A DNA stretch of 64,000 nucleotides from Blastomonas sp. SL216 (GCA_026625625.1 CP113055.1:1800501-1864500), one strand, 5' to 3'. Counted from the first letter of the stretch, positions 1 through 64,000 are shown. Program-made: numbers and translations. Notes: a model not told the origin generated them from the sequence alone.

Positions 1-485
1 ATAGCATCGCCGGTCGCAGCCTCGGGTCTGATCGTGATTGGCTCGGGCAGGCCTTCGCACTGATCGGTCGAGAAAACCGTGAATGTCCTGAGGATCGAAA
101 AGGCCCTGGCAGATTCTCCTTCTGCGTCTGCCGTTCCCCTCCCCTTGTCAGTGCCGCGAACCCGACGTGCGTAGACTGTCGCGGTACCGCGCTCGCCGCG
201 CCGCACCGTACCGCCGAGTTCAGCGGCCTGACGAAAGGTCAGAAACCCCTGCCCGGAAAAGCCGCGGCTGGCAGCGGCGTTCCACAGCGTGAGGATGTTG
301 ATGCCGCTATAGCGCCGCCGGCTCGCCGCATTGTACGGCAGACCGATGGCCGGATGCCTGCAATCCCAGGGCTGGACCCAGGGCACACTTCCCTTTTCAA
401 GCTGCGCGATGATCTCATCGGTCACCGTGCGACAGATATCCGGCCGAGGCGAAGTGCCGGCTGCAGATCGGTAGGTTCGGGGCAT
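1..485 (-). CDS. ArdC-like antirestriction protein, N-terminal part (cut by window edge)
   Basis: The - strand is open from an ATG at 485 to the window edge, giving about 161 residues with no stop. The translation contains PWVQPWD, then YNAASRRRYSGINILTLW, then GFSGQGFLTFRQAAELGG and VRRGERGTATVYARR. These are the conserved blocks of the DUF1738/ArdC N-terminal ssDNA-binding domain. A GGAG lies 7 bases before the ATG and supports this start. ArdC proteins travel on plasmids, ICEs and genomic islands and protect incoming DNA from restriction. The C-terminal peptidase-like half is outside the window. The gene points away from the luxR/luxI genes and suggests that a mobile region borders them. 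Confidence 0.8.
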   Translation of the reverse strand, partial: MPRTYRSAAGTSPRPDICRTVTDEIIAQLEKGSVPWVQPWDCRHPAIGLPYNAASRRRYSGINILTLWNAAASRGFSGQGFLTFRQAAELGGTVRRGERGTATVYARRVRGTDKGRGTADAEGESARAFSILRTFTVFSTDQCEGLPEPITIRPEAATGDA

Positions 486-943
486 GGATGGTCTCCGCGA
501 CGGCCGGCGGGCGAACCTCTCGCCGCGCTTCATGCCGTCACCCCGCCCATTCCCCCTCTCGCTCCGATCCTTGCGCCGTAGACAGCCGCCGGCTCGCCGA
601 GTGTGGCTATCGCCTGGCGCCGCCGCAGGCTGGGGACCTTCGGGTCAGGCAAGAGGATGAGACAAGACCGTCTGTCCGCGCGCTGCCCCTGAAATAGAAC
701 CGGAAGCGGTTGCAATTGCGCTGATGCGAGTCTTTCGCAACTGGGCAGACGATGCTATGGTGCCCGCCGGTCGCTACCGGGAAGAACCAGGCCAGAAGAG
801 CTGCCGGCATCCCGATGGCAAGCGCGCAATCGCGAGCATTTCAGCCGTTCGGCGATCCCGGACAGGAACCGGACATCGTCGTTTCAAAGGGGTGGCATGC
901 AGGGTCGACGGGTCGGAAACGCGCCTGCTGCCGATGTTTGTAC
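486..943. other. Intergenic region between ardC-like gene and luxR
   Basis: No convincing gene is seen here; the open frames on both strands lack recognisable domains. The region must contain the divergent promoters of the ArdC-like gene and luxR. It carries a 25-bp element at 693-717 that recurs upstream of the lasso precursor. If luxR starts at the ATG at 815 rather than at 944, part of this stretch is coding. Confidence 0.5.
693..717 (+). promoter_or_regulatory. Putative operator, copy 1 (upstream of luxR)
   Basis: The sequence is AATAGAACCG, four variable bases, CGGTT, one base, CAATT. The centre (698-711) is an inverted repeat AACCG-N4-CGGTT. The same pattern, 20 of 25 bases identical including the flanks, occurs on the opposite strand at 13515-13539 upstream of the lasso precursor. 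Two copies with matching flanks, each oriented toward a transcript of the same locus, suggest binding by a common regulator. Candidates are the local LuxR or GntR proteins; nothing in the sequence tells which. Confidence 0.5.
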
Positions 944-1696
944 GTGAACCAATGGAATGTGACACAGGATCTGTCGCAGGAAATCGCCTGCGCGAACGAT
1001 GAAGCAGCGCTCTTTGCCGCTCTCGCCAAGGCCACCGCGACGATGCGCTTCGACCATTTTGCGCTTGCCTATGACCGAAGGGGTCTCGCCGATCCGGGGA
1101 GCCTCCTCGTCCACAATTATCCCGAAGGCTGGGCCACGGTCTATAACGGGTTCGATCTGGGCAAGGCAGACCCCGTTCGCCGGGCAGGCGAACGCGCACT
1201 GACAGGGTTCAGCTGGCACGAGCTCGAACTCTATGTCCCGCTCACCAAGGGCGACAGGCAGATGCTGGCTGTCGGCCGCGAGAACGGTCTGGTCGATGGC
1301 TATACCGTCCCGAGGCATCTGGTCGGCGAGGCCAGCGGCACCTGCACCTTCGTCATCCGGCATGAGCGCGACTTGCCGCCCGATATGCGCCACTGCGCCG
1401 AGATCGTCGGCGCAACAGCGCTTGCAGCTGCCCGCCGGATCAGCGGGGCAAGGCCGGTCGATCCAAGGCCGGTATTGAGCGAACGCCAGCGCGAATGCGT
1501 GCTCTGGTCGGCGCGGGGCAAGACCGCCGGCGAGATCGCTGCAATCCTCGGCATCAGCGAGGAAACGGTCACGCAACATCTCAAGAATGCCCGCGAGCGC
1601 TACGATGTCCATGGCCGCCAGATGCTGGTCCTGTGCGCGATGTTCGATGGCGTGATCGGCTTCTCGGATGTCTTCGACTGGTGGACGCCCGCCTGA
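944..1696 (+). CDS. luxR: LuxR-family acyl-homoserine-lactone-responsive regulator
   Basis: The product has about 250 residues in the two-domain quorum-sensing layout. The N-terminal half has the autoinducer-binding signature YPEGWATVYNGFDLGKADPV, with the usual Trp, Tyr, Asp-Pro pattern. The C-terminal third (from about residue 178) is a LuxR/FixJ helix-turn-helix, LSERQRECVLWSARGKTAGE followed by IAAILGISEETVTQHLKNA. It would bind the signal made by the LuxI homologue 145 bases downstream and control DNA targets. The start is uncertain: the frame is open further upstream, with an ATG at 815 and GTG codons at 944 and 959. The homologous part begins near 960, and no start has a strong ribosome site. 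Confidence 0.85.
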   Translation: MNQWNVTQDLSQEIACANDEAALFAALAKATATMRFDHFALAYDRRGLADPGSLLVHNYPEGWATVYNGFDLGKADPVRRAGERALTGFSWHELELYVPLTKGDRQMLAVGRENGLVDGYTVPRHLVGEASGTCTFVIRHERDLPPDMRHCAEIVGATALAAARRISGARPVDPRPVLSERQRECVLWSARGKTAGEIAAILGISEETVTQHLKNARERYDVHGRQMLVLCAMFDGVIGFSDVFDWWTPA

Positions 1697-1701
1697 GCAT
1701 A

Positions 1702-1717
1702 TCTGCTGGCAGGCAGA
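1702..1717 (+). promoter_or_regulatory. Weak lux-box-like inverted repeat before luxI
   Basis: TCTGC and GCAGA form a 5-bp inverted repeat with a 6-base centre just after the luxR stop and 125 bases before luxI. It fits the loose CTG...CAG symmetry of some lux boxes, but it is short and could be chance. Other symmetric bases (AGGGGC/GCCCTT) lie near 1814-1829, close to the luxI ribosome site. Confidence 0.25.
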
Positions 1718-1841
1718 GCCATCGCCGAGCGCTTCCGTCCGGGCAAGGCGCTGCACGGCTGCCCCCTCCCCTGAACTGGGTATACCGAAAGCAGCAGCGC
1801 AATGGTCTTTTCCAGGGGCACAAGCCCTTGAAGGAACGATC

Positions 1842-2465
1842 ATGATTCCAGCACCGATCAGCGTGAAACCCCGCATCCAGGAAGAGGCGATGCGCGCCAT
1901 GTTCGCAGCGCGAAAGCAGGTGTTCGTCGACCTGCTCGGCTGGGACCTTCCCGTTCTGGAAGATCGGTTCGAGATCGACCAGTTCGATACGGCCGCGGCG
2001 CGCTACCTGATCCTGCTGGGACCCGAAGGCGAGCACCGGGCCTCGGCCAGGCTTCTGCCCACGACAGCACCCCATATCCTCGGCACGCTCTATCCGCATC
2101 TGTGCGATGGAGAGGTCCCGCGCGATTCATCCATTATGGAGATATCGCGCTTCTGCCTCGACAGGAACCAGGATGCCGCATCGCGCCTGTCATCGCGCAA
2201 CCAGCTGGTGACCGCGCTGGTGGATCACGCGCTGTGCGAGGGCATCGGCCTCTATACCGGCGTGGCCGAGCTCGGCTGGCTGGCGCAAATTCTTCGCTTC
2301 GGCTGGGATTGCCAGCCGCTGGGAGAGCCTGCGGGCGACAGGGGCTCGAAGATCGGAGCCCTCGCCATCACGATCGATGCCAGCACGCGGCCGAGCCTCG
2401 AGCGCACTGGTATCTACACGCCGCTTGCGCTCCAGCTCGTCGAAGGCCGGGAGCAGGTCGCATGA
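1842..2465 (+). CDS. luxI: Acyl-homoserine-lactone synthase
   Basis: This 207-residue LuxI-family enzyme would make an N-acyl-homoserine lactone from S-adenosylmethionine and an acyl carrier, in the cytoplasm. The invariant Arg24, Phe28 and Trp34 are present in RKQVFVDLLGW at the canonical positions. The acidic residues follow (Glu44, Asp46, Asp49 region), then the RLLPT and MEISRF motifs. AAGGAA at 1831-1836 sets the ATG at 1842. The stop overlaps the start of the dioxygenase gene by four bases (ATGA), so the two are translationally coupled. The acyl chain cannot be predicted from sequence. Confidence 0.92.
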   Translation: MIPAPISVKPRIQEEAMRAMFAARKQVFVDLLGWDLPVLEDRFEIDQFDTAAARYLILLGPEGEHRASARLLPTTAPHILGTLYPHLCDGEVPRDSSIMEISRFCLDRNQDAASRLSSRNQLVTALVDHALCEGIGLYTGVAELGWLAQILRFGWDCQPLGEPAGDRGSKIGALAITIDASTRPSLERTGIYTPLALQLVEGREQVA

Positions 2466-3328
2466 GCGCGATATCCTCGGCTGAGCTGGCCGCAGCCCTG
2501 CTGGAAAGTGGCTATTGCATCGTGCCCGACCTGGTCGAGCGCGACTCGATAGAGGCGCTGGACCAGGACCTCCATCCGGTCTTTGCCGCGACACCTTTTG
2601 GTCAGGGAGATTTCTACGGATACCGGACCAAGCGTTTCGGCGCCCTGCTGAAGCGCTCGGCCCAGGCTCAAAGGCTGGCGCTCGAGACGACCATCCTGGG
2701 CGCCGTGAAAGCGATCCTGGGCGATGCAAGCGACACCATCCAGATCAATGTCGCCCAGGCCATCGAGATTCATCCAGGCGAAGTGCGCCAGTTCCCCCAT
2801 CGCGATCACGACATGTGGAACGGCGCCAAGGGCGCGCACGAATATCTGGTGAATGTGATCTGGCCATTGACGCCCTTCCGCGCCGAGAATGGTGCAACGC
2901 AAATCTATCCTCACAGCCATGGTGCTGAGGGCATGGCGAGGCAGGATCCGGGCAAGCCGGTGATCGCACAATGCGATCCGGGATCGGCAATCTGCTTCCT
3001 CGGCTCCACCGCCCATGGCGCGGGTGCCAACCTCACAAATAGCGTCAGGCGCGCGGTGGTCATCGGCTACAGCCTTGGCTGGCTCAAACCCTATGAAAAT
3101 CTCTGGCTGGCCTATCCTCCTGCAATTGCCCGAACGTTCCCACCCGAGCTTGCAGCGCTGGTGGGATATGTCCAGCACCGCCCCAATCTCGGGAATTTCG
3201 AGGGCCAGTGCCCGTCGGTGCTGTTACGGGATGATATTGACGAGCATCTTGCAGCCATGGATGCGCTGCGGCCCGACCAGGCCGCGATGGTAGCAGAGTT
3301 TGCAGCGCAGGAGCGCCTCGCGCGGTGA
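2462..3328 (+). CDS. phyH: Phytanoyl-CoA dioxygenase (PhyH) family Fe(II)/2-oxoglutarate oxygenase
   Basis: The 288-residue product has the iron-binding facial triad of the family: H113-x-D115 in FPHRDHDMW and distal His185 in GSTAHGAGANLT. Arg196/197 are placed to bind 2-oxoglutarate. Members hydroxylate fatty acyl chains, amino acids or peptides. The gene is wedged between luxI and gntR with 4-base overlaps on both sides, so it is part of the quorum-sensing transcript. Possible substrates are the acyl chain of the signal, a precursor of it, or the lasso peptide made nearby; none is proven. Linkage of phyH to luxI in sphingomonads is recalled from the literature but was not checked. Confidence 0.85.
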   Translation: MSAISSAELAAALLESGYCIVPDLVERDSIEALDQDLHPVFAATPFGQGDFYGYRTKRFGALLKRSAQAQRLALETTILGAVKAILGDASDTIQINVAQAIEIHPGEVRQFPHRDHDMWNGAKGAHEYLVNVIWPLTPFRAENGATQIYPHSHGAEGMARQDPGKPVIAQCDPGSAICFLGSTAHGAGANLTNSVRRAVVIGYSLGWLKPYENLWLAYPPAIARTFPPELAALVGYVQHRPNLGNFEGQCPSVLLRDDIDEHLAAMDALRPDQAAMVAEFAAQERLAR

Positions 3329-3918
3329 GCCCTGCCCATGTGATCGAGCCGACCTATGACGCGATACGGCGGCGACTGATGCATGGACACTGGCCGCCTG
3401 GGACCCGGCTTGAGGCCGCCCGTATCGCCGATCAGCTGCATGTGAGCGTCACCCCGGTACGCGACAGCCTGTACCGGCTGACGGGTGAGCGCATGGTCGA
3501 TTTCGAACATGGCGAGGGCTTTCATGTCCCGCGCATCACCGAGAGCCGCCTTCGCGCGATGCTGGAGCTGCATCTGGTCCTGGTTCTGACGGGCCTTGCA
3601 ACGCGCACCAGGGCCCCGGCGGACCCGCCGGCTGGCGATGCAGACGGCTCGGACGGGTTCGCCAGCCTGTTCCGGCATATCGCGACGCGTTCGGGAAATG
3701 CAGAGCTCGCCTCTGCCATTGCTGGGCTCGGTGACAGGCTTCATCCGTTTCGGGCATTCGACGCTTCGATATTCGATGACATCGACGAAGAATTGGAAAA
3801 GCTCCAAGCGGCTGTAGCAAAAGACGCTCCGCGCGAAGAGATCACGCCATTGCTGATGCATTATCATCATCGCCGCGTAGTGGAGGCCGATGCCTATGTG
3901 CGACTCAGGTCCGTCTGA
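3325..3918 (+). CDS. GntR-family transcriptional regulator (FCD-type)
   Basis: This 197-residue protein starts at a GTG that overlaps the phyH stop (GTGA). The first 70 residues form a winged helix with the GntR pattern: YDAIRRRLMHGHWPPGTRLE, then ARIADQLHVSVTPVRDSLYRL. The rest is a short alpha-helical ligand domain resembling FCD, including YHHRRVVEAD at the end. It is the third gene of the luxI/phyH/gntR set and could repress its own operon or the fecI/fecR genes beyond. GntR genes are recalled, with some uncertainty, as companions of isopeptidase-type lasso clusters. Confidence 0.85.
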   Translation: MSPAHVIEPTYDAIRRRLMHGHWPPGTRLEAARIADQLHVSVTPVRDSLYRLTGERMVDFEHGEGFHVPRITESRLRAMLELHLVLVLTGLATRTRAPADPPAGDADGSDGFASLFRHIATRSGNAELASAIAGLGDRLHPFRAFDASIFDDIDEELEKLQAAVAKDAPREEITPLLMHYHHRRVVEADAYVRLRSV

Positions 3919-3952
3919 AAAACGCGCCAGCAGATATTGCCCGTCCGCATGT

Positions 3953-3993
3953 CGTTCCTGAGAAGTTTTCTTGTCATTGCAAGCCGTTCCTGA
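3953..3993 (+). promoter_or_regulatory. Direct repeats CGTTCCTGA upstream of the sigma factor gene
   Basis: The 9-base word CGTTCCTGA occurs at 3953-3961 and 3985-3993, 32 bases (about three helical turns) apart. The interval between gntR and the sigma gene (3919-4192) has no other obvious feature. Same-face direct repeats in a promoter region suggest a regulator site, or two -35-like elements. Confidence 0.35.
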
Positions 3994-4192
3994 CACTATT
4001 GCCTGGCACCCCGCAAACATGGCAGCGCGGTGCGGGATATCCCGCCAGGCATTATGAACGCCCGTCCGGCAGCGGACAGGCGGCCGCAACGGATGACGCG
4101 CGAGAGATGTCACCCCATGTCGGCACAGCACTGGAGAACGGACGCACCGGCACTGCCGGCGCGCCTGCTCGTGCCTTTGCGGATGCTGCTGC

Positions 4193-4801
4193 GTGTCTTC
4201 GCCGAAATGGAAAAGCGCTTCTCCCGGCCGTCACCCTTTCTCGGTGTCATCGGCCTGCCATGTCCATCCCGATGACCGGCCGCATGCGCCCGAGCCTGCT
4301 GCGCGCGCTGCTTCCGATCTCGACACGGCCTTTCGCGAGCATGGCAGGGCGCTGCTTCAGTTCCTGCGCCGCAAGGCCGGAGCCGACGAAGCACCCGATC
4401 TGGTGCAGGAAGTTTTCGTGCGGGCAGCAGGCAGTGCGCAGCGCGACAGCCTGGTCAATCCCGGGGGATTTCTTCGGCGTATCGCAAGCAACCTCCTCAT
4501 CGACAGGTCGCGCAAGGAAGAACGCCGGGGTGGAGGCGATCTCTCGTTCTGCGAGGAGCGCGATTGTGCCAGCCCTGCCCAGCAGACATGGGATATCGAG
4601 GCGGCCGATCTGATGGGGCTTTACGAGGCTGCGCTGGGCACCATGTCACCCAGGTCGCGGGAAGTGTTTCTGATGCACCGGGTGGACGAGCTCAGCTATC
4701 GCGAGATACACGAGAAGCTGGGGATCAGCGTGGCGACAGTGGAATATCACATGATGAAGGCGCTCGCGCATATCGCCCAGGCAGTGGGTTACGAGCGATG
4801 A
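4193..4801 (+). CDS. FecI-like ECF sigma factor
   Basis: The frame encodes up to 202 residues. Region 2 is seen in FREHGRALLQFLRRKAG, DEAPDLVQEVFVRAA and FLRRIASNLLIDRSRKEER. Region 4 is seen in MSPRSREVFLMHRVDELSY with REIHEKLGISVATVEYHMMK. FecI-type sigmas direct RNA polymerase to outer-membrane receptor genes when the receptor reports ligand through FecR. The downstream fecR and TonB receptor genes fit exactly. The start is unclear: only GTG codons (4193, 4244) or rarer starts are available before the conserved part, and none has a clear ribosome site. The end overlaps fecR (ATGA). Confidence 0.85.
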   Translation: MSSPKWKSASPGRHPFSVSSACHVHPDDRPHAPEPAARAASDLDTAFREHGRALLQFLRRKAGADEAPDLVQEVFVRAAGSAQRDSLVNPGGFLRRIASNLLIDRSRKEERRGGGDLSFCEERDCASPAQQTWDIEAADLMGLYEAALGTMSPRSREVFLMHRVDELSYREIHEKLGISVATVEYHMMKALAHIAQAVGYER

Positions 4802-5826
4802 TGTCCGGCGATAGCGACGGTGTGGCAGACGAAGCCGCCATGGGCTGGCTGGTCAGAATGCGGGGCGAGGATCGGGACCGGCTTCGCGGCGACTTCGAGG
4901 CCTGGCTCGAAGCATCGGCTGGTAATCGCGCAGCCTATCAGCGGGCAGAACGACTGCTGGGACAGTCGGCGATACTGAAGGGCTCAGCGCGTTACGGCGA
5001 AAATCGTGCGCGAGCGCCTCTGCGCCCTGCAGCAGATGCCAGCCGCTCGCCAGGAGCAAGGCGATGGCTGATGGCCGGAGCGATGGCGGCAGCTGCAGCG
5101 ATGCTGTTTGTAGCCTTCAACGCTGGCGGCGCGACGCTGTCGGGCCCCTATCGAAACAATCCGATGGCAGCCTGGGCCGCCGAGCCCCTTGTCACCCGGC
5201 ATGGCGAGATCCGGCGCTTCCATCTGGATGACGGATCGGTGGCAACGCTCGATACCGATACCCGGCTCGAAGTGGCCATGACGCCCGAGGCGAGACTGGT
5301 CCGCCTGGTGAAAGGCAGGGCCCGGCTGCAGATTGCGAGGGATGCAAGACCATTCAGAATCGAGGCGGGCAAAGGTGTCGTGACAACACGCGAGGCATCG
5401 CTCGATATCGAAATGGCTTTGGACGGCAGGATCGCTGTCACGCTGGCGAGCGGTGCTGCCGGCATTGAACCCGCCGCCGGGCGCTGGAATGCTGCAGGAC
5501 CGCTGCAGCTCGTTGCCAGCCAGTCCATCGCGTACCGCGCGGATGATCAGGCCCTGGCCATCGAACGGCAAGCGGCATCAAGAGCGATGACCGACTGGCC
5601 CTCCGGTTGGGCAGAATATCGTGTCGTCCGGGTCGACCAGCTGGTTGCACAGGCAAATCGCTATGCCGCCGTCCCGATCGTCATCGCCGACCCCCGGATT
5701 GGCGGGCTCGAGGTCTCGGGCCGGTTCAGGATCAGCGAGACCGAGAGCTTCATCGACAGGCTTTCGCGATTGCTCGGTCTTCAGGCCGAGCGCAGGCCGG
5801 ACAGCATCCGTTTGCGCTCCCGATAA
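4798..5826 (+). CDS. FecR-like anti-sigma / sigma regulator
   Basis: The 342-residue protein begins with a DUF4880-type cytoplasmic domain (AAMGWLVRMRGEDRDRLRGD and ASAGNRAAYQRAERLLG). One transmembrane helix follows (WLMAGAMAAAAAMLFVAF). The periplasmic FecR domain comes next (RHGEIRRFHLDDGSVATLDT onward), then a C-terminal DUF4974/STN-like domain with ANRYAAVPIVIADPRIGG. It would relay ligand occupancy of the downstream receptor, whose STN domain it should contact, to the FecI-like sigma. The ATG at 4798 overlaps the sigma stop codon; a second ATG at 4801 is equally possible. Confidence 0.87.
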   Translation: MMSGDSDGVADEAAMGWLVRMRGEDRDRLRGDFEAWLEASAGNRAAYQRAERLLGQSAILKGSARYGENRARAPLRPAADASRSPGARRWLMAGAMAAAAAMLFVAFNAGGATLSGPYRNNPMAAWAAEPLVTRHGEIRRFHLDDGSVATLDTDTRLEVAMTPEARLVRLVKGRARLQIARDARPFRIEAGKGVVTTREASLDIEMALDGRIAVTLASGAAGIEPAAGRWNAAGPLQLVASQSIAYRADDQALAIERQAASRAMTDWPSGWAEYRVVRVDQLVAQANRYAAVPIVIADPRIGGLEVSGRFRISETESFIDRLSRLLGLQAERRPDSIRLRSR

Positions 5827-5931
5827 TTTTTTGAGTGCCTGACTAAGGTCGAACCATCGCCAGCGTCATTCCCCCTCCAGAGGCCGCATGTCTTCCCGAC
5901 AAGCTGCCCGAAACCCGTGGGGAGATGAATG

Positions 5932-8472
5932 ATGTCAGGGAAATACCGGTTCGTGATGGCACTGATGGCGGGCGCCGCGCTGGGATGTCTGCCGGCCGCA
6001 GCGCAGGCCCAGCAGCAGGAGAAGATCGCCTTCGATCTTCCGGCGCAGGATCTGGGCGATGCGCTTCGCAGCGTTGCTGCACGCGGCGCGATCGAGCTCT
6101 ATGCCTCGGCAGACGATCTCGAGGGGCTGAAGGCCCCCCGGCTCGAAGGCAGCCTGACGACGCGCGAGGCCATCGAAGCGCTGCTGCGCGGAACAGGACT
6201 TGTGGCGCGGTTCGAGCCGGGAGCCGTGACGATACGCCGCGCCGATGGCAGGCGCGCCAGCGAAGGCGATGCGCAGTCCGATCCGATCGTCGTTACCGGC
6301 TCGCGCATCCGGGGAGCGCCGTCGGCGGTTCCGCTGACGACCGTAACCAGCGAGGACATCCGCAATGGCGGCCTGAACGATCTCGGCGAGGTCGCGCGCA
6401 GCCTGCCGCAGAATTTCGGCGGCGGCCAGAACCCGGGTATCGGCAACACGCAGGGTGCCGCCAACGAGAACGTCAATGTCAACGGAGCATCGACATTCAA
6501 CCTTCGCGGTATCGGCCCCAATGCCACGCTGACGCTGATCAACGGCAACCGCTTTGCGTTCAGCGGGGTCAATTCGGTGATCGACGTGAGCGCCATTCCC
6601 GTGGCTGCGGTCGACCGGGTCGAGGTGATCGCCGACGGGGCATCGGCGATCTATGGTGCGGATGCGGTGGCCGGCGTGGTCAACATCATCCTCAAGCGGA
6701 GTTACGAGGGCGTCTCGACAACGGCACGCGTCGGCGGATCGACCGAAGGCGGCAATTTCCAGCAGCAGTTCAGCGCTCTTGCCGGAACCAGCTGGTCAAC
6801 GGGCGGGATTCTGGCGGCTTATGATGCGAGCACCAATACGTCGATCCAGGCCAATGCTCGCAGCTATACCGCCTCGACAAATCCTGCCTCCACGATCTTG
6901 CCGGATCTGCGTCGCCACGCCATCCTTCTCAGTGCGCATCAGGCACTGGGCGCAGGTATCGAGCTCAGTGCCGATATGATCTACAAGACCGGCAGGCAGC
7001 GGCTCGCATCAGCGTTCACCTTGAGCCAACCGGTCACACAATCCGGTATCCTCACGCGAACGGAGTTCGAGACCTTCGGCATTGCTCCGAAGGTTACCGT
7101 AGATCTGTCGAACGACTGGACCCTCGAAATCCTGGGTTTCTACGGCACCGACACAACTGACGGGTTGTCCCGGATCTTCGCTGGCGGGGCACAGACCGGC
7201 ACAGGTGTCCGCATATACGACAACCGCAATTTTTCGATCGAAGCCGGTCTGCAGGGTGCTCTGTTCGAACTTCCAGCAGGATCGGTCCGGATCGCAGCCG
7301 GCGCAGGCTACCGGTCCAGTGTGTTCGACGCCCGGCTGGACGCCCGAACCATCGAGAGGGTTCGGAAAAACTATTTCGCCTATGGTGAGCTGTTCGTGCC
7401 TATCACCAGCCCGGAACAGGGGATTGCCCTTGCGCACCGCACATCGCTGACTGGGGCGCTGCGCTATGAGGACAATTCGGATTCGGGCGATGTCGTGACG
7501 CCAAAGCTGGGCTTCGTCTACGAACCCATTGCCGAGCTCACCTTCGGCGTCTCCTGGGGCAAGTCGTTCAAGCTGCCGACCCTTCTTCAGCAATATTCAG
7601 GCTATGCAGCCGTTCTCGCCCCTGTCGGTGGTTTCGGCCAGGGTTTTCCGCCGGGTTCGACAGTGGCAGTAGCACTGGGTGCCAGCGAAATACTTGAACC
7701 CGAGCGGTCCGAAAACTGGACGTTCAGCGCGACAGCCAGACCTGCTGCCAACCTGGAACTTTCGGCGAGCTATTTTCACATCGACTACACGGATCGGGTC
7801 GCTCCCCCCCTGGTGTCGTCTGCAGGCGTTCTGAACAATCCGGTCTTCGCTGACCTCGTCACTTTCAATCCCTCTGCTGCCCTTCTGGACGCTCTGTTCA
7901 GCCGGGCGAATGGCGGACTGCAGAATGCTACCGGGGCCCCCTATAACCCTTCGCGCGTCGTCGCCCTTCTCGATGCGCGTTCGCGCAACATCGCCCAGCA
8001 GACCTATAGCGGGATCGATGTTTCAGCGCGCTACGACCTTTCGTTCGGAGATGACCGGCAGCTATCGCTCAGCCTGGGCGGAACCTGTATGGATAGCACT
8101 CAGCGCCTGCTGCCGGGCCTTCCTGTTACCGAGCTTGCCGGGACCATTTTCTTTCCGCCGCATCTGCGCGCCCGGGCCGGCGCGACGTTCACGACGAAGC
8201 GGATCTCGTTGTCTTCATTTGTGAACTATACCGGCGGTGTCACCGACAACCGACGACCGACACAACCGCAACTGTCCTCGTTCACTGCGCTCGACCTGAC
8301 CGCGCGACTGAGCCTGGGTCACGGCACTGAAATTGCTTTCAATGCCCTCAACATCTTCAATGAGAAGCCCGAGCCGATTTTCACCGCAGCCGCGTTCGAC
8401 ACTCCCTTCGATACAACCAATTACTCGGCTGTCGGGCGTTTCCTTGGCCTGACGATCCGTCATGACTGGTAA
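5932..8472 (+). CDS. TonB-dependent transducer-receptor with STN domain (probable lasso peptide importer)
   Basis: About 846 residues. A signal peptide ends near AAAQAQ. Residues about 30-105 form an STN signalling domain (FDLPAQDLGDALRSVAARGA onward). A plug follows with VEVIADGASAIYGADAVAGV, then a 22-strand barrel ending in an aromatic residue. The STN domain marks a transducer that signals through the adjacent FecR/FecI. In known isopeptidase-type lasso clusters such a receptor lies with the isopeptidase and is thought to take up the mature lasso peptide. GGGGAG precedes tandem ATGs at 5929 and 5932; 5932 has the better spacing. The last 11 bases overlap the isopeptidase gene, implying coupling. 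Confidence 0.88.
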   Translation: MSGKYRFVMALMAGAALGCLPAAAQAQQQEKIAFDLPAQDLGDALRSVAARGAIELYASADDLEGLKAPRLEGSLTTREAIEALLRGTGLVARFEPGAVTIRRADGRRASEGDAQSDPIVVTGSRIRGAPSAVPLTTVTSEDIRNGGLNDLGEVARSLPQNFGGGQNPGIGNTQGAANENVNVNGASTFNLRGIGPNATLTLINGNRFAFSGVNSVIDVSAIPVAAVDRVEVIADGASAIYGADAVAGVVNIILKRSYEGVSTTARVGGSTEGGNFQQQFSALAGTSWSTGGILAAYDASTNTSIQANARSYTASTNPASTILPDLRRHAILLSAHQALGAGIELSADMIYKTGRQRLASAFTLSQPVTQSGILTRTEFETFGIAPKVTVDLSNDWTLEILGFYGTDTTDGLSRIFAGGAQTGTGVRIYDNRNFSIEAGLQGALFELPAGSVRIAAGAGYRSSVFDARLDARTIERVRKNYFAYGELFVPITSPEQGIALAHRTSLTGALRYEDNSDSGDVVTPKLGFVYEPIAELTFGVSWGKSFKLPTLLQQYSGYAAVLAPVGGFGQGFPPGSTVAVALGASEILEPERSENWTFSATARPAANLELSASYFHIDYTDRVAPPLVSSAGVLNNPVFADLVTFNPSAALLDALFSRANGGLQNATGAPYNPSRVVALLDARSRNIAQQTYSGIDVSARYDLSFGDDRQLSLSLGGTCMDSTQRLLPGLPVTELAGTIFFPPHLRARAGATFTTKRISLSSFVNYTGGVTDNRRPTQPQLSSFTALDLTARLSLGHGTEIAFNALNIFNEKPEPIFTAAAFDTPFDTTNYSAVGRFLGLTIRHDW

Positions 8473-10690
8473 GGCGCTCGCGAAACGCACGCAGGCTGCC
8501 GGCTGGCCGATCCTGGCCAGCCTGCTCCTTGGCGGGCAGCTGACTGAAGCAAAGGCGGAGACGCCTGAGCGTCGGTGGACACTGGAAGATATCGTGACGG
8601 CTCCGAAGGTCACCTCTCTGGCACTGTCCTCCGATGGATCTGAACTGGCATATATCCAGAGGGCGGGAGATATCGAGAAGAACCAGACAATGCATTTCGT
8701 CTATCGAGTGGATCTGTCCACTGGCGAGCGAACGGAAATGGCGCGCGCCGGCGCGGCCACGCAGCTCGAAGCCATGAAGGGAGAGCGAGGCTGGCATGTG
8801 TTGCTCGATATAGGTGAGGGGCAACAGCTTTACCGGGTCGACTCAGGCTCAAAACCTCAGCTCGTCCTCGCGAGCGAGGCAAGCGTAATGATAGGAGAGA
8901 CAGAGGGCGGCCTTTTTGCAGTCTCTTTCATCGCGCCGCATCGTGTCGGCGTGTTGGCCTATGACTGGTCTCCGGATCGCAAATGGTTGTGGTACGCGGC
9001 CCTAAAACCTGGGTTCGCCAAGCCCAAAGTACAGTTCGACAACGAAGTCGTCCTGCAGAAGCAAAGGCGTCGTGCGCCCGTCAGTGCCGTTGTCGAACTC
9101 CGACTGCGGTCTGCTTCCGGCGAAGATGTTCTCGTCGCTACCCGACCGGCGAGCGATCGTCTGGCATTCTATTATGCCGGAACCGTAAGCTGGGCCGACG
9201 ATGGATTGCGATATTACGTTGAAACCACGTCGGGCACGCAAAGTGATAGATCCGAAGCGTTCGACCTGAAGTTCGGTTCGACGACAAGCATCCCGGCAGG
9301 CGAGCAACAGGGCCTTTCTTCTGTCGACTTCATGAAGGGGCCTCGGGGAGGTCTGCTATCCACCGACGGATATGGTTCAGAATTGGAACTGGTCGAAACG
9401 CGAGCCGACGGCACAAGACATAGCTATGGCAGGTATCCGTATTTTCTGGGGCACCCAATGGCTGCAGGAAGCTGGCGATCAGCGGATGGCAGGCGCACAG
9501 TCCTCGGCATGCGCACTACCACGCATCCACGATATGGACTGGCGCTTGTCTCGTCCCAAGGTGCGCGCTCAATCGTGACACAGGGAAGCCTCACACAATG
9601 CGATTTTCTAGAGAACCTTGATTGGGGCATCTGTGTCGAGGAATCGATGACCCAGCCTCCTCGGTTGGTCAAAGTCGAACCTGCAAAAGGCAAAGTCTCA
9701 CAAATTATACCGCTCTCCGCGCGACACGAAGCAATAACTCCGTTGCGGGTTACATCCCACCATTGGAATAACCGTTCGGGTCACGCTGCTACAGGATTCA
9801 TAGTCTGGCCGCGTGACTATGATCCAGGGCGCCGGTATCCTTCGATACTCGTCACGCACGGCCACGACGCCGACGAGCGGTTTGCCGATCAGGACCTGCA
9901 ATGGGAGTATCCGATTCAACTCTGGGCAGAGCGGGGCTATGTCGTCATTCTCGCTAATGAGCCATCTCCGCGGCAAAGCCCGGAACTCATGGCCGCCTTT
10001 GCCCAGTGGGTGTCTGGCACAGGACCGCTTTCACCGATCGAAGTTCAAAGTCGCGCCTGGCTAAACGTGGTTGAGACTTTCGAGGATGTTGTAAGCCAGC
10101 TCGTGCTTAAAGGCATCGTCGACAGCACGCGCGTTGGCATTGCGGGCTATAGCCGTGGGTCGCAGATCACAAATGTCGCCATTACGCAATCAAGAGCGTT
10201 CAAGGTCGCATCCAGCGGCGATGGCCATTTTCTGGAACCCGCCATCTATCCCATATCCATCAGATCCTATGGTGCCATTTTTGGCGGCCCGCCTTCGGGG
10301 CGGTTTCTGGAAAACTATCTTCGGATATCGCCATCGCTGCGTGCCGGTGTTGTATGCGCACCGGTCCTTCAGCAGGTCGCAGGCCCACATGCCGGTGCAA
10401 TCGACTTCCATGTGGCGTTGCGCTCGACGAGCGTCCCTGCCCAGATCAGCATGTACCCGGGCGAGACAACGGCAGCCGAAGAAACTCACCTGTTTCATAT
10501 ACCTTCAAATCGGCTGCTCGCGATGCGCGAGAACCTTGCATGGTTCGATTTCTGGTTGCTGGGCAAACGTGACCCCGACGCGGCCTTTTCCGACCGTGTT
10601 GATCGCTGGGCCGCGATGGCAGATGCGTTCAGCAAGAACTGTTCGGTCAACGCCGATGGAAACCAGGACTTTGCGCCGCCGGTCAGATAG
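8462..10690 (+). CDS. Lasso peptide isopeptidase (prolyl-oligopeptidase-like, AtxE2 type)
   Basis: This 742-residue protein has a signal-like N-terminus, a beta-propeller-like first part and an S9 alpha/beta-hydrolase second part. The nucleophile is Ser564 in GYSRGS. Asp648 (AIDFHVAL) and His676 (EETHLFH) have spacings (84 and 112 residues) almost the same as those recalled for AtxE2. That enzyme cuts the isopeptide bond that closes the lasso ring and so linearises the peptide. The gene overlaps the receptor gene by 11 bases, which fits import followed by cleavage. Its 3' end overlaps the 3' end of the convergent cyclase gene by 8 bases. A generic S9 peptidase is the alternative, but the context argues against it. 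Confidence 0.9.
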   Translation: MTGKALAKRTQAAGWPILASLLLGGQLTEAKAETPERRWTLEDIVTAPKVTSLALSSDGSELAYIQRAGDIEKNQTMHFVYRVDLSTGERTEMARAGAATQLEAMKGERGWHVLLDIGEGQQLYRVDSGSKPQLVLASEASVMIGETEGGLFAVSFIAPHRVGVLAYDWSPDRKWLWYAALKPGFAKPKVQFDNEVVLQKQRRRAPVSAVVELRLRSASGEDVLVATRPASDRLAFYYAGTVSWADDGLRYYVETTSGTQSDRSEAFDLKFGSTTSIPAGEQQGLSSVDFMKGPRGGLLSTDGYGSELELVETRADGTRHSYGRYPYFLGHPMAAGSWRSADGRRTVLGMRTTTHPRYGLALVSSQGARSIVTQGSLTQCDFLENLDWGICVEESMTQPPRLVKVEPAKGKVSQIIPLSARHEAITPLRVTSHHWNNRSGHAATGFIVWPRDYDPGRRYPSILVTHGHDADERFADQDLQWEYPIQLWAERGYVVILANEPSPRQSPELMAAFAQWVSGTGPLSPIEVQSRAWLNVVETFEDVVSQLVLKGIVDSTRVGIAGYSRGSQITNVAITQSRAFKVASSGDGHFLEPAIYPISIRSYGAIFGGPPSGRFLENYLRISPSLRAGVVCAPVLQQVAGPHAGAIDFHVALRSTSVPAQISMYPGETTAAEETHLFHIPSNRLLAMRENLAWFDFWLLGKRDPDAAFSDRVDRWAAMADAFSKNCSVNADGNQDFAPPVR

Positions 10691-12407
10691 CATCGCTCCA
10701 CCAGCGAGCCCATGCCTCTGCCGCGCAAAGGTCCAGGATACGCCTCGCCTTATCCGAGCCGCTGGCGGTCACAGGATTGATCCCCTCGAAAATCGAGAGG
10801 TCAAGCAAGCCTGCCCGTGCGAGCAGTCCATCCCGCAGCATCTGTTCTGCTTTCTGGCGATTTGCCTGGAATATTTCGGCCATGAAGCCTGAAGGGCCGC
10901 CCTTTGAAGTTCGCCTCAGAAGCTGATGGGGAACGATGCTGCGAACGGCTTCGCGTGCAACTGCACGATTGATTCCATCATGGACCCAGTGCCAGGTCGG
11001 AATGCCCAGGCACAGCTCAATGATCGGCTGGGAAAGCAACGGAGCAATATGGACGGGAGACTCTGCCCTTGGATAAAGCTCGATGCCACGATGCGCGCGT
11101 ATGATCTGCTTCACGTGCCCGATCTTGCCCGGGAGTGCGCCCTCGGTATCTTCGAGCCAGGGGTGAAGCGGCCGGAAGGGCCCGAGCGCTTCGATAAATG
11201 AGGCTGATAGGCCTGACTTGTTACGATAGATGCGGGGCGGACCACCAACGCGCCTGTATATACCCAAAGCGTGGCGCAGGATCGTCATGCCGTCGGCGCC
11301 CGTCAGAAGACTGAGATCGCGCAGCGTGTTCATAACTCCCGATCGGGCCCCTTGCGTCAGGAACCGGTCGACGAACGGGGCCGCCGTGGCGAGGCTGCAG
11401 AACACATTGTCGCCGCCGTTTCCGGAAAAATAGGCGTCGATATGATGCTCGCTGGAAAAGCCGGAATGGATCGCGGCGATACCCTGCATGAAATAAGGGG
11501 CGTTTGGCCATGCGTGGTGCGGGGCGACAGGTTTCTCGATATCGATGGACGACAGGCTGTAATGCCGTTCGTGCAGAGGACGTCCGAGCGCTGAAGCAAG
11601 AACAGAGGCGTAGCTTCGCTCATCACCGCCCGCACCACTGCTGACGATGTTGAGGCAATGAAGCTCAAGCGCCTGCGAATGTGTTGCGCAGGCGACGATG
11701 GATGAATCGAGTCCGCCTGAAACGCCCAGGACGGCCGACTTGAAGCACGATGCCCAGGAGCCCACACAATCCAGCAATACCCTGCGCAGCCTCGATGCAT
11801 TGGTCTCGAACGAGAGCAGGCGCTCGGGAGTCGTCCACGGCCATGGAGACCACCACTGACTTATCGTATGACCCTCTGGAGTGGAGGTGATGCACTCACC
11901 TGGAAGCAGCTCCATGACCCCTGAGATGCAGGTTTCGCGGCCTATCGTATCGACGCCTATCAGCAGTCTTCCGATTTCGATGAAATTGACAGCTTGAGGA
12001 CCACGCTGGGCAAGCTGCGTGACATCACTGGCCAATGCCAGAGAGCCGGCTTCCGATCGGTAATAGCAGGGCATTTGCGCTGATGGATCACGCAGTACCG
12101 AGACACTGCCATCCACTCCCGTCAAAACCGCAACATATGCTCCCCAGAAGTCACCCAGCAGCGAGCGTCCACCGCTTGCCCGGATCGCCAGAACTTCATC
12201 GGCAGCAAATTCGACGATGCGAACGCTCGGGTCTGTCCGTGAGAAAAGATGACCGATGACACAGCCATGACTGCCTATCGGGATCACCGGAGTGTCACTC
12301 CACACGCGTCCGGTGCCGGCCCCGAAGGAAGAAACGGCATTGCCGCCAGCGGCGCTTCGCCCGACGTCCTGCCGGTGCGAAATTTCTATGCGATAATGCC
12401 CTGCCAT
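10683..12407 (-). CDS. Lasso peptide cyclase, asparagine-synthetase-like (C protein)
   Basis: The 574-residue protein resembles class B asparagine synthetase. The N-terminal half looks like a glutaminase fold without a start-proximal Cys (it begins MAGHYRIEIS). The C-terminal half has the ATP pyrophosphatase loop SGGLDSS at residues 230-236 and a later YFSGNGGDNVF. Lasso cyclases adenylate the side chain of Asp or Glu in the core and join it to the amino group of Gly1. The start was placed at 12407 because it overlaps the stop of the peptidase gene by one base (TGATG). An upstream extension to 12488 would lie inside that gene. It is the last gene of the A-B-C operon. Confidence 0.92.
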   Translation of the reverse strand: MAGHYRIEISHRQDVGRSAAGGNAVSSFGAGTGRVWSDTPVIPIGSHGCVIGHLFSRTDPSVRIVEFAADEVLAIRASGGRSLLGDFWGAYVAVLTGVDGSVSVLRDPSAQMPCYYRSEAGSLALASDVTQLAQRGPQAVNFIEIGRLLIGVDTIGRETCISGVMELLPGECITSTPEGHTISQWWSPWPWTTPERLLSFETNASRLRRVLLDCVGSWASCFKSAVLGVSGGLDSSIVACATHSQALELHCLNIVSSGAGGDERSYASVLASALGRPLHERHYSLSSIDIEKPVAPHHAWPNAPYFMQGIAAIHSGFSSEHHIDAYFSGNGGDNVFCSLATAAPFVDRFLTQGARSGVMNTLRDLSLLTGADGMTILRHALGIYRRVGGPPRIYRNKSGLSASFIEALGPFRPLHPWLEDTEGALPGKIGHVKQIIRAHRGIELYPRAESPVHIAPLLSQPIIELCLGIPTWHWVHDGINRAVAREAVRSIVPHQLLRRTSKGGPSGFMAEIFQANRQKAEQMLRDGLLARAGLLDLSIFEGINPVTASGSDKARRILDLCAAEAWARWWSDAI

Positions 12408-13048
12408 CAAGCCACCAGAATAGGTTTGTAAGCTTCGACGAGCTCGAGCGAATCTGTCAGAACAGTCGAGCCCAGCTGAACCCAGCAATGGGCGGAAAAT
12501 GGCAGCGCAACGCCGATGACAAGGTCAGCATGGCAACCCTGGCGAGCAAGCATGCGTTTCATGGCGACACCTCGCGGCAGGCACTGATCAGTTCCGGAGA
12601 TCAGATAGCGAGCCTGTTGGAATGCAGATGCGACGTGCAGCGCATGCTGATGCTCATTCGGGATGTGGCGCTCGCTGACTGGTTGTATTTCGCCGAGAAT
12701 TCGTGCGATCGGACGGCGCCTGATAGCGCGCCTTGCTGCGATCTGCGCAAACGCGGCCCTGGCCGTGCACACAAATCGCGCCGATGGCAGGTCATTGTCC
12801 AGTGCACTGAATTCAGGGGCAGGAAGGTCTGGCAAATTGTTGGACGGCTGATGCACACCCGGGCAGATTATTCGCTTTGAAATGAGCCAGGCCAGATCGG
12901 CTTCATCTGCCCTGCCCTCACGAAACTTCCGAAATCGGACCTCGGCGTCCTGACTGAGCAGAAAATAGCGATCACGAGCGAGATCCAGAAATATTGAATG
13001 CATCCCGATGGTGCAGCAACGCATATCCGGAGAGAGCCTGTATTCCAT
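12407..13048 (-). CDS. Lasso leader peptidase with RRE-like N-terminal domain (B protein)
   Basis: 213 residues. The first ~75 residues resemble the PqqD-like recognition element that binds leader peptides (SIFLDLARDRYFLLSQ). The second half is a transglutaminase-like cysteine protease: Cys156 in DQCLPRG, His187 in AHCWVQ and Asp199 in VLTDS. The spacing matches the McjB triad. It removes the leader so that the core N-terminus can be cyclised. The ATG at 13048 was chosen over a TTG at 13111, because a perfect hairpin at 13072-13099 would otherwise lie within the coding region and family homology begins at MEYRLS. The stop is coupled to the cyclase start. Confidence 0.9.
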   Translation of the reverse strand: MEYRLSPDMRCCTIGMHSIFLDLARDRYFLLSQDAEVRFRKFREGRADEADLAWLISKRIICPGVHQPSNNLPDLPAPEFSALDNDLPSARFVCTARAAFAQIAARRAIRRRPIARILGEIQPVSERHIPNEHQHALHVASAFQQARYLISGTDQCLPRGVAMKRMLARQGCHADLVIGVALPFSAHCWVQLGSTVLTDSLELVEAYKPILVA

Positions 13049-13071
13049 AATGAACTGCCCGAGACCAGCAA

Positions 13072-13099
13072 TGGCGTGCAGCCTTGAGGCTGCACGCCA
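13072..13099 (-). terminator. Perfect hairpin between lasso precursor and peptidase genes
   Basis: A 12-bp perfect stem TGGCGTGCAGCC/GGCTGCACGCCA with a 4-base loop begins 9 bases after the precursor stop. There is no U-run, so it is more likely an attenuator or an RNA-stabilising 3' structure than a full terminator. It would let the small precursor be made in excess over the enzymes. Similar hairpins are described after lasso precursor genes in proteobacteria. Confidence 0.7.
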
Positions 13100-13107
13100 A
13101 ATGCAGA

Positions 13108-13251
13108 TCAATCCTCGCGGTCAATTCCGCCGACGAAGATTTTCAGCCCGGGCTGGACGTCGTCGAGGCCGGCGATCGCCGAGCCGCGAGTTTCTTCCTG
13201 CACGGCGCCGAGGTCGATGACGTCGTCATTCTGGGTTTCAAATGCGTTCAT
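13108..13251 (-). CDS. Lasso peptide precursor (A protein)
   Basis: 47 residues: a 22-residue leader ending ...EETR and a predicted 25-residue core. Thr lies at position -2, as in nearly all lasso precursors. The core starts GSAIAGLDD, giving Gly1 with Asp8 or Asp9 as possible ring partners (8- or 9-residue ring; 9 is favoured by analogy with astexins and sphingopyxins). The tail is VQPGLKIFVGGIDRED. Its GGI-x-x-(E/D)-D ending resembles the sphingopyxin tail as recalled. The residue masses sum to about 2523.3 Da monoisotopic for the untrimmed lasso (2541.3 Da linear). The start is fixed by AAGGAA six bases before the ATG. The core has no Cys, Trp or Tyr, so plug residues must be Ile, Phe, Lys or Arg. 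Confidence 0.9.
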   Translation of the reverse strand: MNAFETQNDDVIDLGAVQEETRGSAIAGLDDVQPGLKIFVGGIDRED

Positions 13252-13272
13252 GCTCAGTTCCTTTCCATCAGA

Positions 13273-13349
13273 TGCGACCGGGATCGGTCGCAGGGAAAGG
13301 CTATGCTTGGGCTGCCATCGCCTCAATTTTATAATCCGAAAATAATCCG
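13273..13349 (-). promoter_or_regulatory. 5' UTR hairpin and direct repeats before the lasso precursor
   Basis: An 8-bp perfect stem (TGCGACCG/CGGTCGCA, loop GGAT) lies at 13273-13292, just before the precursor's ribosome site. Further upstream, ATAATCCG occurs twice at 13331-13338 and 13342-13349, exactly 11 bases apart. On the coding strand this reads CGGATTAT-TTT-CGGATTAT followed by an AT-rich TATAAA-like stretch. This suggests a promoter with a tandem regulator site followed by a structured leader. Confidence 0.45.
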
Positions 13350-13514
13350 ACCCTTTGTCGATCGTAAAAATGACCGGGCAAGTGGAAACGCCTGTCGGTG
13401 TGCGTACTGGCATCTTTAGCTATGCGCCTGGACATTCATGCCAGAACCCGGTCAGCCACCGATATTGTTTCGGAGGCAGCTCATGGTGATACAGACTGGT
13501 TGGAGAGCAAGAAG

Positions 13515-13539
13515 AATTGAAACCGGAAACGGTTCTATT
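13515..13539 (-). promoter_or_regulatory. Putative operator, copy 2 (upstream of lasso precursor)
   Basis: Read on the - strand this is AATAGAACCG, four bases, CGGTT, one base, CAATT: the same element as at 693-717. It lies 263 bases upstream of the precursor ATG in the same orientation relative to the gene as copy 1 is to luxR. The core is the inverted repeat AACCG-N4-CGGTT (13521-13534). Confidence 0.5.
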
Positions 13540-13926
13540 CAAAGCCATCGAAGAAAAAAAAACCGAGCCCGCTTTGCACACGGTCGGCGCAAGCCGGGTC
13601 GCGGTCCACGGATAACGCCTGCCGCCAAGGCCATTCCAGCAGCGGGACTCTCCCATCCTTCCGGAACGACCGGACCCCAGTCCCTCCCGGCATCGCCTAT
13701 TGCTGCGATTGTCTTTGCGTCTCGCAGAGCAGCGAAAGGTCATCGCATGAGACGCAATGAGCAGAAAAATTCGAGCTACGAGATTCGTTCGTGCAGGTAC
13801 CCATAACGACTCCGTTACCGCCGCCCGTCCGAAAGCCCCGCCGAACGCTCGATTGACGTCCTGTCACACATGGTCATTCTCGTCGCAGGCAGGGGCAGAT
13901 CAAACCAATGGATGGAGACAATTGCC
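13540..13926. other. Non-coding stretch upstream of the lasso operon
   Basis: Open frames exist on both strands between about 13420 and 13806, but their translations are low in complexity, rich in Arg and Ser, and match no domain. A run of nine A residues lies near 13553. No gene is called. Confidence 0.4.
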
Positions 13927-14142
13927 ATGACATCCCAAAACCCCGACCGGTTCCTGAGACTCGCAGCCGTGCTCGATCGCACCGGGCTTTCGCGGGCAAC
14001 ACTGTATCGCAAGATCCACGCGGGAACCTTCCCGCAGCAGGTCAAGCTGGCGGAGCGATGCTGCGGCTGGAGAGAGTCGGCCGTGGAGCAATGGCTGATC
14101 AACCCGATGCACTACAGCGCGAGCGACGCACCGATACATTGA
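13927..14142 (+). CDS. AlpA-family helix-turn-helix regulator
   Basis: 71 residues with the AlpA/MerR-like signature: FLRLAAVLDRTGLSRATLYR, KIHAGTFPQQVKL, and GWRESAVEQWL. Such proteins are typical regulators of prophage and integrative-element excision genes. The ATG at 13927 is preceded by GGAG with 9-base spacing; the frame is open to 13870. With the ArdC-like gene at the left edge it frames the lasso and quorum-sensing locus with mobile-element genes. No integrase is seen nearby. Confidence 0.8.
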   Translation: MTSQNPDRFLRLAAVLDRTGLSRATLYRKIHAGTFPQQVKLAERCCGWRESAVEQWLINPMHYSASDAPIH

Positions 14143-14842
14143 TGGCCATTCCCTCGCTTCGAAGGTTCGTTCGATTCTGATCGAGCGAGGCCGAGCAGAA
14201 GGTGCAGCAGCGTCAGGCAGCGTGTCGGTCAAGTTCAGGAAACAACGGCAGAGGCGACAGTACCGTGTCGCGCATGGCGGCGCTGCTCGCAAGGCTCATA
14301 CAAATCCAGTCGACTGCCCCGTCAATGGCCACGTGTTCGCCCTGGATCGACACAAGGGCGGCACTGCCTCGCGGACCAGTCGGGCTCCCCTTCGTAAGGG
14401 AACCAAACAAAAAAGGATTCGAACCATTCAGTTGGTCCGCTCGAGCCAACTCCGCTGTTGCCGTCGGAAAGGCTCCAAATCTCCTCCATCATGCGGTTTC
14501 GCACCCGTTGATCCACGAGCCGTTCCGAAGGCCTTTCTTGATCCATCCCGGTGTTCTGCTGGCACAAAGGCATGTCTGCAATTGGGAGTTTGTCGAACGC
14601 CGCTTCGCCTCGACGGTGCCCGCGACTGTCCAGCGGCACCTCCTTCGATCAAACGACCGGTTTCAGGTTGCGCAGAAGGCAGATTCTATGACGATATCTG
14701 GGTGGGAAGGCGAATGGCGGCTTGTGGTATAGTGACGAAGAAGTTCCCCCATAGGCGATGCGCAGCTTCATGGGGCAGGCCTCCACTTTGACACGCCCGT
14801 TATGCCTTACGCCTGACCGCGACGCGATCAGGATTGCGCACA
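14143..14842. other. Region without recognisable gene
   Basis: About 700 bases between the AlpA-like gene and the S41 peptidase stop. Several short frames overlap on both strands without domains. It contains one copy of a 24-bp repeat (14700-14723) and a GGATTCGAACC word at about 14417 that resembles a tRNA T-arm but lacks the rest of a tRNA. It is probably eroded mobile-element DNA. Confidence 0.4.
14700..14723 (+). repeat. 24-bp direct repeat, copy 1
   Basis: GGGTGGGAAGG followed by CGAATGGCGGCTT; 23 of 24 bases match 17334-17357 in the same orientation. The two copies flank the S41 peptidase and AraC genes. Confidence 0.6.
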
Positions 14843-16117
14843 TTATAAGGCTATCTTGGCGATGGAACCGCGGAGGCTGGCGATGCCTGCCGCCATTGTA
14901 TCCTCATCCCCGCTCACTAAAACATCGGGCTCAAGCAGCCACCGAGGCCGACCCTCGACATCGTAGACAGGCTCTGCCGAATATTGATACCGAATCTGCG
15001 ACTGCTTCAACAGTGTATCGAACACTGCCGCTCCCACGCGCATCATCGGAGTTCCGACAATTGTTGCCCTGCCAAGGCCGCGCATGCCCATCGGGAAACC
15101 TTCCGCCATGCTCGCGCTCCAGCGGGAGGTCAAAATGACAATAGGCGCTGTGTAGGTGAATGGCCCACGCGCATCAACCATTTCGGTCCAGGTTGTGCTC
15201 AAGCCATCACCCTCGCGGCGGCTCATACGGGCATAGGGCTTTCGTTCGGTGATAAACCGGCCCATGATCGGCCTCGCGACCGCGGTGTCCCCGCCGCCAT
15301 TTTCCCGGACGTCGATGATGAGGCCTGGTGTGTCGCGGAAGGCCAGCAAGGCTGCGTCGAATTGCGCAACAATAGCCTCGTCGGCGAAACTCCTTATGAC
15401 AATGCAGCCGAAGCCCTCGGCAAGCTGCCGAATTTCGAAGTCCGGGCGCTGCACGGGTTCCTTCAACGGCACGTCAACCTGTCGTTCATTCCCGATGCCG
15501 GGCCTTACGATGACAGTGCGCGGCTGCTGCCGGCGACCTGAAACTGCGAGGTTGAGCGTGAAAGCCAAGGCTTCCGGATCGGGTTTCGCCAAGCAGCGTG
15601 GCATCAAGTAGGCAGCCAATTCGCCAATTGGGCGGCCATCGACAGCGGTGATTACGTCACCTGGCAGAATGCCAGCATCTGCGGCAGCAGATCCCTCCCT
15701 GACGCTCGTCACAAGTGCGAGCGAACCCTCCTTCGGTTCGACCCAAAGGTCGAAGTAGGGGCTGCGCTGCGAGTCGAAGTACGAACTTCCCAACGGATGA
15801 TCCGGATCCTGCCTCAGATAGGTGTGCGCATCGTACAATTCTGCAAGGACCCTACCGAGGATGTTCGCCAGCTCGTTTCTCGAGCGCGCCGCCATAGCTT
15901 GCGGCCTGTAGAGCGTGCGAACAGCATTCCAATCAGTCTTCTTCTCCCTGAAGAAGCAGTACCGCTTGGCTAAATTATGCCAGAGATCGTCGAAATCTTT
16001 GATGAAACTGACGTTCTGGCGAGGCTCTGCTGCTTGCAGCAGATTGGCTGGCATGGCGTGAGCAGCTGTGAGCGCTAAACTCCCGCGAAGCAGGCTCCGG
16101 CGGCTAGGGTGATGCAT
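14843..16117 (-). CDS. S41-family (C-terminal-processing-like) peptidase with PDZ domain
   Basis: 424 residues with an N-terminal twin-arginine-like export signal (RRSLLRGSLALTAAHA), so the protein is likely periplasmic. A PDZ domain lies at about residues 120-200 (VREGSAAADAGILPGDVITA). The S41 core follows, with GLIIDVRENGGGDTAVARPI and the catalytic serine segment SRWSASMAEGF. The family cleaves proteins near their C-termini by a Ser-based mechanism. Its neighbour is a co-oriented AraC regulator; no shared operon is evident because 66 bases separate them. The substrate is unknown. Confidence 0.85.
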   Translation of the reverse strand: MHHPSRRSLLRGSLALTAAHAMPANLLQAAEPRQNVSFIKDFDDLWHNLAKRYCFFREKKTDWNAVRTLYRPQAMAARSRNELANILGRVLAELYDAHTYLRQDPDHPLGSSYFDSQRSPYFDLWVEPKEGSLALVTSVREGSAAADAGILPGDVITAVDGRPIGELAAYLMPRCLAKPDPEALAFTLNLAVSGRRQQPRTVIVRPGIGNERQVDVPLKEPVQRPDFEIRQLAEGFGCIVIRSFADEAIVAQFDAALLAFRDTPGLIIDVRENGGGDTAVARPIMGRFITERKPYARMSRREGDGLSTTWTEMVDARGPFTYTAPIVILTSRWSASMAEGFPMGMRGLGRATIVGTPMMRVGAAVFDTLLKQSQIRYQYSAEPVYDVEGRPRWLLEPDVLVSGDEDTMAAGIASLRGSIAKIAL

Positions 16118-16183
16118 CGGGTAACTCCTGCACTTGCATGGCCGAGTGCAGTTTAGCTGCCCGAGCGCCCTACGCCTTGAACG

Positions 16184-16996
16184 TTATTGCTGTGCGTAAC
16201 GTCCGGGCGAGAGCCCGACCAATTTCTGAAAGTGACGCGTGAAATGGCTTTGGTCCGAATATCCGACACTTAATGCCACCTCTGCGATTGGCACACCTTG
16301 AAGTAGCATTGCTTTCGCTGACGTGATCCTTCGCTGATTTCGGTAGGCTAAAGGACTCAGGCCAACCGATTTCTTGAAGCTCCGAACCAGATGATAGACG
16401 CTGAGGCCTGTCAGGCGAGAGAGGGTCTGAAGGCCGAAGGTGCTTGCAAAATGGGTATCAATGAATTCGCGTGCCAGACCAATCGGCACCGTTGGCTCGG
16501 GCAGTCGCCGCACGATAGGCGCACTGCTCCTTGTCAAGGCAAGCAGCAGTGCCAAAATCGCGCTTTCCTGCTCCAGTCGCCCCGCATCAGCCGCCAGGCA
16601 TACGTGGGCGTTGCGTACGATTTCGAAAAGGGAGGGATCGTCGGACACCGGACGCATGAAGCTGAGTGCGCTGCCTTCACGGCCCGTAAGCAAATAGGGG
16701 CGCAGTGCTGGCTCGGGCAGGTACAGAACATCATACTTGAGTATCGAAGAGCCAATGGCCGCGTTTGCATGCACTTCGCCAGGGTGAATTTGCAGGACGC
16801 TCCCGGCTCCAGCGATGTAAGAAGTGCCGCCGACGTCAAGTCTCTCGGCCCCTTCAGTCACTACCCCGATGACATACCCGTCATGACTATGTTGCGGAAA
16901 GGCACGGTGACGATAAGCGACAGACATAACCTCCGCGCCTGCGATGAAGCTAGAACGCCAGATCCGAGCCATCTCCATCCCATTGGATGCTACCAT
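16184..16996 (-). CDS. AraC-family transcriptional regulator
   Basis: About 270 residues. The N-terminal half is an AraC cupin-type ligand domain (FPQHSHDGYVIGVVTEGAER and IHPGEVHANAA). The C-terminal ~100 residues hold two helix-turn-helix motifs (FGLQTLSRLTGLSVYHLVRS and PIAEVALSVGYSDQSHFTRH). The ATG at 16996 was chosen because AAAGG lies six bases upstream. An ATG at 17002 and an open frame up to 17161 are alternatives. The ligand is unknown; it may regulate the adjacent S41 peptidase or the divergent secreted protein gene. Confidence 0.85.
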   Translation of the reverse strand: MVASNGMEMARIWRSSFIAGAEVMSVAYRHRAFPQHSHDGYVIGVVTEGAERLDVGGTSYIAGAGSVLQIHPGEVHANAAIGSSILKYDVLYLPEPALRPYLLTGREGSALSFMRPVSDDPSLFEIVRNAHVCLAADAGRLEQESAILALLLALTRSSAPIVRRLPEPTVPIGLAREFIDTHFASTFGLQTLSRLTGLSVYHLVRSFKKSVGLSPLAYRNQRRITSAKAMLLQGVPIAEVALSVGYSDQSHFTRHFQKLVGLSPGRYAQQ

Positions 16997-17002
16997 TTTC
17001 AT

Positions 17003-17529
17003 CCTTTCGCGCGACGAAAGCTTGGCCGGCAGGCGTTGCCGCCCCGTATAACGGGCAAATGGACGCCGCAATCCTGCACTACAAGCAATTGGACTACCTC
17101 TGGCAGCATAATTTCGCCAAACGGCAGCCTGCCTGGCTTGTGCCTCATCATCCCGCAGCAAACTTTCAGCCGGCTACAGAATTCCATTCATATGGCTCCA
17201 AATGGCGCCCTCCATGAGCTTCATTTAGGTCTGCTCAGGGGTCGAAAAAGCACTTCCGGTTCTAGCGCAATCGCTGCGATAGATGCCTGATCGGTCTTGG
17301 GTGCCCACCCAACAGCTGCCGGTGGCCGTTTATGGGTGGAAAGGCGAATGGCGGCTTTCGGGCCGACTTGAGCCTGGAGTGAACTCGCTGAAGCCGTTGG
17401 AAATTCGAAATTTGATTGAATTATAGACTGCAAAATATGTTAGGATCCAGTCAATCGATTGAAACGCAGAATATTCAGAACCCTGAATATGCTCGCGCTG
17501 CCGTCTAATTGCCAGACAATGGAGCCATC
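17003..17529. other. Intergenic region between AraC gene and DUF5694-like gene
   Basis: About 530 bases holding the divergent promoters of the flanking genes. No supported gene is seen. It contains the second copy of the 24-bp repeat at 17334-17357 and an AT-rich stretch around 17400-17440 that could hold the promoter of the downstream gene. Confidence 0.4.
17334..17357 (+). repeat. 24-bp direct repeat, copy 2
   Basis: GGGTGGAAAGG followed by CGAATGGCGGCTT; differs from 14700-14723 at a single base. The flanking bases differ, so it is a discrete element. Confidence 0.6.
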
Positions 17530-18624
17530 ATGCGCTTGATTCTAAACGCACTGCTGATTGTTGCTGCCGCACTTCCGGCGCTTGCGAACGCGCAATCGGC
17601 TGTTGGTACGCCCGCCTTCGATCCCAAATCCCTGCGCGGCACGCAGGCAGGCCCGATTACGCAAGTGCTAACCATCGGCAGCGCGCATCTGTCGGAGTTG
17701 GAGAAGAAACCAACCCCTGCCGAACTGGACAGCCTGCTCGACAAGCTGGAGGCATTCCGGCCCGTGATCATCACCCACGAAGGGCTTTCCGGCGAGCAAT
17801 GTGATCAGGTTGAACGCTATAAGGCTCGCTATGCTGGCATCTTCGATGATTATTGCCGGGGCACGGCAGAGGTCGAAAAATCCACCGGATTAACCGTTCC
17901 CCAAGCGATGGAAGCAATTGAGACGACTTTGAAAAGCTGGCCCGCTTCGCCCTCCGCGGCGCAGCGCCGCAAGTTGGCTTCGCTGTTTCTCGCCGCGAAT
18001 GATCGGCCATCGGCACTGGTGCAGTGGCTTCGCCTCCCACCAAGGGAGCGCAAGCTAGGTGACGGAATTGATCAGCCGCTAATGGACATTTTGGGCACGG
18101 TCGAAGCCCAACCAAATGAGACCATCGCAATCGGAGTAGCGCTAGCAGTCCGGCTGGGGCTGGAAAGGCTCTACGCTGTCGATGATCATACTTCCGACAG
18201 CATTCAAACAGCCGCTGGCCCGGACTTTGCGGCGGCTATTCAGGCGCATTGGAGTTCGCCCGGCGCAGACGCTGTCCCCGAGATTGCGCGCTATTTCGCA
18301 TCACAGGCCGATGCCGCAAAAACGGGAGATTATATTGAATTTTATCGCGTGACCAATGATCCCGCGACCCAGCGCGCGTTTATCACTTTCGACTATGGCC
18401 GCGCGATCAAGCTGTCGGGCGATGGCCTTCATGGCCGCCGCTATGTTGCTTGGTTTGAAGCGCGCAATCTGCGGATGGTTGCCAATATCCGCGAAGCGTT
18501 CGGCAATGCACCCGGTGCGCGCGTGCTGAACATCGTCGGCGCGTCGCACAAGGGATATTACGACGCCTACCTCGATCAAATGTCGGATGTACAGATTGTA
18601 GATGCCTTGGTGGTGTTGAAATAA
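17530..18624 (+). CDS. Exported protein of DUF5694 / TraB-like type
   Basis: 364 residues starting at the ATG at 17530, with a clear signal peptide (LILNALLIVAAALPALANAQ). The early motif VLTIGSAHLSEL followed by RPVIITHEGLSGEQCDQVER and a late RNLRMVANIREAF with VLNIVGASHKGYYDAYL are typical of DUF5694. That family is distantly related to the TraB/PrgY/EreA fold, whose members use His and Glu residues in such positions. No function is established. It stands alone on the + strand; an IS110 element follows 330 bases later. Confidence 0.65.
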   Translation: MRLILNALLIVAAALPALANAQSAVGTPAFDPKSLRGTQAGPITQVLTIGSAHLSELEKKPTPAELDSLLDKLEAFRPVIITHEGLSGEQCDQVERYKARYAGIFDDYCRGTAEVEKSTGLTVPQAMEAIETTLKSWPASPSAAQRRKLASLFLAANDRPSALVQWLRLPPRERKLGDGIDQPLMDILGTVEAQPNETIAIGVALAVRLGLERLYAVDDHTSDSIQTAAGPDFAAAIQAHWSSPGADAVPEIARYFASQADAAKTGDYIEFYRVTNDPATQRAFITFDYGRAIKLSGDGLHGRRYVAWFEARNLRMVANIREAFGNAPGARVLNIVGASHKGYYDAYLDQMSDVQIVDALVVLK

Positions 18625-18955
18625 ATCCAGCTGGCTCCGGATGTCTTATGGCTCCACTGACAGACATCGATCCACACCAACTGGCTATTTATACAAGCGC
18701 ATGATTGCGGCATTCCAGGCTTTAATCAGCATGGTTGATGGTAGCAATTATGTCATATTGATCAAAAGCATGATCCTCCTCTCATGATGACGCCACGGAA
18801 ATTTGTGCCTTCAGATGCCGACCCGTTTCCAGAATGGCTAGACCGACCATTTCCCATCACGCCATCAGGTCGCCGCCGCGACTGCAATTGATATCGTGGA
18901 CGGCCCTCCACCCCGCGGGATAACTTCTGCGGATCAGTCGGAGAGGAGAGTGGCG
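18625..18955. other. Upstream flank of IS110 transposase 1
   Basis: 330 bases without a supported gene. The part next to the transposase (roughly the last 100-150 bases) should hold the IS left end. A short + frame starting MMTPRKFVPSDADPFPEWLD (from about 18784) may be the start of a gene broken by the insertion, but it stops after about 35 codons. Confidence 0.4.
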
Positions 18956-19984
18956 ATGGAGCAAGTATCGGTTGTTGGGCTGGATCTGGCAAAGTCTGTT
19001 TTCCAGGTGCACGACGTCAACGCGCAGGGCGTGGCAGTGCTGCGGCGCAGGCTCACGCAGGGTCAGTTGCTGAAGCTGTTGGAGAACCTGCCCCCCTGCC
19101 TTGTCGGCATGGAAGCGTCCGCCTCGGCCCACCATTGGGCACGTGAGCTGACCTTGCTCGGCCACGAGGTGAAGCTGATGCCGCCGCAATACGTGAAGCC
19201 CTATGTGAAGCGCGGCAAGAACCATGCTGCCGATGCAGAGGCGATCTGCGAAGCTGTGACCCGGCCGACGATGCGGTTCGTTGGCGCGAAGTCGCCGGAC
19301 CAGCAGGCGACCATGATGCTGCACCGGGTGCGCAAGATCCTGACACGGCAGCGCACGCAGATCAGCAATGCCCTGCGCGCGCACATGGCCGAGTTTAGCA
19401 TCACCGCAGCCATCGGACGCGGAGGACTGGACCGGCTGATCGCGGTCATCGCCGATCAGGAGGATGCGCGCTTGCCGGATGAGGCACGAACATGCCTCAC
19501 GGTGCTGAGCACCCAGCTGGAGATGATCAAGGAGCAGATCCTCGACAACGACCGGCGCATCCTCGCCGATGCCCGCCGCACCGAGGCGGGCCGCAGGCTG
19601 ATAAAGATACCCGGCATTGGTCCGCTGCTGGCCAGCGCGATCGTGGCTTGCGTGCCTGATCCTTCTACCTTCGGCGGCGGACGCAGTCTGTCGGCATGGA
19701 TCAGCCTCACACCGCGCCAGAACTCAAGCGGCGGCAAGGAGCGGCATGGCAGTATCACCAAGGCGGGCAACCCTTACCTGCGCGAGTTGCTCGTGGTCGG
19801 CGCTATGGCACTGGTGCGGCGAGCGAAGCAGGGCGGCACCAAACGGCCCTGGGTGACGCAACTGCTGGCGCGCAAGAAGCCCAAGGTTGCCGCTGTCGCG
19901 CTGGCGAACAAGAACGCCCGGATAATCTTGGCAATGTCGGCAACAGGCAAGCCTAACCGGGAACCGGAGCTGGCAGCCGCCTGA
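18956..19984 (+). mobile_element. IS110-family transposase 1
   Basis: 342 residues, an intact DEDD-type transposase. The N-terminal RuvC-like domain has GLDLAKSVFQVH, GMEASASAHHWAREL and KRGKNHAADAEAICEA, carrying the acidic residues. The C-terminal transposase_20 domain has IPGIGPLLASAIVACVP, ARGGGRS-type spacing (FGGGRSLSAWISLTPRQNSS) and GSITKAGNPYLRELLVVGAM. The start is set by GAGAGGAGAG before the ATG at 18956. IS110 elements have no classical inverted repeats and are guided by an RNA encoded in a non-coding end. The element boundaries were not resolved. Confidence 0.9.
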
Positions 19985-20352
19985 GAGATCGCGCCCCAGG
20001 GCGCTACACGAGTTGGAGAGGGCAGACTGAACTGATGCAACAAGCCGGTTGAAACCGCCGGAGCAGGAGAACCCAAGCGACCCCAGCACTTCGAGTGCGT
20101 GCAATTGGGAGGAACCTGAACCGCGGGAATGGCATCAGGGCCAGCGGCCATGCAAAGCCGCGCTGAAAGGCCGGACACATGGACGCCACGACCAGCCAGC
20201 GCAGGACAGAAATACCCTTGCCAACGGAGAGCCGTCCACACAGGGGTCGTTTCCAGACAGGCAGGAATTTTTCGCGAGCGAGGCCAAGCCGCCATACGGC
20301 TTTTGGGATCGCTCACCGGCCCGGCACATGGCCGCTATTGGGTGGTTAGCGG
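19985..20352 (+). ncRNA. Candidate guide (bridge/seeker) RNA region of IS110 element 1
   Basis: About 370 bases follow the transposase without a supported gene, starting with a short hairpin (GCGCC-CCAG-GGCGC). The stretch is GC-rich, structured-looking, and much longer than expected for a simple 3' end. In the IS1111 branch of the IS110 family the guide RNA lies downstream of the transposase; in the IS110 branch it lies upstream. Which branch this is cannot be decided by eye, so the RNA call is tentative. Confidence 0.35.
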
Positions 20353-21168
20353 TCATTGAACCATTCCGCCCGTCCCAAGCAGCAAATGGTCGATGGTTTC
20401 CCAATCACCGATAAAGTCACCTTCTGCTGTCCAGAACTGCGCCATCTCCCGCGCGAAGCTCTCTAGGCAATCAAATATGTCTACGTAGCGGCGCAGAGGC
20501 CTTCCCGTCTGTTCGTGTAAGATGGCAATCTGATCGTTAGGCCCGCAGATCATTTGGTCCTGCCGAAGGAACGACACTCCACCTATTCGGAAGTATCCTT
20601 GGTTATGCCAGTCTGGGTGCATTGCCGAGAAGATCAGATTGTGCTGCTCGATGCAGATAGGTACCGCTTTCGCGGGATTTCGGCTGAAGTCGATGACTAG
20701 GCCACCGACACTAACTTGCCCCTCGAAAAGCCTCGCTCCATTAGTTGCGATGTAGAAATCGAATAGCTTAGGAGGGATCGGGTGACCCAATGACACTGCC
20801 ATTTTGTCAATCTCTGCTTCGCCCAGCCCAGCGTATAGACAATGTAGATAGGCGTAAGTTCCGCGCCGTGCTTGGGGGCAAATCTGCCGCAGTTGCTTTT
20901 TGTCGTGCAGCGGAGAGGCAGCAGACCAGCGAGACAGCTGCTCTAAGAGATTGGCTGCTGCGTTCCTGTTAATCATGAGTGACCAGTATGCGCTCTCGTC
21001 AGATGTCGGCAAGGGGGTCGAAACCCGAACGGCATCTGTGGACGCCCCTTTGGATGCAAGCATTAAATTGGGGTATTTTGGCACGTAGTCGGATGCTGTC
21101 ATCTGTCCGGCCTCGATGAGCAGCGCCATAGCTGCGGGCCAGTATGGGAGTTCGCGGACCGGATCCAT
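20353..21168 (-). CDS. SUKH-superfamily (SMI1/KNR4) protein
   Basis: 271 residues. The central part matches the SUKH pattern: LGEAEIDKMAVSLGHPIPPK, LFDFYIATNGARLFEG, then VGGLVIDFSRNP. SUKH proteins are commonly immunity proteins against contact-dependent or polymorphic toxins, or general protein-interaction modules. Only IS110 transposases flank this gene and no toxin is seen next to it, so it may be an orphan immunity gene carried by insertion events. The ATG at 21168 has no strong ribosome site. Confidence 0.7.
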   Translation of the reverse strand: MDPVRELPYWPAAMALLIEAGQMTASDYVPKYPNLMLASKGASTDAVRVSTPLPTSDESAYWSLMINRNAAANLLEQLSRWSAASPLHDKKQLRQICPQARRGTYAYLHCLYAGLGEAEIDKMAVSLGHPIPPKLFDFYIATNGARLFEGQVSVGGLVIDFSRNPAKAVPICIEQHNLIFSAMHPDWHNQGYFRIGGVSFLRQDQMICGPNDQIAILHEQTGRPLRRYVDIFDCLESFAREMAQFWTAEGDFIGDWETIDHLLLGTGGMVQ

Positions 21169-21294
21169 TACAGGTTTACGCGCTTGGCTAGCGCCCTGCC
21201 ATTCCCTGGTTCTTCCAGCCCCGTCTCGCCGACTGTTGTGCCATACCCTCCTTCGACCGCCTACGTCCCCGACGCCTCTGACTGCTGCCTTGGC

Positions 21295-22329
21295 TTACAC
21301 CACGACCACTGCCGGAGCTTTGTAGTCTTCCTTCCTGGTGAGCAGCGCCCACACCATGCGCGCCATCTTATTGGCGAGCGCGACCGAGACGAGCATGCGC
21401 GGTTTGCGCGCCAGCATGCTTTCCAGCCATGAGCCACGCGGTGCACCGCGCCTGTTGGCCTGCAGCACCACCGAGCTTGCGCCGATGATGAGCAGCCGCC
21501 TGATCGTCCGCTCGCCCATCTTGGTTATACCGCCAAGCCGTTGCTTGCCTCCGGTTGAGTGCTGTCGGGGTGCAAGCCCGAGCCAGGCCGCAAAATCGCG
21601 GCCTTTGCGGAAGGTCTCGATCGGCGGGGCCAGCGCGATGATGGCGGTCGCCACGATAGGACCGATCCCTGGGATGGTCATCAGCCGCCGGGCTGCTTCG
21701 TCTTCCTTGGCGCGCCGCGCGATCTCGCGGTCGAGCACAGCAACCTGCTTGTCGAGCTCGGCTAGCATGTCGATCATGAGCTTGAACATCGACTGTGCCG
21801 CCGCTGGTAAAGTGGAGGTCATCTCACCTTCTTCCAGGAGTTCGGTCAGCAACGTCATGTGCGCGGTGCCGCGTGGCGCGACCCAGCCATATTCCGCCAA
21901 GTGGCCTCGGATCGCGTTGATCAACTGGGTGCGTTGACGTACCACAAGGTCGCGCGTTCGGAACACAAGACCTGCGGCCTGCTGTTCCTCGCTCTTCACC
22001 GTCACGTAGCGCATGCCCGGGCGCTGTGCCGCCTCGCAGATTGCCTCCGCATCGATCGCATCGTTCTTGTTTCGCTTCACGAACGGCTTCACGTAGGCGG
22101 GCGGAATGAGCCGCACATCGTGCCCCATCGCCTTCAGCTGCCGCGCCCAATGATGCGCGCCCCCGCACGCTTCAAGTGCAACAGTGCACCCCGGCTGACT
22201 TGCAAAGAAGTCGAGCAGTTTGTTCCTGGTAAGCTTGCGACTGAAAACCATCGCACCGCGTTCATCGGCACCGTGCGCATGAAAAACGTTCTTGGCGATA
22301 TCCAGACCTATTGTGCTAACTTGCGACAC
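21295..22329 (-). mobile_element. IS110-family transposase 2
   Basis: 344 residues, intact. It has GLDIAKNVFHAHG, ALEACGGAHHWARQL and KRNKNDAIDAEAICEA in the DEDD domain. The C-terminal domain has IPGIGPIVATAIIALAPP, GRDFAAWLGLAPRQHSTGGK and GERTIRRLLIIGASS. It is related to but clearly distinct from transposase 1. The GTG at 22329 follows GGGAGG by five bases and is preferred to an ATG at 22374. It is oriented opposite to element 1, so the two bracket the SUKH gene. Confidence 0.88.
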
Positions 22330-22818
22330 GGACGCCTCCCTCAGTGGTGAATCAACACCTCCACTTTGGCACATAGATGCCGTCGGGGGGCGTCCACCCC
22401 ATCAGGTTTTGGCGTCCTGCACCGTGCAAGCGGACGCCGTGCAGTCCTAAGCTACAACGTCCGCAGTCCGCAAATCTCATCCGAAAGCTACCAGGCAGCT
22501 TCCGCCCCATTGCGGACGTTCAAATTGGCGTTCCGACAATCTGAAGCGGCCGTTTGCTCAGCGAGACCTGTCCCGATTCTCAATTTCCGCGCGGCCATGC
22601 CGCGAAAGAACAATCGTGAACGGGTTTGGGAAAGCCGAACCTTCTAAAGGCCTCAGGCGGATCGCCGAGTTCCCCTCCCCGCTAGCGGTTTGTTTGTGGA
22701 AACGGCCCGGCGGATATGTGATGTTTAAAAGCCCGGCTCAGAGACGATTTGGTCCCTGCTACACGCGATCCATCCCAACCGGGTCGCCCAGAGGAACTGG
22801 CTGTGTCTTGTCAGGCGC
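22330..22818. other. Flank of IS110 element 2; no gene
   Basis: About 490 bases. The part near the transposase must contain the upstream end of the element. The sequence from about 22440 to 22640 has the look of an intergenic repeat remnant (repeated GCGGACGTT-like words). No gene is supported. Confidence 0.4.
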
Positions 22819-23502
22819 ATGTTGACCATGATGCACGCAGCCCTAGTCGTTCACTTCGCGGCAGGTATAGGCGCCCTCGCCACTGGAGCCATGAGCCTGA
22901 TTGGCATCAAGGGGTCCGCTCGCCATCGACGATGGGGTAGGCGGTTCAGCGTATGCATGATGGGGGTGCTGGCGTCCGCGGCGCTTCTGACTGTTCTGGC
23001 TCTCAATCCGTATTTCGCCGCTCTGACGCTTTCCGCCACGCTCGGCGTATTCTCAGGTATCCGGGTGCTGCGTCGCAAGCGGCCGGACCGGGAGGCGACC
23101 GACAGGGCAACTGCGCTGGACTGGGCGGTAACGGTCACGCTGTTGGCGCTTTCGTTCGCGCTTCTGACCTATACGGCAGCTGGCGGTGTCCAACACCGAC
23201 AGCCATTTATCTATGCGCTGACGGGTGCGACGATCCTTTATGCGGGGTATGATGTGCTGCGCTTCCTGCGTCCTGCAGAGTGGCCATTCTTCCCAAGACT
23301 TTGGCTTTATGAGCACATGGTTAAAATGCTAGGCGCCTTTGCCGCGGTCCTTTCGGCATTCAGCGGCAGCGTCCTCACCTTCATTCCCATACCCGATCCC
23401 TGGAAGCAATTGTGGCCGACCATCCTGTTCTACCTAATCACCATCATGATGATCGCGCGGAACGCGAGGCGACCGGTGATGCCGGTGCAGGGGAGCGAAT
23501 AG
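22819..23502 (+). CDS. Multi-spanning inner-membrane protein of unknown function
   Basis: 227 residues with about seven hydrophobic segments. The first is in VHFAAGIGALATGAMSLIGI and the last in LWPTILFYLITIMMIARNAR. The KGSARHRRWGRRF segment after helix 1 is like that in small DUF2306-type proteins. No catalytic residues are recognised. It lies directly before a membrane LytTR regulator, so it may be part of a signalling pair. ATG codons at 22828 and 22831 are alternative starts. Confidence 0.65.
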   Translation: MLTMMHAALVVHFAAGIGALATGAMSLIGIKGSARHRRWGRRFSVCMMGVLASAALLTVLALNPYFAALTLSATLGVFSGIRVLRRKRPDREATDRATALDWAVTVTLLALSFALLTYTAAGGVQHRQPFIYALTGATILYAGYDVLRFLRPAEWPFFPRLWLYEHMVKMLGAFAAVLSAFSGSVLTFIPIPDPWKQLWPTILFYLITIMMIARNARRPVMPVQGSE

Positions 23503-23510
23503 CGGCCGGT

Positions 23511-24320
23511 GTGGCAATCGGGGCGTGCCTCTATATTTTGGCCGTGTCGGGTGCGTGCACTGTTCTACGTATGGCTCATCCTTCCCTGCATTTGACGACA
23601 GCGCTGATTTGGCAGGCATCGTCCTTTGGCACCTGGATACCGGTTGCCTGGCTGCTGTCCCGCCTGACTCAATCGAGACGCTGCGATGAGCGCATCGTCG
23701 CGGGCGCACTTACGCTGGGGCTGGTCGTGATCCCATTGCAGGCCACGGTGACGGCCCTGCTCGATGCCAGCTTCTCGCCGACGTCGGTTCTGCCATTAGT
23801 CAGTCGGTGGACCACCCAATTGCCGGTGAGTACCGCGCTTTATACCGGCGTGATGGCGATCGTCGCCGCACTCGCTTGGAGAAGAAGAGCAGCGGCCGAG
23901 CAGGCCCGCAATGCCAGAATGCAACAGGCCCTTGCACGCGCCAGGACGGCAGCATCGCGGGCTTCAGCAAAGCTGGGCGTACAAGCCGCCTCCTTGCTCG
24001 TCTCTGAGGGTAGCCGCCAGGTTCCTGTCGATCTCAATCGGGCCGAGTGGTTCGGCTCCGCAGCGAACTACGTTGTCGTGAACTGGGAGGGACGCGAAGG
24101 CCTCGTTCGCAGGACGCTGCGATCGATAGAAGAGGAACTGGATGCGGCGATATTCGCCAGATGTCATCGTACAGCCATCGTGAACCTGGCAATGGTGCTG
24201 CATGCAACTTTGCTTTCTGACGGAACGTGGCGCCTGACGATGCAAAGCGGATCGGAAGTCGCCGTTAGCAGAACATATCGGGACGTCATCCTCGATCGCC
24301 TCGGTGCCGCAAAGGCGTGA
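23511..24320 (+). CDS. Membrane-anchored LytTR-domain transcriptional regulator
   Basis: About 269 residues. The N-terminal half has four predicted membrane helices (ACLYILAVSGACTVL; TALIWQASSFGTWIPVAWLL; ALTLGLVVIPLQATVTALL; ALYTGVMAIVAALAW). A charged linker follows, then a C-terminal LytTR domain (LNRAEWFGSAANYVVVNWEG, then FARCHRTAIVNLAMVLHAT, then VAVSRTYRDVILDRL). LytTR domains bind DNA through a beta fold. The start is uncertain: the frame is open to a GTG at 23412, which overlaps the upstream gene, and the GTG at 23511 precedes the first helix. Pairing with the upstream membrane protein suggests joint regulation. Confidence 0.75.
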   Translation: MAIGACLYILAVSGACTVLRMAHPSLHLTTALIWQASSFGTWIPVAWLLSRLTQSRRCDERIVAGALTLGLVVIPLQATVTALLDASFSPTSVLPLVSRWTTQLPVSTALYTGVMAIVAALAWRRRAAAEQARNARMQQALARARTAASRASAKLGVQAASLLVSEGSRQVPVDLNRAEWFGSAANYVVVNWEGREGLVRRTLRSIEEELDAAIFARCHRTAIVNLAMVLHATLLSDGTWRLTMQSGSEVAVSRTYRDVILDRLGAAKA

Positions 24321-24875
24321 TAACAGCCCCTTTTCTGTATGACGCTATTCTCGAACACCGTTCCTTTGAAGAAAGGCCGGACCGTTAAGCGGCGCTGCTA
24401 ACGCCATCTGCGTTCCCTATCGCGGCCGTTCCGCTATTCACCCGACTGCGCAATCATATCGGCTCTGGGCACAACTCGAAAGCAGCCATTGGACGTGGGA
24501 CGTGCCGCTGGACCGAGGTGCCCGGACGGATACCTCGTTGCCCCCAGATCTGTCCCCTATTTTTCGAGACTTTGCGACACCACTCGGAAAAAAAACAAGA
24601 TTCCAGCTGGGGGCAGAATAGCTCGAAACCCGCATAAAATCGAGGATTTGCAACGATTTGGGAAAGTGCACTGATGCCGCTCATGTGCATTTCTCCCGAC
24701 TCGCTGCATTGAAACTTCAGACTTGCCGGAAAGGCGACGCGATCATGCCCTTGAATGTATATCGGTAAATGCCCTGCCATGATAGCCCCTCGAAGTGATC
24801 GAAGCTGAGAACTTGCTTCAGTTTCTGGTGGGGCCAGGACGCGCAGTCAATCTTACTGGAAACCATAATACTCGC
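24321..24875. other. Non-coding region before the adhesin locus
   Basis: About 555 bases with no supported gene. A - strand frame (24454-24780) is open for 108 codons but shows no domain. Base composition becomes more AT-rich toward 24.9 kb. Confidence 0.4.
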
Positions 24876-25361
24876 TCAGACAATGATTGTATAGCCCGCG
24901 AGCTTCCACTGACCGTCAACGTCAAGGTGAAATGAAATTATTTCCTCCATTGCTACTCCGCTGCTTCCATTTGTAACCAACTTTACCGAAATATACTGGC
25001 CTGGAGGGAGCGGGCTCTTATTATCTACAACCACAATGCGTCCGATCGAAATCCAATTTCGACTACTGACGGCACCGAGGGAGGCACGTTTCTGCGCGGT
25101 ATTAGATACGAATCTATCTCTCGGTACGCTTGCTTTCATAATGGGAGAGGACCGATCCCAAACATCTCCCATCTCGTATCGATCGACCGAATCTACTACA
25201 TTAAGCGCTGCAGACAAGAAATCTGTCGGGCCAAGGGCTGGGTTGCTTTTTCTGGCAGCAACTGATTGAGCCGCCAAATCGTTGATAGGGGACCCGATAA
25301 AAATTATAAATAACATCAAAATTAAAATAATATTGCATTTGAAGAGAGAGCGCAAAAACAT
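24876..25361 (-). CDS. DUF4019-like exported protein 1
   Basis: 161 residues with an N-terminal hydrophobic export segment (CNIILILMLFIIFIGS). The body has the DUF4019 pattern: a helix around a DRYEMGDVWDRSS segment, RDRFVSNTAQKRASLGAVSS, PPGQYISVKLVTN and a final DGQWKLAGYTI. The function is unknown. It is last on the - strand adhesin side, and a second, divergent member of the same family lies upstream of the adhesin at 35057-35584. The gene is notably AT-rich compared with the rest of the window. Confidence 0.7.
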   Translation of the reverse strand: MFLRSLFKCNIILILMLFIIFIGSPINDLAAQSVAARKSNPALGPTDFLSAALNVVDSVDRYEMGDVWDRSSPIMKASVPRDRFVSNTAQKRASLGAVSSRNWISIGRIVVVDNKSPLPPGQYISVKLVTNGSSGVAMEEIISFHLDVDGQWKLAGYTIIV

Positions 25362-25588
25362 AAAATCCTACCCCTCCAAGGTCACAATCCCGCAGAAAAG
25401 AACCAATTCCTCGACCTCCCGCATACCAATAGCACCCTTGACTAATTCATTAATATAGAATATTCAGTTTTTACTTCACATTATTCCAAATTCGATCGCA
25501 CCGTAATTCTATATCTTAAATTTCTCGCACTACCCTAATGCCACATTATTTAGTTTGAAAATATCTATTACTCAAATGAGCCAAAGCC

Positions 25589-26014
25589 CTATTGGTTATA
25601 ATTTTCTTTTGACGAAATAATTTCATAACACTGTTTACTATTGATATAAGTCGCCGTCACTCGACGCTTTTTGTCAAATACCACTTGGAACTGGCATTGA
25701 ACATGAGCAACGCCTGGCCCTTGATATATGTTAACGAGATAATTCCAATGCGAAACGCTGAATCCCTCATAAAAATGAGGCACACCCAGCAATTTATAAA
25801 CATCATCAGTTCGGGCACCAGGAGTTATCATAACAATGTTGCTTGGTGTAGTGATAACGCCCGATCTACGGGAAGCCCTCTTAGGGTCTGGAAAGTGAAC
25901 AGATTGATCCAGATGGGGCCCATGAGATATCATACTATCTCCCGCCTCAGCAAATGATGGCTTAGGATAAACAATTAAAAGGATTGCAACAATCAGTTGA
26001 TGATAACACTTCAT
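25589..26014 (-). CDS. BamE/SmpA-fold exported protein
   Basis: 141 residues with a signal peptide (LIVAILLIVYPKPSFAEA). The motif VMITPGARTDDVYKLLGVPH followed by WNYLVNIY and FQVVFDKKRRVTATYI is the SmpA/OmlA (BamE) fold. GGAG sits 6 bases before the ATG at 26014. It lies 104 bases beyond the adhesin stop on the same strand. In Acinetobacter, a trimeric-autotransporter companion (TpgA) carries a BamE-like domain, as recalled, so a helper role in adhesin assembly or anchoring is plausible. Confidence 0.72.
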   Translation of the reverse strand: MKCYHQLIVAILLIVYPKPSFAEAGDSMISHGPHLDQSVHFPDPKRASRRSGVITTPSNIVMITPGARTDDVYKLLGVPHFYEGFSVSHWNYLVNIYQGPGVAHVQCQFQVVFDKKRRVTATYINSKQCYEIISSKENYNQ

Positions 26015-26117
26015 TTTTTTCTCCAGCCGTATTCCTACCCACCTAAGGCGGGAGGGGGGCGAGCAGGGGAGCGCGCCCCCCTCCCACCCCTTCCTCGGGG
26101 GGGGAGGAAGATCGACC

Positions 26118-29100
26118 CTAAAACTGAATACCAAAGCCCACCGCGGCTCCGGCTTGACGCCTGGTATTGTAAGTCCCGGATGCACGTAGAATTACCCGGC
26201 CATCATCAGATGCCTTCGAAAAGCCGAGAGCAAACGCTTGCTCACCCTGCCAATGAGCCACACCGAAGCCCATAATTCCCATACCAGGCTCGAACGCCTG
26301 TGGTACTGTTCCCATAGCCATAGCCGATGCCGTACCGCCATTCGCATCGCGACCAAATCGCGACAAATCAAATCGCAAATCCGAAACAGCGGTATCGGTG
26401 TATATGTTGGCCTGACCTAGCGTACTAGCGAGCCCGTTGTTAAGTTGGTCAAGATTGACTGCATCCCCCGCCGCAGTACCAGCCCCGAGGTTCGATATCC
26501 TATCTCCAGCCATATCAATTCCGTTACCGCTCATTGTGGCACCACCGACAATCGCCAAGCTCTCTACGCCTGTAATATTCGGATTGACCGCAATCTGGAC
26601 CTCGGTCCCGCTTTGCTTAATCATGACATTGTTGCCAGCAGTGAACGTTGCAGTTGATCCGGGCGCAACGCTTGCAACGCTGGAACCCGTAGCCACGCCG
26701 GAACCGATTGAAGCTGTCGCCACCTTCCACCCGGCCGTTGCCGAGCTATTCACCGCCTGGATTGCAGATTCAACATTTGTATAAACATTGCCGCCTACAA
26801 CTATCGCGGCCTCGATCGCGTTATTGACAGGATTATATTTTGATCCTGGACTGATTGAAGATGCAATACTGTCACCAAGGGCAACAATTTGGCTACCATT
26901 CACGGCGTCTGAACTCTTAGATGATAACGAGCCTGCGGCGACGCCTGTAATTTTTCCTGTGCCCTCAGCATTGATTGTCACATTTCCGAACTTGGGGCTA
27001 TCAGCCAGTTCAATGTTGATGCTGCCACTCTGACTATCTGTGACTGTCCTGATATTGCCGCCCGAATATGTACCGATTGTGCTTCCAGTACCCCGAATGG
27101 CTAGAACCTGGCCAGATGATCGTGTAATATTAGAGCCCGCATTACCGGAAAAAGCGATATTTACGTTACCAATTGCAGACTGAAGCTGGCTCACATTGAC
27201 GGCGTCATTTGCAGCGACACCGGCGGCCACATTGGTAATTTTGTTTCCGCCATTATTTAAGCCCGAACCTGATAATACAACTGCTCCATTTTGCCCCCCA
27301 GAAATGGCGATGCCATTGGTATCCACAGAGGTGTTACCTGCTTTTAGGCTAACAACTTTTATATTTTCTGCTAAATTGAACGTAACGTTGTTGCTGCCCG
27401 TCGACTTCGATACCACGACATTGCCGTCGCTGTTGTTCAGATCAACCGCACTGCCGGTCGCGCTGGCAACTGCTACGTTTGTTCCGTTCGCACCCTGCGC
27501 TGTCACCGTCCAGCCAGCATTCGCTGCCTGGTTAACCTGGGCAAGCTGCTCCTCGGTCGCTGCACGGCCAACAGTTGCAAATGTCGGGTCGCTCAGCGTC
27601 CGGTTGCCAAGGCCCGTCACCTCATTCGACACGCCGCTCAGCACAACCTGGCCACTCGTCACACCGCCAGCGCCAACCGACGTCGTGCGAGCACCATCGC
27701 TCACCAAAAGACCCGCAGCATCGACAACCGATCCGCCCACCGTCAGGCTGCCGGCAGATGTCAGATCCACATCCGGGCTCAGCGCAACCTCAACAACACC
27801 AGAACCGTCAGACCCACTCTGCGATACCTTTATGTTGCTGTCGCCAGCAAACCTCACCGTCCCGTTCGGACCGATCTTCGCACCGGTCGTACCGTCCGTC
27901 ACCGTCCAGCCAGCGGCTGCAACGCTGTTCAGTTGCGTCAACGCATCCTGGACACTTGTGTAATTGTTCGTCCCCACGGTCAGCGAAGCCGTCACAGCAT
28001 TAGTCGCAGGATTGTACGCAGAACCGCCGCCAAGCGCAGAGGCTGCACTGTTACCCAGTGCAGACAGCTGACTGACGTTCACCGCATCACTGCCAGCAAC
28101 ACCGGCTGCAACATTCGAGATCACCAGATTTCCGGCGTTAATCCCTGTCGTCGCGATCACCACAGGCCCCGCCGTGAGGCTCTGCACGCTGATCGCATCC
28201 GCCAGATCAAACGTAACGTTGTTGCTGCCCGTCGACTTCGATACCACGACATTGCCGTCGCTGTTGTTCAGATCAACCGCACTGCCGGTCGCGCTGGCAA
28301 CTGCTACGTTTGTTCCGTTCGCACCCTGCGCTGTCACCGTCCAGCCAGCATTCGCTGCCTGGTTAACCTGGGCAAGCTGCTCCTCGGTCGCTGCACGGCC
28401 AACAGTTGCAAATGTCGGGTCGCTCAGCGTCCGGTTGCCAAGGCCCGTCACCTCATTCGACACGCCGCTCAGCACAACCTGCCCACTCGTCACACCGCCA
28501 GCGCCAACCGACGTCGTGCGAGCACCATCGCTCACCAAAAGACCCGCAGCATCGACAACCGATCCGCCCACCGTCAGGCTGCCGGCAGATGTCAGATCCA
28601 CATCCGGGCTCAGCGCAACCTCAACAACACCAGAACCGTCAGACCCACTCTGCGATACCTTTATGTTGCTGTCGCCAGCAAACCTCACCGTCCCGTTCGG
28701 ACCGATCTTCGCACCGGTCGTACCGTCCGTCACCGTCCAGCCAGCGGCTGCAACGCTGTTCAGTTGCGTCAACGCATCCTGGACACTTGTGTAATTGTTC
28801 GTCCCCACGGTCAGCGAAGCCGTCACAGCATTAGTCGCAGGATTGTACGCAGAACCGCCGCCAAGCGCAGAGGCTGCACTGTTACCCAGTGCAGACAGCT
28901 GACTGACGTTCACCGCATCACTGCCAGCAACACCGGCTGCAACATTCGAGATCACCAGATTTCCGGCGTTAATCCCTGTCGTCGCGATCACCACAGGCCC
29001 CGCCGTGAGGCTCTGCACGCTGATCGCATCCGCCAGATCAAACGTAACGTTGTTGCTGCCCGTCGACTTCGATACCACGACATTGCCGTCGCTGTTGTTC

Positions 29101-32100
29101 AGATCAACCGCACTGCCGGTCGCGCTGGCAACTGCTACGTTTGTTCCGTTCGCACCCTGCGCTGTCACCGTCCAGCCAGCATTCGCTGCCTGGTTAACCT
29201 GGGCAAGCTGCTCCTCGGTCGCTGCACGGCCAACAGTTGCAAATGTCGGGTCGCTCAGCGTCCGGTTGCCAAGGCCCGTCACCTCATTCGACACGCCGCT
29301 CAGCACAACCTGCCCACTCGTCACACCGCCAGCGCCAACCGACGTCGTGCGAGCACCATCGCTCACCAAAAGACCCGCAGCATCGACAACCGATCCGCCC
29401 ACCGTCAGGCTGCCGGCAGATGTCAGATCCACATCCGGGCTCAGCGCAACCTCAACAACACCAGAACCGTCAGACCCACTCTGCGATACCTTTATGTTGC
29501 TGTCGCCAGCAAACCTCACCGTCCCGTTCGGACCGATCTTCGCACCGGTCGTACCGTCCGTCACCGTCCAGCCAGCGGCTGCAACGCTGTTCAGTTGCGT
29601 CAACGCATCCTGGACACTTGTGTAATTGTTCGTCCCCACGGTCAGCGAAGCCGTCACAGCATTAGTCGCAGGATTGTACGCAGAACCGCCGCCAAGCGCA
29701 GAGGCTGCACTGTTACCCAGTGCAGACAGCTGACTGACGTTCACCGCATCACTGCCAGCAACACCGGCTGCAACATTCGAGATCACCAGATTTCCGGCGT
29801 TAATCCCTGTCGTCGCGATCACCACAGGCCCCGCCGTGAGGCTCTGCACGCTGATCGCATCCGCCAGATCAAACGTAACGTTGTTGCTGCCCGTCGACTT
29901 CGATACCACGACATTGCCGTCGCTGTTGTTCAGATCAACCGCACTGCCGGTCGCGCTGGCAACTGCTACGTTTGTTCCGTTCGCACCCTGCGCTGTCACC
30001 GTCCAGCCAGCATTCGCTGCCTGGTTAACCTGGGCAAGCTGCTCCTCGGTCGCTGCACGGCCAACAGTTGCAAATGTCGGGTCGCTCAGCGTCCGGTTGC
30101 CAAGGCCCGTCACCTCATTCGACACGCCGCTCAGCACAACCTGCCCACTCGTCACACCGCCAGCGCCAACCGACGTCGTGCGAGCACCATCGCTCACCAA
30201 AAGACCCGCAGCATCGACAACCGATCCGCCCACCGTCAGGCTGCCGGCAGATGTCAGATCCACATCCGGGCTCAGCGCAACCTCAACAACACCAGAACCG
30301 TCAGACCCACTCTGCGATACCTTTATGTTGCTGTCGCCAGCAAACCTCACCGTCCCGTTCGGACCGATCTTCGCACCGGTCGTACCGTCCGTCACCGTCC
30401 AGCCAGCGGCTGCAACGCTGTTCAGTTGCGTCAACGCATCCTGGACACTTGTGTAATTGTTCGTCCCCACGGTCAGCGAAGCCGTCACAGCATTAGTCGC
30501 AGGATTGTACGCAGAACCGCCGCCAAGCGCAGAGGCTGCACTGTTACCCAGTGCAGACAGCTGACTGACGTTCACCGCATCACTGCCAGCAACACCGGCT
30601 GCAACATTCGAGATCACCAGATTTCCGGCGTTAATCCCTGTCGTCGCGATCACCACAGGCCCCGCCGTGAGGCTCTGCACGCTGATCGCATCCGCCAGAT
30701 CAAACGTAACGTTGTTGCTGCCCGTCGACTTCGATACCACGACATTGCCGTCGCTGTTGTTCAGATCAACCGCACTGCCGGTCGCGCTGGCAACTGCTAC
30801 GTTTGTTCCGTTCGCACCCTGCGCTGTCACCGTCCAGCCAGCATTCGCTGCCTGGTTAACCTGGGCAAGCTGCTCCTCGGTCGCTGCACGGCCAACAGTT
30901 GCAAATGTCGGGTCGCTCAGCGTCCGGTTGCCAAGGCCCGTCACCTCATTCGACACGCCGCTCAGCACAACCTGCCCACTCGTCACACCGCCAGCGCCAA
31001 CCGACGTCGTGCGAGCACCATCGCTCACCAAAAGACCCGCAGCATCGACAACCGATCCGCCCACCGTCAGGCTGCCGGCAGATGTCAGATCCACATCCGG
31101 GCTCAGCGCAACCTCAACAACACCAGAACCGTCAGACCCACTCTGCGATACCTTTATGTTGCTGTCGCCAGCAAACCTCACCGTCCCGTTCGGACCGATC
31201 TTCGCACCGGTCGTACCGTCCGTCACCGTCCAGCCAGCGTTCGCGAGCGATTCAACCGCCTTGAGTTGCGCAACATTTACCGCGTCGCTGTCTTGCGCGC
31301 CGGCAGCGACATTTGTGATCTGACGCGTATTACCCGATGCACCGACGCTGACTGCTCCAAGCCCAGTGCTATTTGTTGCCGCTATCCCTGCCAAGCTCGC
31401 TGAACTCGCGCCCAGCGGAACATATCCCGGCACTCCTGCCGCTGTGCCCGCAACTGAACTCGAACCCAATGCTACGCCATCCGCTACCGTAACAGTGCTG
31501 TTCGCACCCAAAGCAGTGGATCGATTGGCTGCAATCCCGACTCCCGATCCGATCGCAACGACGTTACTGACGTCACTGGAAACGGTAGCGCCACTCGCAA
31601 TTATCTGACTCCCAGTCAGATTCTCTCCGACAGAATTTCGATTCCCGATTACACTAGTGTCTTTTGCACCAGTCAAATTATTTGAGACACCTAGAACCGT
31701 TATATCCCCAGAGGAGACAACCTGATTATTTGAGCCAAATACTCGGACATATCGACCTGAGGATACAGCGTTACTATCACCCATGATTTGGACATCCACG
31801 CTGTTGGAAACAGAGTTTCGTAGCCCCAATACACCAACAATAGATGAATTTGAACTTGTGTTCCCCCCACCAATTACAGCTACACCTAGTGCGCTTGAAT
31901 CAGCATGTGTTATTTGATTGCCGGCGCCCAGTATAACACTACCAGTTGTGCCGCTAATGCCGCTTCCGCTGCCGATGACACTACTACCAGTCGAATTAGT
32001 GATATTCGCAGCCGCACCAATTGCAATGCTCGCAGCGCTAGCAAACGAACCGGGCGCCCCGGTTGAGTTGACGCTGGCCCCATCTCCTATCGCAGTTGAA

Positions 32101-34967
32101 AACAACGCCATAGCCTTGGCATCGTCACCGATGGCAGTTGCGCCGTCTGCATTCGCAATCGTCTCCGAACCGACAGCGGTGGCTCCATCTCCGCGGGCGG
32201 TCGAAACTCGACCTATTGCGACCGCGCCGTCATCAGCATTGCCACCTGTAGCCCGAGCTCCGCTCCCCACTGCCACGCTGTCGGCATCATCCGCGAGTGC
32301 ATTCACGCCAACCGCAAGTGAATTTATTCCAGTTGCGCCATCGTTATTGTAGTTACCACGCTGAATGCCGCCGTCGTTTACGCTAAAATACCGCGTTGTC
32401 GCAGCGGCCTGGACCTGGGCAAGCTGCTCCTCGGTCGCTGCACGGCCAACAGTTGCAAATGTCGGGTCGCTCAGCGTCCGGTTGCCAAGGCCCGTCACCT
32501 CATTCGACACGCCGCTCAGCACAACCTGGCCACTCGTCACACCGCCAGCGCCAACCGACGTCGTGCGAGCACCATCGCTCACCAAAAGACCCGCAGCATC
32601 GACAACCGATCCGCCCACCGTCAGGCTGCCGGCAGATGTCAGATCCACATCCGGGCTCAGCGCAACCTCAACAACACCAGAACCGTCAGACCCACTCTGC
32701 GATACCTTTATGTTGCTGTCGCCAGCAAACCTCACCGTCCCGTTCGGACCGATCTTCGCACCGGTCGTACCGTCCGTCACCGTCCAGCCAGCGTTCGCGA
32801 GCGATTCAACCGCCTTGAGTTGCGCAACATTTACCGCGTCGCTGTCTTGCGCGCCGGCAGCGACATTTGTGATCTGACGCGTATTACCCGATGCACCGAC
32901 GCTGACTGCTCCAAGCCCAGTGCTATTTGTTGCCGCTATCCCTGCCAAGCTCGCTGAACTCGCGCCCAGCGGAACATATCCCGGCACTCCTGCCGCTGTG
33001 CCCGCAACTGAACTCGAACCCAATGCTACGCCATCCGCTACCGTAACAGTGCTGTTCGCACCCAAAGCAGTGGATCCACTTACATTTGAATTGGCATTTA
33101 AGCCTAACGCGGTTCCAGCAACAATCGCCGGGTCGTTCACCCCACCGTTAAAGGTTGCAATTGCACCATCGCCAAATGCTGCCCCGCCGTTACCTGCTCG
33201 CGCCGACGCACCAACGGCAACTGATCCCGTTGCAATGGCATCATAGCCCAGCGCAATACTGCGTTCGCCTGTCGCAGTAGCTTGGGTGCCTATGGCCACG
33301 GCATCCCGAGCCGACGCATCGGAATCGGTTCCGCCAGCAAACGCATTCACACCCGATGCACGCGCACCGTCACCGATCGCAGTCCCAGAATTTGCCGTAG
33401 CCACTGCCCCTGAACCAATAGCGACAGTATCATCCACGTCCAAAACCGCTGATGTGATTACAATTGGCTGCGCATCAAGCGGGCTCTCCACAATGGTTGA
33501 CGTTGTTCCCGCACGATTTCCAATCGCAACATTACTGTTACCTGAAACATCCGCGCCAGCTCCATTTCCAGAAGCAATATTGAAGCTACCTTGAACATTT
33601 GTACCAGCATAATAACCGCTAGCACTGTTAAATCCCCCAGTAACCCCATTGCCCGACTGCGGCCCCAAGGCAGAGTTGTTGTTACCCGATACTGCTCTAC
33701 CACTTTCCCAGCCGAGGGTAATGTTCCTAGACCCAGAAATATCCCTACCGGAACGCGTACCAAGGGCCAAATTGTTATTGCCACCAGAGCCGGAAGCTCC
33801 ATTGCCAGCTATGTTTTGGCCGGCCTCAAGACCCATCGCAACATTGTTGTTGCCATTCACATTTTGGCCTGAACTAGATCCGATCGCTATCTGTGAAGAC
33901 GACCCCGTCACGGTGTTTAAGCCAGCAGACGCCCCAACAATTACAGCTCCGTTGCCGTTGGCGCGCGATCCACTACCAATAGCAATAGATGTTACTGCCC
34001 CAGCTCGAGCATCGTTACCTACAGCCACGGTATTGTTGAATGCAGAACGCGCGCCTACCCCAACTACAGTTGAACCCGAACCATTTGCAATACTGGAGGT
34101 GCCGATCGCCAGCGCATTAGTGTTACTTGCTGACGCACCATCACCCAGAGCCAGGCTGGTGACGCCGGTCGAGGCTGCAGCGCGCCCTATTGCAATGCCA
34201 GATGTCGCAGCGACCGCCACCGTTGCCTGCCCGCCGACTGCAATCGAGTCTGCGCCCCCAGCCTGCGCGCCGCGCGTCGCGTTTGCACCAATCGCAACAG
34301 CACCAGCTCCAGATGCGGTCGTAGAATTTGCGACTGTCAGCGGCGTCGTACCATTCCCGCCCGCGCCACCGATGGCAACCGCGTTTAGTCCGCTGGAAAC
34401 AGCACTAAAACCAAGGGCAACTGCCCCTGTCCCCGAAGCATTGGAGTCTAGCCCGAATGCAGAAGCCCATTTCGCCGAGTCCGCATTGTACCCGACGGCG
34501 ACTGCTCCCACTCCGAAACCATCTGCTCGAGCGCCGATTACGGTGACACCCAACTGATCGTGGCCATCGGCATTGCAGCCTGCAACTGTCGAATAAGTGC
34601 CGCTTCCATCGGCTGGCTGTGAGGTTGTATTGCCCTGCGCGGGCTCATTTCCAACGACCGCGTTCCCCCCTGCCGACACGCAAGACGTGGGCGAAGGGTG
34701 GGTATTCGCCAGTGCTGGGCCAGCAAACCCAAGAGCAGCGATTGCCCCCAAGGCACCAAAACTTGCGCTTCCGCGGCCTATAGCTGCACCAAACCCAAGA
34801 GCTCCGATCGAATGCCGGCGACCAAAAACAACAAACATTGATGCCGCCCGCAGCGCACCCATTATACGCCGCCGCACACCCTTGCCCAACCCATTCGAAG
34901 CTGAAAGCAGCTGCCCAGCATCCCAGCCCGAGCAATCACGCCGACGATCAATAAGATTATGCGCCAT
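26118..34967 (-). CDS. Giant trimeric autotransporter adhesin (YadA-like)
   Basis: 2949 residues. There is a long N-terminal export region ending near GFAGPALA. Then come hundreds of residues of YadA head repeats of the type AIGxxAxASGxxSVAVG, stalk and neck segments (SDAVNVSQL, DAVNVAQLKAV), and four complete copies plus one partial copy of a 277-residue unit. The C-terminus is a YadA anchor (DAVNLDQLNNGLASTLGQAN onward), ending in a Phe-final beta strand. Three chains would form one barrel and display a long fibre for adhesion or aggregation. AAGG lies 7 bases before the ATG at 34967. An inverted repeat (ACACTT/AAGTGT) lies in the leader near 35010. Confidence 0.93.
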   Translation of the reverse strand: MAHNLIDRRRDCSGWDAGQLLSASNGLGKGVRRRIMGALRAASMFVVFGRRHSIGALGFGAAIGRGSASFGALGAIAALGFAGPALANTHPSPTSCVSAGGNAVVGNEPAQGNTTSQPADGSGTYSTVAGCNADGHDQLGVTVIGARADGFGVGAVAVGYNADSAKWASAFGLDSNASGTGAVALGFSAVSSGLNAVAIGGAGGNGTTPLTVANSTTASGAGAVAIGANATRGAQAGGADSIAVGGQATVAVAATSGIAIGRAAASTGVTSLALGDGASASNTNALAIGTSSIANGSGSTVVGVGARSAFNNTVAVGNDARAGAVTSIAIGSGSRANGNGAVIVGASAGLNTVTGSSSQIAIGSSSGQNVNGNNNVAMGLEAGQNIAGNGASGSGGNNNLALGTRSGRDISGSRNITLGWESGRAVSGNNNSALGPQSGNGVTGGFNSASGYYAGTNVQGSFNIASGNGAGADVSGNSNVAIGNRAGTTSTIVESPLDAQPIVITSAVLDVDDTVAIGSGAVATANSGTAIGDGARASGVNAFAGGTDSDASARDAVAIGTQATATGERSIALGYDAIATGSVAVGASARAGNGGAAFGDGAIATFNGGVNDPAIVAGTALGLNANSNVSGSTALGANSTVTVADGVALGSSSVAGTAAGVPGYVPLGASSASLAGIAATNSTGLGAVSVGASGNTRQITNVAAGAQDSDAVNVAQLKAVESLANAGWTVTDGTTGAKIGPNGTVRFAGDSNIKVSQSGSDGSGVVEVALSPDVDLTSAGSLTVGGSVVDAAGLLVSDGARTTSVGAGGVTSGQVVLSGVSNEVTGLGNRTLSDPTFATVGRAATEEQLAQVQAAATTRYFSVNDGGIQRGNYNNDGATGINSLAVGVNALADDADSVAVGSGARATGGNADDGAVAIGRVSTARGDGATAVGSETIANADGATAIGDDAKAMALFSTAIGDGASVNSTGAPGSFASAASIAIGAAANITNSTGSSVIGSGSGISGTTGSVILGAGNQITHADSSALGVAVIGGGNTSSNSSIVGVLGLRNSVSNSVDVQIMGDSNAVSSGRYVRVFGSNNQVVSSGDITVLGVSNNLTGAKDTSVIGNRNSVGENLTGSQIIASGATVSSDVSNVVAIGSGVGIAANRSTALGANSTVTVADGVALGSSSVAGTAAGVPGYVPLGASSASLAGIAATNSTGLGAVSVGASGNTRQITNVAAGAQDSDAVNVAQLKAVESLANAGWTVTDGTTGAKIGPNGTVRFAGDSNIKVSQSGSDGSGVVEVALSPDVDLTSAGSLTVGGSVVDAAGLLVSDGARTTSVGAGGVTSGQVVLSGVSNEVTGLGNRTLSDPTFATVGRAATEEQLAQVNQAANAGWTVTAQGANGTNVAVASATGSAVDLNNSDGNVVVSKSTGSNNVTFDLADAISVQSLTAGPVVIATTGINAGNLVISNVAAGVAGSDAVNVSQLSALGNSAASALGGGSAYNPATNAVTASLTVGTNNYTSVQDALTQLNSVAAAGWTVTDGTTGAKIGPNGTVRFAGDSNIKVSQSGSDGSGVVEVALSPDVDLTSAGSLTVGGSVVDAAGLLVSDGARTTSVGAGGVTSGQVVLSGVSNEVTGLGNRTLSDPTFATVGRAATEEQLAQVNQAANAGWTVTAQGANGTNVAVASATGSAVDLNNSDGNVVVSKSTGSNNVTFDLADAISVQSLTAGPVVIATTGINAGNLVISNVAAGVAGSDAVNVSQLSALGNSAASALGGGSAYNPATNAVTASLTVGTNNYTSVQDALTQLNSVAAAGWTVTDGTTGAKIGPNGTVRFAGDSNIKVSQSGSDGSGVVEVALSPDVDLTSAGSLTVGGSVVDAAGLLVSDGARTTSVGAGGVTSGQVVLSGVSNEVTGLGNRTLSDPTFATVGRAATEEQLAQVNQAANAGWTVTAQGANGTNVAVASATGSAVDLNNSDGNVVVSKSTGSNNVTFDLADAISVQSLTAGPVVIATTGINAGNLVISNVAAGVAGSDAVNVSQLSALGNSAASALGGGSAYNPATNAVTASLTVGTNNYTSVQDALTQLNSVAAAGWTVTDGTTGAKIGPNGTVRFAGDSNIKVSQSGSDGSGVVEVALSPDVDLTSAGSLTVGGSVVDAAGLLVSDGARTTSVGAGGVTSGQVVLSGVSNEVTGLGNRTLSDPTFATVGRAATEEQLAQVNQAANAGWTVTAQGANGTNVAVASATGSAVDLNNSDGNVVVSKSTGSNNVTFDLADAISVQSLTAGPVVIATTGINAGNLVISNVAAGVAGSDAVNVSQLSALGNSAASALGGGSAYNPATNAVTASLTVGTNNYTSVQDALTQLNSVAAAGWTVTDGTTGAKIGPNGTVRFAGDSNIKVSQSGSDGSGVVEVALSPDVDLTSAGSLTVGGSVVDAAGLLVSDGARTTSVGAGGVTSGQVVLSGVSNEVTGLGNRTLSDPTFATVGRAATEEQLAQVNQAANAGWTVTAQGANGTNVAVASATGSAVDLNNSDGNVVVSKSTGSNNVTFNLAENIKVVSLKAGNTSVDTNGIAISGGQNGAVVLSGSGLNNGGNKITNVAAGVAANDAVNVSQLQSAIGNVNIAFSGNAGSNITRSSGQVLAIRGTGSTIGTYSGGNIRTVTDSQSGSINIELADSPKFGNVTINAEGTGKITGVAAGSLSSKSSDAVNGSQIVALGDSIASSISPGSKYNPVNNAIEAAIVVGGNVYTNVESAIQAVNSSATAGWKVATASIGSGVATGSSVASVAPGSTATFTAGNNVMIKQSGTEVQIAVNPNITGVESLAIVGGATMSGNGIDMAGDRISNLGAGTAAGDAVNLDQLNNGLASTLGQANIYTDTAVSDLRFDLSRFGRDANGGTASAMAMGTVPQAFEPGMGIMGFGVAHWQGEQAFALGFSKASDDGRVILRASGTYNTRRQAGAAVGFGIQF
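27379..31239 (-). repeat. 831-bp tandem repeats inside the adhesin gene
   Basis: The unit recurs at 27379, 28210, 29041, 29872 and 30703, each exactly 831 bases (277 codons) apart; the fifth is partial. Where compared, the copies are near identical at base level. A visible difference is a synonymous GGC/GGG change near 27650: the first unit reads CTGGCC on the + strand where later ones read CTGCCC. Such identity implies recent amplification or gene conversion and predicts length variation. Confidence 0.9.
30859..31522 (-). repeat. 664-bp direct repeat in the adhesin gene, copy A
   Basis: This block matches 32413-33076 with an offset of 1554 bases. It overlaps the last partial 831-bp unit and adds a neck segment (AVESLANAGWTV region). 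The flanks diverge sharply at both ends. Confidence 0.75.
32413..33076 (-). repeat. 664-bp direct repeat in the adhesin gene, copy B
   Basis: Same block as 30859-31522. Recombination between the copies would delete 1554 bases (518 codons) in frame. Confidence 0.75.
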
Positions 34968-35056
34968 TTTCTAACCTTAAATTACATATACTGCATATAA
35001 TACACTTCGAAACTCAAAGTGTTTTTGAATACAAACCATATACTCGAGCCATAATT

Positions 35057-35584
35057 TTATGACCTTAGAGAATGAGTTTTTACCCCAGCCAAACGCCAGC
35101 GATCGTCCTCATCCAATCGAAAACTGAGCTGTTCTACCCGCCCTTCGCCCGAAGAATTGTGCGAAATCAAAAAAACAGTCACATAGCCCCCTGGCGGGAC
35201 CCCCCCTTGGGCGCCGGCCCCAACTTTAACTTGCTCGATCCGGGTCCATACGCGCGACACACTGCGACCGAAGCCTGAATTGGCCGCAGCGACTTCCCCA
35301 CTAAATTTTGACCTGGAGATAGCGCCCTTCATGACGACCGAGGCGGAATCATAAACCTGCTCGGCCCCTCCCATCTCCAGCACCAATGCAGTTTTCAAGG
35401 CATTATGGATGATGAGGTCACTTGATATGCCCACCTTCGGATCGACCCGGTAAACCGGCCCATTCCGCTCATCCTTTTCAGTCATTGGCTGCGATTGCGA
35501 CTCACCAGCATTCGCATAAATGACACCGCTCGAGCTAATGACAGCCAGCGATAGGGCCAGAGCCTTCAATTGCGAATTCACCAC
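35057..35584 (-). CDS. DUF4019-like exported protein 2
   Basis: 175 residues with a signal peptide (ALALSLAVISSSGVIYANA). The C-terminal half matches protein 1 in layout: SVVMKGAISRSKFSGEVAAA, VPPGGYVTVFLISHNS and LSFRLDEDDRWRLAGV. It lies 89 bases upstream of the adhesin start on the same strand and may head its transcript. Function unknown. Confidence 0.7.
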   Translation of the reverse strand: MVNSQLKALALSLAVISSSGVIYANAGESQSQPMTEKDERNGPVYRVDPKVGISSDLIIHNALKTALVLEMGGAEQVYDSASVVMKGAISRSKFSGEVAAANSGFGRSVSRVWTRIEQVKVGAGAQGGVPPGGYVTVFLISHNSSGEGRVEQLSFRLDEDDRWRLAGVKTHSLRS

Positions 35585-36107
35585 AAATGCTCCTTAATTA
35601 CCGGATATGACATATGTAAATTCAGGTATTTTTGCCCAAACGCCAAATCTACATGACCAATTGCAATTCTTGGCACATCGAAGGCTCAATTCTCGCGAGA
35701 TTTTCCGACCTTATTAATTTATCAATAACTGCCTTAAGCGAAATTGCATCAGCGAATCGAGCCCATTACGGTCACTTTATGTTTGCGACAACTTGCTCCA
35801 GAAAGCATAATTTGGAAATAGCTGGTGGAACGATTTTACAGTCGCATCTGCGACTCACTATCGAAACGACACCTTGCCGCCTTGGGATCGGCGCGGATGA
35901 GGCTTTACCACGCGCGGACAACATCCAAATCTGGGTCATCAGCTGCTCGTCACTGACGAGCAGCTGATGACCCAGTCGATAAACAAAACTACCGCACGCT
36001 CGCCATTTTTCGGATGTGCGCCACGATCAAGACTCGATCTCGGATCGTCCGCCTCAGGATCAAAATCCAAGGCTTCAAAAATCCAGGAGCAATGCAGCGA
36101 ACCTAAT
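35585..36107. other. Intergenic region with a long palindrome
   Basis: About 520 bases between the SDR stop and the DUF4019-like gene. The right part holds a 45-bp palindrome at 35931-35975; the left part is AT-rich and must hold the promoter of the adhesin unit. No gene is supported. Confidence 0.5.
35931..35975. repeat. 45-bp perfect palindrome
   Basis: A 22-bp arm beginning CTGGGTCATCAGCTGCTCGT is followed by a single central C at 35953 and the exact reverse complement. No T-run follows on either strand. It could act as a factor-independent transcription block after the SDR operon, as a recombination site, or as a large regulator site. Confidence 0.7.
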
Positions 36108-36884
36108 TCATGCAAATCCCGTGATCTGCTTCATCAGGCCCCTTCTCTCTTCCCATAAAGTGCTATCTATCTGCTGGGCGATGGCCTCGTCCTCTGGTGT
36201 CACGAACCAGTGAACCTTGCGCTCTTTCAGGGCTTGCCAGACAGTTTCCGCTACCTGTTGCGGCATTACGTTCACGCCCAGGATATCGACCGATCTCGCT
36301 TTGATCTGCGGCGACAGGACCATCGGCGTAGCGACATAGGCGACCATGACGTCGCAAACCCAGATGCCTGCCGCTTCCAGCTCGATATTGAGCGCTTCAG
36401 TCAACGCACGAACGGCAAACTTGCTGGCCGAATAAGCAGCCTCTTCAGGGATGCCATGAACGGCGGCGACCGACGACATCGTAATGATGCGCGACCTGGG
36501 TCGTTGACGCAGATACGGCAGAGCCAGATGCATGCCGTTGATCACGCCATTCACATTGACGTCGATCAGCTTGTGCATTGCAGCCAGCGAGCATTCTGCA
36601 AATTCGCGCATCTCTAGAATGCCGGCGCAGTTGAACAGGACATCAAATCCATCAGCGCCAGCAAATGCCTCCAGCGCGGACGCCAGTGAATCGGGATCGC
36701 ACACATTGGCCTGATAGGCCGTCACTGCATCGCCAAGCTCTGCAGCCAGGCTTTCGATCCGGCTGCAATCAATGTCGCAAAGCGCAATGCGCCAGCCCTG
36801 AGCCGCAAAGAGCTCTGCCGTGGCCTTGCCAATTCCCGAACCAGCCCCAGTGATGAAGATAGAAGGTTTCGTCATACGTTCCAC
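36108..36884 (-). CDS. Short-chain dehydrogenase/reductase 1
   Basis: 258 residues. The NAD(P)-binding motif GAGSGIGKATAELF is near residue 12, an NCAGI-type motif follows (LFNCAGILEM), and the active-site YSASK is in EEAAYSASKFAVRAL. It is a classical Rossmann-fold oxidoreductase acting on an alcohol or ketone. It is the last gene of a set led by the TonB receptor at 41926, five bases after the acyl-CoA ligase. It is likely to oxidise or reduce an intermediate of the same catabolic route. The substrate is not predictable. Confidence 0.88.
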   Translation of the reverse strand: MERMTKPSIFITGAGSGIGKATAELFAAQGWRIALCDIDCSRIESLAAELGDAVTAYQANVCDPDSLASALEAFAGADGFDVLFNCAGILEMREFAECSLAAMHKLIDVNVNGVINGMHLALPYLRQRPRSRIITMSSVAAVHGIPEEAAYSASKFAVRALTEALNIELEAAGIWVCDVMVAYVATPMVLSPQIKARSVDILGVNVMPQQVAETVWQALKERKVHWFVTPEDEAIAQQIDSTLWEERRGLMKQITGFA

Positions 36885-36889
36885 TCCTG

Positions 36890-38515
36890 TCAGGCTGGCT
36901 CGTTCCAGTTAAAGCAGCGGAACTGATCCCGGAGGTCTTTCTTGCTGATCTTACCAGTGCCAGTGTGCGGGATAGCATCAACAAAGGCCACGACCTCGGG
37001 CACCCACCATTTGGCGATCTTGCCAGCGAGAAAGCTGCGAATGTCCGCTTGGCTGCACTCCATCCCGGGCTTCTTGACCACGATCAGTAAAGGCCGTTCA
37101 TCCCATTTGGGGTGATCGATGCCAATCGCCGCTGCCTCAGCCACCGCCGGATGAGCGACCGCTGCGTTTTCCAGCTCGACCGAACTGATCCACTCGCCGC
37201 CCGACTTGATCACGTCTTTCGCGCGGTCGGTCAGCTGCAATGTGCCATCAGGATGGATTACGCCGACATCGCCCGTGTCGAACCACTGGCCTGCAACCCC
37301 CGCATCGTCATCGGCCTTGAAATAGCGCCTGACCACCCAGGGCCCGCGCACCTGCAACGCACCGGCGGCTAGGCCATCGCGCGGCAAGACCTTCTCGGGA
37401 TCATCCAGATCGACGCATCGAATCTCAACCCCAAATGGTGGCCGTCCCTGCATCGCCTTGACGCTGACCTGCTCGTCAAATGGCAGATCGTCCCAGTCCC
37501 AGGTCTCTGCTCCGATCGTGCCGATGGGTGAGGTCTCTGTCATCCCCCACGCATGCGCGACACGGCATCCTGCCCTCATGAGGCGGTCGATCATCGCGCG
37601 CGGCATGGCCGATCCACCCGTGACAATGGTCTGCAAGCTGGGTGGTATCTGGCCGCTGTCGTGCGTATCGACATGCTGCAACAGGGCCAGCCAGACCGTT
37701 GGCACTCCTGCCGAACAGGTCACCTTCTCGCGGTTCATAAGATCGCACAGCACAGCGCCGTCGTTGACCGCAGAATAGACGAACTTGGCTCCGGCCGCAG
37801 CCCCGGCCCATGGCAGGCCCCAGCTTGCAGCATGGAACATCGGCACGATCGGCAGCATGACCGAGCGGCAGTCCATTCCGAACACCGATGGCGTAAGCGC
37901 GGCCATGGCATGCAGCATGCTCGAGCGGTGTTCATACAGCACGCCCTTGGGGTTGCCGGTAGTGCCGCTGGTGTAACAAAGCATGCACGGGTCGCGCTCG
38001 TCTCCATCGTACCAGGCAGTCTGGCCGTCTTCGCCGCCGATCCACGCTTCGAAGTGCAGCGCAGGTTCGCTGCTGTCGAAGCAGATATAATGTTCCACCG
38101 TCGGCCAGCGCGGCTTCATCCGCTCGACAATCGGTGCCCAGACCTTGTCGAACAGCATCACCCGGTCTTCGGCATGATTGACGATGTATTCGAGCTGATC
38201 ATCGAAAAGTCGCGGATTGAGCGTGTGGAGAACAGCGCCGGCACCCACAGCGCCATACCAGGAAACGAGATGCCGGTGATGGTTCATCGCCAGCGTGGCG
38301 ATGCGATCCCCAGGCTGCACGCCCAACTTGCGTAGCGCCTGCGTCATGCGCAGCGCGTCGTGCCGGATGCCTGCCCAATGGGTCCGCGTCTCGCTGCCAT
38401 CAGCCCAGCGGGTGACAATCTCGCGCTTGCCATGCTCGCGAGCGGCATGATCAATCAGATGCGTGACGCGCAGTTTCCAGTCCTGCATCGAACCGTGCAC
38501 GGTCGGGAGCGTCAT
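36890..38515 (-). CDS. Long-chain fatty-acid-CoA ligase-like AMP-binding enzyme
   Basis: 541 residues of the ANL superfamily. The phosphate-binding motif is [31 protein letters not shown] follows, then [16 protein letters not shown] and the C-terminal lysine motif [16 protein letters not shown]. It activates a carboxylic acid with ATP and CoA. Within this cluster it would feed the acid made by the aldehyde dehydrogenase into beta-oxidation. The start overlaps the stop of the upstream SDR gene (ATGA). Confidence 0.9.
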
Positions 38516-39267
38516 GCCAGCAACCCGCCATCGACCACCAGCTCGCTGCCGGTCATGTAACTGGATTCGTCCGAAGCGAGAAAAACCACGGTTGATGCCA
38601 CTTCCTCCACCGCGCCAAATCGCTGCATCGGAATTCGCTCGAGCGTTCTGCCGGCAAAATCTTCGGGCAGCAGCGCCAGTGCGTCCTGCACCATCTGGGT
38701 ACCGATATAGCCGGGGTGAACGCTGTTGATCCTGATGCGGTACCCAGCCCTTGCACAGTGGATGGCCGCCGATTTTGTCAGCAGGCGCACGCCTCCCTTG
38801 GATGCGTTATAAGCGGGCAGGTAGGCACTGCCGATCATGCCTTCGATTGACGAAATGTTGATGATCGATCCGCCCTTTGAACGCATCGCCCTGACGCCAG
38901 CCTGGGTTCCCAGAAAAACGGCGTCAAGATTGATCGCCATGGTCCGCCGCCAGTCGGCCAGGCTCTGCGTCTCGATCGTGCCGGGAAGGGCGATGCCGGC
39001 ATTGTTGACCAAAATGTCGAGGCCGCCAAATGCGTCAAGCGCGCGGCCGCAAACCTCGATCCATCCTTCCTCCAGCGTGACATCCTGCTGGACAAACAGG
39101 GATTGGGTCCCATTGACGCGCATCTGCTCGACCAGCGCAAAGCCTTCTGTCTCGCGAACATCGGTTACCACAACCTTGGCACCTTCGCGCGCCAGAGCAA
39201 CGCAGATGGCCGCGCCGATCCCTCGCGCCCCACCAGTCACCACCGCAGTTTTTCCGTCCAAGCGCAC
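38512..39267 (-). CDS. Short-chain dehydrogenase/reductase 2
   Basis: About 251 residues with TGGARGIGAAICVALAREGA, LVNNAGIAL and the active site YNASKGG. The C-terminal [15 protein letters not shown] is typical of classical SDRs. The GTG at 39267 follows AAGGGA with 7-base spacing and is preferred to an upstream start at 39312. It could be a secondary-alcohol dehydrogenase making the ketone used by the monooxygenase. It lies behind the receptor gene with a terminator-like hairpin between. Confidence 0.87.
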   Translation of the reverse strand: MRLDGKTAVVTGGARGIGAAICVALAREGAKVVVTDVRETEGFALVEQMRVNGTQSLFVQQDVTLEEGWIEVCGRALDAFGGLDILVNNAGIALPGTIETQSLADWRRTMAINLDAVFLGTQAGVRAMRSKGGSIINISSIEGMIGSAYLPAYNASKGGVRLLTKSAAIHCARAGYRIRINSVHPGYIGTQMVQDALALLPEDFAGRTLERIPMQRFGAVEEVASTVVFLASDESSYMTGSELVVDGGLLA

Positions 39268-39286
39268 CTGCAAATCCCTTTTCCTG

Positions 39287-39326
39287 AAAAAAGGCGGGGC
39301 CGGGCTGGGCATGGCCCGCCCCCAAG
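39287..39326 (-). terminator. Terminator-like hairpin after the TonB receptor gene
   Basis: On the - strand a GC-rich stem (GGCGGGCC pairing with GGCCCCGCC, one bulge) is followed by six T residues. It lies between the receptor stop and the SDR start. It would reduce but perhaps not abolish read-through, giving more receptor than enzyme. Confidence 0.6.
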
Positions 39327-39337
39327 TTTTTGAGAGA

Positions 39338-41926
39338 TTAGAAACGGGCGGTCAGTTCCACGCCATAGGTGCGCGGCGTACCCCTGTTGAGATAGTCGAG
39401 ACCGAAAATGTCGATGTTCAGGCCATAGCTGTAGTAGAATTTGTTGGTGAGATTCTTGACCCAAAGGCTGGCCGAATAGTTGCCCTTCTCGATCGTCAGG
39501 CGGCTGTTCGCCAGCCAATAGCCGGGGTTGCCGCAGGTAATGGCTACGCCCGCAGGCCGCACCGCGCCGGGTGCCCCTGGCCGGTCGCAAGGATCTAGGC
39601 CATAATCGCCGAACGGATCGAAGAAATACCGGCCGGTATAGGCGGCATCGCTGCGCAGGTTCACGCGAAGGTCGCCTGCCTTGTAAGCATCCCAGTCAAG
39701 CCCGATCGAGAAGGTCTCGCGCGGAGCGTTGGGGAAGGGGTTGCCATTCACGTTCCGTGTCGGACTGGATGGATCTGCCGGATTGACCACATTGCCCTGG
39801 TATTTGCTGCGCAGCAGACTCGCCGAACCGTCCAGACGCAATGTCGGCGTAATCTGCCAGGTCAGCTCTGCTTCACCACCATATAGGCGGCCATCGGCAC
39901 TTCGGGTGAAAGTGGTGGCACCGATAACCTGGGTGACCTGATGGCCCTTGTAGTTGTAATAGAAGCCCGCAAGATTCAACTGCACGCGGCGGTCGAACAG
40001 CCTCAGCTTCAGGCCGCCTTCATAGGCATCAATCGTCTCGGGCTTGATGAAATAGACCTGGTTGGTCCCCTGATAGGCCAGGCCATTGAAGCTGCCGGCG
40101 CGATAGCCGCGGCTATAGTTGAGATAGCCCATCACATCGTCGGTAAAGTCATATGAAACGTTGACCCGCCCAGTCAGGCGGTCAGCCGATTCCCGCTGTT
40201 CAAGCGCTGGCAGGTTTGCGTTATACGGGAAGGAATAGGGGATCGTGCTGGCGGCGATACGGCGACCGCCAAGATCGAAAAGCACCGTTCGCCCATCGAG
40301 ATAGTTGATCTTGTCACGGGTATAGCGCAGCCCGACACTGACGGTGAGCGCATCGGTAAGGTCATAGCTCGCATCGGCATAGACGGCGAACGACGGCCGA
40401 CTAATCGTGAAGCGCTGTTCGCCGTTGATCGGTCCGAATGGCGGTGCACCCGCCGCACGGCAAGCCGCCGAGACTGCTCCACCGAAACCGCCACCGCCAG
40501 AATTGTTCAGCTGAATGTCGGTCAGCAGGGCAATCAGCGAGCGGGCGTCGAGGAAACCGTTGGGATTGCCTGTCGGCACCGGCGCGCAACCTGCCGGCGT
40601 AGTCGGATTGAGAGCGGGATTGACGGCAAAGGCCGGCACGATGGCGGTGGCCTGAGGCGCGGAAACCGGCGCATTGAAGAAACTGTCGGTTGCGCCTGCG
40701 GAGCGGAGCAGCGGCTCAAGCACTCCGAAAAAGTCGATTTCGTTGCGGGTCTTGATCCTGTCCTTGCCGTAATAGCCCCCGGCGACGAGGTTGAGCCGGT
40801 CGGTCTGGAAGGTCAGGCGCAGGTCCTGGTTGAAGTTTTTGCTGGTCGAATTGTAGCGCAGCGCGCAAACGTCGTTAGGCGAACCATCGCAATCGAAGGG
40901 CGAATTGCTGTATTTGCCCCAGTCATATCCGGTGATCGAGGTCAGGGTCAGACTGTCGCTCAGCTCCGCCGCGATGCTCAGCGAAAAACCGCGGGATGCG
41001 GTGTAGTAATTGCCGCCCGTATCGGCAGCCACCTCGTTCCGGCGGAGCGGACGCCCGCCGTTCTGGGCTGGATCCGACCTGGAATATCCCAGCACGTCCC
41101 TGTCCCCGGCCAGCTGGCCGATCGCATAGGGATTGGGCGCAACCGGATTGTCACGCGCGAAATAGCCCTTGAGGTTGATATCGACCGTCTCGACGGGCTT
41201 CCAGCGGAGGCTGGCGCGGCCGGCATAGGTGTCGGTCGTGCCTGCATCGCGATTCTGCGCGGGGTTGAACTGCCAGCCATCGCCCTTGGCAAACGTCCCA
41301 GCAAGGCGGATGCCGAGCACATCGGGAACCAGCGTGGCCTCGACTGCGCCCTCGGCTGTCCATGTATCGAAATTGCCATAGCCGACCGTTGCATAGCCTT
41401 CGCTCTCACCGAGCTTGGGCTTGTTGGTGAAGAAACTGATGGCACCGCCAGTAGTGTTGCGACCATAGAGCGTGCCTTGGGGGCCACGCAGGACTTCGAT
41501 CCGCTCAAGGTCATAAAGTTGCTGCCCGTGGCTGGCGCGAAAGCTCTGATAAACCTCATCAACATAGACTCCGACAGGCGAGGCAGTTGATGCGGAGAAC
41601 TCGTTGGCCACGGAAACGCCGCGCAGCGCGAAATTTGGCTGTGTGCGCCCATAGGGCGTCGTGATCTGCAAGCTGGGAACGAAGCCCTGCAGGTCGGATG
41701 TTTCACTGACCCCGCGCGACTGCAGTTCGTCACCCGTCAGCGCAGAGACGGCCAGGGGCACATCCTGCAGAATCTGCGCGCGCTTCTGCGCCACAACAAC
41801 AATGTCCGTGATTGCCCCCTCGTCTGAAGGCTCGGCCGCCTCCTGTGCAAAAGCAGGCGCTGTGTTCAGTACGATTCCTGCTGCGCCTGACAATAAAAAT
41901 GCTCGCAGCTGTTTGTATGGAGTCAT
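39338..41926 (-). CDS. TonB-dependent outer-membrane receptor (catabolic cluster)
   Basis: 862 residues. A signal peptide ends near APAFAQ, and a TonB-box-like region DIVVVAQKRAQILQDVPLAV follows. The plug has VLRGPQGTLYGRNTTGGAIS; the rest is a 22-strand barrel with C-terminal Phe (YGVELTARF). There is no STN domain, so it is a simple transporter. Its position at the head of the SDR/ligase/SDR set and behind an AraC-type site suggests that it imports the growth substrate of this cluster. Confidence 0.9.
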   Translation of the reverse strand: MTPYKQLRAFLLSGAAGIVLNTAPAFAQEAAEPSDEGAITDIVVVAQKRAQILQDVPLAVSALTGDELQSRGVSETSDLQGFVPSLQITTPYGRTQPNFALRGVSVANEFSASTASPVGVYVDEVYQSFRASHGQQLYDLERIEVLRGPQGTLYGRNTTGGAISFFTNKPKLGESEGYATVGYGNFDTWTAEGAVEATLVPDVLGIRLAGTFAKGDGWQFNPAQNRDAGTTDTYAGRASLRWKPVETVDINLKGYFARDNPVAPNPYAIGQLAGDRDVLGYSRSDPAQNGGRPLRRNEVAADTGGNYYTASRGFSLSIAAELSDSLTLTSITGYDWGKYSNSPFDCDGSPNDVCALRYNSTSKNFNQDLRLTFQTDRLNLVAGGYYGKDRIKTRNEIDFFGVLEPLLRSAGATDSFFNAPVSAPQATAIVPAFAVNPALNPTTPAGCAPVPTGNPNGFLDARSLIALLTDIQLNNSGGGGFGGAVSAACRAAGAPPFGPINGEQRFTISRPSFAVYADASYDLTDALTVSVGLRYTRDKINYLDGRTVLFDLGGRRIAASTIPYSFPYNANLPALEQRESADRLTGRVNVSYDFTDDVMGYLNYSRGYRAGSFNGLAYQGTNQVYFIKPETIDAYEGGLKLRLFDRRVQLNLAGFYYNYKGHQVTQVIGATTFTRSADGRLYGGEAELTWQITPTLRLDGSASLLRSKYQGNVVNPADPSSPTRNVNGNPFPNAPRETFSIGLDWDAYKAGDLRVNLRSDAAYTGRYFFDPFGDYGLDPCDRPGAPGAVRPAGVAITCGNPGYWLANSRLTIEKGNYSASLWVKNLTNKFYYSYGLNIDIFGLDYLNRGTPRTYGVELTARF

Positions 41927-42025
41927 GTTCGTCTCTCCCTTGATGTTATCGCCGTCCCATGCTCTTCATGAGCAAGTGGCCGGTTGATTGTTCATTGAAG
42001 ATTATGTTGCGCCAGGCTGGTCCAG

Positions 42026-42057
42026 CCTGCCATGTCACGTCTTGCCAAGTTCTTGGC
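42026..42057 (-). promoter_or_regulatory. Putative AraC operator B (upstream of TonB receptor)
   Basis: Contains GCCA at 42029 and GCCAAGTT at 42044, 15 bases apart, followed by CTTGGC. 24 of 32 bases match the site at 46659-46690. It lies about 100 bases upstream of the receptor start. Confidence 0.6.
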
Positions 42058-42091
42058 CTGACGTGCCAGATCGGGTTGTCATTTGCAGCGA

Positions 42092-43519
42092 TCAGGCCGC
42101 CTCGTATCCGAGCACCGCCTTGACCTCCATGAACTCGTGGAATGCCAGCTCACCCCATTCGCGGCCGTTGCCAGACTGTTTGAAGCCACCGAACGGCGCG
42201 TTCAGATCCAGCGCGGCATAATTGAGCAGGACCTGCCCTGCGCGTAGTCGCGACGCGACGGCGCGCGCCTGGTCGAGACTGGCCGATTGCACATAGGCGG
42301 CCAGGCCGTAGACGCTGTCGTTGGCAATCGCGACGGCTTCATCGACGTTGCAATAGCCGATCAGGACCACCACCGGGCCGAATATCTCCTCGCGCGCAAT
42401 GGCCATGTCGTTGGTTACGTCCGCAAAGACTGTGGGCTTGACATAATAGCCCCTGTCCAGCCCATCGGGCCGACCGGTGCCGCCGGCGACGAGAGTTGCG
42501 CCCTCGGCCATGCCCTGCGCGATCAGCGCCTGGATGCGGTCCCATTGCGTCTGAGAGACGACCGGGCCCAGCGCAACCGCTTCCTGCGGCGAGCCGACGG
42601 TCTGTTGCGCGATGGTCTGCGCCGCAATCGCCTTTGCTTCCTCCATCCGGCTGATTGGGACCAGCATGCGCGAGGGGGCATTGCAGCTCTGACCGCTGTT
42701 CACCATCATCGCTTCAACACCGCGCGCTACCGCATCGGCAAGATCGGCATCCGGAAGGATGATATTGGCCGACTTGCCGCCCAGCTCCTGATGCACCCGC
42801 TTGACGGTGGGGGCGGCATCGCAAGCGACCTGTACGCCAGCCCGCGTCGATCCGGTGAAGGAGACCATGTCGACGCCAGGATGCGTTGAAATCGCAGCAC
42901 CGACCGATGGCCCATCGCCGTTGATGAGGTTGAAGACGCCATGAGGCACGCCGGCCGTATGGATCGCCTCGGCAAAGATCTGCGCGCTGAAGGGGGCAAC
43001 TTCCGAAGGCTTGAGCACCATCGTGCAGCCGACGGCGAGCGCCGGTGCAACCTTGCAGGCAATCTGGTTGAGCGGCCAGTTCCAGGGCGTGATCATCCCC
43101 ACCACTCCGATAGGTTCGGCTGTGATCAGCGTCGTTCCCATGGTGCGATCGGTTTGGAGATCTGCCAGAATCTGCCGCGCCAGTTGGAAGTGACCTAGGC
43201 CGAAAGGCACATGGGCGGCAGCGGCCAGACCCGCTGGCGCGCCCATTTCCTCGGTGATTGCCGCTGCAAGATCATCCTTGCGCGCAACCAGTTGCGCCAG
43301 CACTGCGTCTAGCAGGTCCAGGCGCTCGGCCCGGCTTGTACGCCCAAAGCTGTCGAAAGCGCGCCGCGCCGCCTGCACGGCACGATCCACGTCCGCTGCA
43401 CCGCCCATGCTGATCTGGCCGACAACCCCTTCGGTGGCGGGGTTGATTACCTCCAGGGTCCTGGGTTTTGCAGGCGGCACCCAGGCACCGTCGATGTAGA
43501 AGTCGAGATAGTTGCGCAT
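42092..43519 (-). CDS. Aldehyde dehydrogenase (NAD(P)-dependent)
   Basis: 475 residues. The general-base region is VHQELGGKSANIILPDADLA and the catalytic Cys is in NSGQSCNAPSRMLV. The cofactor region ITPWNWPLNQIACKVAPALA is also present. It oxidises an aldehyde to the acid that the acyl-CoA ligase can use. The start overlaps the esterase stop by one base (TGATG). It is the third gene of the PQQ-dehydrogenase/esterase/aldehyde-dehydrogenase operon. Confidence 0.92.
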   Translation of the reverse strand: MRNYLDFYIDGAWVPPAKPRTLEVINPATEGVVGQISMGGAADVDRAVQAARRAFDSFGRTSRAERLDLLDAVLAQLVARKDDLAAAITEEMGAPAGLAAAAHVPFGLGHFQLARQILADLQTDRTMGTTLITAEPIGVVGMITPWNWPLNQIACKVAPALAVGCTMVLKPSEVAPFSAQIFAEAIHTAGVPHGVFNLINGDGPSVGAAISTHPGVDMVSFTGSTRAGVQVACDAAPTVKRVHQELGGKSANIILPDADLADAVARGVEAMMVNSGQSCNAPSRMLVPISRMEEAKAIAAQTIAQQTVGSPQEAVALGPVVSQTQWDRIQALIAQGMAEGATLVAGGTGRPDGLDRGYYVKPTVFADVTNDMAIAREEIFGPVVVLIGYCNVDEAVAIANDSVYGLAAYVQSASLDQARAVASRLRAGQVLLNYAALDLNAPFGGFKQSGNGREWGELAFHEFMEVKAVLGYEAA

Positions 43520-44472
43520 CAGAATTCTCCCGCAAGGACTGGATTGTTTTCACGCAGCACTCCACAAAGCAGCCGCCCGGCACGCGCGATAAGGGCATCG
43601 CCGCTTGGCAAGGCACGGCGCATGGTCGCCATCCCGTGGATCAGGCCTGCCGCCTCCAGATAATGGCACTCGATCCCGCGCCGGATCAGTGCGGCAGCCA
43701 GCGCGCGGCCTTGATCTCGCAGGGGGTCAAGCCCTGCCGTCAGGATGATGGTCGGCGGAAGGTCTGCGTGCAGATCGTGCAGCACGGGCGAGACATCGAC
43801 ATTCCGGCGATCGTCCGCGACCGGCAGATAATCGGTAATGAAGCGATGCATGAGCTTGCGATCGAGCAAAAAGCCCTCAGCAAACTCGGCATAGGAGCCC
43901 GCTTCCGGCTCGGTGCAATCGCCCACCGGGTAGATCAGCAACTGGGCCAGCCGTTGCGCGGGTTCCAGCCGAGCACTGACCGCAAGCGCCAGGGCACCTC
44001 CGGCACTGTCGCCTGCAAGGGCAATGCCTGCCACCGGCGCTTCCAGAACCGCTGGCCCGGCTGCGACAAAGCGCGCCGCCGCAAGGCAATCGTCATGCGC
44101 GGCCGGATAGGGATGTTCTGGCGCAAGCCGATAATCCACCGCCACCACGCGCAGACCCGTCAGCGCGGCCAGCCGTGTGCAGAGCGCATGATGCGTATCC
44201 AGATCGCCGATGACCCAGCCGCCGCCGTGAAAGAAGACGATGACCGGTCCATCTGCGGGTTCCCCAGGGAAATAGGCCCGCATCGGCACGCCATCGCCCA
44301 CGAAATCGGCGATGCGAACGGAAGCGTCGGCATCCGCCTCGAACGCGGCCCCCAGTTGGTGATAGACCGCACGGGCCGCTTCCGGTGGCAGGTCGCCCAA
44401 ATGCGGCCCATCCATCGCGGCCAGGGCCTCCAGCACGACGGCGGTTTCGGGCAGGACAAGCGGCTCGCTCAT
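43519..44472 (-). CDS. Alpha/beta-hydrolase, hormone-sensitive-lipase family esterase
   Basis: 317 residues. The oxyanion motif is FFHGGGWVIG, the nucleophile motif is GDSAGG, and a DPLRDQG segment carries the Asp, with His in GLIHGMATM. It hydrolyses carboxyl esters or lactones. In this operon it would open the ester or lactone made by the Baeyer-Villiger monooxygenase. The ATG at 44472 overlaps the dehydrogenase stop (ATGA); the frame is open upstream to 44628, but that part lies inside the neighbouring gene. Confidence 0.88.
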   Translation of the reverse strand: MSEPLVLPETAVVLEALAAMDGPHLGDLPPEAARAVYHQLGAAFEADADASVRIADFVGDGVPMRAYFPGEPADGPVIVFFHGGGWVIGDLDTHHALCTRLAALTGLRVVAVDYRLAPEHPYPAAHDDCLAAARFVAAGPAVLEAPVAGIALAGDSAGGALALAVSARLEPAQRLAQLLIYPVGDCTEPEAGSYAEFAEGFLLDRKLMHRFITDYLPVADDRRNVDVSPVLHDLHADLPPTIILTAGLDPLRDQGRALAAALIRRGIECHYLEAAGLIHGMATMRRALPSGDALIARAGRLLCGVLRENNPVLAGEF

Positions 44473-46610
44473 TTGCCCGCTCCCCGTCCCTGTTCCTGAA
44501 TCTTCAGCAGGAGCGCCCGTGAGGACACATAGGCGCGCAGGGCTTCGGCATCGGCGCTGGTCAGGGTCTTGGCGAAACTGATCATGCCGCGGTCCTTGAG
44601 CGCCCCGCCGATGACCACTTCCTTCCACCCTTCCGCGCTTGGCAGCACGCCAGAGCGGCGCAGATCCGGCACCACGCCGCTCGATACCGCGCCGGGTCCG
44701 TGGCAGGCCCAGCAGTCCTTCTGGAACAGCGCTTCGCCCCGCGCGACCAGCGATGCCGGGAACGGCTCGTTCGAAGGGTTGGCCGGTGCCTTGAAGAGCT
44801 TTTCAACCTTGGGCATGGGCGCCTTGCCGCCGATGCGGAAAACGTAGACGCGGCCATTCGGGCGGGGTCCGGGATTGTCGTTGAAATAGGACGTCAAGGC
44901 ATAGGCACCACCATAGCCGGCCAGCACGGCGATATACTGGTTGCCGCCCGCCTCGAAGGTCATCGGCGCGGCCATGATGGCCATGCCCAGGTTCACATTC
45001 CACAGGACCTTGCCGTCGCGTGCTGCAAAGGCCCGGAAATTGCCGCGCGTGTCGCCCTGAAAGACCAGGCCGCCCGCAGTCGTCAGCACGCCGCTGTTCC
45101 AGGGTTCGGGATAGTCAAATCCCCAGGCCTCTTTCTGGCGCACGGGGTCCCAGGCGATCAACCGGCCGCCGAGAAGCGCGCGCGTCGCGGCAATCGTTGC
45201 TGGGTCGTCCGGCGGGGATGTGCGCTGTGTTTCAAGGCCCAGGTTCCACTGGCCCGGGCGGAAGGAATAATCGGACGGCTGTTCATAGGCGAACAGGGCC
45301 TTGTTGCCCGGAATATAGGTCAGTCCGGTCTCCGGGTTGAATGCCATCGGCTGCCAGTTATGCGCCCCCAGCGCGCCCGGCATCACCACGGCGGGTGCCT
45401 TTGCGAACCGGGCAGCGGGGATTTCTATCGGCCGGCCGGTGGTCATGTCATATCCGGTGGCCCAGTTCACATCGACAAAATTCTTGGCCGAGAGCAGCTT
45501 GCCGTTGGTGCGGTCGATGACGAAGAAAAAGCCGTTTTTCGGTGCCTGCATCAGCACCTTGCGCGGCTTGCCGTCGATGGTCAGATCGGCGAGCGTGATC
45601 TGCTGGGTGTTGGTATAGTCCCAGGTCTCACCGGGGTTTGCCTGATAATGCCAGCGATAGCTGCCGGTATCGGGATCGAGCGCGACGATCGACGAGAGGA
45701 AGAGATTGTCGCCCTTGCCCTGGCTGCGGATGCGATAGTTCCAGGGGCTGCCATTGCCCACGCCGATATACAGCTGGTCCAGTTCCTCGTCATAGACGAT
45801 CGAATCCCAGACCGTGCCGCCGCCGCCCTGTTTCCAGTATTCGCCCGACCAGGTCGATTGCGCCTTTTCCGCAAGGATGCTGTCCGACGCGGCACCATCC
45901 GGACCATTGGCCGGATTTCCGGGCACGGTGTAGAAGCGCCAGGCCTGTTTGCCGGTCTGCGCATCATAGGCGGTAACATAGCCGCGCGCACCCAGTTCCG
46001 CCCCGCCATTGCCGATGACGACGCGTCCCTTCACGATGCGCGGCGCTCCGGTGATGGTATAGGTCTTGGACTGGTCTACGGTGACCACCGACCAGACGGG
46101 CTTTCCGGTCTTCGCATCCAGTGCGATCAGGCGTCCGTCGAATGTGCCGAAATACAGCTTGCCATCGTACAGCGCGGCCCCGCGATTGCCGACATCGCAG
46201 CATCCCTTGGCAGCATATTCGCCGGGCACCTGCGGGTCGAAACGCCAAAGCTCCTTTCCGGTGACGGCATCGAACGCATAGACCTTGGACCAAGCGGTCG
46301 TCACATAGAGCACGCCGTCCTTTTCGAGCGGCGTACCTTCCTGGGCGCGGTTGGTGTCCAGCTCGAACGACCAGGCGAGTCCCAGATCCGCGACGCTTTT
46401 TTCGTTGATCTGGGTCAGACCGCTGAAGCGCTGCTCATCGAACGTGCCGCCATAGGTCACCCAGTCCCCGGCCTCGTGCGAGCTTGCCAGCAACTTCTGC
46501 CAGGCGGCATCGTGCGAAGGCGACGAGCCTGAACCGAAATAGACTATCGCACCGACGGAAATGGCGATGGTGGTGACCGCCAGAGCGGTCATTCGTGCGA
46601 ATTTCGACAC
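44469..46610 (-). CDS. PQQ-dependent quinohaemoprotein alcohol dehydrogenase
   Basis: 713 residues. There is an N-terminal export segment, then an eight-bladed propeller with repeated W motifs (DAVTGKELWRFDP, YDAQTGKQAWRFYT, DPDTGSYRWHYQ). The rare adjacent-cysteine pair of PQQ alcohol dehydrogenases is in KGCCDVGNRG. The last ~90 residues are a cytochrome c domain with CWACHG. It is periplasmic and oxidises primary or secondary alcohols, passing electrons to the respiratory chain. No PQQ synthesis genes are in the window. First gene of its operon, divergent from the AraC regulator. Confidence 0.92.
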   Translation of the reverse strand: MSKFARMTALAVTTIAISVGAIVYFGSGSSPSHDAAWQKLLASSHEAGDWVTYGGTFDEQRFSGLTQINEKSVADLGLAWSFELDTNRAQEGTPLEKDGVLYVTTAWSKVYAFDAVTGKELWRFDPQVPGEYAAKGCCDVGNRGAALYDGKLYFGTFDGRLIALDAKTGKPVWSVVTVDQSKTYTITGAPRIVKGRVVIGNGGAELGARGYVTAYDAQTGKQAWRFYTVPGNPANGPDGAASDSILAEKAQSTWSGEYWKQGGGGTVWDSIVYDEELDQLYIGVGNGSPWNYRIRSQGKGDNLFLSSIVALDPDTGSYRWHYQANPGETWDYTNTQQITLADLTIDGKPRKVLMQAPKNGFFFVIDRTNGKLLSAKNFVDVNWATGYDMTTGRPIEIPAARFAKAPAVVMPGALGAHNWQPMAFNPETGLTYIPGNKALFAYEQPSDYSFRPGQWNLGLETQRTSPPDDPATIAATRALLGGRLIAWDPVRQKEAWGFDYPEPWNSGVLTTAGGLVFQGDTRGNFRAFAARDGKVLWNVNLGMAIMAAPMTFEAGGNQYIAVLAGYGGAYALTSYFNDNPGPRPNGRVYVFRIGGKAPMPKVEKLFKAPANPSNEPFPASLVARGEALFQKDCWACHGPGAVSSGVVPDLRRSGVLPSAEGWKEVVIGGALKDRGMISFAKTLTSADAEALRAYVSSRALLLKIQEQGRGAGK

Positions 46611-46658
46611 GGTCTCTCCCCTTTATGATTGGGGCGAATGTGTCTTTATCTGCCAAAG

Positions 46659-46690
46659 CCTGCCATGGCGTGGCGCGCCAAGTTATTGAC
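46659..46690 (-). promoter_or_regulatory. Putative AraC operator A (between PQQ dehydrogenase and AraC gene)
   Basis: GCCA at 46662 and GCCAAGTT at 46677, 15 bases apart, followed by ATTGAC; a further GCCA lies at 46652. It matches the site at 42026 in 24 of 32 bases. It lies about 50-80 bases upstream of the dehydrogenase start and about 80 upstream of the regulator start, so it could control both. Confidence 0.6.
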
Positions 46691-46767
46691 GCAATCCGCC
46701 ACGCGGTCCTATCGTGCAAAGAAAATGACCGATTTGTGACCATCGGCCAGGCGGGAGACTGGATCTA

Positions 46768-47817
46768 ATGAACCCTCAAGCTCTTTATGCGGCACTGCCT
46801 GATCTCAGCGCGCGCATCATGCAGTCGGTCGTGGTCAAGACGCTCAACGCAAACTGGGATTCCTTTTGTCAGTACAATCAGCTCAAGTCCTTGAAACTGG
46901 AAGATGATCCAAGAGAAGTTCTGGCCAAGGAAGAGCTGGTCATCCAGCAGGGATTTGTCCAGCTGACAGCGGGCCAGACCGATTTGTGGTTCGATATGGG
47001 CCAGCGCTATCGCTCGATCAAATATGGCGCGCTGGGACTCGCGATGATGACCGCAGGAACTTTGGGGCAGGCCTTGCAGATCGCCTGCAAATATCAGGCG
47101 CTCACCTTCTCGCTGATGCACTATCGCTTCGTCGCGCAGGAAAATGGCGCGGCCGCGCTGATCGCGGATCACGAGGGAATAGCCCCGGATTTGTACGATT
47201 TCACCCAGCAGCGCGATCTGGGGGCCGTGCATACCCTGATCCGCGACCTGATGGGCAACGAACAGGTGCTCGAGCGGGTGACGGTGGCCGCGCCGCCGCC
47301 GCGCAACTGGAGCGAGCTGCGGCGCAGCTTCCATTGCCCGGTCGAGTTCAATGCCGACCGGACGCGGTGGATCTTCCTGCCCAATGCGGTCAGCAAGTCC
47401 CTGCCTCTGGGCGATCTGGAATTGCAGACGCTGTACCTCACCCGCTGCGACCAGACGCTGGGCAAGGCGCGATCGGATGCGCCGATTTCGCACCGGCTGT
47501 CCATTCTGCTGAGCGCCTGTTCCGATGCGGCCATGTTGCAGGCCGGCGATGCGGCGCGCAGGCTGGCCCTGTCCGAACGCACCCTCCATCGCCGCCTGGC
47601 TGACGAAGGCACCCGGTTTTCCGCAATTGTCGATAAGGCCCGCTACGACCGCGCCTGCCAGTTGCTGGCGGACCCCAAGATGACGGTAGAAGGCATCGCC
47701 TTCGCGATCGGCTTTGCCGAACCTTCCAGCTTTTCGCGCGCGTTTAAGCGGTGGTCTGGCATGGGAGCACTAGAATATCGCAGGAACATTGTCGGCCAGA
47801 TGCTCAAGGCCCATTAA
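46768..47817 (+). CDS. AraC-family regulator with AraC/OruR-type ligand domain
   Basis: 349 residues. The long N-terminal half is the Arabinose_bd-type domain found in OruR and ChnR-like regulators (GALGLAMMTAGTLGQALQIA and LSLMHY-type segments). The C-terminal helix-turn-helix pair is in RLALSERTLHRRLADEGTRF and VEGIAFAIGFAEPSSFSRAF. It is transcribed divergently from the PQQ dehydrogenase operon. Three copies of one element (operators A, B and C) in front of the catabolic units suggest that it is their activator. Confidence 0.88.
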   Translation: MNPQALYAALPDLSARIMQSVVVKTLNANWDSFCQYNQLKSLKLEDDPREVLAKEELVIQQGFVQLTAGQTDLWFDMGQRYRSIKYGALGLAMMTAGTLGQALQIACKYQALTFSLMHYRFVAQENGAAALIADHEGIAPDLYDFTQQRDLGAVHTLIRDLMGNEQVLERVTVAAPPPRNWSELRRSFHCPVEFNADRTRWIFLPNAVSKSLPLGDLELQTLYLTRCDQTLGKARSDAPISHRLSILLSACSDAAMLQAGDAARRLALSERTLHRRLADEGTRFSAIVDKARYDRACQLLADPKMTVEGIAFAIGFAEPSSFSRAFKRWSGMGALEYRRNIVGQMLKAH

Positions 47818-47827
47818 GCATTCCAGC

Positions 47828-47858
47828 CCGGTGTCGCCCTCGCTGGAGGGGACACCGG
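47828..47858. terminator. Hairpin between convergent AraC and monooxygenase genes
   Basis: CCGGTGTC and GACACCGG form an 8-bp perfect stem with a partly self-complementary interior. It sits between two convergent stop codons, so it is probably a bidirectional terminator, though T-runs are absent. Confidence 0.6.
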
Positions 47859-47870
47859 ACAATGTGATCA

Positions 47871-49379
47871 TCACGTGTATACGAATTCCGGCCCATCCAG
47901 ATTAATGGAGGGAATGTCCTCGGCTTCTGTCCAATAATCCTGCGAGTGCCGCCATTCCGACCGCGCGCCCAGGCGCTTGGGCAGCTTGTCGATGTCGCGC
48001 ATCAGATAGCCGGGGTTGAAATTGTCGTCTTCAATCCACGGAGTGCGCGGATCGTTTGCAATATCCTGTGGAACGACGATCCGGACTTCCCTCGCGCGCC
48101 TAGCATCGACATGCCGCAAAAGCCGGCAGACGAAATCACCCAGCAGATCGACGCGCAAGGTCCATGCCGCGCGGAAATAGCCGAATACCCATGCAAGGTT
48201 GGGGACATTGTCAAACATCATGCCGCGGAACGTCGTGGTATTGCCCCATTCGACTGGCTGGCCATCAACCTCGAAGGCAATTCCCCCCATGACCAGAAGA
48301 TTGAAGCCGGTAGCCGCAACCACGACATCGGCCTCTAGCTGCTCGCCCGATTCCAGCGCTATGCCCGAGCTGGTGAAATGTGCAATCCGGTCCGTAACCG
48401 CAGAGACCTTGCCCTCGCGCATCTTCACAAACAGGTCCCCATCGGGAATAAACGCCAAGCGCTGCTGCCATGGACGATAGCGCGGAACAAAATGCGGCGC
48501 GAATTCAAACTTTTCACCCGCATAGAGCCTGACCAGCTCCTTCAGTTCCTCTACGACGGCATCGGGCTCAGTCCGTGAGCGACGGTCAAGGGTCTTGAGC
48601 TGGTGCAGATAGTCGAGCCGTGCACATTGGTGGACCGTTTCCTCATTCACGCCGATTTCCCGAAGACGATCGGCAAGGTCCGATCGGTTGGGATAACAGA
48701 AGAAATAGGTGGGCGAACGCTGCAGCATCGTGACGTGTCCAGCCTTGTCGGCCATGGCTGGGATGACGGTAGCCGCTGTGGCACCGGAACCGATGACGAC
48801 CACCTTTTTGCCGGCATAATCCACACTGCTATCCCATTTCTGTGCGTGGACCAGGGTGCCCTTGAAATCTTCCATGCCAGACCATTGCGGCAGAAACGGA
48901 TTTTCATGGTCGTAATAGCCTTGGCACATCCACAGGAAGTTGCACTTGTAGGTCTTCCCGGCGGCACCATCGGGTGTGCGGGTTTCGACCGTCCACAGGC
49001 GCTCGCTGCTCGACCAGGCGCAGCGGGTTATGACCGTGCTGTATCGGATGTGCTGATCAAGATCGTTTTCGACAATCACGCTAAACAGATATTTAAGGAT
49101 TTCCTCGCCCGAGGCGATGGGCGCCCCGACCCAGGGCTTGAACCGATAGCCGAAAGTATAAAGGTCCGAATCGGAGCGAACACCCGGATAGCGATGCGTG
49201 TGCCAGGTACCGCCAAAGCTCTCCTTGGCCTCCAGAATGGCAAAGCTCTTTCCAGGGCACTGGGTTTTGAGATGGTAAGCGCTGCCAATCCCGGAAATTC
49301 CGGCCCCCACAACAAGCACATCAAAGGCTTCAACATCTCCCGGTGCATGATCCAATGCAGCTTCGAGTACTTGAGACAC
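47871..49379 (-). CDS. Flavin monooxygenase of Baeyer-Villiger type
   Basis: About 502 residues. The FAD motif GAGISGIG is near the N-terminus and the NADPH motif IGSGATAATV is in the middle. The Baeyer-Villiger fingerprint F-x-G-x3-H-x3-W-D is present as FKGTLVHAQKWD. Such enzymes insert oxygen next to a ketone carbonyl to give an ester or lactone. The GTG at 49379 follows AGAGGAAA; the frame is open to a TTG at 49415. It is co-regulated, by inference, with the alcohol dehydrogenase, esterase and aldehyde dehydrogenase operon. Confidence 0.9.
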   Translation of the reverse strand: MSQVLEAALDHAPGDVEAFDVLVVGAGISGIGSAYHLKTQCPGKSFAILEAKESFGGTWHTHRYPGVRSDSDLYTFGYRFKPWVGAPIASGEEILKYLFSVIVENDLDQHIRYSTVITRCAWSSSERLWTVETRTPDGAAGKTYKCNFLWMCQGYYDHENPFLPQWSGMEDFKGTLVHAQKWDSSVDYAGKKVVVIGSGATAATVIPAMADKAGHVTMLQRSPTYFFCYPNRSDLADRLREIGVNEETVHQCARLDYLHQLKTLDRRSRTEPDAVVEELKELVRLYAGEKFEFAPHFVPRYRPWQQRLAFIPDGDLFVKMREGKVSAVTDRIAHFTSSGIALESGEQLEADVVVAATGFNLLVMGGIAFEVDGQPVEWGNTTTFRGMMFDNVPNLAWVFGYFRAAWTLRVDLLGDFVCRLLRHVDARRAREVRIVVPQDIANDPRTPWIEDDNFNPGYLMRDIDKLPKRLGARSEWRHSQDYWTEAEDIPSINLDGPEFVYT

Positions 49380-49474
49380 AATCAATTTCCTCTCGTTCTG
49401 GCTGCCACGCTCCAATGGCGAGGGCTGGCGAGCACTTGTTTTGATGTCCGCAATTTCACTTGCGAATGGAACGA

Positions 49475-49506
49475 GAGGCCACGTCTGGATTTGCCAACTT
49501 TCTGAC
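49475..49506 (-). promoter_or_regulatory. Putative AraC operator C (upstream of monooxygenase)
   Basis: GCCA at 49478 and GCCAA at 49493, again 15 bases apart, with TGAC at the same place as in operator A. 18 of 32 positions match A. It lies about 100 bases upstream of the monooxygenase start. Confidence 0.5.
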
Positions 49507-50100
49507 TGTTTCTGCCAATCCTGAAGTTGGAATGGGAGGGTGACAGCATCTCAAATCGCATTATGTTGAATATCACTACGCCGTGCATGCGGTGAAACTG
49601 CACGTCATCAAATTGGCCAGCCGGACGTCAGCGGCGTCCGCACCGAATATCGATGTCGATCGCCGCCAGTTAGAACAGTGGATCGCTCAGGACCTCAATC
49701 GCATAGTGACAGCAATGAACAGCACCCTCAAAATCGCAAGCATAAGCGCCAATCAGACCGACCGCGTATTTCTAACTAGAGGCCCTTTGCCGAGCCGCTG
49801 CACAGTTCATATCAAACCCGCAACATCAGACTTCGGAAGCAAAAATCTGGCAATCGACGCCCGATCAGACGACGGCACGTCAACCATCAACCTGTTCCGA
49901 CTTCAGGTCGAAATCAGAACGCCCTGAACATGGCCGCGCGCTGCGTATACTCGTCAAGCGCGTGCGCATATCGCCACGCTTCACAACGGCATTGGCTTGC
50001 CTCGCAACACTACAGTGACAGTGTTGGCGAGCAGACTTTCTGGGTGCCTACAGATTGCACGAGAACCAGCTTTGAGAACCACCGTCATGAAGAGGCGGAG
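49507..50100. other. Mostly non-coding region between monooxygenase and TetR genes
   Basis: One + frame (49583-49927, 114 codons) runs through it and is listed separately with low confidence. Nothing else is recognised. Confidence 0.4.
49583..49927 (+). CDS. Unrecognised small open frame
   Basis: 114 codons without a recognisable domain. The segment DVDRRQLEQWIAQDLNRIV looks helical; the rest is polar. Its composition is less GC-rich than that of its neighbours and no ribosome site is clear. It may be a remnant of a longer gene. Confidence 0.2.
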   Translation: MHAVKLHVIKLASRTSAASAPNIDVDRRQLEQWIAQDLNRIVTAMNSTLKIASISANQTDRVFLTRGPLPSRCTVHIKPATSDFGSKNLAIDARSDDGTSTINLFRLQVEIRTP

Positions 50101-50760
50101 CTATGTCACTGGCGACATGCTGGCTAGTTCGGGCTTTAGCTCTAGCGCCGCCAAGATCTTACCCCAGTGTACCACCATAGCCTCTGCTTCGTTTTCAAGG
50201 CCAGCCATATTACGCAGCGCCAACCCGGACATGAATGCGGCTGTCATCCGACGCGCAAGTTTGCCATATTCAAGATCGCGGCCGTAGTTCGCAAGCAGGG
50301 ACACCGTATCGGCTTCCAGTATCGCCTCTAGGGCGGTCAGATGCATTTCGGTTTCTTGGCGCAGTTCGTCATCGCTGCGCTGAGCCAAGGCAATCTCCAT
50401 CGTAGCCAGAAACTCCGGCCGCTTCACATTCTCCCATATCTCAGCAATTAGCATAGGGTAAAGCGCAGCACCGAACCCAGGCTTCAGCGGTGAACCATAT
50501 TGCGCATGGCGTGTCGCCGCGAGCGCTTCTGCGACTGCAGCCATAAGCTTAGCCTTGGATGAGAAGTGATGCTGCAGGGCACCGACGCTGACACCTGCTT
50601 CATCGGAAATCACCTTAATGGTCGCAGCAGAATAGCCCTTGTCGCACAAAACGGCGACGGCTGCGGCAACGATGCGCGCCCGGGTTGAAGAGCTGCGATC
50701 GGCCTGTGTCCTGGAGACAAACGACACGCTCTTGCTCTGGTCGAAAGTCTTCACAGACAC
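50101..50760 (-). CDS. TetR-family transcriptional regulator
   Basis: About 219 residues. The N-terminal helix-turn-helix reads TRARIVAAAVAVLCDKGYSA followed by TIKVISDEAGVSVGALQHHF. The C-terminal ligand domain is TetR_C-like, with KRPEFLATMEIALAQRSDDE. The GTG at 50760 follows GAGG; nearby GTGs (50766, 50754) and a long upstream frame exist. It is divergent from a TonB receptor and amidohydrolase operon, with a palindrome between, and is their likely repressor. Confidence 0.85.
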   Translation of the reverse strand: MSVKTFDQSKSVSFVSRTQADRSSSTRARIVAAAVAVLCDKGYSAATIKVISDEAGVSVGALQHHFSSKAKLMAAVAEALAATRHAQYGSPLKPGFGAALYPMLIAEIWENVKRPEFLATMEIALAQRSDDELRQETEMHLTALEAILEADTVSLLANYGRDLEYGKLARRMTAAFMSGLALRNMAGLENEAEAMVVHWGKILAALELKPELASMSPVT

Positions 50761-50877
50761 ACTCACCTCTGCCGCATGATGCTGGCTTCTGCTGATACAG
50801 CTTTGCTCGGGGCAAGCCAACATAGGAAGTTGCAGGAGCCCATTTACATACCATATATATTTATTGCAACATACGGA

Positions 50878-50894
50878 CATCCAATGATTGGATG
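50878..50894. promoter_or_regulatory. Palindromic TetR operator candidate
   Basis: CATCCAAT-G-ATTGGATG is a perfect 8-bp inverted repeat with a one-base centre. It sits in the divergent region between tetR and the TonB receptor, beside the AT-rich stretch at 50850-50870 that looks like a promoter. Confidence 0.55.
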
Positions 50895-51003
50895 ATTCGC
50901 AAGGAACCTTAACCGGACCGGCAGCCTCAGACCGCAAAACAGCGGCAGAGCACGCCAAAGACACTATGCGGCCCAAAACAGGGAGGGCCAGAAATGGGAA
51001 AAA

Positions 51004-53274
51004 ATGCTGAGCACAAACGGAATGTTCACGCGCGCGTCCAGTACGGCACTGGCCGCTGTTCTAGCCTTTGCCACACCAGGCCTAGCGCTCGCTCAGGATG
51101 CAGACGCACTGGAGGCTAATTCGGTCGATGAAGAAGGTGGCGATGTCATAGTGGTGACCGCCTTGCGCCGCTCCACCAATGTGCAGGAAACTCCGCTAGC
51201 CATCACCGCCGTCTCAGCAGCACAATTGTCACAGATGGGCATCAACGATTCCAACGCCCTGGCCAAGGCTAGCCCCGGCCTGATCGTGCGCGAAGGAGGT
51301 TTTTCCGGCACCCGGTTGACCATTCGAAACATCCGTGCGGCAGGTGAGGCTACGGTTGGCCTGTATTTTGATGAAACACCCGTGCAGGGCTCTTCTGGCA
51401 CTGCCAGCGATGCGGGTGGCACCACACCGGATATACGGCTATTCGATGTCGAGCGTGTCGAAGTGCTGCGCGGTCCGCAGGGCACTTTGTACGGATCGTC
51501 CTCCATGGCTGGTGCCGTCCGCCTGATCCTCAACAAGCCGCAGCTCAACGATACTGAGCTGGTGGTAACCGGTCAGGTGTCTGGCGTTGAGGATGGCGGT
51601 GTCGGCTTTGAAACCCAGGCAATGATCAACCTGCCGATCATCGCCGACATGCTCGCGGTCCGCATCGTAGGCTTCCAGCGTGAGCGCCCCGGCTATGTCG
51701 ACAACATTCGGCTGGGCCGCAGCAACATAAACAGCCAGTCCAGCGAAGGCGGGCGCATCATCGTGCGCTTTCGTCCGGCTAGCAATCTGACGATTGACGG
51801 CTTTGCCAGCCTGCAGAACAGCGACGGCTTCCTCAACGACTATTTCCTTGCCGCTGGGCCTTATATCAACACGTTTGAATCGCAGCAGCCGGTATCGGAC
51901 AAAAACACGATCTATTCGGGCACGCTGACTTGGGATGCCGACTTTGCCACACTGACGGTGGTAGGAGCCCATGCCAAGCGCAATTTCAACTACAGCTTTG
52001 ACACATCGGCATTCTTCCGTGCCTTCGGCGCGAACTTTCCCGTAGGCTCGCCAACGTACAATGCATTTATGAGCCAGGCGCCATCCGTTGCCAATTCGCC
52101 CCAGCTTACAAAAACGGATACGCTGGAGGCGCGCATTTCCGGCGGGTCGGAACAGGGGCTGCAATGGACGGCGGGCTATTTCTATTCCGACCGCAAGGGC
52201 GACTTTGCCAGCAATATCGCACGCAGCAACCCAGGCGATGGATCGGTCCTGCCCGTTGCCGGTGCCAATCTGCTTGGCCAGCGGCTGATCGAGGATGACC
52301 TGAAACAACAGGCAGGATTTGCCGAGGGCACCTTTGCCATCACGCCTGAACTGTCCGTTACAGCTGGCGCGCGCTATTTCCACTATGAACGGCGCGTCAA
52401 AGGTGCAGTGTCCGTGCCCAATGCCTTTGTCGGCTTTATCGCTGGTGCCCCAACGGACCAGTCGAGCAGTGAGAACGGCTGGCTCTACAAGGCAAATATC
52501 TCATATCAGGCAACACCCGACCTGCTGCTTTACGCAACCGCATCCAGCGGCCAGCGTCCGGGGGGGGTCAATCAGAACGTCAGCCTTCCTGCCGTGTTGC
52601 AAACCTATTCATCGGACCAATTGTGGAACTATGAGTTTGGCGTCAAGACGAGCCTGTTTGATGACCTGCTGGTGCTCAACGCCGATGTGTTCCAGATCGA
52701 CTGGAGCAATATGCAGACCTCAGGAACGCTGCCTAACACCAATTTCGGCTTTATCGCCAATGCCGGCAGAGCGCGGGCACGCGGGATGGAAGTGGAGACC
52801 ACAATAACCCCGGTGGCGGGTCTGCAGTTCCAAATCTCGTCATCCTATATCGATGCCAAGCTGCGCGAAGATCAGAGCAACCAGTCGCTGCTGGCCCCTG
52901 GCCTCAAGGGCGATGACATTCCGTCAGTCCCCAAGTTCACAATCCAGGGTGCGGCGCAATATGGCTGGGAACTCAGCGGCGCGACCACGGCCAGCTTGCG
53001 TGCCGATGTCTATCACCAGAGCTCGACCTGGACAGAATTCCGCCACACAAACGTGTTTCAGCGCTTTCTGCCTTCCAACACCCTGGTGTCGCTGCGCGCC
53101 AGCGTTGCCGGATCTGATGGCGGCTGGAGCATTGGCGTATTTGTCAACAACCTGCTCAATTCCGATACTGTCGTCAGCAAAGCCAGTGCCAATATTTTTG
53201 GCGGCCTGAACAATGTGCGCGCGATCAGCAACGTTCCTCGCACAATTGGTCTTGATGTCACCAAGCGATTCTAA
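51004..53274 (+). CDS. TonB-dependent receptor paired with an amidohydrolase
   Basis: 756 residues. A signal peptide ends near GLALAQ. A TonB-box-like DVIVVTALRRSTNVQETPLA and the plug motif VEVLRGPQGTLYGSSSMAGA follow, then a barrel ending in VTKRF. There is no STN domain. An ATG at 51022 is an alternative start. It is followed after 23 bases by an exported amidohydrolase, so import and hydrolysis of one compound are likely. It belongs to the receptor type abundant in sphingomonads. Confidence 0.9.
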   Translation: MLSTNGMFTRASSTALAAVLAFATPGLALAQDADALEANSVDEEGGDVIVVTALRRSTNVQETPLAITAVSAAQLSQMGINDSNALAKASPGLIVREGGFSGTRLTIRNIRAAGEATVGLYFDETPVQGSSGTASDAGGTTPDIRLFDVERVEVLRGPQGTLYGSSSMAGAVRLILNKPQLNDTELVVTGQVSGVEDGGVGFETQAMINLPIIADMLAVRIVGFQRERPGYVDNIRLGRSNINSQSSEGGRIIVRFRPASNLTIDGFASLQNSDGFLNDYFLAAGPYINTFESQQPVSDKNTIYSGTLTWDADFATLTVVGAHAKRNFNYSFDTSAFFRAFGANFPVGSPTYNAFMSQAPSVANSPQLTKTDTLEARISGGSEQGLQWTAGYFYSDRKGDFASNIARSNPGDGSVLPVAGANLLGQRLIEDDLKQQAGFAEGTFAITPELSVTAGARYFHYERRVKGAVSVPNAFVGFIAGAPTDQSSSENGWLYKANISYQATPDLLLYATASSGQRPGGVNQNVSLPAVLQTYSSDQLWNYEFGVKTSLFDDLLVLNADVFQIDWSNMQTSGTLPNTNFGFIANAGRARARGMEVETTITPVAGLQFQISSSYIDAKLREDQSNQSLLAPGLKGDDIPSVPKFTIQGAAQYGWELSGATTASLRADVYHQSSTWTEFRHTNVFQRFLPSNTLVSLRASVAGSDGGWSIGVFVNNLLNSDTVVSKASANIFGGLNNVRAISNVPRTIGLDVTKRF

Positions 53275-53297
53275 TGGCTGGCGAGAGGAAAAAATTC

Positions 53298-54605
53298 ATG
53301 AAGACATTGAAACTAGCTGGCTTGTTGCTCGCCGGAGCGGCGCTGTGCAGTCCGGCATTTGCCCGAGACGTTGTTATCCATGCAGGCACACTGATCGATG
53401 GCATCGCCGCACAGCCGCGAAAGCAGGTCTCGATTATCATTCAAGATGACCGGATCGTAGATGTCCAACCCGGCTTTGTCCGCCGTGAAGGGGCAGAGAT
53501 CATTGATCTTTCGGGCAAGACGGTGCTGCCAGGGCTGATCGATACCCACGTCCACATCATGCTCATGCTGGGCAATGCATCGCCCACCGTCTCGCTGGTC
53601 CGCAACACCGCCTATGACAATGTTCTGCAAGGCGTGGTGTATTCGCGGACGACGCTGATGGCAGGGTTCACCACGGTGCGCGATGTGGGAGGCTTCACCA
53701 CTGCGACCGTGGCGCTGAAGAACGCTATCGCGGGGGGGGCCATCATAGGTCCGCGAATGCTGGTGGCGGGCATGCCACTGGGCCCCACCGGCGGGCATTC
53801 CGACCACAGCACTGGACTGGACCCGGAGATCACCAATCCACACTGGACAGACTCGCTGGTCAACAGCCCCGATGATGCAAGGCGGATTGTGCGCGAACAT
53901 CACCGGGCCGGAACTGATCTCATAAAGATTATGCCCAGCGGCGGGGTGCTCAGTGTTGGAGATGATCCTGAAGCGCAGTTGATGACTGACGCGGAAATCA
54001 CCGCTGCGGTCGAGACCGCGCATACGCTGAAGATGAAGGTAGCCGCCCATGCCCATGGTGCCGGTGCGATCATCCGTGCATCGCAAACTGGCGTTGATTC
54101 CATCGAGCATGGTTCGTTCGGCAATGATGAAACAGACCGGGTGATGAAGGCTAATGGCACCTATCTGGTGCCAACCCTGATCGCCGGGGCCACGGTGTCG
54201 GCTGCGGTACGAGCCAATCCGGGGGTGCTTGGTCCGTCTTCTGCAGAAAAGGCGTTGGCAGTCGGTCCACAGATCGCCCGCAATCTGAGCCGCGCTTATC
54301 GCGCCGGGGTAAAGATAGCCTTTGGCACCGACGCTGGAGTTTTCCCGCACGGTAACAATGCACAGGAGTTCAAGCTGCTGACCGATGCTGGGATGTCGCC
54401 AATGGACGCGATCTTCAGCGCGACGCGCAATGCTGCCGACCTGATCGGCCAAAGCGACAATATCGGCAGCATTCAAAAGGGTCTTTTAGCTGACATTATT
54501 GCAGTTGATGGGGATCCACTCGCGGACATCATGCTGCTGCAGAACGTCAGCTTTGTCATGAAAGGCGGTAATGTGATCAAAGATATGCACACAGACACCA
54601 AGTGA
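53298..54605 (+). CDS. Exported metal-dependent amidohydrolase
   Basis: 435 residues with a signal peptide (LKLAGLLLAGAALCSPAFA). The metal ligands of the amidohydrolase TIM barrel are visible: DTHVHIM, the later KVAAHAHG and SIEHGSF, and the Asp in AFGTDAG. A Lys in LIKIMPSGG is placed as in Xaa-Pro dipeptidase and imidazolonepropionase-like members. It hydrolyses an amide, peptide or lactone; the substrate is unknown. GAGAGGA precedes the ATG at 53298. Confidence 0.88.
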   Translation: MKTLKLAGLLLAGAALCSPAFARDVVIHAGTLIDGIAAQPRKQVSIIIQDDRIVDVQPGFVRREGAEIIDLSGKTVLPGLIDTHVHIMLMLGNASPTVSLVRNTAYDNVLQGVVYSRTTLMAGFTTVRDVGGFTTATVALKNAIAGGAIIGPRMLVAGMPLGPTGGHSDHSTGLDPEITNPHWTDSLVNSPDDARRIVREHHRAGTDLIKIMPSGGVLSVGDDPEAQLMTDAEITAAVETAHTLKMKVAAHAHGAGAIIRASQTGVDSIEHGSFGNDETDRVMKANGTYLVPTLIAGATVSAAVRANPGVLGPSSAEKALAVGPQIARNLSRAYRAGVKIAFGTDAGVFPHGNNAQEFKLLTDAGMSPMDAIFSATRNAADLIGQSDNIGSIQKGLLADIIAVDGDPLADIMLLQNVSFVMKGGNVIKDMHTDTK

Positions 54606-54636
54606 CCAGAACACGGCTTCAGGCTGACGTGGCCGC

Positions 54637-55004
54637 CAGCTGGGATTACAGCGAGGCGGTTGTTTTTCGCATATGCCCGGTTGACGTAATGGGCTGCGTA
54701 GCAGAGCCCGTAGGGCGTGGCGACGCAGCCCAATGCTCATTCAATTCGTCGGCGAACGCCGCCGGGGTTGCGTACCCAAGGGATCAGTACGGTCTCACCC
54801 GGTTGTAATCCTCGACCCAAGCAACAAGCTCGCTCTCGAGCTCTCGCATTCGCCGGGCCTCGGACACCTCGAGTCCGGCATGCCTGGTCTTCCAGTTGTA
54901 GATCGTCGCTTCAGACGCAGCGTGCTGTCGGGGCAAGATCAGCTCTTCCGAAGACCTTGGACGCTTCGTCGCCTGCCCTTGCTTCGGGCCAGACTCTAAT
55001 CGCT
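54637..55004 (-). pseudogene. IS3-family transposase relic (fused orfA and orfB ends)
   Basis: The - strand encodes SSEELI...SEATIYNWKTRHAGLEVSEA, typical of the end of IS3 orfA. This is followed directly by ELVAWVEDYNRVRPY, a stop, and SLGYATPAAFADEL, the last part of the orfB integrase domain, where RPHxSLGY is normal. Most of orfB has been deleted and the remaining piece has an in-frame stop. A 10-bp inverted repeat (TGGGCTGCGT/ACGCAGCCCA) lies at 54690-54699 and 54723-54732. Confidence 0.75.
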
Positions 55005-55016
55005 CGTGGAGGAAAA

Positions 55017-55499
55017 TCAGGGGGTCATGTCACTCTGCAGTTCCTGCATCGTCGCGGATCGATGACCGTAACTGAGGACGCTGGTAATCTGCCAGGCGCC
55101 GTCCCGTTTCGCCCAGACCATCACGAACTTCGCGACACCCTCGAACCGTCCGGTAGCGAGTTCGCAGAAACGATGCTCGCCCTCCTCGATCGCACCATAG
55201 TCCTTGATCGGATAGACGTGGAAGCTCGCCGGAATCAGTTCCCGCTTCACCTTGCCACAGATATACTTGCGAACGCCGTCGACCATCGCGTCACGCTCGA
55301 ACGTTGCCCCACCGGTATCATGATAGAAAGCGACATGAGGGTCGAAATAGCCTGAAAACGTTGGCAAGTCGCAGCGATTGTAGGCGTCGAATGCTTTCGC
55401 ATCGAGATCGCCGATCTGGGTCGCCAGAGAATCTCTCGGCGGAGGGGCAGGCACCGCCGCCAATGTGGCTGCGAGGGCGAGAGCGGGTGTCATATTCAT
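55017..55499 (-). CDS. Exported NTF2-like (SnoaL/DUF4440) protein
   Basis: 160 residues with a short signal-like start (ALALAATLAAVPAPPP). The body is an NTF2-like fold: DAKAFDAYNRCDLPTFSGYF, DPHVAFYHDTGGATFERDAM, and FVMVWAKRDGAWQITSVLSYG. Such proteins are small ligand-binding or isomerase domains. It lies immediately after a serine hydrolase on the same strand (8 bases apart) and is probably co-transcribed with it. Confidence 0.8.
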   Translation of the reverse strand: MNMTPALALAATLAAVPAPPPRDSLATQIGDLDAKAFDAYNRCDLPTFSGYFDPHVAFYHDTGGATFERDAMVDGVRKYICGKVKRELIPASFHVYPIKDYGAIEEGEHRFCELATGRFEGVAKFVMVWAKRDGAWQITSVLSYGHRSATMQELQSDMTP

Positions 55500-55506
55500 G
55501 ATTCAC

Positions 55507-56595
55507 TCAGTTCATCTGGCCGCGCAGGAAGGCGATTAGCCTTGGATCGCTGCCGGTGCGTTCAAGGATGGGCAGTATCATCCGCCAGCCGTTATCGCTG
55601 TTGGTCAAAATGACGATCCCATCGCCCCGCGCACGATCGATAGCGGCGAAGGTAAAAGCTCCAGCATCCTTGCCAGTGTGAAGCATGGTTGTGCCACCAG
55701 GGAAGCCGAGCAACTGCCAACCCAGTCCGAAGCCGATCCACGGTGGACAGGAGGCCACCTTCACGCCCGCGCAGGTGTCGGCATACAGGTCGGCCTGTGA
55801 TCGGTTGCGTTCTGAAGCGACCGACGAGGACAGGCCTTGGTTTTGCTGGACCGAGATGAGGAAGCGCGCGTAGTCCTTTGCTGTGGAATGTGCGAGGTCA
55901 GCCGCATTGTACCGCTTCACCGGTGCGACCGGCAGGCGCTGGCCAGCAGCGTCGTAAGGCGAAGCAAACGGGCCCGGCAGGCCTTGGGCCGACACATACC
56001 CCGAGACGCGCATGCCAGCGGGCGCGAACAGCCAGCGGCCCGCCAGCGCCTCGAAGGACTGTCCTGTGCGATGCTCGGCGTAGCGCGCGGCATATTGATA
56101 GCCCTCGCCCGAATAGCCCGTGGTCGTGCCTGGGTCGTGTTCAAAGGCTAGCCCTTTGGCATCGCGCCAATTTGGCAATCCGGTTCGGTGGCTCAGCGCC
56201 AGCCGGACCGTTAGCGTCTTCTTGCGTGGATCCCCGGCCAGGTCGGGATCACTCCAGAATTCATCCATTGGCGCATCGAGCGACAGCTTTCCCGCCGATA
56301 CCAAGCGCAGAATGACCTCGGCAGTCAGCGGCTTGGTCAGGGAAGCCAGATTGTAGCGGGTGTCGACGGTCGCCTTGCGGTGGGGGCCCGCCGTGCCCCA
56401 AGCGCCAGTGGCAACAATGCGGCCGTTTCTGATGAGGGCAACCGACGCGCTCTCGACGCGCTGCTCGCGCAAGGTGTCCGTCATGTCGGGTAGACTAAGT
56501 CGCGGCTCGGCCTGCACAACTGAGGTACCGGCCAGTAGCGCGACAACGCTGCCCAAAGCGGCTCGTTTCGCCAATCTGCTAGCTGTATTATTCAT
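55507..56595 (-). CDS. Serine hydrolase of the beta-lactamase class C / S12 type
   Basis: 362 residues with a signal peptide (ALGSVVALLAGTSVVQA). The active-site SxxK is SLTK in YNLASLTKPLTAEVIL. A YxN-like motif is near DYARF, and the HTGKDAGAF segment replaces the third motif (HTG). The family includes D-aminopeptidases, esterases and penicillin-binding-like proteins; true beta-lactamase activity is not implied. The frame is open far upstream (to 57210), but homology starts at the ATG at 56595. Confidence 0.85.
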   Translation of the reverse strand: MNNTASRLAKRAALGSVVALLAGTSVVQAEPRLSLPDMTDTLREQRVESASVALIRNGRIVATGAWGTAGPHRKATVDTRYNLASLTKPLTAEVILRLVSAGKLSLDAPMDEFWSDPDLAGDPRKKTLTVRLALSHRTGLPNWRDAKGLAFEHDPGTTTGYSGEGYQYAARYAEHRTGQSFEALAGRWLFAPAGMRVSGYVSAQGLPGPFASPYDAAGQRLPVAPVKRYNAADLAHSTAKDYARFLISVQQNQGLSSSVASERNRSQADLYADTCAGVKVASCPPWIGFGLGWQLLGFPGGTTMLHTGKDAGAFTFAAIDRARGDGIVILTNSDNGWRMILPILERTGSDPRLIAFLRGQMN

Positions 56596-57089
56596 ACAAC
56601 ACGCATAATGGGGTGCACACGTCATGGCAACCCCATCGCCTCCCCCCGTTCCTGTAAAAGAAGGTAAACGGCAGGCAAAGGCCCGTCGCTTCTGCCAACA
56701 ACAGCTCGAACCTGGTGAAGCCGAGCAGATGGAACGGCAGCTTACCATGCTCCGCGTTTTCGAACGCGCCTTTCCAGTCATGCCGTCATGATGGACATTC
56801 AGCGCCTGCGCAATCGACATCCGTTTTGGACTGGGATTGCCGATCGGCACCAGACCCGTGAATGGCAGAAATGCTGTCCAATTAATTTTGCATGTCGTGG
56901 CTTTTGCCCGTTCGCAAATGTTTGTCTTCAAGGTCATCGGACGGCTTAGATAGCGCTTCGTCCATGCCTTGATAATCGTGACCGCGCGGAAGTAGGTGGA
57001 CACCTCTGAGTCGCAAATGAGATTTGAACCTCTACTTTTCTGAAGAAATCGTCCAAGGTGTGGCTGATCGGGGAGGATGAGCGCCGGGT
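56596..57089. other. Region without recognisable gene
   Basis: About 490 bases. The - strand frame continues from the hydrolase gene but has no domain. It may contain eroded insertion-sequence DNA, as the next segment does. Confidence 0.35.
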
Positions 57090-57350
57090 TTAGGCCCAGC
57101 GGAACGCAGTCTCGTCCAGCCAAAGCGAATTGAGGAGTGCGGCGAGCTTTCGTGCGAAGGCGAGCCTGGCGGGTTTGACGCCTCTTGCTTCTGCAATATT
57201 CATTCCCCATTGCTGGAGCGCGGATCGCCGCTCCGCTTGGGAGAAGAGGACGTTGGCGGCCTCATGCAGCAACCCGCGCAACATGCGATCGCTGGCCTTG
57301 GATATCGGGCGGCTGGTGTCACGTTCATCCATCTGATTGCATCGAGGGCA
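57090..57350 (-). pseudogene. C-terminal fragment of an IS110-family transposase
   Basis: The translation RPISKASDRMLRGLLHEAAN, VLFSQAERRSALQQWGM, ARGVKPARLAFARKLAALL and LWLDETAFRW is the C-terminal end of an IS110-type transposase. That end usually reads GHISKxGDxxLRxxLxEAAN. The N-terminal three quarters are missing. It belongs to a different subgroup from the two intact copies and points opposite to the next fragment. Confidence 0.75.
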
Positions 57351-57421
57351 CAAGTCCGGCACGGGCTCCGACATCCTCACCTCTCGCGAAACGACATGGT
57401 TCTTCGGTAATGGCTGTGTAG

Positions 57422-57702
57422 GTGGCCCGCCCGCGCACGCAGATCAGCAATGCCCTGCGCGCCCACATGGCCGAGTTCGGCATCACCGGAGCCATTGGGC
57501 ATAGAGGACCCGAGCGCCTGATCGCAATCATCGCCGATCAGGACGATACCAGATTGCCGCAAGTGGCACCGACCTGCTGTGCTGTGCACCCTGCTCGAGA
57601 TGGTATAGGACCAGATCTTCGCCGATGACCGGCGTATCCTCGCTGATACCCGCAAGACAGAGGCCAGCCGCAGGCTGATGAAGATACCCGGCATCGGTCA
57701 GC
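57422..57702 (+). pseudogene. Internal fragment of an IS110-family transposase
   Basis: The fragment reads RTQISNALRAHMAEFGITGA and RLIAIIADQDDTRLP, then shifts frame to FADDRRILADTRKTEASRRL and MKIPGIG. It is close to residues ~145-225 of transposase 1 (18956-19984). It lacks both ends and has a frameshift. Its right end abuts a truncated acyl-CoA dehydrogenase at about 57702. Confidence 0.8.
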
Positions 57703-58071
57703 GCAACGGGCCGATCGTGGTGCCTGCGATCAACCGGGGCAACAGGCGCTCCTGTTGTGCCGGATTTCCGTCCTTCAATATGCCAGATAAGATCAGGCTG
57801 TTCTGGATCCAGTTGATCGTAAGAAGGGCTCCATCGGCGGCGACAACTTCCATCAGCGCGAACGTATAGCTGACATACTCCGCGCCCGCGCCACCGAGGT
57901 GCGCAGGCGCGGTCATGCCCATGAAGCCCAAGTTGCGCGACCTCCTGAAAAAACCCTGACGGACAGCCACCGACCTCCTCATACCGATTATTTCAGGGGC
58001 GCGCACGTTTCTGTGCAAAAATCGCGCACCACGTCGCGGATCGATGCTTGGGTCTCGGTCAAGATGGTCAT
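57703..58071 (-). pseudogene. Truncated acyl-CoA dehydrogenase
   Basis: An ATG at 58071 starts MTILTETQASIRDVVRDFCT, a typical acyl-CoA dehydrogenase N-terminus. The frame then meets a stop and a shift. In another frame it continues LGFMGMTAPAHLGGAGAEYV, SYTFALMEVVAADGALLTIN and LLPRLIAGTTIG. The sequence breaks just where ALAMTEP would be expected, at the junction with the IS110 fragment. It lay 3 bases downstream of the oxidoreductase stop and was probably its operon partner. Confidence 0.8.
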
Positions 58072-58074
58072 GGG

Positions 58075-61000
58075 TCAGGCCGCCTGGCTGATGATTTCGG
58101 TCTGTTCGGACGCAGTGTTGCTGCTGGTAATGAGCGCGGCGCGCTTGGCGACATACTCGGTCATCGCCAGCTGTTTCACCGGACCGAATCCCCGCACCAT
58201 TTGCGGCAGGCTGGCAATCAAGACCACCCGCTGCAGTCCCTCACCGTCCAGGTCCTTGCAGAGCGTCTCGACGGTCGCGAGATACTCGTCGCGCAGCGCG
58301 CGTTCCGTCCGCCGTTCGTGCGTGCGTCCAAAGGGATCGACCCAGGTCCCGCGGAGCCGCTTCAGCCGGGCGAGGGCTGAAAATGCGGTGAACACCCACG
58401 GCCCGAACTTGCGCTTGGCGGGCCGACCGGTGCGCGGATCGATGCGCGACAAGATCGGAGGTGCGAGCCATACCGACACGCGCTGCGTGCCCGAAAACTG
58501 CGCCCCCAACGCCTCGCGGAAGGCAGGTTCGGCATAAAGCCGGGCAACTTCATACTCGTCCTTGTAGGCCATCAGCTTGTAGGCGTTGACCGCAACCTCC
58601 CTCACCAGCGTTTCGCCATCCGGGCCCAGCGGTGCGGCAGCGGACTTCACATGCGCCAGCAGCGCACGGTAGCGATCGGCATACCCTTGGTCTTGATAGG
58701 CAACCAGATCAGCCGCGCGGCGAGCGATCATCGCGTCGATCGTGTCTTCGTTCGGCGCTTCAACCTTGGCGATGCCTGCGATCTGCTCCACCGCAGGACC
58801 ATCGATCGCAGCAAGCCGACCCCAAGCAAAGGCACGCTTGTTGAGCTTCACCGCCGCGCCATTCGCATCGATTGCAGCATCGAGGGCCTCAGCCGAGATC
58901 GGCAGCAACCCCTTCTGCCAGGCATAGCCGACCAGCAGCGTGTTTGCCGCTACACTGTTGCCGAACAGACCTTCTGCGATTCGCGTGGCGCTGAGTAAGA
59001 AACCCTTGTCGCCGCCGCGCATCAGCAGCGCGTCAATCATCTGGGCGGTGGGCAGGGAAGCGTCGCGATCGGTGACGATGTCGGACGTCGGGGTCTCGTC
59101 GGCGTTGAGCACGATCGCGCCCCGACCCCGCGCGAATTTACCCAATGTGTCGGGACTTGCGGCCACGACCGAGTCGGTACCCAGCAGCAGATCAGTTTCG
59201 CCAGCGCCAATGCGCACCGCGTGGATCGGCATATCCTGTGGCGCTATCCGCACCTGGCTGACGACCGCGCCGTTCTTCTGCGCCAGACCGGTAAAATCCA
59301 GCACCGTCGCGCTGAGCCCGTCCAGATGTGCTGCGGTGCCGAGCAGTGCTCCGACCGTCAGCACGCCCAGCCCACCAATGCCCGCGACGTAGATGTTGTA
59401 ATCCGCAGCAATGTCGACCCGCACCGGGTCCGTGAGGCGAGCGAACAGCTCAGCCTCCATGGCCTCAATCGCTGCGCCGTCAGGCTTGCGTAGCACAGGT
59501 CCGTCGATTTCGACGAAGCTCGGGCAGAAACCCTTTACGCATGAAAAATCCTTGTTGCAGGCGGACTGGTTGACCCGGCGCTTAGTGCCAAAGGGCGTTT
59601 TTTTGGGCTCGACCGCGATGCAGTTCGACTGGACCGAACAGTCGCCGCACCCTTCGCAGACGCGTGGGTTGATAAACAATCGTCGGTCGGGATCGGGAAA
59701 CTCGCCGCGCTTGCGGCGACGGCGCTTCTCAGCGGCGCAGGTCTGTTCGTACACGATCGCGCTGACGCCCGGAATGTCGCGCATTTCGCGCTGGATCGCG
59801 TCCATGTCGTCGCGGTGCCATGCCTTGGCGCCGCCGGGCAGATCGTGCCATTTGGCGGGATCATCGCTGACCAGCCGAACCTCGCCGACGCCTTCCGCCT
59901 GTAACTGGGCGACGATCCGGCGCGGTTCAATGACGCCTTCGGCGGGCTGGCCGCCGGTCATCGCAACCGCATCATTGTAAAGGATCTTGAAGGTGATGTT
60001 GGCCTTCGATGCAATCGCCGCGCGGATCGCGAGCAGCCCGCTATGCTGATAGGTCCCGTCGCCAATGTTCTGGAAAATGTGCTGCGTCTGCGAGAATGGC
60101 GCGGCGCCTACCCATTGCAGGCCTTCGCCGCCCATCTGGCTGAACGTTGGCGTCTTCAACGCGGGCTGTGACAGCGCCATCACATGACATCCGATACCAC
60201 CACCCGACATCGATCCCTCGGGCGTCTTGGTAGAGCTGTTGTGTGGACAGCCCGAGCAGAAGAATGGCTTACGGATAGGAAACGGAATGACCTCACCGCG
60301 CTTCGCCGCCACGACGAGCGATGCCAACCTGGCATCGAGACCAATCGAGCTGGTATCGCCCAGACGCGCAACAATCGCTTTTGCGATCATCAACGGGGTA
60401 AATTCCATGATCACCGGCAGCAACGCAGCACCTGCCTCGTCGGTCTTCCCGGTGACGCGCATGCGCCTGCCGGTGTGGTGGAAAAGCGCCGACTTGACCT
60501 GATTTTCGACAGTCGGACCCTTTTCTTCGATCACAAAAATCTCGTCGGCCTGACCTGCAAACGCCAGCAGCGGGGCGGCCGCCAAAGGCCAGCTCATTGC
60601 CACCTTGTAGATCGACAGGCCGATCGCGCGAGCCTCGTCCTCGCCGATGCCTAGGTTTGCCAGCGCCTGCATCACATCCTGATGCGCCTTGCCGACCGTC
60701 ACCAGCACCAGCTTTTTGTGCTCGCTCTCGAAAATGGGGCGATCGATGCGGTTGGCGGTGGCCCAGCCGATCGCTGCGGGAATGCGCTCCTCGATCATGC
60801 GCCTTTCATATTCGGCGCGCTGGCCGGGCCAGGCGATCGTTGGATCCCAGTTCAGGCCGTGCGCGGGCACCAATCCGACAGGCGCCATGAATTGGGGATA
60901 GGCATTTGGAAGCTCGAACGTGGCCGCGCTCTCCACCACCTCGGCGATCGTCTTCATCGCGACCCACAGGCCGGAAAACCGCGACAGGGCAATCCCGGAA

Positions 61001-61554
61001 AGGCCCAGCGAAAGAATTTCGGAGACATCTGCGGGCTGGAGCACCGGCATCATAACAGACTGGAAAATCCCGTCAGTCTGGTGCGGGAACATTGATGACT
61101 GCGCAGCATGGTCGTCACCACCGACCGCCAAAACCCCGCCCAGCGAGGACGTGCCTAGCATGTTTGCATTGCGGAAAACGTCGCCAGTGCGGTCGACGCC
61201 ATTGCCCTTGCCGTACCAGATCCCGAAAACGCCGTCGCTGGTGGTCGGGCCATAGGCCTTGTGCATCTGCGCACCCCACAAGGCGGTTGCCGCGAGATCC
61301 TCGTTGAGACCCGGCTGAAACACAATTTCGTGCGCGGCGAGATGCTCGTGGGCCTTCCACAAGTGCTGGTCATAAGCGCCTAGCGGAGACCCGCGATACC
61401 CGGACACCAGCCCGGCGGTGTTGAGCCCATGGCTGCGATCCAGCCGCCGCTGCATCATCGGCAGACGAACCAGCGCCTGGATCCCGGTCATGAAGGTAGG
61501 CCCGGTTTCGGCGTTGTAGATTGCGTCCAGGCTTGTGATACGATCGAATGTCAC
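58075..61554 (-). CDS. Indolepyruvate ferredoxin oxidoreductase, fused alpha and beta parts
   Basis: 1159 residues. The alpha part has CSGCPHNSSTKTPEGSMSGG (thiamine-diphosphate domain) and an iron-sulfur segment CEGCGDCSVQSNCIAV. The C-terminal third is the pyruvate-oxidoreductase gamma-like domain (VAGIGGLGVLTVGALLGTAA). It oxidatively decarboxylates aryl or branched 2-oxo acids to acyl-CoA, using CoA and an electron acceptor. The fused form is usual in aerobic alpha- and betaproteobacteria. The GTG at 61554 follows GGGAG. A divergent Lrp-type regulator lies upstream, a common arrangement. Confidence 0.9.
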   Translation of the reverse strand: MTFDRITSLDAIYNAETGPTFMTGIQALVRLPMMQRRLDRSHGLNTAGLVSGYRGSPLGAYDQHLWKAHEHLAAHEIVFQPGLNEDLAATALWGAQMHKAYGPTTSDGVFGIWYGKGNGVDRTGDVFRNANMLGTSSLGGVLAVGGDDHAAQSSMFPHQTDGIFQSVMMPVLQPADVSEILSLGLSGIALSRFSGLWVAMKTIAEVVESAATFELPNAYPQFMAPVGLVPAHGLNWDPTIAWPGQRAEYERRMIEERIPAAIGWATANRIDRPIFESEHKKLVLVTVGKAHQDVMQALANLGIGEDEARAIGLSIYKVAMSWPLAAAPLLAFAGQADEIFVIEEKGPTVENQVKSALFHHTGRRMRVTGKTDEAGAALLPVIMEFTPLMIAKAIVARLGDTSSIGLDARLASLVVAAKRGEVIPFPIRKPFFCSGCPHNSSTKTPEGSMSGGGIGCHVMALSQPALKTPTFSQMGGEGLQWVGAAPFSQTQHIFQNIGDGTYQHSGLLAIRAAIASKANITFKILYNDAVAMTGGQPAEGVIEPRRIVAQLQAEGVGEVRLVSDDPAKWHDLPGGAKAWHRDDMDAIQREMRDIPGVSAIVYEQTCAAEKRRRRKRGEFPDPDRRLFINPRVCEGCGDCSVQSNCIAVEPKKTPFGTKRRVNQSACNKDFSCVKGFCPSFVEIDGPVLRKPDGAAIEAMEAELFARLTDPVRVDIAADYNIYVAGIGGLGVLTVGALLGTAAHLDGLSATVLDFTGLAQKNGAVVSQVRIAPQDMPIHAVRIGAGETDLLLGTDSVVAASPDTLGKFARGRGAIVLNADETPTSDIVTDRDASLPTAQMIDALLMRGGDKGFLLSATRIAEGLFGNSVAANTLLVGYAWQKGLLPISAEALDAAIDANGAAVKLNKRAFAWGRLAAIDGPAVEQIAGIAKVEAPNEDTIDAMIARRAADLVAYQDQGYADRYRALLAHVKSAAAPLGPDGETLVREVAVNAYKLMAYKDEYEVARLYAEPAFREALGAQFSGTQRVSVWLAPPILSRIDPRTGRPAKRKFGPWVFTAFSALARLKRLRGTWVDPFGRTHERRTERALRDEYLATVETLCKDLDGEGLQRVVLIASLPQMVRGFGPVKQLAMTEYVAKRAALITSSNTASEQTEIISQAA

Positions 61555-61665
61555 GCCGGTCTCCCAAAAATTGGCATATCATAACCGGATGGCCAAGGTG
61601 TTTGGGACCAAAGTGAACGTTTATTTGTAGATATATTGGTATGAATGCGCTAAGCATAGCATGCC

Positions 61666-62154
61666 ATGCCAAACAAAACATCTAATCTTCTGACCCTCGA
61701 TCGTGCGGATACCGAAATCCTCAAGACCCTGAGCGCCGATGGACGAATCAGCTGGCGGGATCTTGCTGACCGGATCGGTCTTTCGCTCACGCCGACGTTG
61801 CGCCGGGTTCGTCAGCTCGAACAAAGCGGCGTCATTCAGGGCTATGCCGCTCAGATCGATCAGACCCGCCTGATCGGCTCGATGGCAGTGTTCATTTCGA
61901 TCACGCTGGAACGGCAGATCGACGAGGTGCTGAACAGCTTCGAAGCGGCGGTGCTCGCATTGCCCGAGATCATGGGAGGCTATCTGATGAGCGGTGGATC
62001 GGACTACATGCTGCATGCCTTTGTCGAAGATCTGGAGCATTATCGCTCGCTACTCGGGCGGCTGACCCGTCTGGACGGGATAGCGCATATCCAGTCCAGT
62101 TTCGTGCTCAAGACGTTTGCCCAGCACAACAGCGCGGCCAGCGCAATCGCCTGA
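61666..62154 (+). CDS. Lrp/AsnC-family transcriptional regulator
   Basis: 162 residues. The N-terminal helix-turn-helix reads DTEILKTLSADGRISWRDLA followed by RIGLSLTPTLRRVRQLEQSG. The C-terminal RAM domain has AVFISITLERQIDEVLNSFE and GGYLMSGGSDYMLHAFVED. It is divergent from the oxidoreductase with 111 bases between, so it probably senses an amino acid or keto acid and controls that gene. The ATG at 61666 is the second of two adjacent ATGs; the first is in another frame. Confidence 0.88.
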   Translation: MPNKTSNLLTLDRADTEILKTLSADGRISWRDLADRIGLSLTPTLRRVRQLEQSGVIQGYAAQIDQTRLIGSMAVFISITLERQIDEVLNSFEAAVLALPEIMGGYLMSGGSDYMLHAFVEDLEHYRSLLGRLTRLDGIAHIQSSFVLKTFAQHNSAASAIA

Positions 62155-62160
62155 CGGCAT

Positions 62161-63043
62161 TCAGGCTGCGGCGGCCGAGCCCGCATCGATTGCACGGCGC
62201 GCGAAGATGAGCACGCCTTCGAGCCCTGCGTGATCGAGCTGCGTTGCTGGGACGAAGCCTGCGCCCTATCCGACACCGCCGACACCATAGCTGCCCAGTG
62301 CATGTACCATCCGGTCCGTTGCTGCATCGCGCAATCCCGGCACCCCCAGAACGCTGCCGTCTACCACGATCCGGCTCGGCGACCACGCCATGACGATGGT
62401 CGCGAACAACTGCCCGAGATAGTCAGCGATCGCACGGAGCCCTCCGATACATCCTTAAGCGCCCTTCCAGCCAGCCGGGCCCGCGGTCATGCCTTCGGAC
62501 CAGTTGGGCTGGAACTGGCAGGTGATGGCGGTGATATCGCCAAGATTTCGCAGGACCGGCACGTGGCCGATCTCGGGGGGCATTGCTTAGATCAGCATCC
62601 GTCCAGAGATGGCCAGCCAGCACCGATCCCGGTGCCGATCGTGACATAAACGACGCTCGCACAGCCCTTGCCCGCCCCGCCCTGCTGTTCGGCCAGCACC
62701 GCTGCGTTGACATCGATCACGGCCGCAATCCCAAGACTCGATTCCAGATCCAGCCCCAAATTCGCCCCGTCCATCCGGGTTTGGAGGTTGCCAGCACCTC
62801 GCCATGATTTCGGGCTGCTCTATCCACAACGACCGGACCGAAGGCTACGATGCCAACGCACGCCAACCGCGCGGGCGCTTTTCGGCGAAAGCGCACAGCA
62901 CATCCTTGGTCGCCTACCACGTAGTGGTCGGCCAGCGATCCTCCTGCGAAGCCGTGTCGTCGCGTACAATCCGCGCCAATTTTTTTGCCGCCCGTTTCCG
63001 CCGCCACCCACCACGGAACGTGCGTCGTGCGTCTTTCTGACAT
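62161..63043 (-). pseudogene. Decayed ROK-family sugar kinase (fructokinase-like)
   Basis: Pieces of one ROK kinase lie in order but in different - strand frames: VAAETGGKKIGADCTRR, then ACVGIVAFGPVVVDRA and GEVLATSKPGWTG, then LGLDLESSLGIAAVIDVNAA and YVTIGTGIGAGWP, then AMPPEIGHVPVLRN. In-frame stops and several frameshifts separate them. The gene is therefore dead. Intact relatives phosphorylate fructose or glucose. Confidence 0.75.
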
Positions 63044-63820
63044 TGCCTCATGATCTACCGAGTGCCACTCATGCAGATAGGCTGTACCCTTAGGTTTTCA
63101 TGCATGGTTAAGGCAAACGCAATGCCGAGCACGGAGCAATTGCGAAACGGCACAGCGCAGTGGCAGGAGTTGCCGTGCGTGGGCGCGTTAGGATGGGACA
63201 ATGAACGATACACTTATCCATTTCCCTGCAGAGGAGATAAAAGGTAGTGCCGATGTCGCGTAGGGATGGACTCTGGCGACATGATCCTGATGTTAGCCGC
63301 TAACACGCAACCTCGGCCGTGCAGCCGTCTGGAGACCCAACGAAATTAGCGACTGCTCTTGGTCATAGCCGTCGTTCGCAGCTCCTGCGCAGAACTCGTG
63401 ACTTGATCGAGGGCCGCCGTTGCGAAGTGATAGGTCGGACGGCAGCTTTCCGCCACTCGCCCCAAAACCCCGCCATTCAGCCATCTGCCCGGTTGCCGGA
63501 TGTCTGCAATCGGGACTCTTGGATCGTTCAAAACGACGATAGCGAATAGACGGGTTCAGCCGAAGTGGTCGCTCGCGAAGTAATGAGCTTTATCCAGGAG
63601 ACGCGCGAGTCTGGTCTTCTTCTGCTTTTCCCGCTCGGGACTGAAGCCACTGCAATCAGACACACCGATTTGGCTAGATCAATGCGGGCGTGGCTCATGC
63701 CCGCAAATCCTCCAATTTGGCATTGCGGCCAGTAAGGGACCAGCAAGACCAGCCCGCTGGTCAACAGCTTCGTCAACTCCACTCGAGAGGCATTGGGGCT
63801 GCAGCATTCGTCCGCACGGC
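63044..63820. other. Region without recognisable gene
   Basis: About 780 bases with only short overlapping frames. The stretch around 63340-63540 resembles a sphingomonad intergenic repeat remnant and lacks a coding pattern. Confidence 0.4.
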
Positions 63821-64000
63821 CTAAAACTCGCCCGCGATACCAACGCGGGCTGCCGTACTCTTGCCGCCTGCGTAAGATACCCCTGCGGTGACCGCGAAAG
63901 CATTTTCCGTGTTGGCGCGATAGGCTAGGGAAAGCCCGATTGAAGGTTCCCCGCGGAAGGTGGCAGCATTGAGCGTATAGCTTACCCCGCCGATGTTGGA
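63821..64000 (-). CDS. C-terminal end of an outer-membrane barrel protein, YadA-anchor-like (cut by window edge)
   Basis: The last 59 codons read on the - strand end at a TAG at 63821-63823. The strands AATFRGEPSIGLSLAYRA, NAFAVTAGVSYAGG and STAARVGIAGEF alternate polar and hydrophobic residues and end in Phe, the usual outer-membrane insertion signal. The VTAGVSYAGGKSTAARVGI pattern resembles the YadA anchor, so this may be a second trimeric autotransporter. The rest lies outside the window. Confidence 0.65.
   Translation of the reverse strand, partial: SNIGGVSYTLNAATFRGEPSIGLSLAYRANTENAFAVTAGVSYAGGKSTAARVGIAGEF

Follow-up and report, generated by a model that had tools for sequence, protein, structure and literature searches.

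A sphingopyxin I-type lasso peptide cluster in Blastomonas sp. SL216 and its conserved linkage to quorum-sensing genes

Blastomonas sp. SL216 carries an intact lasso peptide cluster of the isopeptidase type: the genes for the precursor (A), the leader peptidase (B), the macrolactam cyclase (C) and the isopeptidase (E) are all open, and the catalytic residues are kept. The cluster itself is new but unremarkable among those of the sphingopyxin I kind; its conserved attachment to a quorum-sensing block, luxR-luxI-phyH-gntR, is the more interesting part. We consider it rather probable that the locus encodes a lasso peptide system of the sphingopyxin I type and that cell density controls it. The window analysed here comprises 64,000 nucleotides (CP113055.1:1800501-1864500), and its relevant features are collected in Table 1.

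Table 1. Genes and sequence elements of the lasso peptide and quorum-sensing locus; positions are counted from the first letter of the window.
Feature	Position	Strand	Basis
LuxR-type AHL-responsive regulator	752..1696	+	PF03472 93 bits, PF00196 49 bits
luxI promoter element, candidate LuxR site, TCCCCTGAACTGGGTATACC	1762..1791	+	conserved before luxI here and in five relatives
LuxI acyl-homoserine-lactone synthase	1842..2465	+	PF00765 68 bits; start read from sequence
PhyH-like Fe(II)/2-oxoglutarate dioxygenase	2462..3328	+	PF05721 84.8 bits
GntR-family regulator	3325..3918	+	PF00392 51.3 bits
FecI-type ECF sigma factor (exact start uncertain)	4193..4801	+	PF08281, PF04542
FecR-type anti-sigma factor	4798..5826	+	PF04773, PF16220
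TonB-dependent receptor, plug and STN signalling domain	5929..8472	+	PF00593, PF07715, PF07660
Lasso peptide isopeptidase E, SpI-IsoP type	8462..10690	+	5jrk/5jrl 644 bits over 13-728
Macrolactam cyclase C, 574 aa, SGGLDSS	10683..12407	-	PF00733 78.9 bits
B protein, 213 aa, Cys156/His187/Asp199	12407..13048	-	PF13471 78.7 bits, NF033537 77.1 bits
A-B stem-loop	13071..13100	-	14-pair consensus stem, 9 loci
Lasso precursor A, 47 aa	13108..13251	-	PF24178, NF033522, acidic core position 9 in relatives
5' UTR dyad, TGCGACCGATCCCGGTCGCA	13273..13292	-	immediately 5' of the ribosome-binding site of A
Candidate operator, AT-rich palindrome in the promoter of A, ATTATTTTCGGATTATAA	13329..13346	-	conserved at the same place in relatives

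The lasso peptide cluster

The precursor consists of a 22-residue leader, MNAFETQNDDVIDLGAVQEETR, with Thr at position -2, and a 25-residue core, GSAIAGLDDVQPGLKIFVGGIDRED. It scores 39.3 bits with PF24178 (Pfam Subterisin, curated cut-off 27) and 33.2 bits with NF033522 (NCBIfam benenodin, curated cut-off 33), and therefore is not a small ORF arising by chance. The C-terminal part of B is a leader peptidase domain, and the N-terminal part is presumably the leader-binding domain; against the PDB, B gave matches at the chance level only. A TTG at 13111 was rejected as the start of B, as relatives have the A-B stem-loop at that place, and it is also disfavoured by the residue numbers of a preliminary description of this DNA, which follow from the ATG at 13048. 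The stop codon of B is overlapped by the ATG of C (TGATG). The scores of C are below the NCBIfam lasso cyclase cut-offs (55.9 vs. 525 bits for NF033535 and 73.9 vs. 300 bits for NF033561). What identifies a lasso cluster here is Thr at -2, Gly1 and Asp9 in A, the Cys-His-Asp set in B, and an asparagine-synthetase-like C. Neither a second precursor nor a second lasso B gene was found in the Blastomonas genome.

The isopeptidase gene converges on A, B, and C from the opposite strand. Its product carries a signal-like N-terminal stretch, and Ser564 lies within GYSRGS. In the alignment with the solved sphingopyxin I isopeptidase, Ser564 and His676 face Ser and His, and Asp648 faces Glu, so the catalytic acid differs between the two proteins; the full-length homology together with the Ser-His-Asp/Glu triad places E in the SpI-IsoP family. 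An orthologue of AtxE2 is ruled out, as E matches AtxE2 (5txc) with 77 bits only and reaches 164.6 bits with the AtxE2-family equivalog NF033523, for which the curated cut-off is 400. Homologues of E with 43-92% identity are present in 5 of 9 Blastomonas genomes and in 32 of 80 genomes of the genus of G294, which, judging by shared sequences, is probably Sphingopyxis (and is so called below), as well as in Hephaestia, Novosphingobium, and Sphingomonas records.

Upstream of E, the stop codon of fecI overlaps the start of fecR (ATGA), and the receptor gene runs 11 nt into E. The genes identified around the cluster include no ABC exporter or immunity gene; with fecI, fecR, and the TonB receptor present, the cluster has the composition of exporter-less lasso clusters. 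The relatives keep the synteny fecI-fecR-TonB receptor-E / C-B-A. Astexin-2/-3 with AtxE2 has the same general complement of genes (A, B, C, E, TonB-dependent receptor, FecR, FecI), and the isopeptidase mechanism is assumed to be shared. Genes for an S41 peptidase and an AraC protein located downstream were considered and dismissed as parts of the cluster, as they had no matches in 12 SpI-clade loci. In another genome (G335:C4:127187-148192), two isopeptidase genes of the SpI type are separated by about 10 kb; two luxI genes lie close to them, and the precursor region (L125) has two precursor-like ORFs.

The preliminary description had reported a four-gene cluster at 8462-13251 of the isopeptidase type and sphingopyxin class, with a 47-residue precursor having Thr at -2 and Gly1, the catalytic residues of B and E, the cyclase motif, and no exporter. 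All of this was borne out: the four genes are open at that place, the precursor exceeds both curated cut-offs, the numbering of B is correct with the start at ATG 13048, and the triad of E was verified by alignment to the solved enzyme. The extent of the locus has to be revised, as the functional neighbourhood reaches to about position 750 rather than 8462; the luxR-luxI-phyH-gntR module had gone unmentioned.

Core peptide and ring

We collected 30 distinct cores encoded beside SpI-type isopeptidase genes, that of sphingopyxin I included. Gly1 and Gly6 are invariant; all 30 have Asp or Glu at position 9, and 6 have an acid at position 8. Because of this pattern, the ring is highly likely to be formed between Gly1 and Asp9. 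Of the two partners proposed earlier, Asp9 thus stands, and Asp8 was rejected, an acid being found there in only 6 of the 30 relatives. The computed monoisotopic mass of the predicted full-length lasso is 2523.297 Da, matching the earlier figure of about 2523.3 Da. The precursor falls in the same alignment as that of sphingopyxin I, with Gly1, Gly6, and Asp9 common to both. At the same time, most core positions differ, and the Blastomonas core has 25 residues compared with 26.

As far as we have seen, this core is uncharacterised, so the earlier claim of a new core holds in this sense; still, Blastomonas sp. CACIA14H2, whose genome is public, has a copy with one substitution (Ile21 to Met). 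A search for core strings in the open-access literature yielded no match, but the sphingopyxin I core was likewise unmatched, which makes this a weak test. The core may be one more natural substrate for isopeptidases of the SpI-IsoP family, which has a solved structure, here with Asp replacing Glu in the triad. The core GIEPLGPVDEDQGEHYLFAGGITADD, encoded in L137 and L140, we take to be sphingopyxin I. Both loci have a second precursor-like ORF with Glu9 on the minus strand (at 3461 in L137, GIDPLGAVEEDTGERYIFFAGIAETD, and at 3288 in L140, GLEPVGPVEEDTGSRYIPFAGIGEYD), about 2.4-2.6 kb from the sphingopyxin I precursor.

The quorum-sensing block

The plus-strand order upstream of E is luxR, luxI, phyH, gntR, fecI, fecR, and the TonB receptor gene. 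Four-nucleotide overlaps join luxI to phyH (ATGA) and phyH to gntR, and the luxR-luxI-phyH-gntR genes look co-transcribed. PhyH is apparently intact, with FPHRDHD and the distal His in STAHGAG. An AHL synthase, its receptor, and phyH located 3' of luxI constitute a luxR-luxI-phyH module, with the gene order known from other sphingomonads (PMC3704786, PMC4288048, PMC5012321); in Novosphingobium subterraneum, a GntR gene also follows phyH (PMC5012321). Unlike these modules, the Blastomonas one is joined to a lasso cluster, and the word "lasso" is absent from the three papers.

The whole block is found at the same place in eight SpI-clade loci with a full flank (L033-L036, L038, L040, L041, and L043). 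In L039, phyH and gntR are present and the sequence ends short of luxI, and in L042, luxR-luxI-phyH is fused onto a truncated E. In Sphingopyxis, luxI is located upstream of 31 out of 43 SpI-type E genes, co-oriented in all 31 cases and mostly at a distance of 6.06-6.17 kb, with about 0.3 luxI-linked cases expected by chance. The same arrangement holds for sphingopyxin I itself: in two genomes with its precursor beside an SpI-type isopeptidase gene (G301 and G330), luxI lies about 6.07 kb upstream of the latter. The other 12 of the 43 genes, about a quarter, have no luxI nearby, some of them perhaps due to contig ends. Across 299 genomes of the family, at least 27 of 117 luxI genes have a PF13471 gene no more than 20 kb away, where about one would be expected, and among the matches listed, the 15 closest pairs (2.5-6 kb) are all co-oriented.

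In three loci of the AtxE2 type (L044, L048, and L057), luxR-luxI-phyH is upstream of A, on the strand of A-B-C, and gntR adjoins A in two of the three. In most of the AtxE2-like loci inspected, gntR precedes A, whereas in Blastomonas it precedes fecI; gntR is hence found beside lasso clusters of both isopeptidase clades. The block accompanies lasso genes, yet at opposite ends in the SpI and AtxE2 cluster types. In one further genome (G359:C1:3296369-3299012, with L065 as the E part), luxI runs straight into a nearly complete isopeptidase gene, the matched stretches overlapping by about 5 nt, as if the segment from phyH to the receptor gene had been deleted; the L042 fusion is similar.

A GntR gene before lasso precursors is already known (PMC9266682). 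The adjacency of both kinds of genes has been seen as well, as antiSMASH "hserlactone/lassopeptide" regions in Qipengyuania and Sphingomonas; the available portions of these papers give a region label, with no analysis of order, orientation, spacing, or operator (PMC9318849, PMC9716278). We found no interpretation of the lasso/quorum-sensing linkage in the open-access literature, which the search covered, and the novelty of the link is uncertain.

Promoter and RNA elements

The palindrome in the precursor promoter has the consensus ATTATAATCSGATTATAA and is located about 80-95 nt before the start codon of A. Its left arm is degenerate in the present species, with two mismatches. At up to two mismatches, it has a single match in the 3.86 Mb genome, the one in the A promoter. 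Among the 299 genomes of the family, there are 50 distinct sites, at least 11 of them at a lasso cluster (at least 10 with a PF13471 gene no more than 1 kb away, and one, in G294, at the expected distance from E), where well under one would be expected by chance. It thus recurs at lasso precursors in other genera. In the AtxE2-type locus L044, the palindrome lies between gntR and A, and among 15 more distant isopeptidase loci it occurs in only one. One genome, G237, has the palindrome at a lasso cluster with no luxI detected, and therefore GntR is favoured over LuxR as the palindrome binder.

The motif of the candidate LuxR site was recovered in the luxI promoter of the held-out locus L044 as the top match of that locus. 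A search for the same motif in the A and fecI promoters gave no match. Direct control of the lasso genes by LuxR is therefore unsupported, and any such control would be indirect or act via other sites.

The arms of the 5' UTR dyad, TGCGA...TCGCA, are present in all 10 aligned upstream regions of precursors, one of them with a single end mismatch; the dyad may form a hairpin in the RNA or serve as an operator. The strong stem-loop between A and B has two-sided compensatory changes at 8 of its 14 pairs across the nine loci. As the output of astexin-1 has been raised by removing a hairpin (PMC7549694), this is an element of a known kind.

Proposed function and alternatives

The biological role of isopeptidase-type lasso peptides has been described as still enigmatic (PMC9266682), and linkage to AHL quorum sensing provides a testable clue to it. 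In the proposed system, B would take off the leader, and C would close the Gly1-Asp9 ring round the threaded tail. The peptide would then exit the cell and be re-imported by the TonB-dependent receptor, whose STN domain would signal through FecR to FecI and so induce its own operon, while E would cut the isopeptide bond, freeing the linear peptide together with any cargo it had bound. The biosynthetic steps of B and C, isopeptide opening by E, and receptor-FecR-FecI signalling are known for the family (PMC9266682). LuxR with AHL would drive luxI-phyH-gntR, making expression dependent on AHL, and GntR would act on the palindrome in the precursor promoter. The data that this scheme draws on are gene content, intact catalytic residues, the ring position obtained by comparison, the conserved linkage, and the conserved palindrome; the enzymatic steps follow family knowledge, and uptake, cargo release, the direction of regulation, and GntR as the binder are our proposals.

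From the conserved linkage, we infer quorum-sensing control of the lasso genes and, with it, density-controlled lasso production and uptake. More generally, we give an even chance to the idea that, in sphingomonads, lasso peptides of the isopeptidase type act as effectors of quorum sensing, with the block as an integral part that heads the import half in the SpI type or the biosynthetic half in the AtxE2 type, GntR and the palindrome making production and re-import density-dependent, and the peptide acting as a shared scavenger or a second signal. A quorum-sensing link may explain the silence of such clusters in the native host. It would also join two literatures, as GntR follows phyH in a quorum-sensing paper and precedes the precursor in lasso papers.

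The same system for making, importing, and linearising the peptide could operate with the quorum-sensing block as a passive neighbour, retained through shared ancestry or island mobility and exerting no control. This fits with the occurrence of luxI-phyH in other gene contexts in sphingomonads (PMC3704786, PMC4288048), with the quarter of Sphingopyxis E genes that have no luxI nearby (12 of 43), and with the failure to find a LuxR-like site upstream of A. We nevertheless consider it unlikely, given that neither spacing nor orientation varies among 31 Sphingopyxis loci, and given the recurrence of the block, co-oriented, at the opposite cluster end in the AtxE2 clade, which hitch-hiking does not predict; moreover, gntR overlaps phyH here, yet directly precedes A in the other clade. 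The block might instead serve biosynthesis rather than regulation, with PhyH as a tailoring enzyme hydroxylating the lasso peptide. An apparently intact Fe(II)/2-oxoglutarate dioxygenase linked to both clades would suit this role, but in sphingomonads at large, phyH comes after luxI (PMC3704786, PMC5012321), and the signal or a lipid is therefore a more likely substrate for PhyH, making tailoring very improbable.

Two further alternatives concern the purpose of the peptide. Lasso peptides of the microcin J25 type are a general precedent for an antibacterial product, in which case the isopeptidase would provide self-protection. This is highly improbable here, as the genes identified around the cluster include neither an ABC exporter nor an immunity gene, and the known isopeptidase-type peptides are devoid of antimicrobial activity, except for astexin-1 (PMC9266682). 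A role in the use of a hydrophobic carbon source has been proposed for sphingocin, whose cluster resembles the present one in having a benenodin-family precursor, B, C, an isopeptidase, a TonB receptor, and no D gene. According to the available part of that paper, a transposon in the B gene abolished phenanthrene use (PMC11006600). The claim is based, in the same part, on a single insertion mutant, the core has 22 residues, the isopeptidase is related by the authors to AtxE2, i.e. to a different type, and quorum-sensing genes are unmentioned there (PMC11006600); such a role for the Blastomonas peptide is quite improbable.

Other genes in the window

An AlpA-type phage regulator gene is located near the cluster (13870-14142), and an IS110-family transposase gene is found at 21298-22374; these are hints of a mobile-island boundary. 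The segment 36890-49415 has the look of a catabolic island, with genes for an AMP-binding enzyme, a short-chain dehydrogenase, a TonB receptor, an aldehyde dehydrogenase, a hydrolase, a PQQ-type alcohol dehydrogenase with a cytochrome c domain, and a flavin monooxygenase in a row. A trimeric autotransporter adhesin of 2949 residues, comprising a YadA stalk and head repeats, is encoded at 26118-34967. Its regularly spaced repeats of about 831 bp give rise to a series of recurring ORFs on the opposite strand, seen at 28-31 kb.
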